From Halichondria panicea (Eukaryota > Porifera > Demospongiae > Suberitida > Halichondriidae), in the NCBI RefSeq assembly GCF_963675165.1, contig NC_087391.1, positions 5,134,646 to 5,198,645 on the forward strand: a stretch of 64,000 nt of DNA, in the 5' to 3' direction. Under the pieces are notes generated by a model. That model saw only the letters and a list, made by a program, of their open reading frames with translations, did not search any database and was not told the DNA's origin. Positions 1-64,000 of this stretch are shown one piece after another. Position 1 is the stretch's first letter, and every line of letters starts with the position of its first letter. The position numbers and the translations under genes are program-made.

Positions 1-417
1 TAGGGTGCTCATGGACAGAGGTCGGTCCTCAAACACCAAACCATCCTCTCCTATCTTAGGGTCTGAGGGAGACAAGTACAGTATTGAAATGTAGACAAGT
101 GTACAGCCACTGAGCTGAGGTAGCTAGCTCCTATAAGCTAGGTAGCTCATTATAGCAATTTTTCATGTGGAAATTATAGTACTTTCTTACCTGCCATATC
201 TTGTTAGTCCTCTTGACTCACATCAATCTTACAGTACAGTATAAAAGAAAGCTAAAATGCTGTAAGCTGTCTCAGCCTCGAGCGTCCTACAAGATAGCTT
301 GCTAAACAAAAATGGGGGTGGGGCTAGAATCACCTCAGAGCTGATATGGCTTGCAGCCAGCAATTAAATTAGTTTATTCATTAGTCTACAGACTACTGCA
401 ACTGCAACCTTTTGATC
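1..417. other. Upstream non-coding region of the first ROCO gene
   Basis: I see no convincing coding exon here. It is AT-rich with several in-frame stops. The first supported start codon is the ATG at 418. The segment presumably carries the promoter and 5' UTR of the ROCO kinase gene, but no clear TATA box or other core element is visible to me. Confidence 0.5.
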
Positions 418-3400
418 ATGGCCACAAAAAGCAGGCTAAACAACAGCAAAAGAACAAGAACAACAGCCACCAAGCCCCAAGATGATACTTCCAAGCTGCA
501 TTCTTTTTGTGAGGTTGGAAATCTCTCAGGTGTACGGCAATACATCGACAAACTCAGCGACGAGGAGGTACCTGCAAAACTATCAACGAAGAAAGGTGTA
601 TTTGGCTACACACCTCTCCATTTAGCAGTGGCTGGTGGCCACATTGAAGTGCTGAACTATTTGCTCTCAAAGGTTAGTAAATCTGAGCTGGTGAATTGCC
701 AGGCTAACAGTGGTTACACTCCGCTGCATCTCGCCGCAAGTAGTGGCCACAGAAACTGCATCAAAGCTTTGCTAACTCACGGAGCAAATATTTCCGCAGC
801 GGATGAGTACAAGAAGACTCCCAAGCAGTCAGCAGAGCTTAGCTCTAAAGCAAGCATTGTTCGCTTGCTGCGAAGTGAAGGTGAGATAATAATAATTCTT
901 CAAAGATATTGTCATTATCTGACGGTGCAATAGTAATTCCTTTAGGGATACTCTACTACGGACTGCACAATCATTCTCTAGACCATTTTTGTCTCCATTG
1001 TACCTAATAAGCATTGTACACATTGTCAACACAGTGCATGCACGTATGCATTGTTTATAACCACACTTGCATGACCTGACGCTACACTCCTTCTGTGCAG
1101 AGATCATCAAGGAAGTTGAAACCAATGGTGAAAATTTGACTGAGCTACTACAACAGGATCTTTCACAGCTCGAAAAAGACTGTATAACTCGATCTCTCCA
1201 GGCTGCCACACGAAACAACAATCCTGTATCGATTGGCAAGCTCCTTGTGAAAGGAGCACTCCAAAACATTGAAGAATGCATAGAAATTTCTATAGTCGAG
1301 AACAAGCCTTGCAGTCGAGGAATGCTACTTTTGGCAAAGGCTGCAAGGGATGGCAACAAATCTATGGTACAGAAACTGTATGGGGAAAATGTTACTAATC
1401 CGCACACTCTTAATACGAAATATTTCAACGACGACAATTTTCCAGCAGTACAGAAGGTAGTGATTGAGGGAAAAGTTACAACTGTGGTTCCCATTGATAT
1501 TGCTCGTAAGTACGGCAAAGATCAAGTACGTGAAGAGTTGCTAATCAAAACAGACGTGAATAAAGAAACTGGGAATGTTTTTTGGCACGGTCTTCGTTTG
1601 CTGAAATTGGAGATTCCATGGTTGAGACGAATTAGTTGGGTGAAGCGATTGAGGTTGGCAAGAAATGGATTCAAGTCCTTACCACAAGAAATGGGGTCCT
1701 ACCTAAAGCAGGTATGCATGTGTATGCTGGATTGAATGTAATTGTATGCACATGAATGTATAATTGTAACGATATTATAGCTTTAGCTTTGTTAGCATAT
1801 ACAATGAGTAATAAATTGTCAATTTGCTGTCTCAATGGCACAGTGGTTTAAGCACCAACTTTCTATAGTAAGCCATGCATGCATGCATAGGTTCTATTTG
1901 CTGTCGTTTTTTCTTTCCATGTATCAACAGTTCCTTACTTGTATTCATTATTAGGTTGTGAAGCTCGATCTCCAGCACAATGAATTGGGCTCAATACCAC
2001 GCTGTATTCTCGAACTACCAAGTCTCGGAGAACTGAATCTAGCTCACAACTTACTCGAAGAAATTCCTGATGTTGTCGAATGGTCACCTTGCCTGGCTGT
2101 TCTGATCCTCTCTCACAACCATATCTCTAAGCTTCCAGACAATGTGATTGCTCCAGCCATAAGAGAACTCAACCTCAGCTTCAACCAGTTTCGCCAAGTG
2201 CCTCTCTGTATTTGTTCCTTCATGACCCTCCGCCATCTCAACCTCAGTGAGAACCAGGAAATTCTTCAGCTGCCTCCAGAAATGGGACGTCTTAAACAGC
2301 TGACTCGATTGCAACTAGACGGATTAAAAGATCTAAATGAACCACCCAAAAACATGCTAAAGGACGCAAGACATTGTGTTCGCTACCTTGATAGCAAACT
2401 CCGCTGTGCCAAAGGATTCTACAAAATGAAACTCATGCTTGTAGGTCAGGCTAATCGTGGAAAAACGACTCTTGTTGCACGGCTTCAAGGCAAAGACTGT
2501 GGAAACGAATCCACTGTGGGTGTCGATGTTAGCGAATGGTCATACAAACCATCCCTGGGCAAACACAAATTTTTCTTCAGCATCTGGGATTTTGGAGGAC
2601 AAGAGGAGTACTACGCCACACACCAGTGCTTCTTGTCGGAAAGATCACTCTACCTCATCCTATTCAACTTGAAACACGGCAAAAAAGGCGTTTATGAGCT
2701 CAAACCATGGCTGAACAACATTGCCCTCCGTGCCCCTAACTCGTTGGTGATTATCGTGGGTACCCATCTCGATCAAGTCAGCGATGAAGAGAGAGCTAAT
2801 GTAGACTCTACCCTACAATGTGCTGGTCAAATAGTCGGGTCATACTCAAACAAGTTGAACATTGCCGAAATTATGCCTGTTGGACTAACTGGACGAATCG
2901 AAAACATTGGACTTCTCAAAGAGGCAATCTACAATCATGCTGCAAACTACACTATACGTGACCAAGTAATTATGGGTCGGAAGATTCCCGCAAGCTACCA
3001 TGCTCTTGACAAACAAATTGAGGTTATTCAAGGAGAAATAAGGCAAGGAGAAAAAGATCCAATTATGACCTCGGAACAATTCAAGGCAATGGTTCTTGAG
3101 CAAAACCTTCCAGATCTGCACGATGATGATGAGCTGCAAACTGCCACTATTTTCCTCACTAACGTAGGCTCACTGCTTCACTATGACGATAGAAGCCACA
3201 ATCTCAACGAGCTCTACTTTGTCGATCCAAGGTGGCTCTGCGATATGATGTCCAAAGTGATCACGATCAGAGAAAGAAATCCATTTGTGAAGAATGGAAT
3301 ACTGAACAGTAAAGATATTCCATCTCTATTCAGAGACAAGCAATTCCCATTAGAACATTTTGAGCAATACCTCACCCTTCTCGATCGATTTGAGATTGCC

Positions 3401-6400
3401 CTCCCCCTCGACAACAGAAGAATGCTCATCCCTTCCATGTTGCTGTCAACCAGCCCACATGAAGAAGCCTCAACTGAACCTCTGTACACTCGTTACATTG
3501 TATTCACGAAGGCTGCAACACCTCCAGGATTTTGGAGTCGCCTTCTCTCCAGAATAATGCACTCAGTGCAAAAAATAATTGTTGCTCTCGATAAGACACA
3601 CACAGCAGCAACCCAGGAAGAGGCAGCCCCTGATCATGAAGAATATACTGAAGTGCCTGAGAAATCAAAACTATCAGTCGAAGTCACAGATACTCCAAAA
3701 TCATCTGACGATGAACCCTCAATGGATGTTGATAAGGAAAACATGCCAGAACCCACAACACCCACGGCAGAAATTGCGACAAGTTCGATCCCCTTATCAT
3801 TACCAGTTAATGAAGTAATTCTTCCATTTTGTTTCTCTCACTTTCCTGCTAAACTGCCCATCAACTTGCAAAACTCCTATGCAAAGGGAGACATCACACT
3901 GAAGTACTGGCGAGAGGGACTGCTCTACAGCGATCCTGAGGTCCTGTTCCGAATCGAATCCTTCTTGAGTTTAAAAAATAATGGAGACGGTGTTGTACTG
4001 CGAGCCTCTTGTACCAACGAGGGAAAGCAAATTATCGGCCAACTTGTTGATATCGTCCTCTCTCTCATTCAAGAATGGTATCCAGGTATCAGTGACTCAA
4101 GTCACGGTGGCTCTGGAGTTGGTCAGAAGGTTCTGTGCATTGAGTGCATGAAAATGGAAAGATCTAAACCATTCAAATTTCAAGTTGAGACATGTCTCAA
4201 AGCGATTGCCAACAGCGAGACAAGTATTAAATGTGGCTACGAGGAAGTCCCAGACCAGAACCACACAGTGCCTCTCACGGACGTAGTTCCAGACCTTCTG
4301 CTACAAGATATTGATTTGAAGTTTCTTTTAAAAGAAGAAGACCTCATCTATACAGAAGACAGAGCTAGTCTTCTTGGAAAAGGTGGATTCGGAAAAGTGT
4401 ACTCTGGAAAATGCTATGGCAAGCCGGTAGCTATCAAGATGTATCTTTCAAACAAAGAGGATGTATTTTCTGAGCTGCGTCTGGAAGCAAAATTACTTCA
4501 ACAATCTTACCACCCCTGTTTCGTTTGTCTAGCTGGAGTGTGCATTTACCCAATGATGGCTCTAGTTTTAGAGTTAGCTCCACTCGGAAGTCTCAAATAT
4601 CCTCTGCTGACAAAAAAAATGGCAGTACATCGGCTCACTATCTTCAGAATAGCATTGGAAGTAGCGGCAGCTCTTCGATTTGTCCACAAACAAGGAATAA
4701 TATTCCGAGATCTCAAAGCTGACAACGTTCTTCTCTGGACACTGAATCCGGATTCTCTCTGCCACTGCAAAATCACTGATTTTGGTATTGCCACCCATCT
4801 CTCCCCAGTTGGCGTCAAAGGACTAAAAGGAACAAAAGGATTCATAGCTCCCGAAGTGCTACATATCGACAAGAGAAAACAACGCTCTGGATACAACCAC
4901 AAGGCTGACACATTCTCCTATGCGATGCTACTCTACCAGATGATCGCTCGAACAAATCCATATGGGGACATTGCTGTACAAAGAATTGATTCTTGTATTG
5001 AGACTGGAGAGAGGCCTAAACTATCGAATGTAAACGTTGCTCACTGTGCTTTCCTCTACCTCACTAAACTAATGATGAATTGCTGGGAGCACAACCCCAA
5101 GAATCGACCCGAAGATGACATGCTACTTAAAAACCTTAGTCAACCAGCTATGCAATGCACCATGGCAGTTACTCCTGTGAAGAGCACCCTCTCCTTGCGC
5201 AGAGCCATTGCCATCACTCAAAACGAATTGGCAGAAGCTGATGTCATTAGTATGAACAGCGAGCTCTGGGTGTGCTGTGATGGACCTGTTGGAGCTGAGG
5301 TAAACATGTACAACACTCACACAATGGCCAAAGTTAAAACGTGTGCTGTGAATGACAACCAAGTGCATGCCGTTATCAAATGCTGCAATCACGTTTGGAT
5401 TGGGTTCAGAGTTGGAATCGAATGTAGTGTTATCAACATATTCAGTATACACGGCAAAGAACTTGTGCACAACATTCGTATGCGAGACATTTCCGTATCG
5501 TGCATGGCTTGCACAAACGAGTCAGTTTACATTGGTACAGTGGAAGGCTACTGTTTTCAATTTCCGAGTCATATCGATAAAGTTCGTTCAATTGGAAAGC
5601 CAGAGCTCAAGTACATATCAAAGAGTACAATTGACGGCATAGCTTGCACTCAACAGTGTGTTTGGGCATCACATGGCAATAACATCTACTTCATCACCTT
5701 CGAAGGCCTCAGACTTATCGGATCTGTGGAGAGAGATAGTGATGCTTTCATTGGCCAACTATCCCCCTCTCCGGACGGCAAGATTGTCTGGAGTGCCCAA
5801 CTCAATGGAGGCCAACTACTCACCGCCTGGGATACTGACCAACAACGCCATGCCTTTGATGTGGATACAAGCAAGCACTTGGCAACAATCTCTGAAGATA
5901 TTCTAGAAAAAGATAGAATCATCACAGCCATGGTACCTGCTGAAGACTGTGTGTGGGTGGGAATGGCCACAGGGCATATCCTAGTTTGCAATGGTAAGGA
6001 CCTCCTCACTTGGTTTCATCCGTACACAGAGTATGTTCGCTTCCTCACTGTACTTCCGTGCTCTGGACCGTGTGAGATGGAGCAATGTATGGTCGCCAGT
6101 GGAGGCAAAGGCTTCCAATCTATGATCGAGGATCTTAACCAAGCTGTTGTTGTTAAGGACGACGAGAAAGGACAAGAACTTGAGGAGGATTACGATGGAA
6201 AAGGAAGCTGTCTTGTTCTCTGGGAGGCTTTCCACTCCAAAGCATACAGACAAATGAGTTTGATTGAGAAGAACTCTCCAGCGATGTTTGAGAACCATAA
6301 CAGCATCAGCACAATTATTCAGGAAGGACAATTTGTGGACGGCACTAACATCTTGCAGAGAGATGCCTCCGAATCAGATGACAGTGATACCATTGTGTAC

Positions 6401-6958
6401 GAGCCTGATCTCAATGCTAAACCTTATCAAGACACAAACTACGAAACTGAAACCGTTAGTACAGAATCTGATACCACCTTTTCTGATCTCACTAGATCTA
6501 CAGTCCTCACATGCACACGCAGTAGAGATGTTTCAAACCCAACTCCTAGCTCTAATTTTTCCAGTGATTATCTAGCCTCAGAAGAAGAAGTGCGGCCTGA
6601 GATCGAGACTAGTGATTACCTGGACCCATTTGTAAGTGGAAGTACATTCCGACCAAGAACTACCACTATTGTGAGTAAAAGCAGACGAGTTTCTACTGAT
6701 GCAGTTTTTGAGATAAAACTGCACTCAACAAAGCAGACTGTTCGCATCACGTGCCCAAGCCCTCCCCAGCTGACAGTTTTGCTGAGAAAACTTTTGGCTG
6801 ATGCTTCCGCTAATGAAAACGATAGCAAGCTGGTGTACTATACAGACACAGATAAAGAGATGGAGATAAAATCACAAGAACACTTCAAGAAGTATTTGAT
6901 GTTCGAGAACAAACCACAACTATGGCTAGCAACTTTTTCTAGAGCAACTCGTAATTAG
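418..6958 (+). CDS. LRRK-type ROCO kinase 1 (ANK-LRR-Roc-COR-kinase-propeller-PB1-like), three exons
   Basis: Exons are 418-880, 1101-1711 and 1955-6958; phases join cleanly (S-E-E-I-I-K across intron 1) to give 2025 aa. Domains: ankyrin repeats about 25-155 (two clear T-P-L-H-L-A motifs), helical region 156-320, LRRs about 330-490, Roc GTPase with P-loop G-Q-A-N-R-G-K-T-T near 522 followed by D-F-G-G-Q-E and G-T-H-L-D, COR about 700-1090 with a Ser/Thr/Glu-rich insertion, kinase about 1160-1420 (G-K-G-G-F-G-K-V, V-A-I-K near 1183, F-R-D-L-K-A-D-N near 1275, D-F-G near 1300, A-P-E), a propeller-like region about 1440-1780, and a PB1-like tail about 1940-2020. HRD is replaced by FRD, comparable to YRD in LRRK2. 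Likely a cytosolic GTPase-regulated Ser/Thr kinase. The apparent TTG start at 412 is not needed because ATG 418 is in frame. The family call is solid; the tail call is inference. Confidence 0.9.
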
Positions 6959-7349
6959 TTTTTAGTTTGTATACTGTGTAGTGTGTGTTTTCTGTACTGA
7001 TATGCATCGTAATTATGTTATTATATAGAGAAAGTGCAACATCACAAAAATAACTGCCAGAAGGGGGTATCCAGTGCGCATGCGCAAAAGCAACTTGTAG
7101 GCCTACGTTTCGAGGGCGACTAAATATGTCCGCCCTCGAAACATGGAATCCCTAACATGGATATGCGCACTTGTGCTGAAAAAAGGGGCTGGGCTAGGCT
7201 GCATAGTTTTATCACATGAGAGGATGCTCAGTTAGCTAACACAAGATAACTACAAGCTAATGTAAGAAGCTACAAGCTCTTCACTGCAGTGCTGCATGCA
7301 TACGGATTGAAAAGGAGTCAATTCACTCCCTTAGGCTTAGCCTGTGCCA
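6959..7349. other. Intergenic spacer between the two ROCO genes
   Basis: No gene is seen. At about 7107-7141 there is a hairpin whose arms read T-T-T-C-G-A-G-G-G-C-G and its complement around a 12-base loop. It probably marks a small inverted-repeat element. The rest presumably holds the 3' UTR of the upstream gene and the promoter of the downstream one. Confidence 0.5.
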
Positions 7350-10300
7350 ATGGCAGACCGACCCACTAGAACCACAGGACAGCCTGGAAAGTTCTACCAT
7401 GATGATGCAAAGCTCCACAAGCTGTGTCATGATGGAAATCTCGGTAAAGTCAAGAAGTTTGTTGAAAAACTGAATAATGATGAATTAGCCGAGAAGCTAT
7501 CGAACAGGAAAGGAGTATTTGGATACACGCCGCTGCATGAAGCCGTCGCTAGCGGTAAATCTGAAGTACTGGACTATGTGCTGAAAAAAACTGGCAACGC
7601 TCATGTGAACGGTAGAGCGAACAGTGGTTACACTCCACTGCATCTTGCAGCCAGTAGCGGACACAAAGACTGTGTAAAAACCCTGCTAGATCACGGTGCA
7701 GACATTGCAATTATCGATGAGTATGGTAAGACTCCGAAGCAAACGGCAGAGCTAAGCTCTAAAGGAAGCATTGTTCGGTTACTTAGAAGTGAAGGTGAGA
7801 GTTTAAGTGTATTTAATGCAGCTGTGGTCAGTCATTTAATATTCCCCTTATAAACATGGAGTCTCCAGTATTTATTTTGCAAGTGTTATAACGTTTATTT
7901 AAACAGTTAAATAAATTATTGTTTCAATTAAGAATTGCTTAGTGAAACTGTGACTGTACGTGTTTTGTGTACTAATGTTTTGTGCAATACTAACACCTGA
8001 ACATAACTAACTTCAGAATACAAGCATTGATGGGTAGATCTGATAACATAAAAGTATTCACAGTGACCAACGTCTGCACAACATCAATCTTTACAAATGT
8101 ATACACAAAGTACTGCATGTTCAAGCTGCCTTATAGCGGGTATATTTCGAGGGTATAAACTTTCGCGGAATGACCATTAGAGAAAGGTTTTCGCGGATTC
8201 AATAATAGCAGCCTTTCTGCAGCATGCATGCGATATTAAATTCGGGGGCATAAATGTTCGTGGTAGATGCTTAATCAGCGAAAACCATGAACATTTTATA
8301 CTCTCGAAATATACCCGCTGTATGGTATCTCATGCTAACTAATTGACTGATTGACAAACATGTCTGTTGTGTTGTGTATGTGTATATACATGTTTATGTA
8401 TGTAATAGGGATCTTTAATCTTTAGCGTTTAGTCTGCGATTCATTGTAGTGTGAACTGTGGCATTTCGCTTTCATTGAGTGCGGTCGCATGTTTTTCTTT
8501 CTGGTACAGTTTCATTGAGCTCTGAGAAGACTAATAGCTACATGGTACATACCCCACCCCCCCCACCCCCACCCCACCCCCTGTGTGGTTAACCAGCTAT
8601 GCTAACAGTTTCCTTATCCCATTCATTAATATAAAAGGGCTTTGTGTGATGTGGTGAATGATTGTAATTCAGTGAAGTATATTATAGTGAAAGTACAAGC
8701 CTTGTAGTAAAGTGGTAGATTGTTGTACAACAAAATGTAATTTGCACTACTGTATACGTATTATATATGACATGTACAGTTATATACAGCAATTAGTGTG
8801 TACAAGCTATGCTGTAGTGCTAATCACTGTTCTCTGGCTTAGAATTCCAATCTCTCCTTTCCAGAAATCATCAAAGAAGTAGAGAACAATGGAGACAAAC
8901 TCACCGACCTTCTACGAAACGGTGCCGATCAGCTTGAACCGAATTGCCTCCCTCGAGCGCTGAAAGCCGCCACAAGAAACGACAGCCATCACAACATAGG
9001 AAAGCTCATAGTCAAAGGAGCTACTAACTTGGAGGAATGTATGGACATAGCCATCACTGAAAAGAAGCCTCATAGCCGAGCCATGCTTCTACTTGTCAAG
9101 GCCGGCATTACTGGAAACAAATCGATTATCCAGAAACTGTTTGGAGATCCAGTGAGCAACCTCGGCAGTTTGGACCCGAGAGAGTTTATGGACGATCAGG
9201 AGGTTCAAAATGGTGTCATCAGTGGCAAAGTCTCAACAGTGGTTCCCATAGAAATTGCCCGCAGAAACGGCAACGGACAAGTTCGTGAAGAATTGCTCAT
9301 CAAAACGGATGTAAATCGAGAAGAAGCATCTGTGTTCTGGCATGGTCTTCGTCTTCTCTCTCTGGATATTTCGTGGCTGCGACGAATCAGCTGGGTGAAA
9401 CGCCTCCGACTGGCGAGAAATGGATTCAAGAGCTTACCTCAGGAAATGGGAACATACCTGAAACAGGTAGATATGGGATATAATTACACAATGTGTTATA
9501 GTGTACTAGCATTGTTACTACTGCTCTAACATTGACTTTACCTTCTTATAATTATATTATATTTTTAATTACTATTACTTTTATTCTTGCAGGTTGTGAA
9601 GCTCGATCTCCAGCACAATGAATTGGGCTCAATACCACGCTGTCTTCTCGAACTACCAAGTCTCGGAGAACTGAATCTAGCTCACAACTTACTCGAAGAA
9701 ATTCCCGATGTTGCCGAATGGTCGCCTTGCCTGACAGTGCTTGACCTCTCTCACAACCAGCTCAGCGGCATGCCCATCAATGTGATTGCCCCAGCTATAA
9801 GATCACTCAACCTCAGCTTCAACCTGTTCCGTCACGTGCCTCTCTGCATTTGCTCCTTCACAACCCTCCACTCTCTTAACCTCAGTGAGAACCAAGACAT
9901 TCTTCAGCTACCTGCAGAAATGGGACGTCTAAGCCAGCTCTCTCGCCTAGGTCTTCTGGGACTGAAAGATCTCAACGATCCTCCACGGAATTTACTCAAG
10001 GAACCAAGAGATTGCATTCGCTACCTCAATAGCAAGCTCCGCTGTGCCAAAGGGTTCTACAAAATGAAACTCATGCTCGTAGGTCAGGCCAATCGTGGAA
10101 AAACGACTCTTGTTGCACGGCTTCAAGGTAAAGACTGCGGAAACGAATCCACTGTGGGTGTCGATGTTAGCGAATGGTGGTACAAACCAAGCCTGGGCAA
10201 AAACAAATTTCAATTCAGCATCTGGGATTTTGGAGGACAAGAGGAGTACTACGCCACACATCAGTGCTTCTTGTCGGAACGATCGCTCTACCTCCTTCTA

Positions 10301-13300
10301 TTCAACCTGAAACACGGCGAAAAAGGAGTGCATGAGCTCAAACCATGGCTGAACAACATTGCTCTCCGTGCCCCTAACTCGTTGGTGATTATCGTGGGTA
10401 CCCATCTTGATCAAGTCAAGGACGAAGAGAGAACTGGTGTGGATGCTACCCTACAATGTGCCGGGCAAGTAGCCGGAGCATACTGCAATAAACTGAAGAT
10501 TGCCGAAATTATGCCTGTTGGACTAACCGGACGAATCGAAAACATTGGTCTTCTCAAAGAGGCAATCTACAATCATGCTGCGAACTACACCACACGTAGA
10601 GGCCAGCCCATCATGGGCCAGAAAATTCCAGCAAGCTATCACACTCTTGACAAACGCCTCGAGGGCATACAGGAGCAAGTACGGCGGGGAGATCTCGAGC
10701 CGATAATGCACTCAGAGCAATTCAAGTCAATGGTCCTCCAGATGAATCTACCTGACATGCACGATGATGACGAATTGAAAACTGCCACTCTTTTCCTCAC
10801 AGATATCGGCTCACTGCTTCACTATGACGATAGAAGCCACAATCTCAACGAGCTCTACTTTGTCGACCCAAGGTGGCTCTGCGATATGATGTCCAAAGTG
10901 GTCACGATCAGAGAAAGAAATCCGTTTATCAAGGGTGGAATTCTGCACAGCAAAAACATTCCCTTCTTATTCCGAGACAAGCGATTCCCATGGGAACGCT
11001 ACGAGCAGTATCTAGCTCTTCTGGACAAGTTTGAGATTGCCCTACCTCTCGACAACAAACGAGTATTGGTCCCCTCCATGTTGGATCTAAATCGCCCGAA
11101 AGAAGTTGAAGAAGAGTACCATGAATTGAAAAGCAAACCTCTCTATACCCGCTTCATCATATTCAAGCAGGCGACCACACCTCCCGGCTTCTGGAGCCGA
11201 CTACTGTCTCGGGTTATGCATTCGGTACAGAAGGTTGTCATTGCACTCGACAAAATAGTTTTAGACATTCCCGAGCTTGACCTCGAGACGTCTCAGGAGG
11301 ATACGCCCTCGGAAATCTCAGACGTGACTTCTGTTCCCCCTACAAGTATTTCGTCATCGTATCCTCCTCCCTCGTTTGAGTCTCAGATCTCCTCCGAACC
11401 TCAACCAAACTCTCTCCAATGGGAAGCCGACTCCCAGTACTCGGACGAGCTACAAAGCCCAACATCCCCACCTGAAAATGGCCCTACAGTTATTACTGGC
11501 CCTGTGAATCACGAAGTTTTGGATAGCAATTTATCTCTGCTACCAAATTTCCCCGGCCCACTTCCAATCAGCCTCGAGGACCCTGAACGCTCCCCAGAAG
11601 ATGTCAAGCTTCTCTACTGGCGTGAAGGACTATTTTATAGAGACCCTGATGTCGTTTTTCGAATTGAATCTCTCTCAACCTCCCAGCATTTCAGCAAAGA
11701 GAAGGGTGATGGCGTACTATTAAGTGCATCTCCCAGCAACGATGGTAAACAAGTTATTGGCCAGCTAGTCGACATTGTTATTGCCCTGGTTCAAGAGTGG
11801 TACCCTGGGCTTGCTGAAACCAACCAAGGTGGCGGGGTTGAGCAGAGAGTGCCGTGCTTTGAGTGTGTCAAACTAGCAAGAGCCAAACCTTTCGAGTTTT
11901 TAGTTGAGCAGTGCCTTACCGTGATTTCAAGAAATGAAACTAGCATAGAATGTGGATATTTCAGAAACGATCCAGCCAAAAACCACACTGTTGAACTCAC
12001 CGACATTGTTCCTGATCTACTACTTCAAGACATCGAAACTAAGTTTCTCCTGAAGAAAGAAGACATCATCTACGAGGAAGATGACGCATTCCTTCTCGGA
12101 AAGGGTGGATACGGAAAGGTCTACCGTGGAAAGTGCCATGGCAAACAAGTAGCCATCAAGAAATACCTCACCAGAAATGAGGAAGCATTCACAGAACTGA
12201 GATCAGAAGCTAAACTACTGCAACAGTCTCATCACCCTTGTTTCGTTTGCCTGGAGGGTGTGTGTGTGTACCCAATGATGGCTCTCGTCCTTGAGTTAGC
12301 TCCTCTTGGATCACTTTCATTTTCTCTACTGAAAAAGAAGATACCGATACATCGGCTCACTATTTTCCGAATAGCATTGGAAGTGGCGGCAGCTCTTCGA
12401 TTTGTCCACAAACAAGGAATAGTATTCCGAGATCTCAAAGCTGACAACGTTCTTCTTTGGACATTGAATCCGGATTCACTCTGCCACTGCAAAATCACCG
12501 ACTTCGGTATTGCCACCCATCTCTCCCCAGTCGGTGCTAAAGGCCTACAGGGCACAAAAGGTTTTATCGCTCCTGAAGTTCTACACATTGGCAAGAGAAA
12601 GCAACGATCTGCCTACGACCACAAAGCCGACACATTCTCGTTTGCAATGTTCCTCTACCAAATGATTGCTCGACGGCACCCCTACCACGATATAGCAGGC
12701 CACAGGATCGACGCATCTGTTGAAAGTGGAGAGAGACCCAAACTTCTGGATGTGGATCATGCTCATTTTGCATTCTACTACCTGACAAAGCTTATGGAGA
12801 TTTGCTGGAAAGACAAGTCTACAAAACGACCAGAGGACGATGCTATTCTCAAGAAACTCTGCCTTTCTCCCATGCAAAGCACAATGGCAGTCACTCCCAT
12901 CAAAAGTCGATTTTCACTCCGAAAAGCGATAGCCATCACCCCTACCGATTTCATAAAAGCAAATGTCGTGAATCGCAACTATAACGAGTTGTGGGTGTGT
13001 TGTGACGGAGCAGAAGGAGCGGAGATCAACATGTACAATACTCACACTATGGCCAAGGTGAACAAGAACTTCATCAAAGACAACCAAGTCCAAGCCATCA
13101 TCAAGTGTGGCGACCACCTCTGGATTGGTTCTCGTGCTGGAATCGAGTATGGAGTTGTGGACATCTTCAGCATTCAGACAAAAGAGCTCGTCCATAACAT
13201 ACGAATGAGAGAGAATTCAGTTTCGTGCATGTCATGTACTGACAAGGCAGTCTACATTGGCACTCTTGAGGGCTACTGTTTCCGATTTATTAGCAACATT

Positions 13301-14752
13301 GATGAGGTCAGAAACAACGCCAAACCTTGCTACAGGTATGTCTCTGAGAATGCAGTGGATGGAATCACTTGTACCCAACAGTGCGTCTGGGCATCACACA
13401 CAAGATACATCTACTTTATGAATTTCGACAACCTTCACCTGGAAGGCTCGATCCAGCAAGAAAAAGATGCCTACATTGGTCAACTATCCCCCTCTCCTGA
13501 CGGTAAGACCATCTGGAGTGCCCATCTTGGAGGTACACTTCTTACCGCCTGGGATGCTCATCAAAAGTGTCACTGCTTTGACGTTGACACAAATGATCAC
13601 TTGAACGACATCTGTGAAGGCATCAATGAGAAGGACCGAATTATGACTGCAATGGTACCTGCTGACGACTGTGTGTGGGTGGGTATGGCCACAGGGCATA
13701 TACTGGTATTCAGCGAAGAAGAGCTCCTCACTTGGTTTCATCCGTACACAGAGTATGTTCGCTTCCTCACTGTACTTCCGTGCTCTGGACCATGTGAGAT
13801 GGAGCAATGTATGGTCGCCAGTGGAGGCAAAGGCTTCCAATCTATGATCGAGGATCTTGACCCACAGGCGGCGACAAGAGTGGATGATAAAGGCCAATTA
13901 CAGAACGAGGTGCCCGACAGTAAGGGAGGTTACTTGGTTCTCTTTGAAGCATTCTCCTCAAAGACATACCGACAGATGAGGTTTATTGAACAAGGCACTC
14001 CGGAGATTTTCGATAATCACCATACAGTTAGTCAAGTTATCCGACAGGGAGATTTTGTGGATGGTACTCACCTCTTGAAGATGTCCAGACCTGCAGATAT
14101 TTCATTTGCACAAGAGTCAACTGCAGAGCCTGAGATTCTCTACACCCCTGATCTGGATGCACAACCGTACCACGATACCAGCTATGATACCCATCCCAGT
14201 GAAATTGAAGAACCGAAAACCGATGCAGTATTTGGAAACACAAACGCTAGTTTTGATGTAAGCAACAGCCTCCGGAAAGGAGAGTCGAACTTCTTTGATC
14301 CCACCACTCGAAGAACTGGGTTTCCGACCAGTACAGGTACAACACCCTCCATTCCTGAAGAGGGAGTTTTTGACAGTGGCTATATCGGGCCTATCATAAA
14401 CGTGTTGTCGACACGCCAACGCACTGCTACTATTGTCAGCAGTAGCGTCTCTGGATCTACGGATGAGGTGTTTGAAGTCAAGCTACTGGATAGCCAAATA
14501 GATGACGAGCAGCCTCCGCGAAGTATTCGCATCACCTGTCCTATTCCCCCCCAGCTGAAGGTTGTCCTCAGTCAGCTGCAAGTAAATGCTTCAGTGAGCG
14601 AAGACAACTGTAAACTGCTCTACTACGGTGCAGATGGAAAAGAAGTTCGACTGAGAAGTCAAGAACAATTTGTTAGGTATCTGCAATTTGAAAGATCTTC
14701 GCAGTTATGGTTTGGAACAGTAACTGCTACTAATGTTAGGGTTGTTACATAG
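7350..14752 (+). CDS. LRRK-type ROCO kinase 2, tandem paralogue, three exons
   Basis: Exons are 7350-7794, 8865-9466 and 9593-14752, giving 2068 aa with the same intron positions and phases as the upstream gene. Order: ankyrin repeats about 20-149, helical region, LRRs about 320-480, Roc P-loop near 513, COR with a longer Pro/Ser/Glu-rich insertion (about 11250-11510), kinase about 1180-1440 with intact G-loop, V-A-I-K, F-R-D-L-K-A-D-N and D-F-G, propeller-like region, then a PB1-like end about 1975-2060 containing A-D-G-K-E-V in place of the usual PB1 acidic motif. It starts about 390 bp after the first gene in the same orientation, so it is a tandem duplicate. Some stretches are almost identical to copy 1 while others differ strongly. 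Both copies are open throughout, so both are probably functional. Confidence 0.9.
8134..8320. mobile_element. MITE with TA target duplication, in intron 1 of ROCO 2
   Basis: The 187-bp element has terminal inverted repeats reading A-G-C-G-G-G-T-A-T-A-T-T-T-C-G-A-G at the left and the complement at the right. TA sits on both sides (8132-8133 and 8321-8322). TA duplication plus short inverted termini and no ORF is the pattern of a Tc1/mariner-type non-autonomous element. Confidence 0.65.
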
Positions 14753-15083
14753 ATATACCAGTACGTACATTTCAGCGTAAATGTTTAGTTGTATTTATTA
14801 ATTTTGTGATTTATTATTGTGTATTAATTTTGTACTCTTTGTGTGTTTTGCATAGTCACCCTCGAAAAAACACCTATTTTGTAAGTATTCCTCGATTAAA
14901 CGCCTCTCTTCAATAATAGGCCAGGGGTAAATAGAGGCTATGACATCAGCGATAATGCTTTTGAAACCACGCCTTTTTATAGCACACTAGAAGGCGTGGT
15001 TTTCAGTCCAAGGGGGCGGGGCTGAGCTAAGTTATAAAAGTATATGCATGTCCAGAGAAAGCTAGTGAAAATCGAGAGTGAAA
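14753..15083 (+). promoter_or_regulatory. Spacer with GC box and TATA box before the epimerase gene
   Basis: No gene is seen before the ATG at 15084. A GC-box-like G-G-G-G-G-C-G-G-G-G lies at about 15011-15020 and TATAAAAG at 15033-15040, roughly 45-50 bp before the start codon. This is a plausible core promoter with a very short 5' UTR. Position and motifs are seen; function is inferred. Confidence 0.45.
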
Positions 15084-15871
15084 ATGCCTGTAACAAGAGA
15101 AGATATCACCTACTGCACAGTGACCAACAAGGCAGGCACTAAGCTAGGTCTGACCTCCCTGGGAGCTACGATCACAGAGCTGGTCCTGCCTACAGGGTGA
15201 GCATTTGGTTGGCTAAATATCCAGCAGCTAGCTGGAAGCAGCCACATGCGCTTTGCATGCTTATATAAATTACTATTAAATTCTTGCAGTGTGGATGTTG
15301 TGCTTGGCTACAAAGATGTGAATGGTGGGTTCTGGTAGCTTAGACCTTAGACAATAATTTGTTCATTCGCTCTTGTTCAGTGCAGTGCTGCATGCATTTC
15401 AATCCTGAACTGGCCTCTAGCTCCTGTTATAATAGAATTAACTACTGACTCTCCACATTTTGTACATGCAGACTACAGAACAAATCCCTTCTATCTTGGC
15501 TGTTCCGTTGGTCGAGTTGCTAATCGAATTAAAATGGCTACGTTCGTTTTGGATGAGAAGACGTACCATGTGACAGCCAATGCTCCACCCAACTCACTAC
15601 ACGGTGGCACGGTTGGATTCAACAAGGTATGTACCGCAGTATATGTAGCTATGACTTTTAACAAGATTTTAATCTATTTGTGTGTCTGTAGCTATGTATA
15701 TTTCCACAATGCATACACACACACTGTCCTTGGTATACGTACTTAAACACGTTCCCTAATGCAGCCCCCCACCTCCCCCATACACACACACACTAATCCA
15801 GTTGTCCCCAGGCCCCCTCTACACACACACGCACACACACACGCACGCACACACACACACACACACGCACG

Positions 15872-15911
<40 letters not shown>

Positions 15912-17869
15912 CCAACTGGTGTGTAGCTGACCTTGGAGAGCAGAGTGTCACTATGACGCTACTGAGCCCCAGTGGTGACCAAGGTTACCCGGGTACTGTG
16001 GAGACCACTGTAGTCTACACACTGACTGACTCCAATGAGGTGGTGATAGAGTACACTGCTAAGCTGAGCCCTGATGGTGACCAGGCAACCATTATCAACC
16101 TCACCAATCACACCTACTTTAATCTGGACGGCAAGGTGAGTACATGTTATGAGTGCCCATAAACTTGAGACAAGACTCAAAACCCAAAGATGCTTGATAG
16201 TATAGTGTATTGGGGCGGGGGGATAGTTAAACAGCCATAACTTTGGCATCATTGATCCAATTTCAAAATTTTTGTGATTTTCTGAAAGCTTAGAAAGAGA
16301 CCTTTCAAATGGTGTGTTTAAATCAAAAAATTGATTCGGACCATAATTTGTCATTTTTTGCCTTTGGACCATGGGCTATAATCCATGGTATTTGGCCGAA
16401 ATTGACAAATTTTGTAATCTCTCAAATATGCACTTTGATGATACCATTTGAAAGGTCTCTTCCTAAGCTTTCAGAAAATCATAAAATCATTGAAATTTAA
16501 TCCACAGAATTCAAGTTATGGTGACTGAAGAGTGCCCGAACCAGGGGGGGTTGAGTTGAACATCTTTCAATAGCCATAACTTTGGTATCATTGATCCAAT
16601 ATCAAAAATTTTGTGATTTTCTGAAAGCTTAGAAAGAGACCTTTCAAATGGTGTGTTTAAATCAAAAAATTGGTTAGGGCCATAATTTGTCATTTTTCGC
16701 CTTTGGACCATGGGCTATCCATGGTATTTGGCCGAAATTGACAAATTCTGTAATCTCTCAAATATGCACTTTGATGATACCATTTGAAAGGTCTCTTCCT
16801 AAGCGTTCAGAAAATCATAAAATTGTTGAAATTTAATCCACAGAATTCAAGCTATGGCGACTGAAGAGTGCCTGAACCATGGGGGAAGGGTTTGAGTTGA
16901 ACATCTTTCAACAGCCATAACAGCCATAACTTTAGTACTGATTTCGAGATTTTTTGAAAGCTTAGAAAGTTACCTTTCAAATGAAGTTTTTTAATCCAAA
17001 ATTTGGTTGGGGACCTTGGAGCATTAGGCTATAGTCCACGGTAAAATTACAAATTAATTTCTGGCCAAAAATAACCAAAGAAACAATTCTGTTCCTTAGG
17101 ACACTGTTCTGAATCATCGCCTGACTGTGAACAGTGACATGTACACTCCGCTGGATAGTGACTTGGTCCCTACCGGCTCCATAGCATCTGTGAAGGGCAC
17201 GTTTCTTGACTTCACCACACCCACTCTGATTGGCGAGAGGATCGAGGCAGCAGGTGGCTATGACATCAACTATGTCATGAAAGACAACAAGATTGTGCAT
17301 CCTAGTGAACCTTCACTGAAGCACTTTGCAACGTAAGTCGTAACTTTTTGATCCATTTTGTATGTGCTTAATCTGTTACAGTACCTAGCAATGCATAGTG
17401 TGAAAGTTGAGTGAGAATTTAAGTTGAGTATTTTAGTATTCGATCATTTAATTCAGCCAAATTTTGCTTTTAACAGCTACTGAAGACATACCTGCCAAAA
17501 TTTATAAGATTGCATGGAGATAGTTATCCGCGGCTCAATTTCGAGAATCAAAGCACAGAAATTCAAACGTTATCCAAAGTTTGTGGGTTAATCATTACCC
17601 CCCCCCCCTCTCCCCTGTACAGACTGAAGGGCTCCTGCACTCTCAAGGTGTACTCTGACCAGCCGGGGGTGCAGCTGTACACTGGTAACTTTCTGGATGG
17701 GGAGCAGAGTGGTCCGGGGAAGGATGGCCGACCTCTAATCAAACATGGCGGTGTGTGTCTGGAGACGCAGGCCTGCCCTAACGCTATCAATATCCCCGGG
17801 GCGGAGGGTCAGGTGATCCTGAGAGCAGGACAAGTGTACAAGAGCAAAACTCTATGGGAATTCTCATGA
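15084..17869 (+). CDS. GALM: Aldose 1-epimerase (galactose mutarotase), six exons
   Basis: Exons 15084-15196, 15290-15324, 15472-15626, 15911-16135, 17100-17332 and 17623-17869 join in phase to 335 aa, close to the usual length of about 340. The enzyme interconverts alpha and beta anomers of galactose and glucose, feeding the Leloir pathway in the cytosol. Family landmarks: V-L-G-Y near the start, [21 protein letters not shown] with one catalytic-site His, T-N-H-T-Y-F-N-L with the second His, G-Y-D in the position of the substrate-binding Asp, and [12 protein letters not shown] with the catalytic Glu. The exon 4 acceptor lies at the end of a CA microsatellite. No frame disruption is seen. Confidence 0.92.
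15817..15910. repeat. CA/CG-interrupted microsatellite ending at the exon 4 acceptor
   Basis: An (AC)n tract with GC interruptions runs directly into the CAG acceptor of epimerase exon 4, so the repeat occupies the polypyrimidine-tract position. Confidence 0.8.
16196..17050. repeat. Tandem copies of a roughly 320-bp imperfectly palindromic repeat in epimerase intron 5
   Basis: Two long units (about 16208-16530 and 16560-16870) and a partial third (about 16910-17046) share blocks such as G-C-C-A-T-A-A-C-T-T-T-G-G, A-C-C-T-T-T-C-A-A-A-T-G-G and its complement C-C-A-T-T-T-G-A-A-A-G-G-T. Each unit is therefore roughly self-complementary. Copies of the same family are in POLR1C intron 2. Confidence 0.75.
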
Positions 17870-18071
17870 ACAGTGATGATAATAGTGAACCATAGGTATC
17901 TATAACTGGTGGACATTGTATTTTGTATTTTTGTAATTGATTTTTGCTTTTTGTTGACTTAGTGTTATTGCTAAAATGTGGGCGTATCTGATAAGGGAAA
18001 TCCCCTGGTTGAACTCTTAGAAGTTCCAGCCACGTGGCCAGTATTAAAAGTCACTGTGAAAGGGTTGATGG
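17870..18071. other. Spacer between epimerase stop and POLR1C start
   Basis: About 200 bp with no supported exon separates the epimerase TGA from the POLR1C start. Three consecutive in-frame ATGs begin at 18072. The segment must hold the epimerase 3' end and the POLR1C promoter. Confidence 0.5.
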
Positions 18072-21000
18072 ATGATGATGGAAGTAGACCCTCCAGTAAG
18101 TGCAAGTGCAGAGGCTGTGCAGAGAATAAGGACAAGGATAGAACTGGGGGAGCACTCTATCATTAATGTGAGAGCTAGTACAGTGAAGATATGGTGGTTA
18201 GGTAGTCTCGCACGCCAGACGTTTCATCCGGGGGCTAGGCTTGTCGTGTGCCAATAGATAATGATTCCCTTTATTTGCAGACACACAGCTCAGATTTTCC
18301 CAGTAACTACCCGGGCTTTGACGATGCTTGGAACATCAAGAAATTCAAGAAGGTGAGATACTAAATGTTCATAATTATTCGGGAGATGACAATTTCGACC
18401 AAATACCATGGTCCCATAGTCCAAGGCCGAAAAATTACAAATTATGGTTCAAATTAAATTAGGGGTTTAAACACACCATTTGAAAGGTGCCAATTTAGCA
18501 ATACCATGGATTATAGCCCATGGTCCGAGGCCGAAAAATGACAAATTAGGGCCCGGACGAAATTTTGGATTGAAACACACCATTTTAAAGGAAATTTTCT
18601 AAGCTTTCAGAAAATCCACAAATTTTTTACATTGGGTACGGCTGTTGAAAGATGTTCAACTACACCCCCACCCCCTCCGTTTAATTCAAATCTTTCAGCT
18701 GCCATAACTTGAATTCTGTGGATCCAAAGTCAAAAATTTTAGGATTTTCTGAAAGCTTACAAAAATACCTTTCAAATGGTATCATCAAAGTTTATATTTG
18801 AGAGATAAAAGTATTTGCCAATTTAGCAGTACCATGGATTATATATAGCCCATGGTCCGAGGCCGAAAAATGACAAATTAGGGCCCGGACGAAATTTTGG
18901 ATTGAAACACACCATTTTAAAGGAAATTTTCTAAGCTTTCAGAAAATTTTGACATTGGATCAACAGTACTCAAGTTATGGCTGTTGAAAGATGTTCAACT
19001 ACACCCCAACCCCCTCCGTTTAATTCAAATCTTTCAGCTGCCATAACTTGAATTCTGTGGATCCAAAGCTTTTAGAAAATCAGAAAAATTTTGAAATTGG
19101 ATCAATGATACTAAAGTTATGGTTGTTGAAAAATGTTCAACTACACTGATTCCCCCAACTGCCTTAACTTGAATTCTGGGGATTTACGAGTAGACTCTGT
19201 GGGGGGTATGGTTAGTTAGATAAACTCCTCCCCCTCTCCAGGGTTTCCGTGTCGACGTAGTGAGTCTGAGCGATGAGGAGATGGAGTTTGACATGATAGG
19301 AGTAGACCCGGCAGTGGCCAATGCCTTTAGAAGAATACTCATTGCAGAGGTACCCACTATGGCCATTGAGAAGGTCTACATCATCAACAACACCTCTCTC
19401 ATCCAGGACAATGTGTGTGAGGATATTTGCTGCATAAAACAAAAACTGCAATATTATATAAAATTATGTGGAAAACAAATTTTTTGTGTTATGTGAGAAA
19501 ATACAAGTTTTGTAGAATTCCCAGAAATATTTTACCCTGCTAAGCCTGAAATTCTATGTTGTAAGGTACTGTAGTTTCCCCAGGTACTTACATCTTACAA
19601 AAAAAAAACGTACTTACATGAACATACAGGTTAGCGTGTTTATATTCCCAGCAAGCTTTGTGAAATTCAAATGCTTACCATGTAATGAGTTCAGGTTTCC
19701 CCAACCCCAAGGTACTAGCACACAGATTTGGACTAATACCACTCAAAGTTGATCCAAGGCTATTCAAGATGCCTCCACCGTGTAAGTGCTAGCGGACATT
19801 GCTCACATGACAGTCACATGATCCCCTGTGCAGTGGAGGAGGGTGCTCCATTGCCAGGTGTTCCGTCACCTGATCAAATAGTGGAGTTCAACCTCAAAGT
19901 GAAGTGCAAACGTAACCCTAAGGCACCTAAAGATTCAGAAGATCCCAACGAACTGTACATCAACTCAAAAGGTGGGTATTGGTCTGGTATAAAGTGTAGA
20001 TCGATAATTCCTGCCGCTTGTGTAATTCACATGCATGGTTAGGCAATCACCCTAAAAAAAATTTTTTTATAAATGTCTGTATTGCACAGTAATAATATTC
20101 AATAGTGTACCAGAACAATTATAAATGCATTTTGTAGCCCTTTGTAATGTCTATCTAATGGTGTGTTTAAAAGTCAGAGATAGAGACAGTTCTATTCTCT
20201 GAGAAAAGCCATGGCCCAACCAAATCGTAGGAATTTACCTGTTTTATTACTAACTTTGAGTCGTCATAACTCGATAGTGTACCAGCACAATTAAAAATTC
20301 TATTTGTAGCCCTTTGTAATGTCTATCTAATGGTGTGTTTAAGTCAGTGATAACCCAGAGATAGAGAAGTTCTATTCTCTGAGAAAAGCCATGGCCCAAC
20401 CAAATCGAAAGAATTTGGCCTGTTTTGTTACTAACTTTGAGTCGTCATAACTTGAGTTTCGATAGTGTACCAGCACAATTAAAAATTCTATTTGTAGCCC
20501 TTTGTAATGTCTATCTACTGGTATGTTTAAGTCAGTGATAACCCAGAGATAGAGAAGTTCTATTCTCTGAGAAAAGCCATGGCCCAACCAAATCGAAAGA
20601 ATTTGGCCTGTTTTGTTACTAACTTTGAGTCGTCATAACTTGAGTTTCGATAGAGTATCAGCACAATTAAAAATGTATTTTGTAGCCCTTTGTAATGTCT
20701 ATCTAATGGTGTGTTTAAATCAGCGATAACTTAGATATAGAGAAAGTTCTATTCTCTGAGAAAAGTCCTAACCCAACCAAATTTTAGGAATTTGGCGTGT
20801 TTTATTACTAACTTTGAATCGTCATAACTTGAGTTTCGATAGAGTACTAAAAATGCATTTTGTAGCCCTTTGTTATGTCTGTCTAATGGTGTGTTTTAAT
20901 CATTGATAGTCTAGAGATAGAAAAAGTTGAGAAAAGCGATGGCGCAACCAAATTGTAGGAATTTGGCCTGTTTATATAACTTTGTGTACAGTAAGTACTA

Positions 21001-24000
21001 TATGAGTGTACTAAACAAGCTAATGTACAGGCATGATATGATAGTTCCAATAGCCCCTATTGTATTGACTGAGTCCCTGCATCATGCATCCTCTGTGTGT
21101 ACAGTGTTGTCAGCTGACATGAAGTGGGTGCCCCTTGGAGACCAGGCCTCAAGACTGGAGGACGTCAGACCAGTACTCGACGATATTGTCATTGCCAAGC
21201 TCCGACCCGGTCAGGTGAGGATCCATACGTGTACATGTAGCTGGTAGTTAGTCTGCATGGTGGTTGACTTTCAAAAACTGGTTACTGTGTGTCTGTTTTG
21301 TTACTGTGATCGACCCACCCCTATTAATTTTGTCATTAACATTATTTTTCTCTCTGTGCAGGAGGTTGATGTGAGGCTGCTGTGTGTGAAGGGGATCGGA
21401 CAAGACCATGCCAAGTTCTCTCCAGTTGGTAAGAGCTTGTACTGTGGTTGAATACGTCAATGTTATTATGGATAGATCTGCTATATAATATCAACTAGAG
21501 CACTGAAGTGCTAACCCTCGGTTGTTTACATGAATACAATAAATGAAGCATGGAAGCTGGCCAAGTAGCAAGTAACATGAGCAAAAACCCTTTTCCATTG
21601 TTCCTGGTACAAGATCACTTCAGCTGTAAACACATACCTCGAATAAAAAGAACGCCTGTACACAGAGGCCATGCAGCCAACGTGCAAGTTCAAACTTCTT
21701 AGCTTTTGCTTGCTTTTATTCAACAATGAAGCTTTAACATCAAAAAATCTGCCACTAATAACTTGTTGTGTGAAGGCTATCCCATGCTGTAAACGCAGTA
21801 CTATGGCATCTAGGTGAGTAGACTCAGATGCAGACGAACGGAGGACACTATACCGCAGTACGGCCTCGGGTAATAATATCATTGACGTATACTCTGTAGA
21901 GCTTTAAAATCAAATGACAATGGTCAATGGTTAGACTACTAACCCAAGGCAACCCAAGGCGTGCGTGTGTGGGCGGCCACGGGTGTAGTAGTCCGTTGGT
22001 TTGTTTGTTTGTGTGTGACATGTGAGTCTACTCACCTGGATGCAATAGCACTGCGTTTACAGCATGGATAGCCTCCACACAACAAGTTATTAGTTAATAG
22101 TGGCAGATTTTGATGTTAAAGCTTCGTTTCGAGCAACTAAGAAGCTTGAACTTGCACGTTGGCTGCATGGCCTCTGTACGTGTACAGGCGTTCTTTATTC
22201 AAGGTACTTATTTACAGATGAAGTGATCCTGTACCAGGAATAATGGAAAGGGGTCACTAGGGTTGTTGCTTATCCCTTAGCCCCAAGGAGCCATAATTAC
22301 TTCTAAGACTCTAGGCTTAATTCTTGACTTTGCTGTGATTCTAGTCCACAGTGCATGTCTTATCCATATATACTAAAGCTCCGTTCTCTGCATGCCTCTA
22401 GAGTCTATAGAATTTCATTGCTCGCTACTTCACCAGCTTCCATGCTTCATACATACTACTGCATTTATTGTATTCATGTAAACAACCGAGGGTTAGGACT
22501 TGAGTGCCTTAGTTGGTACAATAATTATGTGGTGTGCTTGAACATGTGATGTGCATATGTGTGGTTGAACATGTGATGTGCATATGTGTGGTTGAACATG
22601 TGATGTGCATATGTGTGGTTGAATAATTATAATCACACTATTGATTATAATTATTCATTGACACAACTATGATGGTTGTTGATTAGAGGCCATTATATCC
22701 TTAACGTTCCTTTTGTGTTGCCATATCAAAGTTTTCACAGCGCCATTATGGAATCTGGGAAAATTACTAATGTTATACATAAACTGCAAGCCAAGTAAAA
22801 TCTCATCACAATAGTGTTCAAACAGTGTTGTACATCGTCCTCTGCAGATATACTATACTAAAAGTTCATTGTTCATTGTTCATTGTTCATTAGCATTAGG
22901 GGAAGAGTAGATATACATAATATACATATATGTACATATAGTGGTGACATAAGTGTGGTATGAACTAAATATAAATAGTACTAAATATACTATTGTCCAT
23001 CCAGACCTATTGACATGTGCACTAAGAAGCCCACTGCACATGAATACTTTTAGTAGTTCAAATGCAACTGAGTGACAAGACAAACTATGAGTAGTAGTGT
23101 TGCCGGCACTTTTATTTGTGTTGTAGCAGCAGTCCAAGATGTTATTCCCAGATTTGCGCTTTTGAAGTTTATTCTTTTTTTTATATTGATGGGCTTGGCT
23201 GTGTTTGACACTTACACTGATTGGTTAGTGGTTGTCAACTTTAGGGACAATGGATTCAGCAACCCTCTCTTGCCACACAACGACATTTGGCTAACTCTAT
23301 GGCTCATGTTTGTAGTGATTGGCACACTTTTGACTGTTGTCTCTATTCTGCATGATGGGATAACCTTGCTGTATGAATGTTGCTGCAAAGACGACGATGA
23401 CGACAACGACGACAGCCCTCTCGAATGCTTCTATGAATGTGGTTGTAATACTACCACTCGAAACGAAACACTCAGTGTACTGACACTATTGTTTCAAGAT
23501 CTCCCTTTGCTGGTCTTGAGTGTTTTTTTTACCTACGTGCAGGTTGGTTGCAAATCTCCCCAACCAAAAGATGTCACTCTTCTTTTACTGAATGTGTGCA
23601 TTAGTGTGACTGTCGCATATGCAGCTACTTTATGTAGGTTTATACGCACCATTGTACGCATGATAAAATTTATCCGTAAAGACGACATTACTGATTGCAC
23701 TTGTTGTGTCAATTTTTACAAATGTTTTGTTATAATAGGCATCATTTTGGAGGCTTTGGCATTATTTTTATCGCCGATTGGTATCTCATATGTATGGGTT
23801 GACTATACATATGTAAAGAGTGGAAATTTGTTCAACGATCCTCTTAAAATTTATCACTCTGGTCATCCGCTCTTTGAAATTTCTGGAAATGTCATTCCAC
23901 CAAATGGTACCTTTCTTCATATCGAAAATATCCACATGACGGAAATATCGCAAAATGGTACCTTTCTTTATAATATCGATAAAGGTAGAGATATTTACTG

Positions 24001-26474
24001 CCTGAGAACGTTTGAATATCACCCAGAAGCTTTTCAAATCTACTTTAACGCAGTCAATCTTTTTGCAGTCTCTAACAATGCGGATTTTTGTGCTGCTGTA
24101 AATACCAGTGTGGAGGAAATGGACTTTTCGTGTGCTGACTTGTCCCTCTACTACTCATCTAGAGACTCGTCGAGTGGTAATGTTAGAAGACATCAGTGTA
24201 TGTTTTATCAACAGCCTCGATTTAATAATACCATTGTCAATGTTTATCGCCATCTTGGTCGAACAGAATCTGCTCAGAATTATGGAGAGCCTATTGCTTT
24301 GTTGTATCAGAACCGTTTCTTTCTATTGACTGATGTAAAAAGTTCCCCGGATGGAGCGTTTCAAGGAATATTAGATCCCTCCGTTTTCTCAAACAGTTCT
24401 GACAGTATTTCTTGTGTGATCGAGCTTCGGTACCTGCAGCTGCCAACTACGGGGCAAATACAATACAACTACAGAGATGTTGCTAACTACGGAGAAAATA
24501 ATTGTAACTTTAGCAGTACCAATGTCTGTTCTTCATTGCAGAGTGATCTGGTTTATGGCTATCTTTCCGACGAGTACAGCCTAGTACAGAACACCCGCTG
24601 CTCTAACGTCACTGATAACCAACTACGTCTTGTGTACCAGCCTTCAATCGTTGTACGATCCCCATGCTGATCGATAAACACAAACTCTTCCCTTTTTTAG
24701 TTAGTTAGAGTCTTAGCTGTCAGTTTGTTTTACTATCGTTTCCTGTAGGATGCTATATTAGCATCCACTATTGCGTGCAGTACATGATGTAGTTTAGTTT
24801 GTTGTAGTTATATTCTTCTTCGGCTCTGTATTTGTATGAAATGCTTGTTGGTTCAAACAGCTGTTACAGTGTGAGAATGTATCCCTTTACTTTGCACAAG
24901 GCAACCACACAATATAATTTACAACCGCATATGGCATTGCATATATACTTGTTCGTAGTAGCCTCATCCACTTCCCTCCCCCCTCCCCTCCACACACACA
25001 CAGCCACAGCTTCATACCGCCTCCTACCTGAGATAATCCTCACTCAACCTGTGACTGGAGCCAATGCTAAGAAACTGGCAAAGTGTTTTGCAAAGGGTGT
25101 GATCAAGGTAGTGACGAGGGAGGATGGAAAGTCCTGTGCTGAGGTGGTGGATCCAAGGAAGGACACATGCAGTAGAGAGGTGCTTAGGCATGAGGTGAGC
25201 TAGTGTGTGCTTAGGCATGAGGTGAGCTAGTGCAGTCCATGCTTAGGCATGAGGTGAGCTAGTGTAGTCCATGCTTAGGCATGAGGTGAACTAGTGTAGT
25301 CCGTGCTTAGGCATGAGGTGAGCTAGTGTAGTCCATGCTTATATAGGCATGAGGTGAGCTAGTGCAGTCCATGCTTAGGCATGAGGTGAGCTAGTGTAGT
25401 CCGTGCTTAGGCATGAGGTGAGCTAGTGTATAGTCCATGCTTATAGGCATGCATGAGGTGAGCTAGTGTATAGTCCGTGCTTAGGCATGAGGTGAGCTAG
25501 TGTAGTCTGTGCTTAGGCATGAGGTGAGCTAGTGTAGTCCATGCTTAGGCATGAGGTGAGCTAGTGTAGTCCATGCTTAGGCATGAGGTGAGCTAGTATA
25601 GTCCATGCTTATATAGGCATGAGGTGAGCTAGTGTATATAGTCCATGCTTATATAGGCATGAGGTGATCTATACCATGCTTTTGTAGGCATGAGGTGAGA
25701 TTTGATTGTTGGTCAGAGCCCATCAAAATGTGTTGACTACATGTAGTTACATACAATAAATCTCCCTTAGAACAACTGTCTTTTGCTGGACACTATGGTT
25801 ATGAATCTTTAAAGTTATATGTATAGTGAAGAGTGCTATAGTATAATGATATGTTCAGATTAATGATTGCGTTTAGATCCATTCTCAAAGAACAAGGCCT
25901 TGGCAATTGTTCCGAAATGGGCCTGTTTTTGATACCTATAATTTATCTTTGAACTTTCCATAACTTGAACTAAGATTGTGCATTTTCATCATTAAGAGAT
26001 GCATTTTGTAGCCCTTCGTTTTATACCTGTCTTATGATTATAATCGGCTGTACCTGCAGGAGCTGAAGGACTGTGTGAGACTGTCTAGAGTTAGGGACCA
26101 TTTCATCTGTAAGTTAACTGCCGTATTACTATATACTATGCTTTGTTGTATCAATCAAACATTTGCAAAATATGTTAGTGTTCATGACATAACACCGCAA
26201 ATACTTATACTGGTACTTTATGGCAACACAATCCTTGCCTGATTGAAAGCAAAATGTGAAATTTCTTCTGATTTGACTCATTATTGCGCTAGTAATGATG
26301 TTTGGTTGTCACCTACAAATACTACTGATCGTCTCCCCCCTCCCCCTCTCTGTAGTTTCCGTGGAATCATCGGGTGCTTTACCACCGGACACACTGATGG
26401 TGGAGGCAATAAAGGTTCTCAGAGAGAAGTGCACACACTTCCTGGAGGAACTTAATGAATTAACTGGACAGTAA
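18072..26474 (+). CDS. POLR1C: DNA-directed RNA polymerases I and III subunit RPAC1, ten exons
   Basis: Exons 18072-18167, 18281-18352, 19242-19412, 19712-19781, 19834-19971, 21105-21214, 21362-21428, 25004-25194, 26060-26108 and 26356-26474 join in phase to 360 aa (vertebrate proteins are about 346). RPAC1 is the alpha-like assembly subunit shared by Pol I and Pol III; it pairs with RPAC2 in the nucleus. Recognition: F-R-V-D-V-V, the alpha motif [46 protein letters not shown] and the [10 protein letters not shown] end. Intron 7 (about 3.6 kb) contains a complete nested gene. Exons 6-10 are repeated twice downstream in decayed form; exons 1-5 are unique, so this is the only complete copy. The exact initiating ATG among three is uncertain. 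Confidence 0.93.
18370..19190. repeat. Dispersed palindromic repeat cluster in POLR1C intron 2
   Basis: Several copies of the repeat family also seen in epimerase intron 5. Shared blocks include C-C-A-T-A-A-C-T-T-G-A-A-T-T-C-T-G-T-G-G and T-G-A-A-A-G-A-T-G-T-T-C-A-A-C, with units in partly inverted order. No exon is seen inside. Confidence 0.7.
20084..20990. repeat. Five tandem units of about 185 bp in POLR1C intron 5
   Basis: Units share C-G-A-T-A-G-T-G-T-A-C-C-A-G-C-A-C-A-A-T-T, T-T-G-T-A-G-C-C-C-T-T-T-G-T-A-A-T-G-T-C-T and C-C-A-T-G-G-C-C-C-A-A-C-C-A-A-A-T-C. The first three or four are close; the last is degraded. A single unit precedes exon 6 in each downstream duplication unit. One end of the triplicated segment lies in this array. 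Confidence 0.8.
21492..22515. mobile_element. Foldback element with long inverted arms in POLR1C intron 7
   Basis: The left end (C-T-A-A-C-C-C-T-C-G-G-T-T-G, from 21492) is repeated inverted at the right end (to 22515). Arms of about 330 and 480 bp pair over most of their length, with small indels, around a spacer of roughly 190 bp. No transposase ORF is visible. A related copy lies near 63.6-63.9 kb. It is absent from units 2 and 3. Confidence 0.7.
22538..22625. repeat. 27-bp minisatellite, three copies
   Basis: Three perfect tandem copies of a unit containing G-A-A-C-A-T-G-T-G-A-T-G-T-G-C-A-T-A-T-G, ending in a partial unit. A 7-bp tandem (T-T-C-A-T-T-G) follows at about 22864-22892. Confidence 0.85.
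23087..24670 (+). CDS. Nested multi-pass membrane protein, copy 1, intronless
   Basis: Single-exon ORF of 527 aa inside POLR1C intron 7, same strand. ATG 23087 is preferred; the longer frame upstream has no ATG. About five hydrophobic segments lie in residues 20-240 (near 25-50, 65-90, 125-150, 160-190 and 215-245), separated by short charged loops including a run of Asp. A large C-terminal domain of about 280 residues has many N-x-S/T sites and conserved Cys. An odd number of helices with a glycosylatable C-terminus implies N-in, C-out topology. The D-x-x-T-D-W motif in the first helix and the arrangement of the first four helices faintly recall XK-related proteins, but I cannot assign a family. 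Copies 2 and 3 lie at the same place in the downstream units. Confidence 0.75.
   Translation: MSSSVAGTFICVVAAVQDVIPRFALLKFILFFILMGLAVFDTYTDWLVVVNFRDNGFSNPLLPHNDIWLTLWLMFVVIGTLLTVVSILHDGITLLYECCCKDDDDDNDDSPLECFYECGCNTTTRNETLSVLTLLFQDLPLLVLSVFFTYVQVGCKSPQPKDVTLLLLNVCISVTVAYAATLCRFIRTIVRMIKFIRKDDITDCTCCVNFYKCFVIIGIILEALALFLSPIGISYVWVDYTYVKSGNLFNDPLKIYHSGHPLFEISGNVIPPNGTFLHIENIHMTEISQNGTFLYNIDKGRDIYCLRTFEYHPEAFQIYFNAVNLFAVSNNADFCAAVNTSVEEMDFSCADLSLYYSSRDSSSGNVRRHQCMFYQQPRFNNTIVNVYRHLGRTESAQNYGEPIALLYQNRFFLLTDVKSSPDGAFQGILDPSVFSNSSDSISCVIELRYLQLPTTGQIQYNYRDVANYGENNCNFSSTNVCSSLQSDLVYGYLSDEYSLVQNTRCSNVTDNQLRLVYQPSIVVRSPC
25182..25690. repeat. Splice-donor minisatellite, array 1 (32-bp unit, about 16 copies)
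   Basis: Begins at the last bases of POLR1C exon 8. Each unit contains G-C-T-T-A-G-G-C-A-T-G-A-G followed by G-T-G-A-G-C, i.e. the exon end and its 5' splice site, plus T-A-G-T-G-T-A-G-T-C-C. Copy number is length divided by unit. Confidence 0.9.
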
Positions 26475-26618
26475 TAATATTATTATTATGTGTTGTACAG
26501 CCTAAATCATCCGCGTCTTCTTATTGAGGTTACGTGCAAGTGGGAGAGTCTGCTACATTTTTTGCTAAGTATATCAACCCTCCCACTCACTAGCACAACA
26601 AACAATCATTGTTTGAGA

Positions 26619-27751
26619 ATGAAAGCCTTGCTGCTCTGTGCTCTAGTGCTGTGCTGTGGTCTACAGGCAGCTCAATGCTGCTCTTGCGTTTCATATGCCT
26701 TATCACGATCCAGACCAACAGCCATAAGAGATAACTTTTGTTTCAGGTACATAATATTAATATATCTATTACATTTGTATATGAGATCTATATATACACA
26801 TTGGCATTATTTATAGCTAGCTACATACGTCTACATGCTATATCTACATTGCATGCTAAGCCAGTATCTTGGTGTAGTTTTATTTGAGGTCTTCAGAAAC
26901 ACTATACTGAGCTATAAATTAATGGAGCTGTGTTCCTATACTGTTTGTTTAAATTACAGCTCTATGGTGTACTCTGCCCGGGTAGTCGGTGCAGTGTGTA
27001 ACTGCGTCATGGGGTTCACTAACCTGTGTGTTAACTACACCACTCGAGCTGACTCCACGCTGACCGCTGAGGTGATTACCATGTGTGAGGGTGCCAGCTT
27101 TAGTAACTTCGACATGTGCGCTGATCTCAGCAGTGCATTAGCTGTCAACACAGGTACTAGTCTATTAAAAGTGAACTCGTTGTTATTTTTTACAGCTATT
27201 AATTAAATATACTATTTGTCCCACAGCTATAATGAATGTGTCTGGCCTACCCACTCGGAACTTGACAGCAGAGTTTGGCAGGTGTCCAAACCGTCACGTG
27301 TGCCCATTCAATAACGTCACCAATGACTACGACACTATGAACAACCCGTGCCAGTATACTCTGGAGCTAATAGAAGTGTTCAAGCCTATAAATACCACTT
27401 TTGTAAGTTGATACTGTCAAAATTATCATTGGGATCATCTTCCCCATACACACACACACCTGACGACAACAGAACAACCCATTGATGGCGAATGGACCTG
27501 ATGTTCTCACATCATGTGGTAACTATGGTAGACGTCTAAGCATTGGCGAGACGTATCTGGTTGGAGTGGGTGGGGCTTGCAACCCCATCTCTGCGTGGTC
27601 GACTCTAGATACCTACTCTGATAGTGAGCTGAGTCTCCTCCGAGGCCTAAGTGCTAACACGGGGCTGGTGTGTGGGGCTCTGGGTACAATGCCCTCCATC
27701 GTGACTCTAGTGCTCTCAGTGCTCCTCATCCTCACAATGGTGGTGGTCTGA
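26619..27751 (+). CDS. Secreted TIMP/NTR-like protein with hydrophobic tail, copy 1, four exons
   Basis: Exons 26619-26746, 26960-27153, 27227-27402 and 27473-27751 give 258 aa. A signal peptide of about 19 residues is followed by C-C-S-C, matching the Cys-x-Cys start of mature TIMP/NTR domains, then F-C and Y-S-A-R-V-V-G-A-V. The region L-S-I-G-E-T-Y-L-V-G-V-G-G with a following Cys and an S-A-W-S-T-L motif resembles the TIMP segment ending in W-x-x-L. There are about ten further Cys, several N-glycosylation sites, and a C-terminal hydrophobic stretch with no charged tail, typical of a GPI-anchor signal. Likely an extracellular, membrane-tethered NTR-fold protein; metalloprotease inhibition is only a possibility. 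It lies about 140 bp downstream of POLR1C. Confidence 0.72.
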
Positions 27752-27923
27752 ACTTCACATTTTTTTCCGTGTCTACTATAATTATACTCTAAGCTATATA
27801 GCTTCATACGATCATTGTTTTAACCCATAAAATTATTATGACTGTAAAATATAACACTATAACTTACAATTATTGTCAATATAATTATTATTATGATGAT
27901 AATAATATTACTGTAAAATTAAT

Positions 27924-28056
27924 AGGGGTGGGTCAATCACAGTGACAACAAACACACAGTAACCAGAGTTTGAAAGCCAACCACCATGCAGACTAACTAC
28001 CAGCTACATGTACACGTATGGATCCTCACCTGACCGGGTCTGAGCTTGGCAATGAC
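27924..28056 (-). pseudogene. Inverted fragment of POLR1C exon 6 / intron 6
   Basis: About 130 bp is the reverse complement of the end of POLR1C exon 6, its GTGAGG donor and the first part of intron 6 (compare 21190-21330). It is present only in unit 1 and sits where units 2 and 3 carry about 150 bp of ordinary spacer. Confidence 0.8.
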
Positions 28057-28057
28057 G

Positions 28058-28846
28058 TCGATTGTTCTTTAACTGATAAAGCTGTCACAAACGAAGTGAG
28101 TAGTTCATTGGCAAGAATACATTTACCTTTGGATATACGTTAATTCTTCAGAGTCATCACATTCCTCACAAGAGTCACCACCCTCACACACATCAGCCAC
28201 ACCCCCTTGTTCAAAGCTCGTCTCTTCGTCAGAATTCAATAACTCAGGGGCGGACTCTGAAACCACTCCTATTTCCGGTATGGGATTCTCTGACAAAGTC
28301 TATCCACATTGTCTGTTTTTGTTCACCACGGAGACTACATTGCTTTTTAGGGTAGTAAGGTACGTTGCTATGGAGGTAGCAACATCATCACTGGTAGCAT
28401 CACCTGATCCACTCGCCACTACCTATATACAGAACACAAGGGAGTGGACGGGTCGTAACTACACCAAATTAAACCAGCATGCACTGTTGAATTTGTATCT
28501 AAACACATAATTTGAAAGGTCTTCTTCGTAAGAGCTATATTTACAAATTGTACATAGTAGGTGAAGGGAAATTCTCAAATTGGGATGACATTGGCAAGTA
28601 CACAAAATGGAATATACCAATGAGTACAGTTAGTATACATACACCAATCCTATCACATGTGATTATGTGTAGCTTGCAACTGGCTTAAACATTGCTTCCC
28701 CTAAACACACCTGATCGTGCAGCTCCATCAGAGCTTTGAAGTTAGCATCCAGACCATCAGTAATGGAGCTAAGCCTGGCCCTCACATCACTGTCAGAGTC
28801 TGGAGATGGTGGTTTCTTGTTGGCTCTTGGTTTGATTGGCACAGTT
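28058..28846 (-). pseudogene. 3' fragment of the WDR62/MAPKBP1-like gene, unit 1
   Basis: Matches the last exon and the 3' part of the preceding exon of the gene at 42997-46516, including the donor near 28709. Internal deletions (around 28128 and 28300) break the frame. It has no upstream exons, so it is a duplication remnant. The fragment ends abruptly at the junction with POLR1C intron 5 sequence. Confidence 0.8.
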
Positions 28847-29149
28847 TGTTTTGTTACTAACTTTGAGTCGTCATAACTTGAGTTTTGATAGATATACCAG
28901 CACAATTATAAATGCATTTTGTAGGCCTTTGTAATGTCTATCTAATGGTGTGTTTAAATCAGTGATAACCCAGAGATAGAGAAAGTTCTATTCTCGGAGA
29001 AAAGCCATGGCCCAACCAAATCGTAGGAATTTGGCCTGTTTTATTACTAACTTTGTGTACAGTATAAGTACTAGTGTACTAAACAAGCTAATGTACAGGC
29101 ATGATATGATAGTTGCAATAGCCCCTCTTGTATTGACTGAGTCCCTGCA

Positions 29150-29345
29150 TGCATCCTCTGTGTGTACAGTGTTGTCAGCTGACATCAAGTGGGTGCCCCT
29201 TGTATTTGACTGAGTACCTGCATGCATCCTCTGTGTGTACTGTGTTGTCAGCTGACAAGTGGGTGCCCCTTGTATTGACTGAGTCCCTGCATCATGCATC
29301 CTCTGTGTGTACAGTGTTGTCAGCTGACATGAAGTGGGTGCCCCT
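29150..29345 (+). repeat. Three tandem copies of the POLR1C exon 6 acceptor and exon start
   Basis: Near-copies of C-T-G-T-G-T-G-T-A-C-A-G|T-G-T-T-G-T-C-A-G-C-T-G-A-C lie about 70 bp apart (exon starts near 29168, 29245 and 29315); the middle copy reads ACTG instead of ACAG. Unit 3 has two copies and unit 1 has one. Confidence 0.85.
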
Positions 29346-30090
29346 TGGAGACCAGGCCTCAAGACTGGAGGACGTTAGACCAGTACTCGACGATATTGTC
29401 ATTGCCAAGCTCAGACCCGGTCAGGTGAGGATCCATACGTGCATGTACATGTAGCTGGTAGTTAGTCTGCATGGTGGTTGGCTTTCAAAAACTGGTTACT
29501 GTGTGTCTGTTTTGTCACTGTGATCGACCCACCCCTATTTATTTTGTCAGTAATATTATTTTTCTCTCCTTGCAGGAGGTGGATGTTCTCTCCAGTTGGT
29601 AAGAGCTTGTACTGTGAATGTTTAGGCTTAGTATACGTCCATGTTATTAGTAAAACCAGTAGGATTAGCAGTGTGCTTGAAGGTGTTTAGAAATATTCCA
29701 CATTATTTTAAATTGCTTGTGTCAGGCCTGATTTTGATGGTATTGGTCCAACTTAATTCTACCGCAAAACTTATGCAGTATGTAAGTGTGCCGATGTGCT
29801 TTCTTGACATGCAGTTTTAAATGTACTAGTATACAGAATTTAGTCTTTCCCTATATCTGTTACAATATTATTATTACAATAGCTCAATTGTCCCTTGAGA
29901 AAATATTAGGTATGTGCATGGTATTCCCTAGACAGACATATAGACAGACAATACCTACCTAAGCCGTGGACCATATGTACGTATAGTATACAGCTGTATT
30001 AATATATATTGGCTTCCACATCCCACTAATTGGCCTTTGTCATTACTTAGTAGTTCAAATAATGACCAAGTGACAAGACAAAAAGCAACC

Positions 30091-30983
30091 ATGGAAGATT
30101 GTTTGAATTATGTTGGCGCTATTAGTTGGTGTGCAGGAGTAACCCAAGATGTGATTCCATGTCATTATAGGATACAGTGTATTGCCTTCCTTATATACCA
30201 AATGGTACCTTTATTAATTTGGAAAACATCAACATCATGGAATTTCATAGCAGTCGAGATATTTACTGCCTGCGGGGGTTTGAATATCACCCTGAAGCTT
30301 TTCAGATCTACTTTAATGCAATCGATCTTTTTGCAGTGTCTAACAATGCAGATTTTTGTGACGCTGTTGATATAGAAAACGACTCTCGGTGTGAGGACTT
30401 GTTTCTCTACTATGCATCTAGACCCCCAGTACTAATGTATGATATAAATTCGAACCTGATATATGGTACTGGTGATATTGAAAGATTGGATGAACAGTGC
30501 AAAGTTGCTTTCTTTGCAGACTACCCTATTCAAAATCCCCAATTTAATACAATTGTCAATGTTTATCACCATTTTGGTCGAACAAACCTTTCTGAGCATG
30601 GAGAGCCTGTTGCTGTGTTGTATCCAGATTTGAACCGTTTCTTTTTAATGGGAGATGTCAAAAATGCCCCAGATGGAGAGTTTCAGGGAATATTCTCTTC
30701 AGTTTTCACAAATATTTCTTGTGTGATCGAGCTTCGATACCTGCAGCTGCCAACTACAGGCCGAGGGCAAATACAATACAACTACAGAGATGTCATTAAC
30801 TACGGAGAAAATAATTGTACATTTAGCAGTACCAACATCTGCTCTTCGGTGCACACTGATCTGGTTTATGGCTATCTATCCGACGAGTACAGCCTGGTAC
30901 AGAGCACCCGCTGCTCTAACATCACTGATAACCAACTACGCCCTGTGTACAATCATTCTATCATTGTACGACTCCCTTGCTAA
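30091..30983 (+). pseudogene. Nested membrane protein, copy 2, internally deleted
   Basis: The first 35 or so codons match copy 3, then about 730 bp are missing: the sequence jumps from C-T-T-A-T-A-T to A-C-C-A-A-A-T-G-G (compare 36531 and 37268). This removes every membrane helix and changes frame. The C-terminal extracellular domain remains open (about 30180-30983, roughly 268 codons) and is nearly identical to copy 3, so the deletion is recent. Without the helices or a signal peptide it is unlikely to reach the membrane. Confidence 0.85.
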
Positions 30984-31545
30984 TAAACACAAACTCTTCT
31001 CCTTTTTGAGTCTTAGCTGTCTCTTCACACGTGGATAATTAGTTTGTTTTACTGTAAGATGCCAAAGCATCCACTATTGTTATCAGCTAAGGTAATTTGC
31101 CTGTGTTATTAATTATGATGTGATGTAGTTTTTCATGTTCAAAAAAAGTTTGTTTGAGTTTTATCTGTTTTTGTAATAAATGCGTGTTGCTTTGAACAGC
31201 TATTATACAGTGTGAGAATGCATCCCTTTACTTAGTACAAAGCAACCACACAATATAATTTACTACCGTATATGGTATTACATGTATACCTCACCCACTT
31301 CCCTCCCCGCCCACCCGCCCACCACACACACACACAGTCACAGCTTCATACCACCTCCCCCACACACACAGCCACAGCTTCATACCGCCTCCTACCTGAG
31401 ATCATTCTCACTCAACCTGTGACTGGAGCTAATGCTAAGAAACTGGCAAAGTGTTTTGCAAAGGGTGTGATCAAGGTAGTGACGAGGGAGGATGGGAAGT
31501 CCCATGCTGAGGTGGTGGACCCAAGGAAGGACACCTGCAGTAGAG

Positions 31546-31871
31546 AGGTGCTTAGGCATGAGGTGAACTAGTGTAGTCCATGCTTAGGCATGAGGTGAGC
31601 TAATGTAGTCCATGCTTAGGCATGAGGTGAGCTAGTGTAATTCGTGCTTAGGCGTGAGGTGAGCTAATGTAGTCCGTGCTTAGGCATGAGGTGAGCTAGT
31701 GTAGTCCGTGCTTAGGCATGAGGTGAGCTAGTGTAGTCCGTGCTTAGGCGTGAGGTGAGCTAGTGTAGTCCATGCTTAGGCATGAGGTGAGCTAGTGTAG
31801 TCTGTGCTTAGGCATGAGGTGAGCTAGTGTAGTCTGTGCTTAGGCATGAGGTGAGCTAGTGTAGTCCATGC
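31546..31871. repeat. Splice-donor minisatellite, array 2 (about 10 copies)
   Basis: The same 32-bp unit as at 25182, starting at the end of the exon 8 remnant of unit 2. Confidence 0.9.
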
Positions 31872-32752
31872 TGGTTTGATTGTTGATCAGAGCCCATCCC
31901 ATCCAAAATCTGTTAGCTAGTAGTTACATACAATAAATCTCCCAACTGTTAACTCGAGTCTTTAAAGTTATAACTATAATGATGTGTTTAGATCAATGAT
32001 TGTGCTTGGATCTATTTTCAAAGGGATAATAAAGCCTTGCCGAAATGGGTCTGTTTTTGATAGCTGTCTTTGACTTTCCATAACGTGAAGTAAGATTGTG
32101 CATTTTCATCATTAAGAGATGCATTTTGTAGCCCTTCGTTTTATACCTGTCTTATGATTATTATTGGCTGTACCTGCAGGAGCTGAAGGACTGTGTGAGA
32201 CTGTCTAGAGTTAGGGACCATTTCATCTGTAAGTTAACTGCCGTATTGCTACTAAGCTTTGTGAGCATCCAACATTTGTAAAATATGTTAGTGTTTATGA
32301 CATAACACCGCAAATGCTTATACTGGTGCTTTATGACATCACAATCCTTGCCTGATTGAAAGCAAAATGTGAAATTTCTTCTGATTTGGCTCATTAATAT
32401 GCTAGTAATGATGTTTGGTTGTCACCTACAAATACTGAACTAGCTACTGATCGTCTCCCCTCTCCACCTCTCTCTGTAGTTTCCGTGGAATCATCGGGTG
32501 CTTTACCACCGGACACACTGATGGTGGAGGCAATAAAGGTTCTCAGAGAGAAGTGCACACACTTCCTGGAGGAACTTAATGAATTAACTGGACAGTAATA
32601 ATTATTATGTGTTGAGCCTAAATCATTCGCGTCTTCTTATTGAGGTTATGTGCAAGTGGGAGGGGCTGCTACATTTTTTGCTAAGTATATCGGTTGAGTA
32701 TATCAACCCCCCTCCCACTCACTAGCACAACAAATTATTACATTGTTGGAGA

Positions 32753-34127
32753 ATGAAAGCTTTGCTGCTCTCTGCTCTAGTGCTGTGCTGTGGTCTACAG
32801 GCAGCTCAATGCTTATCTTGCGTTTCAGATGCCTTATCACGATCCAGACCAACAGCCATAAGAGATGACTTTTGTTTCAGGTACATAATATTAATATACC
32901 GTATAGCGCGAAAAATTTTCGAGGGGCTTAATTTTCGTGGATTTCGTGGGTTAGCAATCCTACACGAAAATTAAGTCCACGAAAATCGTTCTTTACCTGC
33001 TATAACGTGCAAGATTTAAAGGCGTGGCTTCCGGTAAGCAGTCATTCCGCGAACATTGTGCAACGAAATGGCTTTTAGAGGCCAATCCACGAAATATAAG
33101 TGCCTCGAAAATTTCGCGCTATACGGTATCTATTACTATGATATGGTAGATTAGTAGATCTATATAATTATACACATTGGCATTATTTATAGCTAGCTAC
33201 ATACCTCTACATGCTATATCTACATTGCATGCTAAGCCAGTATCTTGTGTAGTTTTATTTGAGGTCTTCAGAAACACTATACTGAGCTATAAATTAATGG
33301 AGCTGTGTTCCTATACTGTTTGTTTAAATTACAGCTCTATGGTGTACTCTGCCCGGGTAGTCGGTGCAGTGTGTAACTGCGTCATGGGGTCCACTAACCT
33401 GTGTGTTAACTACACCACTCGAGCTGACTCCACGCTGACCGCTGAGGTGATGACCATGGGGACGTGTGAGGGTGCCAGCTTTGGTAACTTCGACATGTGC
33501 GCTGATCTCAGCAGTGCATTAGCTGTCAACACAGGTACTTAGTCTATTAAAAGTGAACTCGTTGTTATTTTTTACAGCTATTAATTAAATATACTATTTG
33601 TCCCACAGCTATAATGAATGTGTCTGGCCTACCCACTCGGAACTTGACAGCAGAGGCAGAGTTTGGCAGGTGTCCAAACGTGTGCCCATTCAATAACGTC
33701 ACCAATAACTACGACACTATGAACAGCCCGTGCCAGTATACTCTGGAGCTAATAGAAGTGTTCAAGCCTATAAACACCACCTTTGTAAGTTGATAACTGT
33801 CAACATTATCATTGGGATCATCTTCCCCATACACACACCTGACGACAACAGAGCAATCCATTGATGGCGAATGGACCTGATGTTCTCACATATGGTAACT
33901 ATGGTGGACGTCTGAGTATTGGAGAGACGTATCTGGTTGGAGTGGGTGGGGTTTGCAACCCCATCTCTGCATGGTCGACTCTAGATACTTATTCTGAAAG
34001 TGAGCTGAGTCTCCTCCGAGGCCTAAGTGCTGACACGGGGCTGGTGTGTGGGGCTCTGGGTACAATGCCCTCCATCGTGACTCTAGTGCTCTCAGTGCTC
34101 CTCATCCTCACAATGGTGGCTGTCTGA
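32753..34127 (+). CDS. TIMP/NTR-like secreted protein, copy 2, four exons
   Basis: Exons 32753-32880, 33335-33534, 33609-33784 and 33852-34127 give 259 aa, all in phase. It is very close to copy 1, with the signal peptide, paired Cys region and hydrophobic C-terminus preserved. The first Cys motif reads C-L-S-C rather than C-C-S-C. Small in-frame indels (M-G-T-C insertion, loss of R-H) show the frame has been maintained. Intron 1 contains a MITE that is absent from copy 1. Confidence 0.75.
32899..33126. mobile_element. MITE family A, copy 1 (TA target)
   Basis: Inverted termini C-C-G-T-A-T-A-G-C-G-C-G and its complement enclose 228 bp, flanked by TA on both sides. The paralogous intron of copy 1 (about 26759) has the uninterrupted site with a single TA. 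A second copy is at 55600-55825. Confidence 0.9.
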
Positions 34128-34411
34128 ACTTGAACTTGAACACTTTTTTTGTGTCTACTATAATTATACTCTAAGCTATAGCTTCATACGACCATTAAAT
34201 TATTATAACTGTAAATTATAACTCCTATAACTTATAATTATTGTTGTTTTATGATTAATAATATTACTGTATTATTATAGTGCACGTGATGACTGCATGC
34301 ATGTAATTACAATGTACACATATACATACATGGCAACTTTGGCATGTTAATTACATTCTGTAGAGCACATTGAAATGAAGCATTGCATTGTTAAGTCAAT
34401 TAAGTGTCACA

Positions 34412-35203
34412 TTCAGACGCTTGTTCTTTAACTGATAAAGCTGTCACAAACGAAGTGAGTAGTTCATTGGCAAGAATACATTTATTGTACTCTTCTTTGG
34501 TTATACGTAGAGTTAATTCTTCAGAGTCATCACATTCCTCACAAGAGTCACCACCCTCACACACATCAGCCACGCCCCCTTATTCAAAGCTCGTCTCTTC
34601 GTCAGAATTCAATAACTCAGGGGCGGATTCTGAAACCACTCCTATTTCCGGTATGGGATTCTCTGACAAAGTCATTTTCTCTCTCCACATTTGTCTGTTT
34701 TTGTTCACCACGGAGACAACATTGTTTTTTAGGGTAGTAAGGTACGTTGCTATGGAGGTAGCAACATCATTGCTGGTAGCATCACCTGATCCACTCGCCA
34801 CTACCTATATACAGAACACAAGGGAGTGGGCGGGTCGTAACTACACCAAATTAAACCAGCATCACACTGTTGAATTTATATCTAAACACATAATTTGAAA
34901 GGTCTTCTTCGTAAAAGCTATTTAAAAATTGTACATAATTATAATAGGTGAAGGGAAATTCTCAGATTGAGATGACATGGCAAGTACACAAAATGGAATA
35001 TGCCAATGAGTACATACACCAATCCTATATCACATGTGATTATGTGTAGCTTTGGAACTGGCTTAAAGATTGCTTTCCCTAAACACACCTGATCGTGGAG
35101 CTCCATCAGAGCTCTGAAGTTAGCATCCAGACCCTCACATCACTGTCAGAGTCTGGAGATGGTGGTTTCTTGTTGGCTCTTGGTTTGATTGGCACAGTTT
35201 GTT
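34412..35203 (-). pseudogene. 3' fragment of the WDR62/MAPKBP1-like gene, unit 2
   Basis: Equivalent to the fragment in unit 1 but with fewer deletions in the last exon (about 34412-34810). A small deletion near 35133 removes part of the penultimate-exon remnant. It ends at the same junction with POLR1C intron 5 sequence. No upstream exons. Confidence 0.8.
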
Positions 35204-36422
35204 TTGTTACTAACTTTAAGTCGTCATAACTTGAGTTTTGATAGTATACCAGCACAATTAAAAATGCATTTTGTAGGCCTTTGTAATGTCTATCTAATGG
35301 TGTGTTTAAATCAGTAGAGATAGAGACAGTTCTATTCTCGGAGAAAAGCCATGGCCCAACCAAATCGTAGGAATTTGGCCTGTTTTATTACTAACTTTGT
35401 GTACAGTAAGTACTATATGAGTGTACTAAATAAGCTAATGTACAGGCATGATATGATAGTTGCAATAGCCCCTCAGTATTGTATTGACTGAGTCCCTGCA
35501 TGCATCCTCTATGTGTACAGTGTTGTCAGCTGACATCAAGTGGGTGCCCCTTGTATTTGACTGAGTACCTGCATGCATGCATCTTTTGTGTGTACAGTGT
35601 TGTCAGCTGACATGAAGTGGGTGCCCCTTGGAGACCAGGCCTCAAGACTGGAGGACGCTAGACCAGTACTCGACGATATTTCATTGCCAAGCTCAACCCG
35701 GTCAGGTGAGGATCCATACGTGTATAGTATACATGTAGCTGGTAGTTAGTCTGCATGGTGGTTGGCTTTCAAAAACTGGTTACTGTGTGTGTGTTTTGTC
35801 ACTGTGATCGACCCACCCCTATTTATTTTGTCAGTAATATTATTTTTCTCTCCTTGCAGGAGGTGGATGTGAGGCTGCTGTGTGTGAAGGGGATCGGACA
35901 AGACCACACCAAGTTCTCTCCAGTTGGTAAGAGCTTGTACTGTGAATTTTTAGGCTTAGTATACGTCCATGCATGTTATTAGTAAAACCAGTAGGATTGG
36001 CGGTGTGCTTGAAGGTGTTTAGAAATATTCCACATTATTTTAAATTGCTTGTGTCAGGCCTGATTTTGATGGTATTGGTCCAACTTAATTCTACCGCAAA
36101 ACTTATGCAGTATGTAAGTGTGCCGATGTGCTTTCTTGACATGCAGTTTTAAATGTACTAGTATACAGAATTTAGTCTTTCCCTATATCTGTTACAATAT
36201 TATTATTACAATAGCTCAATTGTCCCTTGAGAAAATATTAGGTATGTGCATGGTATTCCCTAGACAGACATATAGACAGACAATACCTACCTAAGCCGTG
36301 GACCATATGTACGTATAGTATACAGCTGTATTAATATATATTGGCTTCCACATCCCACTAATTGGCCTTTGTCATTACTTAGTAGTTCAAATAATGACCA
36401 AGTGACAAAACAAAAAGCAACC

Positions 36423-38045
36423 ATGGAAGATTGTTTGAATTATGCTGGTGCTATTAGTTGGTGTGCAGGAGTAACCCAAGATGTTATTCCATGTTCGCAT
36501 TTTAGCATACAGTTTATTGCCTTCCTTATATCGTTTGGCTTGGCTGTGTTTGACACTTGCACTGACTGGTTAGTGGTTGTCAACTTTAAGGACAATGGAT
36601 TCAGCAACCCTCTCCTACCACGAAATGATATTTGGCTAATTATATGGCTCACGTTTGCAGGAATTGGTACCTTTCTGACAGTTGTCTCTATTCTGCATGA
36701 GGGGATAAACTTGTTGTATGCATATTACAACCAGGAACCTTTCGGCGGTTGCTTTAAACGTGGCTGGAATAGTGTCACTCGAAACGAAACACTCAGTGCA
36801 CTTACACTATGGCTTCAAGAGCTTCCCATGCTTGTCCTTGGTATTCTTTTTGTTTACATGCAGCTTTCTTGCAAATCTCCAATACCAATAGATGTCAATG
36901 CCCTTTTTCTGGATATAAGTATTAGCGTGACTGTCACATTTGCAGCTATTTTTTGGAGGCTTATGCGCTCCGTTTTCCGCGTGTATGCTCGTCAAGTCTC
37001 CCTCAAGGACTACGACCAATTTTGGAAAAAAAACAAACCCAAAAGGGATGAGGTTGTTTACCCTCACGCTACGTGTGCCGGAAAGTTTTTAAAGTTGTTT
37101 TATCTCTGCATGAGTTTCGAGGCCATTGCCACGTTGGGAGCACCAATAGCTGTAGGATTCATATGGTTTGAATACGTTCGAAGTGAGAATGGAACTAATT
37201 TTGATGGCTCTCTTGCAATTTATCGTTCTGATCATCCACTCATTAATATTTCTGGGACCGTTATTCCACCAAATGGTACCTTTATTAATTTGGAAAACAT
37301 CAACGACATGAAATTACATAACAGTCGAGATATTTACTGCCTAAGGGGGTTTGAATATCACCCTGAAACTTTTCAGATCTATTTTAATGCAGTCGATCTT
37401 TTTGCAGTGTCTAACAATGCAGATTTTTGTGATGCTGTTGATATAGAAAACGACTCTCAGTGTGATGACTTGTTTCTCTACTATGCATCTAGACCCCCAG
37501 TGTATGATATGTATTTGAACCCGATATATGGTACTGGTGATATTGAAAGATTGGATGAACAGTGCAAAGTTGCTTTCTTTGACTACCCTATTCAAAATCC
37601 CCAATTTAATACAATTGTCAATGTTTATCGCCATCTTGGTCGAACAAACCTTTCTGAGCATGGAGAGCCTGTTGCTGTGTTGTATCCAGATTTGAACCGT
37701 TTCTTTTTAATGGGAGATGTCAAAAGTGCCCCAGATGGAGAGTTTCAGGGAATATTCTCCTCAGTTTTCACAAATATTTCTTGTGTGATCGAACTTCGAT
37801 ACTTGCAGCTGCCGACTACAGGCCGAGGGCAAATACAATACAACTACAGAGATGTCATTAACTACGGAGAAAATAATTGTACATTTAGCAGTACCAACAT
37901 CTGTTCCTCGGTGCACACTGATCTGGTGTATGGCTATCTATCCGACGAGTATAGCCTAGTACAGAACACCCGCTGCTCTAACGTCACTGATAACCAACTA
38001 CGTCCCGTGTACGAACCTTCTATCATTGTACGACTCCCTTGCTAG
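36423..38045 (+). CDS. Nested multi-pass membrane protein, copy 3, intronless
   Basis: An open frame of 540 aa from ATG 36423, lying between the POLR1C exon 7 and 8 remnants of unit 3. It has the same plan as copy 1: about five hydrophobic segments in the first 250 residues (including the D-T-C-T-D-W version of the helix 1 motif), then a glycosylatable Cys-containing domain ending in R-L-P-C. The first 35 residues and the loop after helix 4 (Lys-rich, with K-K-N-K-P-K-R) differ strongly from copy 1, whereas the C-terminal domain is well conserved. The frame is intact while the surrounding POLR1C exons have decayed. The start is supported by the equivalent ATG in copy 2. Confidence 0.75.
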   Translation: MEDCLNYAGAISWCAGVTQDVIPCSHFSIQFIAFLISFGLAVFDTCTDWLVVVNFKDNGFSNPLLPRNDIWLIIWLTFAGIGTFLTVVSILHEGINLLYAYYNQEPFGGCFKRGWNSVTRNETLSALTLWLQELPMLVLGILFVYMQLSCKSPIPIDVNALFLDISISVTVTFAAIFWRLMRSVFRVYARQVSLKDYDQFWKKNKPKRDEVVYPHATCAGKFLKLFYLCMSFEAIATLGAPIAVGFIWFEYVRSENGTNFDGSLAIYRSDHPLINISGTVIPPNGTFINLENINDMKLHNSRDIYCLRGFEYHPETFQIYFNAVDLFAVSNNADFCDAVDIENDSQCDDLFLYYASRPPVYDMYLNPIYGTGDIERLDEQCKVAFFDYPIQNPQFNTIVNVYRHLGRTNLSEHGEPVAVLYPDLNRFFLMGDVKSAPDGEFQGIFSSVFTNISCVIELRYLQLPTTGRGQIQYNYRDVINYGENNCTFSSTNICSSVHTDLVYGYLSDEYSLVQNTRCSNVTDNQLRPVYEPSIIVRLPC

Positions 38046-38610
38046 TAAACACAAACTCTTCTCCTTTTTTAGCTAGTTAGAGTCTTAGCTGCATGTCTCT
38101 TCACACGTGCATGATTAGTTTGTTTTACTGTAAGATGCCAAAGCATCCACTATTAATTGTTATCAGCTAAGGTAATTTGCCTGTGTTATTAATTATGATG
38201 TGATGTAGTTTCATGTTCGAAAAAAGTTTTTACCTTTCTCTCTGTTTTTGTAATAAATGCTTGTTGCTTTGAACAGCTGTTACAGTGTGAGAATGCATCC
38301 CTTTACTTAGTACAGAGCAACCACACAATATAATGTACTACCGTATATGGTATTGCATGTATACCTAACCTTGCTCGAAGCAGCCTCACCCACTTCCCTC
38401 CCCGCCCGCCCACCACACAGTCACAGCTTCATACCCCACACACACACAGCCACAGCTTCATACCGCCTCCTACCTGAGATCATCCTCACTCAACCTGTGA
38501 CTGGAGCCAATGCTAGGAAACTGGCAAAGTGTTTTGCAAAGGGTGCATGTGAGGATGGGAAGTCCTATGCTGAGGTGGTGGACCCAAGGAGGGACACGTG
38601 CAGTAGAGAG

Positions 38611-40098
38611 GTGCTTAGGCATGAGGTGAGCTAGTGTAGTCCATGCTTAGGCGTGAGGTGAGCTAGTGTGTGCTTAGGCATGAGGTGAGCTAGTGTAGTC
38701 CGTGCTTAGGCATGAGGTGAGCTAGTGTAGTCCGTGCTTAGGCATGAGGTGAGCTAGTGCAGTCCGTGCTTAGGCATGAGGTGAGCTAGTGTAGTCCGTG
38801 CTTAGGCATGAGGTGAGCTAGTGTAGTCCGTGCTTAGGCATGAGGTGAGCTAGTGCAGTCCGTGCTTATAGGCATGAGGTGAGCTAGTGTAGTCCGTGCT
38901 TAGGCGTGAGGTGAGCTAGTGTAGTCCGTGCTTATAGGCATGAGGTGAGCTAGTGCAGTCCATGCTTAGGCATGAGGTGAGCTAGTGTAGTCCGTGCTTA
39001 GGCATGAGGTGAGCTAGTGTAGTCCGTGCTTAGGCATGAGGTGAGCTAGTGCAGTCCGTGCTTATAGGCATGAGGTGAGCTAGTGTAGTCCGTGCTTATA
39101 GGCATGAGGTGAGCTAGTGTAGTCCGTGCTTAGGCGTGAGGTGAGCTAGTGTAGTCCGTGCATGCTTATAGGCATGAGGTGAGCTAGTGTAGTCCGTGCT
39201 TAGGCATGAGGTGAGCTAGTGTAGTCCGTGCTTAGGCATGAGGTGAGCTAGTGCAGTCCATGCTTAGGCATGAGGTGAGCTAGTGTAGTCCGTGCTTAGG
39301 CATGAGGTGAGCTAGTGCAGTCCATGCTTAGGCATGAGGTGCATGAGCTAGTGCAGTCCATGCTTAGGCATGAGGTGAGCTAGTGTAGTCCATGCTTAGG
39401 CATGAGGTGAGCTAGTGTAGTCCGTGCTTAGGCATGAGGTGAGCTAGTGCAGTCCGTGCTTATAGGCATGAGGTGAGCTAGTGTAGTCCGTGCTTATAGG
39501 CATGAGGTGAGCTAGTGTAGTCCGTGCTTAGGCATGAGGTGCATGAGCTAGTGCAGTCCATGCTTATAGGCGTGAGGTGAGCTAGTGTAGTCCGTGCTTA
39601 GGCATGAGGTGAGCTAGTGCAGTCCATGCATAGGCATGAGGTGAGCTAGTGTAGTCCATGCTTAGGCATGAGGTGAGCTAGTGTAGTCCGTGCTTAGGCA
39701 TGAGGTGAGCTAGTGCAGTCCATGCTTAGGCATGAGGTGCATGAGCTAGTGCAGTCCATGCTTAGGCATGAGGTGCATGAGCTAGTGCAGTCCATGCTTA
39801 GGCATGAGGTGAGCTAGTGTAGTCCGTGCTTAGGCATGAGGTGAGCTAGTGCAGTCCATGCTTAGGCATGAGGTGCATGAGCTAGTGCAGTCCATGCTTA
39901 GGCATGAGGTGCATGAGCTAGTGCAGTCCGTGCTTAGGCATGAGGTGCATGAGCTAGTGCAGTCCATGCTTAGGCATGAGGTGAGCTAGTGCATTCCATG
40001 CTTAGGCATGAGGTGAGCTAGTGCAGTCCATGCTTAGGCATGAGGTGAGCTAGTGCAGTCCATGCTTAGGCATGAGGTGGGCTAGTGTAGTCCATGCT
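38611..40098. repeat. Splice-donor minisatellite, array 3 (about 46 copies)
   Basis: The longest of the three 32-bp arrays, about 1.5 kb, starting at the exon 8 remnant of unit 3. Variants with inserted T-A-T-A, C-A-T-G or G-C-A-T are interspersed in a higher-order pattern. Confidence 0.92.
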
Positions 40099-40930
40099 GG
40101 TTGGATGGATTGATTGTTGATCAGAGCCCACTGAAATCTGTTGGCTAGTTACATACAATATAAATCTCCCTTAGAACAACTGTCTTTTACTGGACCGTTT
40201 ATGGTTTATGTGAGCCTTTAAAGTTATAACTGTAATTAATGTGTTTAGATCAGTGATTGCGTTTGGATCCATTCTCGAAGAACAAGAAATAGTTCCGAAA
40301 TGAGCCTGTTTGTATATAGCTATCTTTGACTGCCCATAACTTGATAATTGGCTGTACCTGCAGGAGCTGAAAGACTGTGTGAGACTGTCCAGAGTTAGGG
40401 ACCATTTCATCTGTAAGTTGACTGCTGTATTACCACAGTGTTTTGTGAACACTTACAAAATGTGTTGCAGTAGTGTTTATGACATAGCAAAAATAACACT
40501 GCAAACACTTTAATATACATGTATACTGGTACTTTATGACATCACAACTTGCCTTAGCAAAATGCACTGCTGATTTGGCTCATTATTGCGCTAAGGTTTT
40601 CACTAGTATTATACTTCGTAGTAATAATGTTTGGTTTTCTACCCAGTGCTATACTAATCATTTCTCCTCTCCACCTCTCTCTGTAGTTTCCGTGGAATCA
40701 TCGGGTGCTTTACCACCGGACACGCTGATGGTGGAGGCAATAAAGGTTCTCAGAGAGAAATGCACATATTTCCTGGAGGAACTTAATGAATTAACTGGAC
40801 AGTAATAACTATTTGTCTGTTGAGTTGTTTAGCCTTTAAATCATCCGCGTCTTCTTATTGAGGTTATGTGTGAGTGGGAGGGGCTGCTACATTTTTCACC
40901 CAGCAACAATTATTATTACATTGTTGGAGA

Positions 40931-42711
40931 ATGAAAGCCTTGCTGCTCTGTGCTCTAGTGCTGTGCTGTGGTCTACAGGCAGCTCAATGCTGCTCTTGCC
41001 CAGAAGCCTTATCACGATCCAGACCAGCAACCATAAGAGATGGCTTCTGTTTCAGGTACATATGGTATTAGTCTACCGTATTACTAGAATATTTTGCTGG
41101 TGAAAAACCTTTGCAAATGAGCCAAATCAGCAGAAAATGTGACCCTTTGCGCGATCTAACTATTGCGTTCTGGCAAGGATTGTGTGTATTTACTAGTAAT
41201 AATTTAGGTTTTGCGGATTTTATTGTTGCGAATTGAACAACCCTCACAAAATTCGCAAATGTTTGATGCTCGCAAAACATTCTAGTAATACGGTATAGTA
41301 CACATTGGTACCTATACCATAGACAGGCCCGGATCTAGGGGGTGGGTTTCAGGGGTTGCAACCCCCAAACACTCATAGACAGGCCCGGATCTAGGGGGTG
41401 GGTTTCAGGGGTTGCAACCCCCCCAAACACTCACAAAAACTAGCTCAACCTGCTTGTGGCTAAATGAGCAATGTGGTTAACTTACAAGCTGTGAACTATA
41501 AAGTATTAGTATCTGTTGGCATGAGGAGAAGTCCAGGACATACTAAGTAGTAAATACACATTCATTCCACACATACCATTCACTGTATACATGACAAGGC
41601 ATAGACAGTAGATTTGTAAGTATATACTTGGTCAAACATTTTGCGTGCGCGCTTTTGTTCTATAACTCATCTATACATTTTTGGCTGGATCCGCCCCTGT
41701 ATAGATCTATGTCCATATACAAAATAGCTGCATTACTGTGAATATTAAACCATTTATCTTATTATTCTAGGTGTAGCTTTATTTGTAGGTCTTCAGAATC
41801 ACTAGCTAGCTATAAAAATCAAAGGAACACAGCTAAATGTAATAATTATTATTACATTTAGCTGTGTTCCTTTGATACTGTTATTGTTTACATTACAGCC
41901 CTATGGTGTACTCGGCCCGGGTAGTTGGTGCCGTATGTAACTGCGTCATGGGGACCACTAACCTGAAGTGTGTCAACTACACCACTCAAGCTGACTCCAC
42001 GCTGACCGCCGAGGTGATGACCATGGGGACGTGTGAGGGTGCCAGCTTCGGCTTTGATAGCTTCGACATGTGCGCTGATCTCAGCAGTGCACTATCTGTC
42101 AACACAGGTATACTTAGTCTAAAGTGAACTCGTTATTTTGTACAGCTATTTAATTATTTGTCCCCACAGCTATAATGAATGTGTCTGGCCTACCCACTCG
42201 GAACTTGACAGCAGAGGCAGAGTTTGGCAGGTGTCCAAACGTGTGCCCATTCAATAACGTTACCAATGACTATGACACTATAGCCAACCCGTGCCAGTAT
42301 ACTATGGAGCTAATAGAAGTGTTCAAGCCTATAAACACCACCTTTGTAAGTTGATACTGACAATACCAGATACTGTCAAAATTATCATTAGGATCATCTT
42401 CCTCCTCACACACACACGCCTGACGGCAACAGAGCAATCCATTGATGACGAATGGACCTGATGTTCTCACATCATGTGGTAACCCCAATAGACGTCTGAG
42501 CATTGGCGAGACGTATCTAGTTGGAGTGGGTGGGGTATGTAACCCCATCTCTGCATGGTCAGCCCTGGATACTTATTCTGAAAGTGAGCTGAGTCTCCTC
42601 CGAGGCCTAAGTGCTGACACGGGGCTGGTGTGTGGGGCTCTGGGTACAATGCCCTCCATCGTGACTCTAGTGCTCTCAGTGCTCCTCATCCTCACAATGG
42701 TGGCTGTCTGA
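40931..42711 (+). CDS. TIMP/NTR-like secreted protein, copy 3, four exons
   Basis: Exons 40931-41055, 41899-42107, 42170-42345 and 42433-42711 give 262 aa in phase. The mature start reads C-C-S-C-P-E-A with F-C following, the most TIMP-like of the three. The hydrophobic C-terminal stretch is preserved. Intron 1 is longer than in the other copies because it holds a MITE, another element and a perfect palindrome. The gene converges on the minus-strand WDR62-like gene about 285 bp downstream. Confidence 0.75.
41076..41293. mobile_element. MITE family B, copy 1 (TA target)
   Basis: Inverted termini C-C-G-T-A-T-T-A-C-T-A-G-A-A-T and its complement, 218 bp, with TA on both sides. Related copies lie at 57761-57962, 61893-61975 (fragment) and 62591-62778 (inverted). 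Confidence 0.85.
41323..41700. mobile_element. Non-autonomous element with ATAG flanks
   Basis: The left end A-C-A-G-G-C-C-C-G-G-A-T-C-T-A-G matches the inverted right end A-C-A-G-G-G-G-C-G-G-A-T-C-C-A-G. ATAG flanks both sides. The left 56 bp are duplicated in tandem (second copy from 41379). No ORF. The superfamily is unknown. Confidence 0.6.
41818..41876. repeat. Perfect 59-bp palindrome in TIMP-like copy 3 intron 1
   Basis: A-T-C-A-A-A-G-G-A-A-C-A-C-A-G-C-T-A-A-A and its exact complement meet at an AT-rich centre. Copies 1 and 2 carry only one arm (G-C-T-G-T-G-T-T-C-C), so the palindrome arose by local inverted duplication. Confidence 0.85.
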
Positions 42712-42996
42712 ACTTGAACTTGAACACTTTTTTTTCGTGTCTACTATAATCATACCCTAAGCTATAGCTTCATACGATCATTATTTTAACCCATAAAATT
42801 ATTATGACTGTAAAATTAATTATAACTCTATAACTTACAATTGTTTATTTATGATGATATTTATAGTGCACATGATTAATGACTGCATGCACGTAATTAC
42901 AATGTACACATAATTATACATACATGGCAACTTTGGCATGTTAAATAATCACATTCTGTAGCTTTTAGCACATTGAAATGAAGCATTGTAAGTCAA

Positions 42997-45900
42997 TTAA
43001 GTGTCACATTCAGACAATTGTTCTTTAACTGATAAAGCTGTCACAAACGAAGTGAGTAGTTCATTGGCAAGAATACATTTATCGTACTCTTCTTTGGTTA
43101 TACGTAGAGTTAATTCTTCTGAGTCATCACATTCCTCACAAGAGTCGCCACCCTCACACACATCAGCCACGCCACCTTGTTCAAAGCTCGTCTCTTCGTT
43201 AGAATTCAATAACTCAGGGGCAGATTCTGAAACCACTCCTATTTCCGGTATAGGATTCTCCGACAAATTTGTTATCATTTTCTCTCTCCACATTTGTCTG
43301 TTTTTGTTCACCACGGAGGCTACATTGCTTTTTAGGGTAGTAAGGTACGTTGCTATGGAGGTAGCAACATCATCGCTGGTAGCATCACCTGATCCACTCG
43401 CCACTACCTATATACAGAACACAAGGGAGTGGGTAAGTCATAACTACACCAGTACTGTTGAATTTGTATCAGTTGAAAGGTCTTCTTCGTAAGAGCTATA
43501 TTTACAAATTGTACATAGTAGGTGAAGGGAAATTGGGATGACATTGGCAAGTACACAAAATGGAATACACCAATGAATACAGTTAGTATATATATGTGTA
43601 GCTTGCAACTGGCTTAAACATTGCTTCCCCTAAACACACCTGATCGTGCAGCTCCATCAGAGCTCTGAAGTTAGCATCCAGACCATCAGTAATGGAGCTA
43701 AGCCTGGCCCTCACATCACTGTCAGAGTCTGGAGATGGTGGTTTCTTGTTGGCTCTTGGTTTAATTGACACAGTTTTCTTACTAACAGACGAGGGACCAC
43801 CACTGGCAGAGGGAGGAGCATCACTAACAGAGGGGGGACCATCACTGGCAGAGGGAGGAGCATCACTAACAGAGGGGGGACCATCACTGGCAGAGGGAGG
43901 AGCATCACTAACAGAGGGGGGACCATCACTAGTAGACGGGGGACCATCACTACCAGAGGGGGGACCATCACTGGCAGGATGGAGAGGTGGGGAATTGTCT
44001 AGTAGCTGCTCAACACTAGGGGAGGGGGATGGTTCAGTTGCTGTGACAATCTGTTTCCTGCTCTCCACAGAATAGCCAAGCTGTGGAGTGAGAAAGAAAA
44101 CATATTGGTCATACGTAGTACATGCATTTGTACAGTATATATACATGTACTACGGCCTAAGGGCTACAACAGTAATTGTACAGTACATAAAAGCACCTCC
44201 ACCAGCTTTTGCCTTGTTTTAGCAACGTCTGTCTCAAAACTGAGCCTTCTTTTCATCTGCACCAAGGACACATGAATCATCATCATGTATCACCAAATTT
44301 ACCTACCGATTTATCTGTGTATTCAATCTTGTGTGTCACAGTATCCACAGCTGCCGCAATGTCTGCAGACTCAGCTCCTCCGTCTAGCAGGGCCATGGGT
44401 GTAGTCTGACTGTCATCCTGGGGTTGGTCCGCGGGACTGGTGCTGTCCTCGACAGAGATTACTATACCAGCTGCCTCGCTGAGAGGAGGGGATTCCCCTA
44501 ATCCCACCTGGCCACCATCACCGACATGTATTACTTTTCTAGAGAAAATGATAAACAAAATAAATGTTGAGAGTATTGAAATTCACAGGAATTTGTCTGC
44601 ATGCATGCATGTACACTACATTAGAAAGTGTATCCATAATTATCGACAGCTGCATAATTTCCATCTTACCGTAGGGTCTCTTTGAACTTTGCAGAGATGC
44701 TTTGTCGGGGACTGGGTACTTTGAGCAGCTGAGGGTCTCCCGATTTCTCCAAGCTTTCAAAGTGTGCCTTAAGGAAAGAAGATTCTTCTTCCTCCAATAT
44801 CTTGTTGAGGGGTACGGGGGAATCAATGGGGGACTCTCTAGGGCTCTCTGTGGGGTGTGGGTGAGAGGAGTGAGGGTGTGTGAGGAGTGGGGTGTGTGAA
44901 GAGTGGGGGCGTGTGAGGGACAAGTATACGTAATGAGTGAGTGCACAACATATGTACAGCTAACAAACATGATTTACCATCATCTTCACTTTCGTCCTTT
45001 GTGTCCGAGGGTTTAATAGGTGTGGTAACACAGAAAATGCTATAATACAAAAGGTCAATAATAAAGAACACAAACTTTAGAGCGTACCTTGGGTCTATTT
45101 CGTCACTCAATGATGATGTATAAAATTTGAGGACATCCGAACCATCAGAACTCTTTGACTCATTGGCCTCCTCAGTCACATGACCTTCATTGTCAATCAC
45201 GTGACTATCAGGCAACACATTCTCATCATCATCCTACATGTGCCAAAACAACGATCATTATTATTACACACAAAATTTTAGCATAATAATTATAATAATT
45301 GGAGCCTGTACGTGTTACAACAAGATAAATACACAATGGGTTGTGATAAAATCCATAGCAACACAGCTGTATGTACGTTTAATAATACCCTGAGGCCTAC
45401 CTCTGTGAGATCAATGACTTCCGTGACACTACTCTGTTTCTCAAAAACAATCCGAGACATTTCAGAACTTAGATCCTCCAGATCAACATCAGAATCTGTG
45501 GAACACAACACAATACAACACTTCAAGTGCAGCTGTGTAAGTACCTTGCTCTTGAACAGCTAGCTTCAATTCTTCTCCTGCCACTCTCTATAGAAAGAAA
45601 AAAACGTGCAACATTACATAACTATTGATAAGAAAGTTTTAACGTACATATGTACTAGTTGAAGCTGTCCATGCAGTTTAGACTACATGCATGCAGACAC
45701 ACCATGAGAACATATATACGTGTATACTCCGTCATAGTAACAGTTCGCCACACCCACCCCCTCACCTCTGCCCATCTGCCCTCCACTGGAGCAGCCATTT
45801 GCTCCGTACCCTCACCAACCCCCACAGAGGGGATTCCCCCAACAGCCTCCCGCTGTGCCCACGAGGGAAGCATGCTCATTCGATACTCAAAATCCGGCTC

Positions 45901-46516
45901 CACTGAATCCACACTCTCAAGAACTAAGAGAAAAATGAGAGAAAAATGGAATATTAGAATCTCGATTCTACTCGCCATTTTACATTTCATTCCTCTCAGT
46001 ACCAACTTACCAACATCTTTGACGTCTGTTCCTATGTTTCTCGGAGGTAGTACTCGTGGGGCGTGAGGGGTGGAGGTTCTTATCTTAGTGAAGGTTTGTC
46101 TGGCTGTGTGGGGTGATGTGGGCGGAGTCTCTTGGCCAGGGGGGAGGGGGAGTCCCAGTTCAGAGAGTCGGCTGTGCATTGCCTAAATAGGATAGAATTT
46201 AAACAGCTGCATGCATGTAAAGTGTACTTATGAAGAAAATAAATAGCCGGAAAATTGCATGTTTGCTATGTGAAAGTTGCTAGGATTGGTCGGGGAAACT
46301 ATAGTCCGAAAACAATCACATCTATACTGTTCACTACGGCATGCATGAGCACTGGCTTACTTGTGTTAACTTTTTGGACAGCCTCCACACAAAAATACAG
46401 CTGCAATGGAGAGGGATTGTAAGTGTTGTGATTGTGAACAGCTGTCTCTTACCTGTCTCCAGATACAGAGTAGAGGAAGCGACAGTCCTGAGAGAACCTC
46501 ACTTGGGTCACCACCT
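42997..46516 (-). CDS. WDR62/MAPKBP1-like protein, C-terminal part only, thirteen exons
   Basis: Minus-strand exons: 46516-46453, 46400-46361, 46182-46011, 45923-45766, 45587-45545, 45495-45401, 45233-45088, 45039-44978, 44847-44670, 44538-44307, 44256-44197, 44080-43640 and 43407-42997. All phases fit, giving 699 aa. The first two exons encode a terminal WD blade (V-V-T-Q-V-R-F-S, then S-V-S-G-D-S-C-I-F-V-W-R-L, then M-H-S-R-L) matching the end of the propeller in WDR62/MAPKBP1, JNK-pathway and spindle-pole scaffolds. The rest is acidic and Ser/Pro-rich, with a 14-residue repeat (S-D-G-P-P-S-V-S-D-A-P-P-S-A) in the penultimate exon. I found no earlier WD exons in the 1.8 kb before the next gene, so the gene is truncated, continues far away, or is misassembled. 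Its last two exons were copied twice into the duplication units. Confidence 0.75.
43783..43975 (-). repeat. 42-bp coding minisatellite in the WDR62-like penultimate exon
   Basis: About four to five in-frame units of 42 bp encode Ser/Asp/Pro repeats. Its left edge coincides with the breakpoint of the segmental duplication. Confidence 0.85.
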
Positions 46517-46740
46517 CTGTGTGTGTGTGTGTGGGGGGGGAGTATCAGTGAGTGAGTGTGTGTGTGTGTGTGTGTGGGGGGGGAGTATCAGTGAGTGAGT
46601 GTGTGTGTGTGTGTGTGTGTGGGGGAGTATCAGTGAGTGAGTGTGTGTGTGTGTGTGTGGGGGGGGGGGGAGTATCAGTGAGTGAGTGTGTGTGTGTGTG
46701 TGTGGGGGGGGGAGTATCAGTGAGTGAGTGAGTGTGTGTG
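46517..46740. repeat. GT-rich minisatellite next to the first visible WDR62-like exon
   Basis: About five units of roughly 45-50 bp, each a (GT)n tract, a G run and A-G-T-A-T-C-A-G-T-G-A-G-T-G-A-G-T. On the minus strand it runs into the CAG acceptor of the exon at 46516. Confidence 0.85.
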
Positions 46741-46823
46741 TTTGAGGGTATACAAAAAAGTATCATTTGTGTGGGAGAAATAGTGTCAACTGTTCGCGTT
46801 ACTAGCTCAAACGGAATGCTCAC

Positions 46824-47973
46824 TTATATAATCTTTTTACAAAGGTCGGCATCTGATGGTATTTTGAATCTAACAGTCAGGTATAGGTAAAGGTTTTAAT
46901 AGAGGTAAATTAATTAACAGATTTGTGAGGTAACATAGGCTATAAGTGTTCGTGATATGAATTATCATGGTAATAATAAACGCTTGACATACTGATGGTG
47001 ATTATAATATAATTATGAAAGTGACCTAACTAATCATGAGGGCACATTTGGTTGATCTGACCTTGAGAATCAGATATGATGGGTTAAAGATCTTTGATGG
47101 CGCCAACTCTCCCCATATCAACCAATGTGTCACAAAAAACAAAAGGAAAAGTTTCACACATGACGCTGTATTTACTTAGTGAAAGTCAAATAGATCTAGT
47201 TCTGTATATTATGTTAATACTTATGGTGGGGGATAATGGTAAAAGTGTGTGGGTTGATACCTGTATCCGGGTCTCAACCGCATGCATGTCATAAGTCGAT
47301 CATTATCTTAAAAGTTTTGGCATCCATTTGGATCAAATTTGTATACCACAAGTGATGTTTTAGTAAATTGGGGTCAAGATTGCAGATTACATATAGTAAA
47401 GTACAGTAACTTACTTTATTTTTCTTCTGGGGTATCAGGCACTTTCTACCATGTGTTTTCTAGCTGATGTTCATGTGAGCTATGACTGAGTATGCATGGG
47501 CAGGATTTGATTGGTTGTTGCTCTTTGTATTTGATTGTGGTTGAGATGGTGTTAAATTGAGTGTAGTACTGGGATGTGATGAGCATACTATGTGCTACAT
47601 CTTAAAATATGGCAGTTGGCTCGTTCTGCCCTTTCCAAATGATTAATGATATATCCCTTTTTTTATCCTATATATTTGGGTAGCTTCAATAATTATTGTG
47701 AGTTATTCACTTGGGGCCATGTTGAATAATTATTGTAAGCTATGTTTACATTTGAAGTCATGTTGAAATATAGGACTTATGCTGTAATACAGGTCATTCT
47801 AATTCTGACCTTAAGGAGGCTTAAACTATAACATTAAAGCTGTGTTGTTTGGGCCAAGCTTTGTGGTTATATTGTAGTTGATACGTGGTTCTTCTATGTG
47901 GCAAGCACAGGACAATCATTACCTCTAATTTTGGTTCAATTAGCTTCAGGCATTAGTCAAAATAAATAGATAG

Positions 47974-48029
<56 letters not shown>

Positions 48030-48055
48030 TGTGTGTGCATGGGCAGATACATGCA

Positions 48056-48099
<44 letters not shown>

Positions 48100-48361
48100 T
48101 GTTGGGGGGGTATCAATGTAAATTTTGGGCATGGAGAATCCTCAGCTAAGAAAATTATAAGTATGTACTAGGCCACAACAAGATAGGGAATGGACCGTGA
48201 AAACGACAAAAACACGTCAACTATTAGTAGGGAAACTTTATGTACAATTAGAGCTGAATCAAATTGTTACATACATAGTGCTTCTGAAAACCAACTCTAC
48301 CGGTAGCTAGTGAGTAGCTAGTGATAATCTATAACAAAGACAGAAGAATTGAATCAAAAAG
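46824..48361. other. Gene-poor spacer before the tetraspan family
   Basis: I see no exon on either strand, including no WD-like exon on the minus strand. Two (GT)n tracts occupy about 47976-48110. It is otherwise AT-rich unique sequence. Confidence 0.5.
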
Positions 48362-49540
48362 ATGAACAAGAATCGTCAGATCAGAAAACCTGGGGGAGAG
48401 TATTTGGAAGTGATAGCTGAATCCAATCAGATAGATGGAGGAAGCAAAGAACGACCACTGAGTGCTGTTAGCGATGAGTATGTGGAGATACACGATGACA
48501 TACGTTCTCATGCTAGCCTCGAACCACTCCATACCTCTCCCGGTGAAAGCTACGATGGATATCTGAAGAATCCAAAGGAGCAAGGCCACAGAGTGACAAT
48601 CCAAGACAACTGTGCCTACAATGCAACCGTACAGATAAGAGAGGAGACAGCAATTTCAGGAAGAGGGAGAGTGATACAGTCTAATAGTCTGTACGAAGAG
48701 ATCCCTGACAGAGCAGCTGTTGAGAGTGGTATTAGCCAGGCCACAGTTAGTCAGCCAAGAGTGGACGCAGAGGGTCAAAAAGAGAGCAAAAAGATCATTT
48801 CACCAGGAGAAGCACTCTGGAGTTTCTGGCAAGGCAAAGCAGAGATTGCTATCAGAATCACCAACCTAGCTGTAAGCTATACATGTATTACTTTATACGC
48901 CTTCAACTATACACACACACACACACACACACAGCTGGGGGCGGTAATTTTTCTGCTGCTATTCGCAATCATTGTAAATGCGGGCCGTATTTACGGGACC
49001 AGCCTAGGCACCGACCTGAGTGCCCGCTACACACCCACCCCTACCTTCGCCACTATTGCCAGCTGGATGCTCATGCTGACATTTGCCGGTACAACAGAAG
49101 TGTTCCTATTCATTGCTAGAGTGTACGTCACCAAGGCTACGAAATGCATTATGATTTGGGTAAGACACAACATATATACCACTACACTAAAATAAGTTTT
49201 CTTTATCTGTTTTCTTATACAGGACATTGTACACAGCGTTATTCTGTATGTTGTGTACTTGATATTGTGCTTTCAAATGATATGGTTAGCAACAGATTGG
49301 ACTATTTTGCTCCCCATACCTCAAGCAACAGCTGAGATCAATGGGGAAATAGGCCTGCTTGCTACATGCTCAGTGAGTCAATGATGTACATGTATGCACA
49401 GTTATTACTATCTACTCATGATGTAGATCTTGGGCTTCGCTTATGCCGGGTCATACATGCTCAAAGCCAGCTGGCTTATTGCATTCATACGGCAAGACTG
49501 GGAGAAGAAAATGGACGAGTACAGAGTGCAGTCACAATGA
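48362..49540 (+). CDS. Tyrosine-motif tetraspan protein A, four exons
   Basis: Exons 48362-48871, 48935-49159, 49223-49372 and 49427-49540 are all phase 0, giving 332 aa. The hydrophilic N-terminus of about 155 residues has no signal peptide and carries tyrosine motifs: E-Y-L-E-V-I, E-Y-V-E-I, D-N-C-A-Y-N and S-L-Y-E-E-I-P. A W-S-F-W-Q-G-K-A-E segment precedes four hydrophobic stretches that fall largely one per exon boundary: end of exon 1 into exon 2, later exon 2, exon 3 and exon 4. It ends with a short charged tail. Cytosolic N- and C-termini are predicted. Most diverged member of the family. Family unknown; a phosphotyrosine scaffold role is inference. Confidence 0.75.
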
Positions 49541-49744
49541 TGCAGTCATGCACAATGAAAGAACTGTTGCGTCTAGTATAATATTATACAAAATAAGAAT
49601 GTGTTAATTATTATGATGTGATCACCCATGTTGATGTTGATACATACACAGAACACATACAAGGGATTTCTTATACTTATAAAGGCAGAGCTAATGACAT
49701 TAAAATTAATCATCCCCGAGGCCCCCCACAAGCTGGCAAAATAG

Positions 49745-49750
49745 TATAAA
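49745..49750 (+). promoter_or_regulatory. TATA box of tetraspan gene B
   Basis: TATAAA lies 50 bp before the ATG, within a block (G-G-C-A-A-A-A-T-A-G-T-A-T-A-A-A) shared with gene C at the same distance. Confidence 0.45.
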
Positions 49751-49794
49751 TACTAATCAGCTATCTTACTTAGTTAGTGTGACTTACTACAGCC

Positions 49795-52027
49795 ATGGAT
49801 GCAACAGAGACCACCGCAGCAAGCACAAATGGACGACTTATAGTAGAGGAATGCGATCAAGTTGATAATCTTAAAGTTGTCAAAGAGACAGACAGACACT
49901 TAAGCGGCAGTCCTACTCCCAGTGAGCAGTCATATGTTGATTTCGACCAAGTAAATAACGAATATGTTGTCAATGATTTGGATTCGTACACCATTGAGCA
50001 AAACTGTGCCTACATGTCCAATACTGATATTAACGATCAACCGCCCGACTATCTGGAGGTCATAACAACTCAACAAAACAGCGCCTACAGTATTGAGGCC
50101 AGCAACGTCTACTGTGTGGCAGACCCTGTTGTTGCTGGACATGAGAATGGTGAGCTGTACGAAGCAATACCCGAGGAAGGAGAACTCTACGAAGTACTCC
50201 CAGAGGGAGGAGAGCGCTACGATTACGTACTACCTGTACTACCAGAGAGGAGAGAGCCTACCGGAGTAGTATCACAGAGGGGAGAGCAAAACAACGCAGT
50301 GCAAGAGAGAGAAGAGGATGCTAAGAAAAAAGTTACACCCCCAGCCCAAGGTCTTTGTAGTTTCTGGCAAGGAAGGGTGGAGGTGACTATACGAATTATC
50401 ATTCTATTGGTAAGTCCCTGTATATTATTATATAGGGAAACCAACATGCAGTGGCTGTAATAGAGGTGGCCAGCTAACACAGTTAATAATGGATACCCGG
50501 CTGTATAATTATCAAGTGCTTATAAAGAGAATATAACTTTTCTTTATAAGCCCTTGGATGCACGTGTATTTATAACACTAGCTGTATGTATACAGTGTAA
50601 TACTTATGCACCACACAGCTGGGACTGCCCCTGCTATTGCTGCCCATATCAGGAGCTGTTGGTTTGGCCAGTTTCTCAACCTCTGGCGGTATAATAACGC
50701 TGGTCACAGGAATACTATGGCCCATACCACAACTTGTGGTGAGCTGTTGTTTTGAGCTGCCTATGCTACTGGGTAGAGTCTGCTCCAAAAATATCTCCAA
50801 CTGCTTTCTAGCATGGGTGAGTTACTCCAGCTATATAATAGTAATAGCAGTTTACATTCACTTGACTATAACTACACAATGGCTGGTATGAGCTATATAT
50901 AGCAATTTCCTGTATAGTGACTTCAACTTCACACACATGCAAGTATTAATGGGACTCTACCCAGACATAATTATAAAGGCTCTCTTTAGTTGCATGGCTG
51001 CACGTTGAATTGTGACATCTCTATAAAAGTCTGGGTAGGGGAACCTATAGCTATAGCTACATAGGCATAATTATATTACATATTAAAGTGAACTGAGGCA
51101 TGCACAATACAATAGAGGCCAAATTAAAGTTTCTTGCAGTGTCTATACGCAAACAGAACAGAAACTTTAATTTGGCCTCATAGCTGCATGTACATGTAAT
51201 AATAATTCTACCCACAAACACATGCAGGACATTACACACAGCTGGGTACTGTTCTTCATCTACCTAATAGCCTGCGGGCAGGCCGCTTGGATCACTACAC
51301 TGTGGTCAGGTGATTTACACAGGGCTCAGAGCAATGATACGAATCAGAGCAATGTTGGGGGACTACAAGCAGGAGTTGCTATCTTTGTTGTTCTCACAGT
51401 AAGTACAAAACACCTCTATAATAGTGAGCATAAAGAATGCACACATGTCATGTTAATCAGTAGTGGAGTCCCTATAGCACACACAACACTGCATACGTAC
51501 ATGGCTGTAAGTATATATAATTATAGGCTAATCTTTGTTATGTATTAGCAGTACCAGCACAAGGATATGAACCTACTTATTGCTGATTGCGTTTGTGTCA
51601 TACTGTTTGCCATGTATATATATAATGAGATTCATTATTGGAATTGGAATGAGTTTATTACACAAATCATTATCTAATGGACCAATCAGATTGCTACCAT
51701 GCACTCATAAAGCAATGCAATCTAATATGGTGGTGGGTGGTGCTTCAGGTAATACCATCCAGGTATATATACATGCACGATTGATATTACTTATATATAG
51801 GCATGTATTGTACTCCTTTGACGTCTGATCACAATTATGGCAATTACATGCCGGTGATAGCCTGTACATAGTAGCTTATTTATTATAATGCTCTTGTCCC
51901 TTCTATATAGGTGCTGTACTTCATACTTGCAGTCCTGTACCTGTTCAGGGCTTGCTCGGTTATAGCAGCCATTAAGAGAAAACGTGATTACAGAAATAGA
52001 TCCATGGCACTCACTCAGAGAACTTAA
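49795..52027 (+). CDS. Tyrosine-motif tetraspan protein B, four exons
   Basis: Exons 49795-50409, 50619-50816, 51228-51398 and 51911-52027, phase 0 throughout, 366 aa. The N-terminal region of about 190 residues contains E-Q-N-C-A-Y, Q-Q-N-S-A-Y, Y-L-E-V-I, Y-E-A-I-P-E, Y-E-V-L-P-E and Y-D-Y-V-L-P. It is followed by C-S-F-W-Q-G-R-V-E-V and four predicted membrane helices; the second pair is separated by an extracellular loop with N-D-T and N-Q-S glycosylation sites. The C-terminal tail is basic (K-R-K-R). No signal peptide. Paralogous to gene C over exons and introns, showing recent duplication. Likely a plasma-membrane adaptor rather than an enzyme. Confidence 0.78.
51115..51179. repeat. Hairpin with 20-bp arms in tetraspan B intron 2
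   Basis: G-A-G-G-C-C-A-A-A-T-T-A-A-A-G and its complement surround a 25-base loop. An identical hairpin is in gene C at 53900-53964, so it predates the B/C duplication. Confidence 0.8.
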
Positions 52028-52171
52028 CATTGTAGCAATAGAACATGAGATAACCCCTATTAGGGTGCACTATATACTTTATTGCACACACACACACACA
52101 CACACACACTTAATGGTTCGCATGCACGTTAACCCAAATATGCCAATGTAAACTGGCAGCTGGCAAAATAG

Positions 52172-52177
52172 TATAAA
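52172..52177 (+). promoter_or_regulatory. TATA box of tetraspan gene C
   Basis: TATAAA 50 bp before the gene C ATG, in the same context as in gene B. Confidence 0.45.
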
Positions 52178-52931
52178 AACACTATTTTAGTCCATGAGAC
52201 CATACAAACAATACAACAGTCATGGATGCAACAGAGACTACCGCAGCAAGCGTAAATGGACAACTTATTGAAGAGGAATATGATCAAGTTGATAATTTTA
52301 AAGTTGTTAAAGAGACAGACAGACACTTAAGCGGCAGTCCTACTCCCAGTGAGCAGTCATATGTCGATTTCGACCCAGCAGATAACGAATATGTTGTCAA
52401 TGATTTGGATTCATGCAGCATCGAGCAAAACTGTGCCTACATTTCCAATACCGGCATTAATGATCAACCGCCTGACTATTTGGAGGTCATAACTCAACAA
52501 AACAGTGACTACAGTATTGAGGCCAGCAACGTCTACTGTGTGGCAGACCCTGCTGTTGCTGGACATGAAAATGGTGAGCTCTATGAAGTACTACCAGAGA
52601 TGGGAGAGCGAACCCAAATAGTACCACAGAGGAGAGAGCAAAATAACGTAGTGCAAAAAAGAGCAAAGAATACTATGAAAAAAGTTCCACCCCGAGGTCT
52701 TTGTAGTTTTTGGCAAGGAAGGGTGGAGGTGGCTATACGAATTATCATTCTAATGGTAAGTCCCTGTATATTATAGGATATAAGAGGTGGCCAGCTAACA
52801 CAGTTAATGTGGATATCCTCCTGTATCAAGGTATTATAAAGAGAAGAGGAAATGCATCTATATAGGTATATCGGTACTCAGCTAAATTTATATATATCAG
52901 AGGCAGGATATATATAATTCAGTACTTAATG

Positions 52932-53214
52932 TAGCCTCAAGACCAGCCGTTCGTTACCTGAAAGAACGCCTGGTCAAGTTCCAATATAAAACTCGTTTAG
53001 CTGAGTCAGCGAGTGGTTAGGCTTGAGTAGTTGTGAACATGATTGCGGTAACCGCAACCACAACAATACTATAGCTAGCTGCATGTTACTGGAAGCATCA
53101 TAATGATGTTCACGGGCAAGTATGGTTGTTGTGGGCAATTACCGGTCCTGGACCAATTAGACAAGTTCTACATTGGAACTTGACCAGGCATAACGAACGG
53201 CTGGTCTCGAGGCT
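52932..53214. mobile_element. hAT-like non-autonomous element in tetraspan C intron 1
   Basis: Inverted ends T-A-G-C-C-T-C-A-A-G-A-C-C-A-G-C-C-G-T-T and complement (about 50 bp of imperfect pairing). ACTTAATG is repeated on both sides (52924-52931 and 53215-53222), an 8-bp duplication typical of hAT elements. The same intron of gene B lacks it. Confidence 0.75.
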
Positions 53215-53899
53215 ACTTAATGGTTCTGCATGCATCTATAATAATTATAGCATTTTGTGTGGGCAGGAAGGTCTAAAAACAGAAACCATGCACAATAATT
53301 TTGTTGAGTTTGAGAATTAGTCTGAGTCACTGCCCTCTTCTCTTTATAAGTCCTTGGCTGCATGTACATACGTAGAGGGTGATCGCATGCACACGAGTAT
53401 TTATAACAACTAGCTGTATACAGTGTAATACTTATGCACCACCACAGTTGGGACTGCCCCTGCTATTGCTGCTATTGCTGCCCATATCAGTGCTGCCCAT
53501 ATCAGGAGCCATTGGTTTGGTCAGCTGCTTAACTTGTCTACCACAACTTATGGTGAGCTGTTGTTTTGAGCTGCCTATGCTACTGGGTAGAGTCTGCTCC
53601 AAAAATATCTCCAACTGCTTTCTAGCATGGGTGAGTTACTCCAGCTATATAATAGTATTAGCACTTCATATTCACTTGACTACACTTTTTAACTACACAA
53701 TGGCTGGTATGAGCCTGTATAGTGACTTCGACTTCACACACATGCAAGTATTAATGGGACTCTACCCAGACATATAAAGGCTCTCTTTAGTTGCATGGCT
53801 GCACGTTGAATTGTGACATCTCTATAAAAGTCTGGGTAGGGGAACCTACATAATTATATTACATGCATATAAGTGAACTGAGGCATGCACAATACAATA

Positions 53900-53964
53900 G
53901 AGGCCAAATTAAAGTTTCTTGCAGTGTCTATACGCAAACAGAACAGAAACTTTAATTTGGCCTC
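53900..53964. repeat. Hairpin with 20-bp arms in tetraspan C intron 2
   Basis: Identical to the hairpin at 51115-51179 in gene B. Confidence 0.8.
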
Positions 53965-54876
53965 ATAGCTGCATGTACATGTAATAATAATTCTACCCAC
54001 AAACACATGCAGGACATTACACACAACTGGACACTGTTCTCATCTACTTAATAGCCTGTGGGCAGGCCGCTTGGATCACTACACTGTGGTCAAGTGATTT
54101 ACACAGTGCTCAGAGCAATGATACGAATCGGAGCAATGTTGGGGTACTACAAGCAGGAGTTGCTATCTTTGCTGTTCTCACAGTAAGTACAAAACACCTC
54201 TATAATAGTGAGCATAAAGAATGCACACATGTCAAGTTAATCAGTAGTGTAGTCCCTAGCACACACAACACTGCATACGTACATGGCTGTAAGTATATAT
54301 AATTATAGGCTAATCTTTGTTATGTATTAGCAGTACCAGCACAAGGACATGAACCTACTTATTGCTGATTGCGTTTGTGTCATACTGTTTGCCATGTATA
54401 TATATAATGAGATTCATTATTGGAATTGGAATTGGAATGAGTTTATTACACAAGGACCATTATCTAATGGACCAATCAGATTGCTACCACTCATAAAGCA
54501 ATGCAACCTAATATGGTGGTGGGTGGTGGTGGGTTAGGTAATATCATCCAGGTATATATACATGCATGATTGATATTACTTATAAATTATAGGTATGTAT
54601 TGTACTCCTTTGACGTCTGATCACAATTATGAGCAATTACATGCCGGTGATAGCCTATACATAGTAGCTTATTTATTATAATGCTATTGTCCCTTCTATA
54701 TAGGTGCTGTACTTCATACTTGCAGTCCTGTACCTGTTCAGGGCTTGCTCGGTTATAGCAGCCATTAAGAGAAAACGTGATCACAGAAATGGATCCATGG
54801 CACTCACTCAGAGAACTTAACATTGTAGCAATAGAACATGAGATAACCCCTATTAGGGTGCACTATATACTTTATT

Positions 54877-55438
<562 letters not shown>

Positions 55439-55599
55439 AATGGTTCGCTGCATGCACATTAACCCAAATAATATGCCAAAGTAAACTCACAACTCTTAGA
55501 AGTGGGTGACTTTAATTAGCACCATTCAACCAGTGCCGTGTAGGATAAGTACATTCAAATATGGCGGAACCTATTACACACATCATCGGACACAACATA

Positions 55600-55825
55600 C
55601 CGTATAGCGCGAAATTTTCGAGGGGCTTAATTTTCGTGGATTTCGTGGGTTAGCAATCCTACACGAAAATTAAGTCCACGAAAATCGTTCTTTACCTGCT
55701 ATAACGTGCAAGATTTAAAGGCGTGGCTTCCGGTAAGCAGTCATTCCGCGAACATTGTGCAACGAAATGGCTTTTAGAGGCCAATCCACGAAATATAAGT
55801 GCCTCGAAAATTTCGCGCTATACGG
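55600..55825. mobile_element. MITE family A, copy 2 (TA target), upstream of tetraspan D
   Basis: 226 bp, nearly identical to 32899-33126, with TA flanks. The paralogous upstream region of gene F (about 61266) shows the same flanks joined with a single TA, i.e. the empty site. Confidence 0.92.
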
Positions 55826-55931
55826 TATATAGGATGTACAATAAGGGTTTTTTTTCGAGCAGTCATACACGTAATAGGTCACCACATTTACTAGCAAGCA
55901 CACAAGTTCATGCTTCTCATAGAGAGAAGCC

Positions 55932-57630
55932 ATGGAGATAGTTAACAACTGTTCTGACGGTGTCAACACACAAAGACAGATCAGTGAAACAGGCAGAGAG
56001 AGTGAGATTGTTGAAGATGTTGCTTCAGAAACAAATGTTGACGTCCAAGAAAATCCTGCATACAATTTCAGAGCTAACAATGCGAGTGTTGAGTGTGGGG
56101 ATGGGGGAGAGTACGAAGTGGCTATGTACGGTTTCACCAATATCCCAATCGAGCAAAATCCTGCCTACAAAGTGCACAGTACCGGACGGTTGGATGAGGT
56201 CAGTGACAGTGGTCAGTACGAATTAGTCATCCCTACGGAGTCAGCTACAAATGTGATTGTCCAACAAAACCAGGCTTACAACATAATTACTACACAGCCA
56301 GCAACTGATTGTAATTATGAGGAGATCCCAGAAAATACAACCGAGCAATTTTATGAAGAGATTCCTGTGCAACAAAACCATTTGACACAAGTCCCTGGGA
56401 AAGTAGCGACACCTGTTCCGCTATTGAAGGCTACCTGTAGCTTCTGGCAAGACAAAGCGAAAGTGGCTGTCAGAATAACTATCTTAATGGTAAGATTGCG
56501 ACAGCATATTTTAAAGCATGCCTAATATATAGGCTATAATAATCATAGGAAAATGCAACCAAGAGCATTCAGTAGATTTTAGGGAGCTCTATAGAATTTA
56601 TAAGACCGCACATACACAGTTAGTAGAACACAAACACACACACACTCCACCGCTGCAGCTCGTATCTCTACTGTTGGCACTATTCATTTCATCTGATGGT
56701 CTGGTTTTCACAGCTACAGTAATTGAGTATTCTTCATTGCCACCTCTAACACTAATCATAGGGACAATTTTTCTAACCCTTTTGCTTCTTGGAGTCATCA
56801 TGGAAATAGCACACCTCTACATCAGGACATGCAGGAGAAGAACAACCAAATGTTTCCTCGCGTGGGTACGTATAGGATGATTGGTCGGTACATAATGTCG
56901 GTACATTATATGCATGCAGTACATAGATTTACCAAAGAAAGATAATAATTATGTATATGCATGCACTGTATTCCATCACACACCATACGTCATAATAGCT
57001 ATTACACTGCTTATGCAAACTCTATACACCAACACACACCACACACACAGGACATTATATACTCTTGCGTAACGATCTTCTCCTCACTGGTGTTCCTCGG
57101 AGCATCCATTGGGCTAACTGTACTATGGTCTACAATCAATCATCTGGTGGAGGGATACATCTTTTTGATCATAATCACGGCAAGTTAATCAACGAGAGCC
57201 TTTTATATACAGGCCTCATAATAATTATGTATATATAATTATATGCACTGTATTCCATCATAAATATCATTTCCTATAAGCATGCAAATAATTATTGTAC
57301 ATTAATTAGCTCACTCCTGATTCAAACTTCATACACACACACACATGCACAGCTGGCTAGGACACATTAATAATCAATTATAGCTTTCTGGTATTACACA
57401 TTAATAATCAAGCTATATATACACAGTAAAAACACATAATAATGTTATATGGGATGCATCATCGTATTTTAGTGTTAAAATGACAGAAATTCGAATCTGT
57501 TTTTACTGTGTAGCTTTCTGGTATTACACATCATTTATGATTCCTATATATGCAGGTGCTGTGCTTCACACTTGCAGTCCTGTACCTGTTCAGGGCTTGC
57601 TGGATTATAGCGATCATTAAGATCAAATGA
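55932..57630 (+). CDS. Tyrosine-motif tetraspan protein D, four exons
   Basis: Exons 55932-56489, 56659-56865, 57051-57179 and 57556-57630, phase 0, 322 aa. The N-terminus of about 175 residues has a regular series Q-E-N-P-A-Y-N-F, Q-N-P-A-Y-K-V, Q-Y-E-L-V-I-P, Q-Q-N-Q-A-Y-N-I, Y-E-E-I-P-E and F-Y-E-E-I-P. Then C-S-F-W-Q-D-K-A-K-V-A and four predicted helices. A cluster of basic residues (R-R-R-T-T-K) follows helix 2. NPAY fits the PTB-domain NPxY consensus and YEEI is the classical Src-family SH2 ligand. Intron 3 begins with GC (A-C-G|G-C-A-A-G-T), an acceptable GC-AG intron; gene E has GT there. No enzyme domain is present. Confidence 0.78.
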
Positions 57631-57760
57631 GATCAAAGAAATGGACCCCCCCCCCCCAGAACTTAACATTGTAGCAATAACACTACCTTCTTGAACACAT
57701 GCACACACTTCACACACTTAATTAATGGTTCTATGCACATTGACACAATTATGTAAGCTA

Positions 57761-57962
57761 CCATATATTTATGCTTGTGAAAAACTTTTACGAATCAGCC
57801 AAATTAGCAGAAAATGTTGACCCTCTGCGATCTAACTATTGCGTTCTGGCAAGGATCGTGTGTACTAATTTAGGTTTTTCAATTTTATTTTTGCGAATGG
57901 ATAAACCCTCGCAAAGTTCGCATAATTATGTTTGATGCTCGCAAAACATTCTAGTAATACGG
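57761..57962. mobile_element. MITE family B, copy 2
   Basis: The right end is C-A-A-A-A-C-A-T-T-C-T-A-G-T-A-A-T-A-C-G-G, as in copy 1; the left end is diverged (C-C-A-T-A-T-A-T-T-T). TA flanks are present. Confidence 0.75.
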
Positions 57963-58494
57963 TAATATCTCCTGATGCAATGTAAGCTCAAAGAAGTGGG
58001 TGGTTGTGTCTAGGCAACTTTATATAATAGTTGTATAATCAGGTGAAACCTATATCATGTTTTACACATTATTTTTACCAAATATAGAGGAACTTATACT
58101 ATACACATGCACCAGTTGCAGGTGCTCCTGATTACACATCCTATACTTGTACCATGATGTGCTCTGACACTAAGGAATATCCATTGAAACTCTCAGGATA
58201 CTCCAGGGTACAAATCCCATGTACCCTACTATAGGGTGTACATTCATATACCCTAGGGTACATTGGCTTGTTTGTGGTGAGCCTAAAGCCCACCATCCAC
58301 CCTTAAAGGGCTCTCTCTTTTATACAAAACTACTGTGAAACACTTGATCAAATTGTGAGAATCAATTGTTCAGTATCCACAATAAAACTACCCGACCCCA
58401 TTGGAACTGAGGTGTGAAGTTGTAAATGTGGTTTGTAAAGTGCAAGCACAGCACATAAAATGTGCACAGTGCGCATGCACGGCAGAGATCAAAG

Positions 58495-58918
58495 CAGAGG
58501 AGGTCGGACATCACTTGAACTTTCACTAATTATGACCTTTTAATGACATTCCAGGCCAAATTGCTTTTCGTTTTTGCTGACTCAGCGTAGCGTCTACTGT
58601 ACTTCGCTAGTCTCTATTTTAGCCGCCCTCTAAAAGTTGGGCGGCCTACTCACGAGTCTATGTTATAGAGGGCGACTGATTCATGAGACAATATTCTGCA
58701 CGGTTTCTGTCGCTGAATCTATTGACAGCTAGTTGTGTTTGGTGTCTGTGATGGTTACTGGACCTAACCCTATCAGCACATAATACCTATACTAGCTAGA
58801 TCCGCCTAGATCTAGCCATGTTCTACTGCTGAGTCAGCAAAAACAAAAAGCAATTTGGCCTGGAATGTCATTAAAAGGTCATAATTAGTGAAAGTTCAAG
58901 TGATGTCCACCTCCTCTG
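58495..58918. mobile_element. Mutator-like non-autonomous element with about 92-bp terminal inverted repeats
   Basis: Ends C-A-G-A-G-G-A-G-G-T and complement extend into about 92 bp of near-perfect inverted repeat, with an interior of about 240 bp. AGATCAAAG is repeated on both sides (58486-58494 and 58919-58927). A 9-bp duplication with long inverted ends is typical of Mutator-like elements. No ORF. Confidence 0.8.
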
Positions 58919-59036
58919 AGATCAAAGAGTGTTTACTACTACTCAGTTGTAAATGGGTTGGATAACAGCTTCTAATCAATATGTGTTCATAGCACAAGCT
59001 ACCTGTACCATGCATATCTGTGTGTGTATTGTTATT

Positions 59037-59102
59037 GTACTACCTCGAGCAGTTCTATGTATCCCTCGGCCGGGGAATACATAGAACTGCCCTCGGTAGT
59101 AC
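59037..59102. repeat. 66-bp near-perfect hairpin
   Basis: Arms G-T-A-C-T-A-C-C plus A-G-T-T-C-T-A-T-G-T-A-T and their complements meet at C-G-G-C-C-G. Confidence 0.85.
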
Positions 59103-59413
59103 AAATCCAATACATCCTTGATATCCATGGTACAACTATTACATGTCATATAACAATGAAGGGTGTTTCGCTCCCATCAGATTCAGTATTGCACTCCTGG
59201 TCTAACCTGTTAGCTCACTATAATTACACTGAATCTGATTAGTAAAGTACCCTTCATTGTTTTATGACATGCAGGATGTGTGTAACCAGGAGACCTGCTG
59301 GTGTAGTATAAATTCCCAGAAATTGGTTAGTGCAGAATGTGTGGTTCAATGGTTGTGTGGTGTTGGGAATACTCCTGCATGATTAGACTCACAGAGACAA
59401 GCTAAACTAAGCC

Positions 59414-61099
59414 ATGGAGTTAGTTAACAACTGTTCCTACGATGTCAACACACAAAGACAGATCAGTGAAACAGGCAGAGAGAGTGAGATTGTTGAACAT
59501 GCTGATACAGAAACAAATGTTGACGTCCAAGAAAATCCTGCATACAATTTCAGAGCTAACAATGCGAGTGTTGAGTGTGGGGATGGAGAAGAGTACGAAG
59601 TGGCTGTGTACGACACAAATATCCCAATTGAGCCAAACCACGCCTACAATGTGCACAGCACCGGACAGTCGGATGAGGTCAGCGAGTACGAATTAGTTAT
59701 CCCAGTAGAGCCACTTCCGAGTTTGATTTCTCAACAAAACCATGCTTATAACATCGATATTACAGAGCCAGATGACACTGCATCTGTTGGTAGCTACGAG
59801 GAGATCTCAGAAAATACGAGATGGGTTTCAAAAAATGCGACTGAGCGATATTATGAAGAGATTCCTGCACAACAAAACTATCTGACACAATACCCTACTG
59901 AAGAAGAAGCAACTGTTCCACCATTGAAGGCTATCTGTAGCTTCTGGCAGGGAAAAGTAGAAGTGGCTGTCAGAATAACTATCCTAGTGGTAAGACAACT
60001 GTAGAACATAATTATTATGCCATTATTTACACGACAAAGGAAAACCCACAAAGACCATACACCATGCATGCACACACTTCTACCAATGCAGCTGGCAATT
60101 CTACTGATGGTGCTATACATTGCATCAGCTGGTCTGGCAATCATCCCAATTACTGGTCGGTTTTCATCGGCTCCTCTCACAACACTGATTATAGGAGGAA
60201 TTTTCCCATTCCAATTTGCTTGTGTAATTATCATGGAAATAATACACCTCTGCATCAGGACACGCAGGAAAAGGACAAGCAAATGTTTCCTCACATGGGT
60301 AAGGTACAGGCTATACGGTTACAGCGTATACATACAGCAAACAAACTATATATCTCTATTCATTGAGTGACTGACTATATACATCTGCGCATGTACATAC
60401 ATTGAAATAGCTATTATTGATACCCTCATCACATCACACTCTTATTGGGTGTACAATGTTCCAAAGTGAAGGCTTCGGGTAGCTTTGGAAAGCACATAAT
60501 CATGTGTGCTGTAGGGTAAATAAAAAAAAGTTGGCCAGTTTTGGGTATAGCTTCGCGAATTAAGTTCAGGAAGGCTTTCTTGAAATGTGAAACCAAAAAA
60601 AGCCTTAACCTTGTGATGTCAAACAAGTGTTCATTAACTTCGCAAATTTTGTTTGCCAACCTACCATAACACACACACACACACAGGACATTTTATACTG
60701 TTTCATGACAAGCTTCTTCTCACTGGTGTTCCTCGGAATATCAGCCTGGCTAACTGTAGAGTGGTCTATAACGAGTAATCCAGTAGAATATTTCCTCTTC
60801 ATTCTAATCACAGTAAGTTAATAACCTTACCTCCAGTTCCTACACAAAACTACTATTATTATAACATAACATCTTCTTCTAGCTTGGAAATAACTAATTT
60901 GCTAATGATTCAAACCTCACGTATTGTAGGCACATGCATGCACTCACACATTCAAGACAATCTTTTTGCTATCACACAATAAATGGCTGTAATTCCTACA
61001 CAGGTGCTGTGCTTCATCTTCATGGCTCTGTACATGCTCAGGGTTTGCTGGATTAGGGCAACCATTAGTATGAAGTGGGATTCAAGAATGGAAATATAA
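59414..61099 (+). CDS. Tyrosine-motif tetraspan protein E, four exons
   Basis: Exons 59414-59989, 60092-60298, 60687-60812 and 61004-61099, phase 0, 334 aa. The N-terminus carries Q-E-N-P-A-Y-N-F, P-N-H-A-Y-N-V, Y-E-L-V-I-P, Q-N-H-A-Y-N-I, Y-E-E-I-S-E and Y-Y-E-E-I-P. Next come C-S-F-W-Q-G-K-V-E-V-A and four predicted helices with a basic loop (R-T-R-R-K-R-T-S-K) after helix 2. Closest to D in both exon lengths and sequence; the tail is longer by seven residues. No disruption is seen. Confidence 0.78.
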
Positions 61100-61365
61100 A
61101 CCAAGGAAAATGAAAAGTAGTAAACAGCCTAGATTCGTAGCAATTACAATTTAACGCACACACACGTTGCACTATACTTTATTGCACACACACACTGTAT
61201 CTAACACCATTCAACTAGGATAAGCTAGTACATTCAAATATGGCGGACCTATTACACACATCATTTGACACAACATATAGGATGTACATGCAATAAGGGT
61301 TTTTTTCAAAGGTCACCACATTTACTAGCAAGCACACAAGTTCATGCTTCTCATAGAGAGAAGCC
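61100..61365. other. Spacer before tetraspan F, paralogous to the region before D
   Basis: Shares the same blocks as 55530-55931 (including A-T-A-T-G-G-C-G-G and A-G-G-A-T-G-T-A-C) but without the MITE, so it is the empty-site allele of that insertion. Confidence 0.75.
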
Positions 61366-61887
61366 ATGGAGATAGTTAACAACTGTTCCTACGGTGTCAA
61401 CACACAAAGACAGATCAGTGGAACAGGCAGAGAGAGTGAGATTGTCAACAATCTCAGAGCTAGTGTTGACCGTGGGGATGAAGGAAAGTACGAAAATGTT
61501 GTGTACAACTTCACTATCGATCGAGCCAAACCACACCTACAATGTGCACAGTACCCGACAGTCGGATGAGATCAGTGAAAGTGGTCAGTACGAATTAGTT
61601 ATCCCTACGGAGTCAGCTGCAAATGTGATTGTCCAACAAAACCAGGCTTACAACATCATTACTACACAGCCAGCAACTGATTGTAATTATGAGGAGATCC
61701 CAGAAAATATACAACCAAGCAATTTTATGAAGAGATTCCTGTGCAAAAAAACCATTTGACACAAGTCCCTGGGGAAGTAACAACACAAGCCCCTAAGAAA
61801 GTAACGACATCTGCTCTACCATTGAAGGCTATCTGTAGCTTCTGGCAAGGCAAAGCGGAAGTGGCTGTCAGAATAACTATTCTAATG
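61366..61887 (+). pseudogene. Tyrosine-motif tetraspan F, exon 1 only, frameshifted
   Basis: Starts like D (M-E-I-V-N-N-C-S) but the frame shifts near 61520 and again near 61710, where two extra bases follow A-A-T-A. The exon still ends in C-S-F-W-Q-G-K-A-E-V-A and a GTGAGA donor. Exons 2-4 are missing: directly after the donor comes a fragment of a family B MITE, then sequence matching that which follows the MITE downstream of gene D. A deletion between the exon 1 donor and the MITE explains this. Confidence 0.85.
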
Positions 61888-62912
61888 GTGAGATTTAGGT
61901 TTTGCGATTTTATTTTTCCTTGTAAAGTTCGCATAATCATATTCGATGCTCGCAAAACATTCTAGTAAAACAGTTGATGCAATGTATATATAGGCTCAAA
62001 GAGGTGGGTGGTTGTGTCTATAATAGGCAAATTTATATAATAGTTGTATAATTAGTGGAAACCTATATTATATCATGCAAAAACAATAATTATTGGGGAA
62101 CTTATATACTACATGCATGCACCAGGTGCTCCTGATTACACATCCTATAATTATATGTCATATATTTTCTGTTACACTTGCGTATTATATCGCACACAAA
62201 GGCCCGTTTTCATCTATACACGTACTATACTAGTTACTTTGCTTACACGCATCAGCATGATTGAATCCAATTAAGATAATTAAGTAAATCATTGCAAGCT
62301 TGCGTGCACACGAACAAAAAATGATTGTTTTGCCTGCGTGCAACACAATCAAAACAAACACAGAGTACTACACAATTTGGCCTGTACTGTAGGAGGTGGG
62401 TGGTTTTTAACAAGATTGCTGGCATGCATGGTAAGATATCTTAAGATTGGAACCTAGTACCGTATATCAAGTTTCGAATGCATAACGTTCTTCAAATTCA
62501 ATCGGAAAAAAGACGCAAAGAGTGAGCATGCACATGCAATTCGAAACGCAATCAGATTTGTACAGTGTCACTTGCATTCGAAACCCGATACATTACTAGG
62601 ATGTTTTGCGAGCATCAAATACATGCGAACCTTGATCAATTCGCAGCAATAAAATCGCAAAACCTACTAGTAAATACACACAATCTTTGCCAGAACACAA
62701 TAGTTAAATTGCAAAGGGCTGCTGATTTGGCTCATTCTCAAAGGTTTTTCACAAGCAAAATATTCTAGTAATACGATATACGGTATACATATCATCTAAA
62801 ACAACAAATACTTGACGTGCCAATATAGGGGAGTTATTTAACTCCCACTTGCAGAGCAGTCAGTCATAGCCACATTTACTAGTATAAACACACAGACTTA
62901 TAGAGACAAGCC
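61888..62912. other. Spacer between tetraspan F and G
   Basis: No exon is seen. It holds a family B MITE fragment (about 61893-61975), a stretch paralogous to 57963-58150, and an inverted family B copy at about 62591-62778. Confidence 0.6.
62591..62778. mobile_element. MITE family B, inverted copy
   Basis: Reverse-oriented relative to 41076-41293, with G-T-T-T-T-G-C-G-A-G-C-A-T-C near the left end. The termini are degraded; ends are approximate. Confidence 0.65.
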
Positions 62913-64000
62913 ATGGAGATAGTTAACAACTATTCTGACGGTGTCGGTACACAAAGACAGATCAGTGAAACAAGCAGAGAGAGTGAGATTGCTGAAGATG
63001 CTGTTACAGAAACAAATGTTGACATCCAAGAAAATCCTGCATACAATTTCAGAGCTAACGTTGAGAGTGTTGACTATGAGAATGGAGAAGAGTACGAAAA
63101 TGTTGTGTACAACTTTACAAATATCCCAATCGAGCCAAACCCTGCCTACAAGGTGCACAGCAACAGGCGGTTGGACGAAGTTAGTGAGTACGAATTAATC
63201 ATTCTTACAGAGTCACCTGCAAATGAGATTGTCCAACAAAACCAGGCTAATAACATTATTACTACACAGCAAGGTGATACTGCATCTGATTATAGCTATG
63301 AGGAGATCCCAGAAATTTCGACTGAGCAATTTTACCCAGAGCAACAAAACCCTTTGACACAAGCCCCTGAGGAAGTAACGACACAAGCCCCTGAGGAAGT
63401 AACGACACAAGCCCCTGAGGAAGTAATAACGACACAAGCCCCTGTAACGACACCTGTTTCGCCATTAAAGGCTATCTGTAGCTTCTGGCAAGGCAAAGTG
63501 GAAATAGCTGTCAGAATAACTATCTTAATGGTGAGATAATTGCACTGGTTTTAGAACATGCATGCCTACAACCAACCTATAGGACTACTGAAGTGCTAAA
63601 CCCTTGGCAGTTTTATGTCTTACAACCAGAGTGTTCTACAAAATTAATTATGTATAAGTAACTAACATGCAGAGGGCAAATATACATATACACTATACAA
63701 AAGACACTGAATCAGATTTGAATGCTATGACAAGGCTTTGAAACTGCATGCAGTGGTGCATGTCTGGCTAACATCAAAATTAAACTATAATAACTTGTTG
63801 TGTATAGATTGAGGCTATTCATGCTGTAAACGCAATGGCAGCCAGGTGAGCATGACTCAGAATCACACACAGACCAGGTGACTATACTATAACCAATGGC
63901 CACCGATGCGCCTCGGGTTAAAAAGAGGAATATTCAGTATTTTCTAGGGAGCTCTAGAATTCATAATTATGATAGCTATTATTATTATGATGTATCTATC
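62913..64000 (+). CDS. Tyrosine-motif tetraspan protein G, partial (exon 1 at 62913-63530)
   Basis: Exon 1 encodes 206 aa and ends at a GTGAGA donor in phase 0; exons 2-4 are not visible before the window ends. It carries Q-E-N-P-A-Y-N-F, P-N-P-A-Y-K-V, Y-E-L-I-I, Q-N-Q-A-N-N (here the tyrosine is replaced by Asn) and Y-E-E-I-P-E. A young 24-bp repeat encoding A-P-E-E-V-T-T-Q occurs three to four times near 63360-63445. It then has C-S-F-W-Q-G-K-V-E-I-A. Either it continues past 64000 or it lost exons 2-4 as F did. Confidence 0.65.
63580..63920. mobile_element. Partial copy of the intron 7 foldback element
   Basis: The left part (A-C-T-G-A-A-G-T-G-C-T-A-A) and the block G-C-T-G-T-A-A-A-C-G-C-A near 63823 match the element at 21492-22515, and the right end C-C-T-C-G-G-G-T-T-A also matches. 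The interior is diverged. It lies in intron 1 of tetraspan G. Confidence 0.55.

Follow-up and report, generated by a model that had tools for sequence, protein, structure and literature searches.

Results

Organization of the gene cluster

The analyzed window, i.e. the whole stretch of 64,000 nucleotides from Halichondria panicea, contains seven exon-1 copies (A to G) of one putative tetraspan gene family, which are arranged in tandem and all lie on the plus strand:

48362..48871, plus strand: member A, exon 1, encoding a 153-residue N-terminal tail and the beginning of predicted helix 1; ATG to donor gtaagc, phase 0; NCAY, YEEIP
48935-49159, 49223-49372, 49427-49540 (stop included), plus strand: member A, exons 2-4, predicted membrane body; AG acceptors, GT donors, phase 0
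49795..50409, plus strand: member B, exon 1; tail with NCAY, NSAY, YLEVI, YEAIP, YEVLP
50619-50816, 51228-51398, 51911-52027 (stop included), plus strand: member B, exons 2-4
52222..52755, plus strand: copy C, exon 1, open frame
53448-53630, 54013-54182, 54704-54820, plus strand: copy C, exons 2-4; 1-base frameshift in exon 3
55932..56489, plus strand: member D, exon 1; tail with NPAY, NPAY, NQAY, YELV, YEEIP, YEEIP
56659-56865, 57051-57179, 57556-57630 (stop included), plus strand: member D, exons 2-4; intron 3 begins with GC
59414..59989, plus strand: member E, exon 1; tail with NPAY, NHAY, NHAY, YELV, YEEI, YEEIP
60092-60298, 60687-60812, 61004-61099 (stop included), plus strand: member E, exons 2-4
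61366..61887, plus strand: copy F, exon-1 pseudogene; reading frame broken
62913..63530, plus strand: member G, exon 1
C15:5198988-5199197, 5199931-5200056, 5200341-5200436: member G, exons 2-4, outside the window

At least seven tandem members had been counted from the sequence alone. The seven exon-1 copies are present, but the window holds the complete gene just for A, B, D and E: copy C, with its frameshift, is either a probable pseudogene or affected by a sequence error, and for copy F no recognizable exons 2-4 were found between its exon 1 and member G. Exons 2-4 of member G lie 0.3-1.8 kb past the window edge (start to end). Five further members follow downstream of the window, giving a family of 12 copies, of which two are broken (C and F) and ten are intact (A, B, D, E, G, H, I, J, K and L), with A being the most diverged.

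In all ten intact members the gene consists of four phase-0 exons and encodes an acidic tail at the N-terminus with W-Q at the membrane; the junctions of exons 2-4 are in phase 0 with GT-AG or GC-AG sites. Hydropathy analysis of six of them (A, B, D, E, G and H) gave 5-10 overlapping hydrophobic windows, which by eye form four regions, indicating that the body probably consists of four helices. From the earlier proposal of four helices split over phase-0 exons the exon phases were thus verified, while the helix count is that of the regions seen by eye. The tail preceding S/R-x-W-Q measures 148-189 residues, close to the 155-205 residues stated before. The segment S-F-W-Q-(G/D)-(K/R), taken to be invariant, was found at the membrane in all seven exon-1 copies of the window but not family-wide, as K and L, both outside the window, carry RTWQ in place of SFWQ. 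A cytosolic location of the tail is suggested by the basic loop that connects helices 2 and 3, by the charge and by the motifs. Furthermore, nine of the ten intact members exhibit a cysteine next to the membrane, which could be acylated as in LAT.

Tyrosine motifs of the tails

Along the tails N-x-A-Y alternates with Y-E-x-I/L/V. The ten intact members carry 1-3 N-x-A-Y sites and 1-4 Y-E-x-[ILV] sites per tail (at least two of the latter in eight members, one each in A and I), and every one of the ten has Y-[EDLVK]-x-[ILVM] 13-25 residues after one or more of its N-x-A-Y sites. SH2-ligand-like tyrosine motifs are therefore present on every intact tail, as the sequence-only reading of a phosphotyrosine scaffold implied, but the NPxY form did not hold at 14 of the 23 N-x-A-Y sites, which lack the proline. 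The remaining nine are NPAY, which is missing in A and B and which was confirmed for D, E and G but not for F, from whose frames it is absent. Only 10 of the 25 Y-E-x-[ILV] sites are YEEI.

Compared with residue shuffles, all four of the tails examined were enriched in N-x-A-Y (p = 0.02 in A, p = 0.001 in B, 0/5000 in D and E), while enrichment in Y-E-x-[ILV] was confined to three of them (B, D and E; p = 0.12 in A). Internal repeats were found in the tails of D and E (p ≤ 0.005), whereas A showed none and those of B were not significant. The inspected N-x-A-Y sites exhibit Q or E at -5 and a hydrophobic residue at -6, a pattern that suits PTB ligands of the IRS type better than those of the Shc type.

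These motifs could, as an alternative, be trafficking signals, the protein then being a tetraspan sorted to vesicles or junctions. Y-x-x-hydrophobic is a ligand of clathrin adaptor mu and N-x-x-Y a ligand of ARH/Dab2-type PTB domains, both independent of phosphorylation; YENV, YELV and YEEI also fit the former, which occurs 3-5 times on each of the ten tails. SCAMPs and MARVEL proteins have a long cytosolic N-terminus, four helices and a short C-terminus, and repeated short motifs on a cytosolic tail with a four-helix body are the SCAMP design, the repeated docking motif there being NPF for EH domains. We nevertheless regard trafficking as a rather unlikely explanation: Y-x-x-hydrophobic did not exceed the shuffled sequences in any of A, B, D and E (p 0.05-0.41), unlike Y-E-x-[ILV], which did so in the last three; the acidic E at +1 and the repeated YEEIP core are not required by such signals; and NPF occurs in none of the ten tails.

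Recurrence of the motif pair in the genome

Genome-wide the YEEIP DNA pattern occurs at 60 sites versus 8 in the reversed control. Outside the cluster the sites occupy 51 places, 25 of which were read. YEEIP and N-x-A-Y were found together in one short open frame at 14 of these 25, 12 of the 14 being near-copies of one receptor-like tail, and 9 of the 25 have no such tail. Receptor-like arrays with these tails are located on contigs C4, C5 and C10. In receptor locus L059 Sushi repeats were identified upstream of the tail (Pfam, E 2.4e-12 and 2.5e-8), while in the one stretch of receptor locus L058 that was scanned, read through introns, Pfam gave no Sushi repeats. Consequently, the motif pair recurs on another membrane architecture, and this recurrence in receptor-tail-like frames is the strongest support for the motif reading.

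In two of the three receptor-like tails compared, YEEIP is followed by N-x-A-Y 21 and 23 residues apart, and in tetraspans D, E, H and J YELVIP precedes N-x-A-Y by 20. Unlike the tetraspans, the receptor-like proteins show one hydrophobic stretch by eye, and their tail comes after the helix on a separate exon. Only the C10 tail (L060) aligned to tetraspan tails above shuffles (D, E and H, p 0.002-0.006); p was above 0.08 in 12 of the 15 comparisons.

Candidate readers are encoded in the same genome: a Src-type SH2-kinase frame was identified, and counting by exon piece gave 71 matches to SH2 and 9 to PTB. The QNxAYN DNA pattern (103 versus 17 in the control) was set aside, since among the matches listed many on C2 and C14 have a stop at the third codon.

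Conservation and gene conversion

In the alignment of the ten intact members the columns Q81, N83, A85 and Y111 (numbering of A) are invariant. pN/pS was 0.11 for the tyrosine columns and 0.69 elsewhere (permutation p = 0.05; p = 0.07 against residues with two-fold codons), and motif columns gave a permutation p of 0.018. However, equally low values were obtained for serine and leucine columns, and Y is kept in all eight D-type members at only five of nine tyrosine columns; in G and K an N replaces the Y of one N-x-A-Y. The evidence for selection on the tail tyrosines, which had been suggested from the sequence, is hence weak. Overall dN/dS was about equal for tail and body (0.59 vs 0.66). Between late exon 1 and a point close to the gene end members D and J share 99-100% identity, as opposed to 86-94% ahead of this stretch, indicating active gene conversion. 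Positive selection on the loops was rejected, the first extracellular loop (pN/pS 0.84) not being above helix 2 (1.07) and helix 3 (0.88).

According to a second alternative, the tandem genes evolve fast and have no conserved role in signalling; the likeness of the motifs would stem from duplication, conversion and short repeats and their recurrence outside the cluster from coincidence or old exon sharing. Such a course of events agrees with the dN/dS of about 0.6 in body and tail, the D/J conversion tract, the two broken copies among 12 and a 30-bp tandem repeat (50158-50222) that spans the YExxPE motifs of member B. We judge it unlikely, because A keeps the motif pair although its tail is only 20-26% identical to those of B, D and H, and because of both the YEEIP excess over the control and the 14 outside sites that join YEEIP to N-x-A-Y.

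Search for relatives

In Pfam nothing significant was obtained for the ten intact members (best E 0.07) or with the partial proteins included (best E 0.058), and the family profile gave no significant match in PDB (best E 0.23); at the level of these sequence profiles the earlier statement that no nameable family is resembled was upheld. DUF7775 (E 0.07) matched A only and was dropped because it is absent from the other members and from this genome. Presenilin (E 0.058, partial proteins) and similar matches were taken as chance, as were two PDB profile matches to tail residues. None of the families CD20 (PF04103), tetraspanin (PF00335), MARVEL (PF01284) and SCAMP is represented in the Pfam listing of the ten members up to E 10, a range in which the HMMER filters remove most matches above about 0.1. 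CCG, the motif of the large second extracellular loop of tetraspanins, occurs in 0/10 members. The genome's MARVEL profile matches are weak (on C13, C14 and C17), and its only CD20 profile match is weak as well (E 0.03), at a locus without a CD20-like protein recognizable by eye.

Two six-frame searches of the 131-Mb genome yielded no relative outside the cluster. The genome itself contains Wnt matches, which mark it as that of an animal, Wnt not being known outside animals. A troponin search, which matched nothing anywhere, was uninformative in this respect; of four cathepsin-like stretches none resembled silicatein by eye, and the one compared with PDB proved to be cathepsin L. Viral contigs contained none either, and a viral origin was dropped. 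Literature searches gave no description of such a tetraspan family in the papers covered; one may exist in papers beyond these.

Discussion

The reading that we favor, at about even odds, is that the tetraspan tail is a tyrosine-phosphorylated docking platform, similar to transmembrane adaptors or FcepsilonRI-beta. A membrane Src-family kinase would phosphorylate the Y-E-x-I/L/V sites, which would then hold SH2 proteins, first of all the kinase itself, while the N-x-A-Y sites would bind PTB-domain adaptors; with the two kinds of site alternating, one tail could hold both kinds of reader. A similar motif pair is borne by the tails that tandem receptor-like genes of this genome encode, which hints at a common signalling code; the tetraspans would therefore most likely belong to the same pathway, in which they might act as signal-amplifying partner, adaptor or competitor of the receptors.

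The vertebrate leukocyte adaptors LAT, NTAL, PAG, SIT and LIME possess one helix and a C-terminal tail. Like these adaptors, the tetraspans present a tail that is anchored in the membrane and rich in tyrosine motifs of the kind read by SH2 domains, but they differ in their predicted four-helix body, N-terminal tail and N-x-A-Y sites. The MS4A family has four helices, a cytosolic N-terminus and a tandem gene cluster, and its member MS4A2, the FcepsilonRI beta chain, also has a tail tyrosine motif. However, the ITAM of MS4A2 is C-terminal, whereas the tetraspan tail is N-terminal, long and equipped with N-x-A-Y and Y-E-x-I/L/V, and the tetraspans have no CD20-family sequence match. With its tail motif MS4A2 amplifies, together with Lyn, the signal of a partner receptor, as stated in PMC11663944. 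This ITAM-bearing amplifier, and the four helices and cytosolic N-terminus that would be shared, suit a further alternative, remote descent from one of the known four-helix families (MS4A/CD20, MARVEL, SCAMP or tetraspanin) with loss of recognizable sequence. Such an origin is quite unlikely in view of the sequence-profile searches of Pfam and PDB, the missing CCG, the single weak CD20 match in the genome and the confinement of MS4A to jawed vertebrates given in PMC2826416.

Going beyond the docking platform itself, we tentatively, and with more doubt than belief, put forward that in an early-branching animal YEEIP and Q-N-x-A-Y form one bidentate tail code on unrelated membrane proteins, namely tandemly amplified Sushi receptors and tandem tetraspans. 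The tetraspans would then be multivalent transmembrane adaptors or amplifiers for these receptors, an independent counterpart of Fc-receptor/FcepsilonRI-beta or LAT, with gene conversion reshuffling tails and bodies.

If the docking reading is true, the sponge would offer a phosphotyrosine docking system of an early animal lineage with defined tails, candidate readers and similarly coded receptor-like arrays. This would bear on the origin of immunoreceptor-type receptor-adaptor signalling and on the spread of short tyrosine codes across unrelated membrane proteins, and the four-helix body without a recognized relative would be an added membrane protein family.

Gene cluster and protein layout

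Exon 1 of the tetraspan-like family was found seven times (copies A to G) within the window stretch 48362..64000, in agreement with the minimum of seven tandem copies of shared design proposed in the sequence-only reading. Of the intact members, A, B, D and E lie entirely inside the window and G has its exons 2-4 at 0.3-1.8 kb past the end. In copy C the frame of exon 3 is shifted by one base, and a broken exon 1 is all that remains of F. Further downstream on the same contig (C15), H, I and J were located on the plus strand and K and L on the minus strand, together with one isolated exon-1-like fragment. All four exons are open in 10 of the family's 12 copies. As claimed for the body, which is encoded by exons 2-4, the exon junctions of these 10 intact members are in phase 0 throughout; their introns are GT-AG, except that intron 3 is GC-AG in D, G, H, I, J and K. 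Six-frame genome searches with G exon 1 and full-length A as queries, which do not reach very distant relatives, gave no match outside this locus among the candidates listed.

Features of the window
C15:5134646-5198645, window position (genome 131 Mb, 39 contigs)
Window 385-6958 and 7341-14752, pair of LRRK-like genes in tandem
Window 23072-24670, 29944-30983 and 36276-38045, tandem multi-helix protein family
Window 57180, third intron of D, GC-AG with gcaagt donor; same place in G, H, I, J and K outside the window

A spare E-type exon 4, located 0.1 kb behind the last exon of J (C15, L009), is either a remnant of a copy since lost or an alternatively used exon. Between C and D a perfect (CA) repeat of ~280 units was observed (window 54878-55436), and the arms of an 81-nt inverted repeat (58506-58586 and 58828-58908), which are 99% complementary and separated by 241 nt, have the appearance of a small mobile element. 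Both LRRK-like genes comprise LRR, Roc, COR, kinase and an LRRK2-type beta-propeller, preceded by ankyrin repeats (second gene by Pfam, first by eye). The multi-helix family gave no Pfam match in the two copies scanned (23078-24667, 36276-38042).

Ahead of the W-Q step the N-terminal tail, encoded by exon 1, measures 148-189 residues in the 10 intact members (155-205 had been estimated) and is acidic, with a net charge of -7 to -29. A cysteine directly precedes S/R-x-W-Q in 9/10 members, with W at that place in A. Hydropathy analysis of six of the ten unveiled 5-10 overlapping hydrophobic windows, in which four regions were recognized by eye. Because of a basic loop between hydrophobic regions 2 and 3 of the family alignment and the motif content, the N-terminus is predicted to reside inside the cell. 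None of the 10 members gave a significant Pfam match and no PDB chain was matched with the family profile, in keeping with the earlier impression of no nameable family; consequently, membership in CD20, MARVEL, SCAMP or tetraspanin is unsupported at the sequence level, within the limits of the HMMER filters.

Tyrosine motifs and selection

The 10 intact members carry 23 N-x-A-Y and 25 Y-E-x-[ILV] sites, although only 9/23 have the NPAY form and only 10/25 the YEEI form. Each member contains at least one N-x-A-Y followed 13-25 residues later by Y-[EDLVK]-x-[ILVM]. Compared with residue shuffles of the tails of A, B, D and E, N-x-A-Y was enriched in all four and Y-E-x-[ILV] in B, D and E but not in A (p=0.12); plain Y-x-x-hydrophobic showed no excess in any of them. 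Internal repeats were significant in D and E (p<=0.005), fell short of significance in B (p=0.09) and were absent in A, and thus the tails of the D-type members seem to have grown through duplication. The YExxP motifs of B sit on a 30-bp tandem repeat.

Among the eight D-type members, the tail has a mean dN/dS of 0.59 and the body one of 0.66, so constraint on both is loose. The proposed selection on the motifs is weakly supported by a pN/pS of 0.11 at tyrosine columns versus 0.69 at other tail columns (permutation p=0.05) and by the motif columns (permutation p=0.018), but serine and leucine columns show similarly low values and the comparison with residues having two-fold codons gave p 0.07. 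Tyrosine is kept across all eight members in 5/9 tyrosine columns, and one N-x-A-Y has N instead of Y in G and K. Sequence comparison furthermore indicates that tails and bodies undergo recombination, since identity between D and J is 86-94% over exon 1 except for its late part and 99-100% from there nearly to the gene end, and L combines an exon 1 nearest H and J with a body nearest K and G.

The motif pair elsewhere in the genome

The YEEIP DNA pattern occurs at 60 exact sites genome-wide versus 8 for the reversed control, 9 of them within the cluster and 51 outside. Contig C4 holds 33 of the 51, including 24 in two arrays at ~1.10-1.14 and 1.54-1.67 Mb.

Receptor-like tandem arrays (L058-L061, L068-L074)
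C4:1100000-1145000
C4:1539000-1668000
C10:1311000-1335000

Among 25 outside sites inspected, 14 have N-x-A-Y in the same open frame; L063 and L077 resemble such tails without an exact N-x-A-Y, and the remaining nine (L062, L064, L066, L067, L076, L078, L080, L081, L082) show no tail of this kind. As 12 of the 14 (L058, L059, L065, L068-L075, L079), located on C4 and C5, are near-copies of a single tail type and L061 and L060 represent two others, the independent cases number three. YETVP, YEEIP and Q-N-x-A-Y occur in the array tails, some of which end in IYDN; in the C10 array (one of five sites inspected) ectodomain and tail are unlike those of the other arrays.

Upstream of the L059 tail exon, and on its strand, lie two Sushi repeats (E 2.4e-12, 2.5e-8), a cysteine-rich region that matched no Pfam family and a hydrophobic stretch, and therefore the motif pair is present on a different membrane architecture. 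L058 is similar by eye, with no Pfam match in the single stretch scanned, which read through introns. Receptor and tetraspan tails exceeded shuffles in 3/15 comparisons (p 0.002-0.006), all three with the C10 tail; the shared pair reflects either common ancestry or convergence.

Candidate readers and implications

Profile searches of the genome gave 71 matches for SH2 and 9 for PTB, counted by exon pieces and some with internal stops; an SH2-kinase frame (L038) has Src as its best PDB matches (E 7.8e-160). Matches to Wnt mark the genome as that of an animal. Taken as a whole, what the sequence-only reading observed was mostly right, with the copies, phase-0 exons and motif tails seen and the completeness of C, F and G corrected. 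A role of the tetraspan-like family as phosphotyrosine scaffold is plausible and gains support because the receptor-like tails share its motifs. Any such function would resemble that of a transmembrane adaptor or of FcepsilonRI-beta, a likeness in mode of action that does not imply membership in either family.
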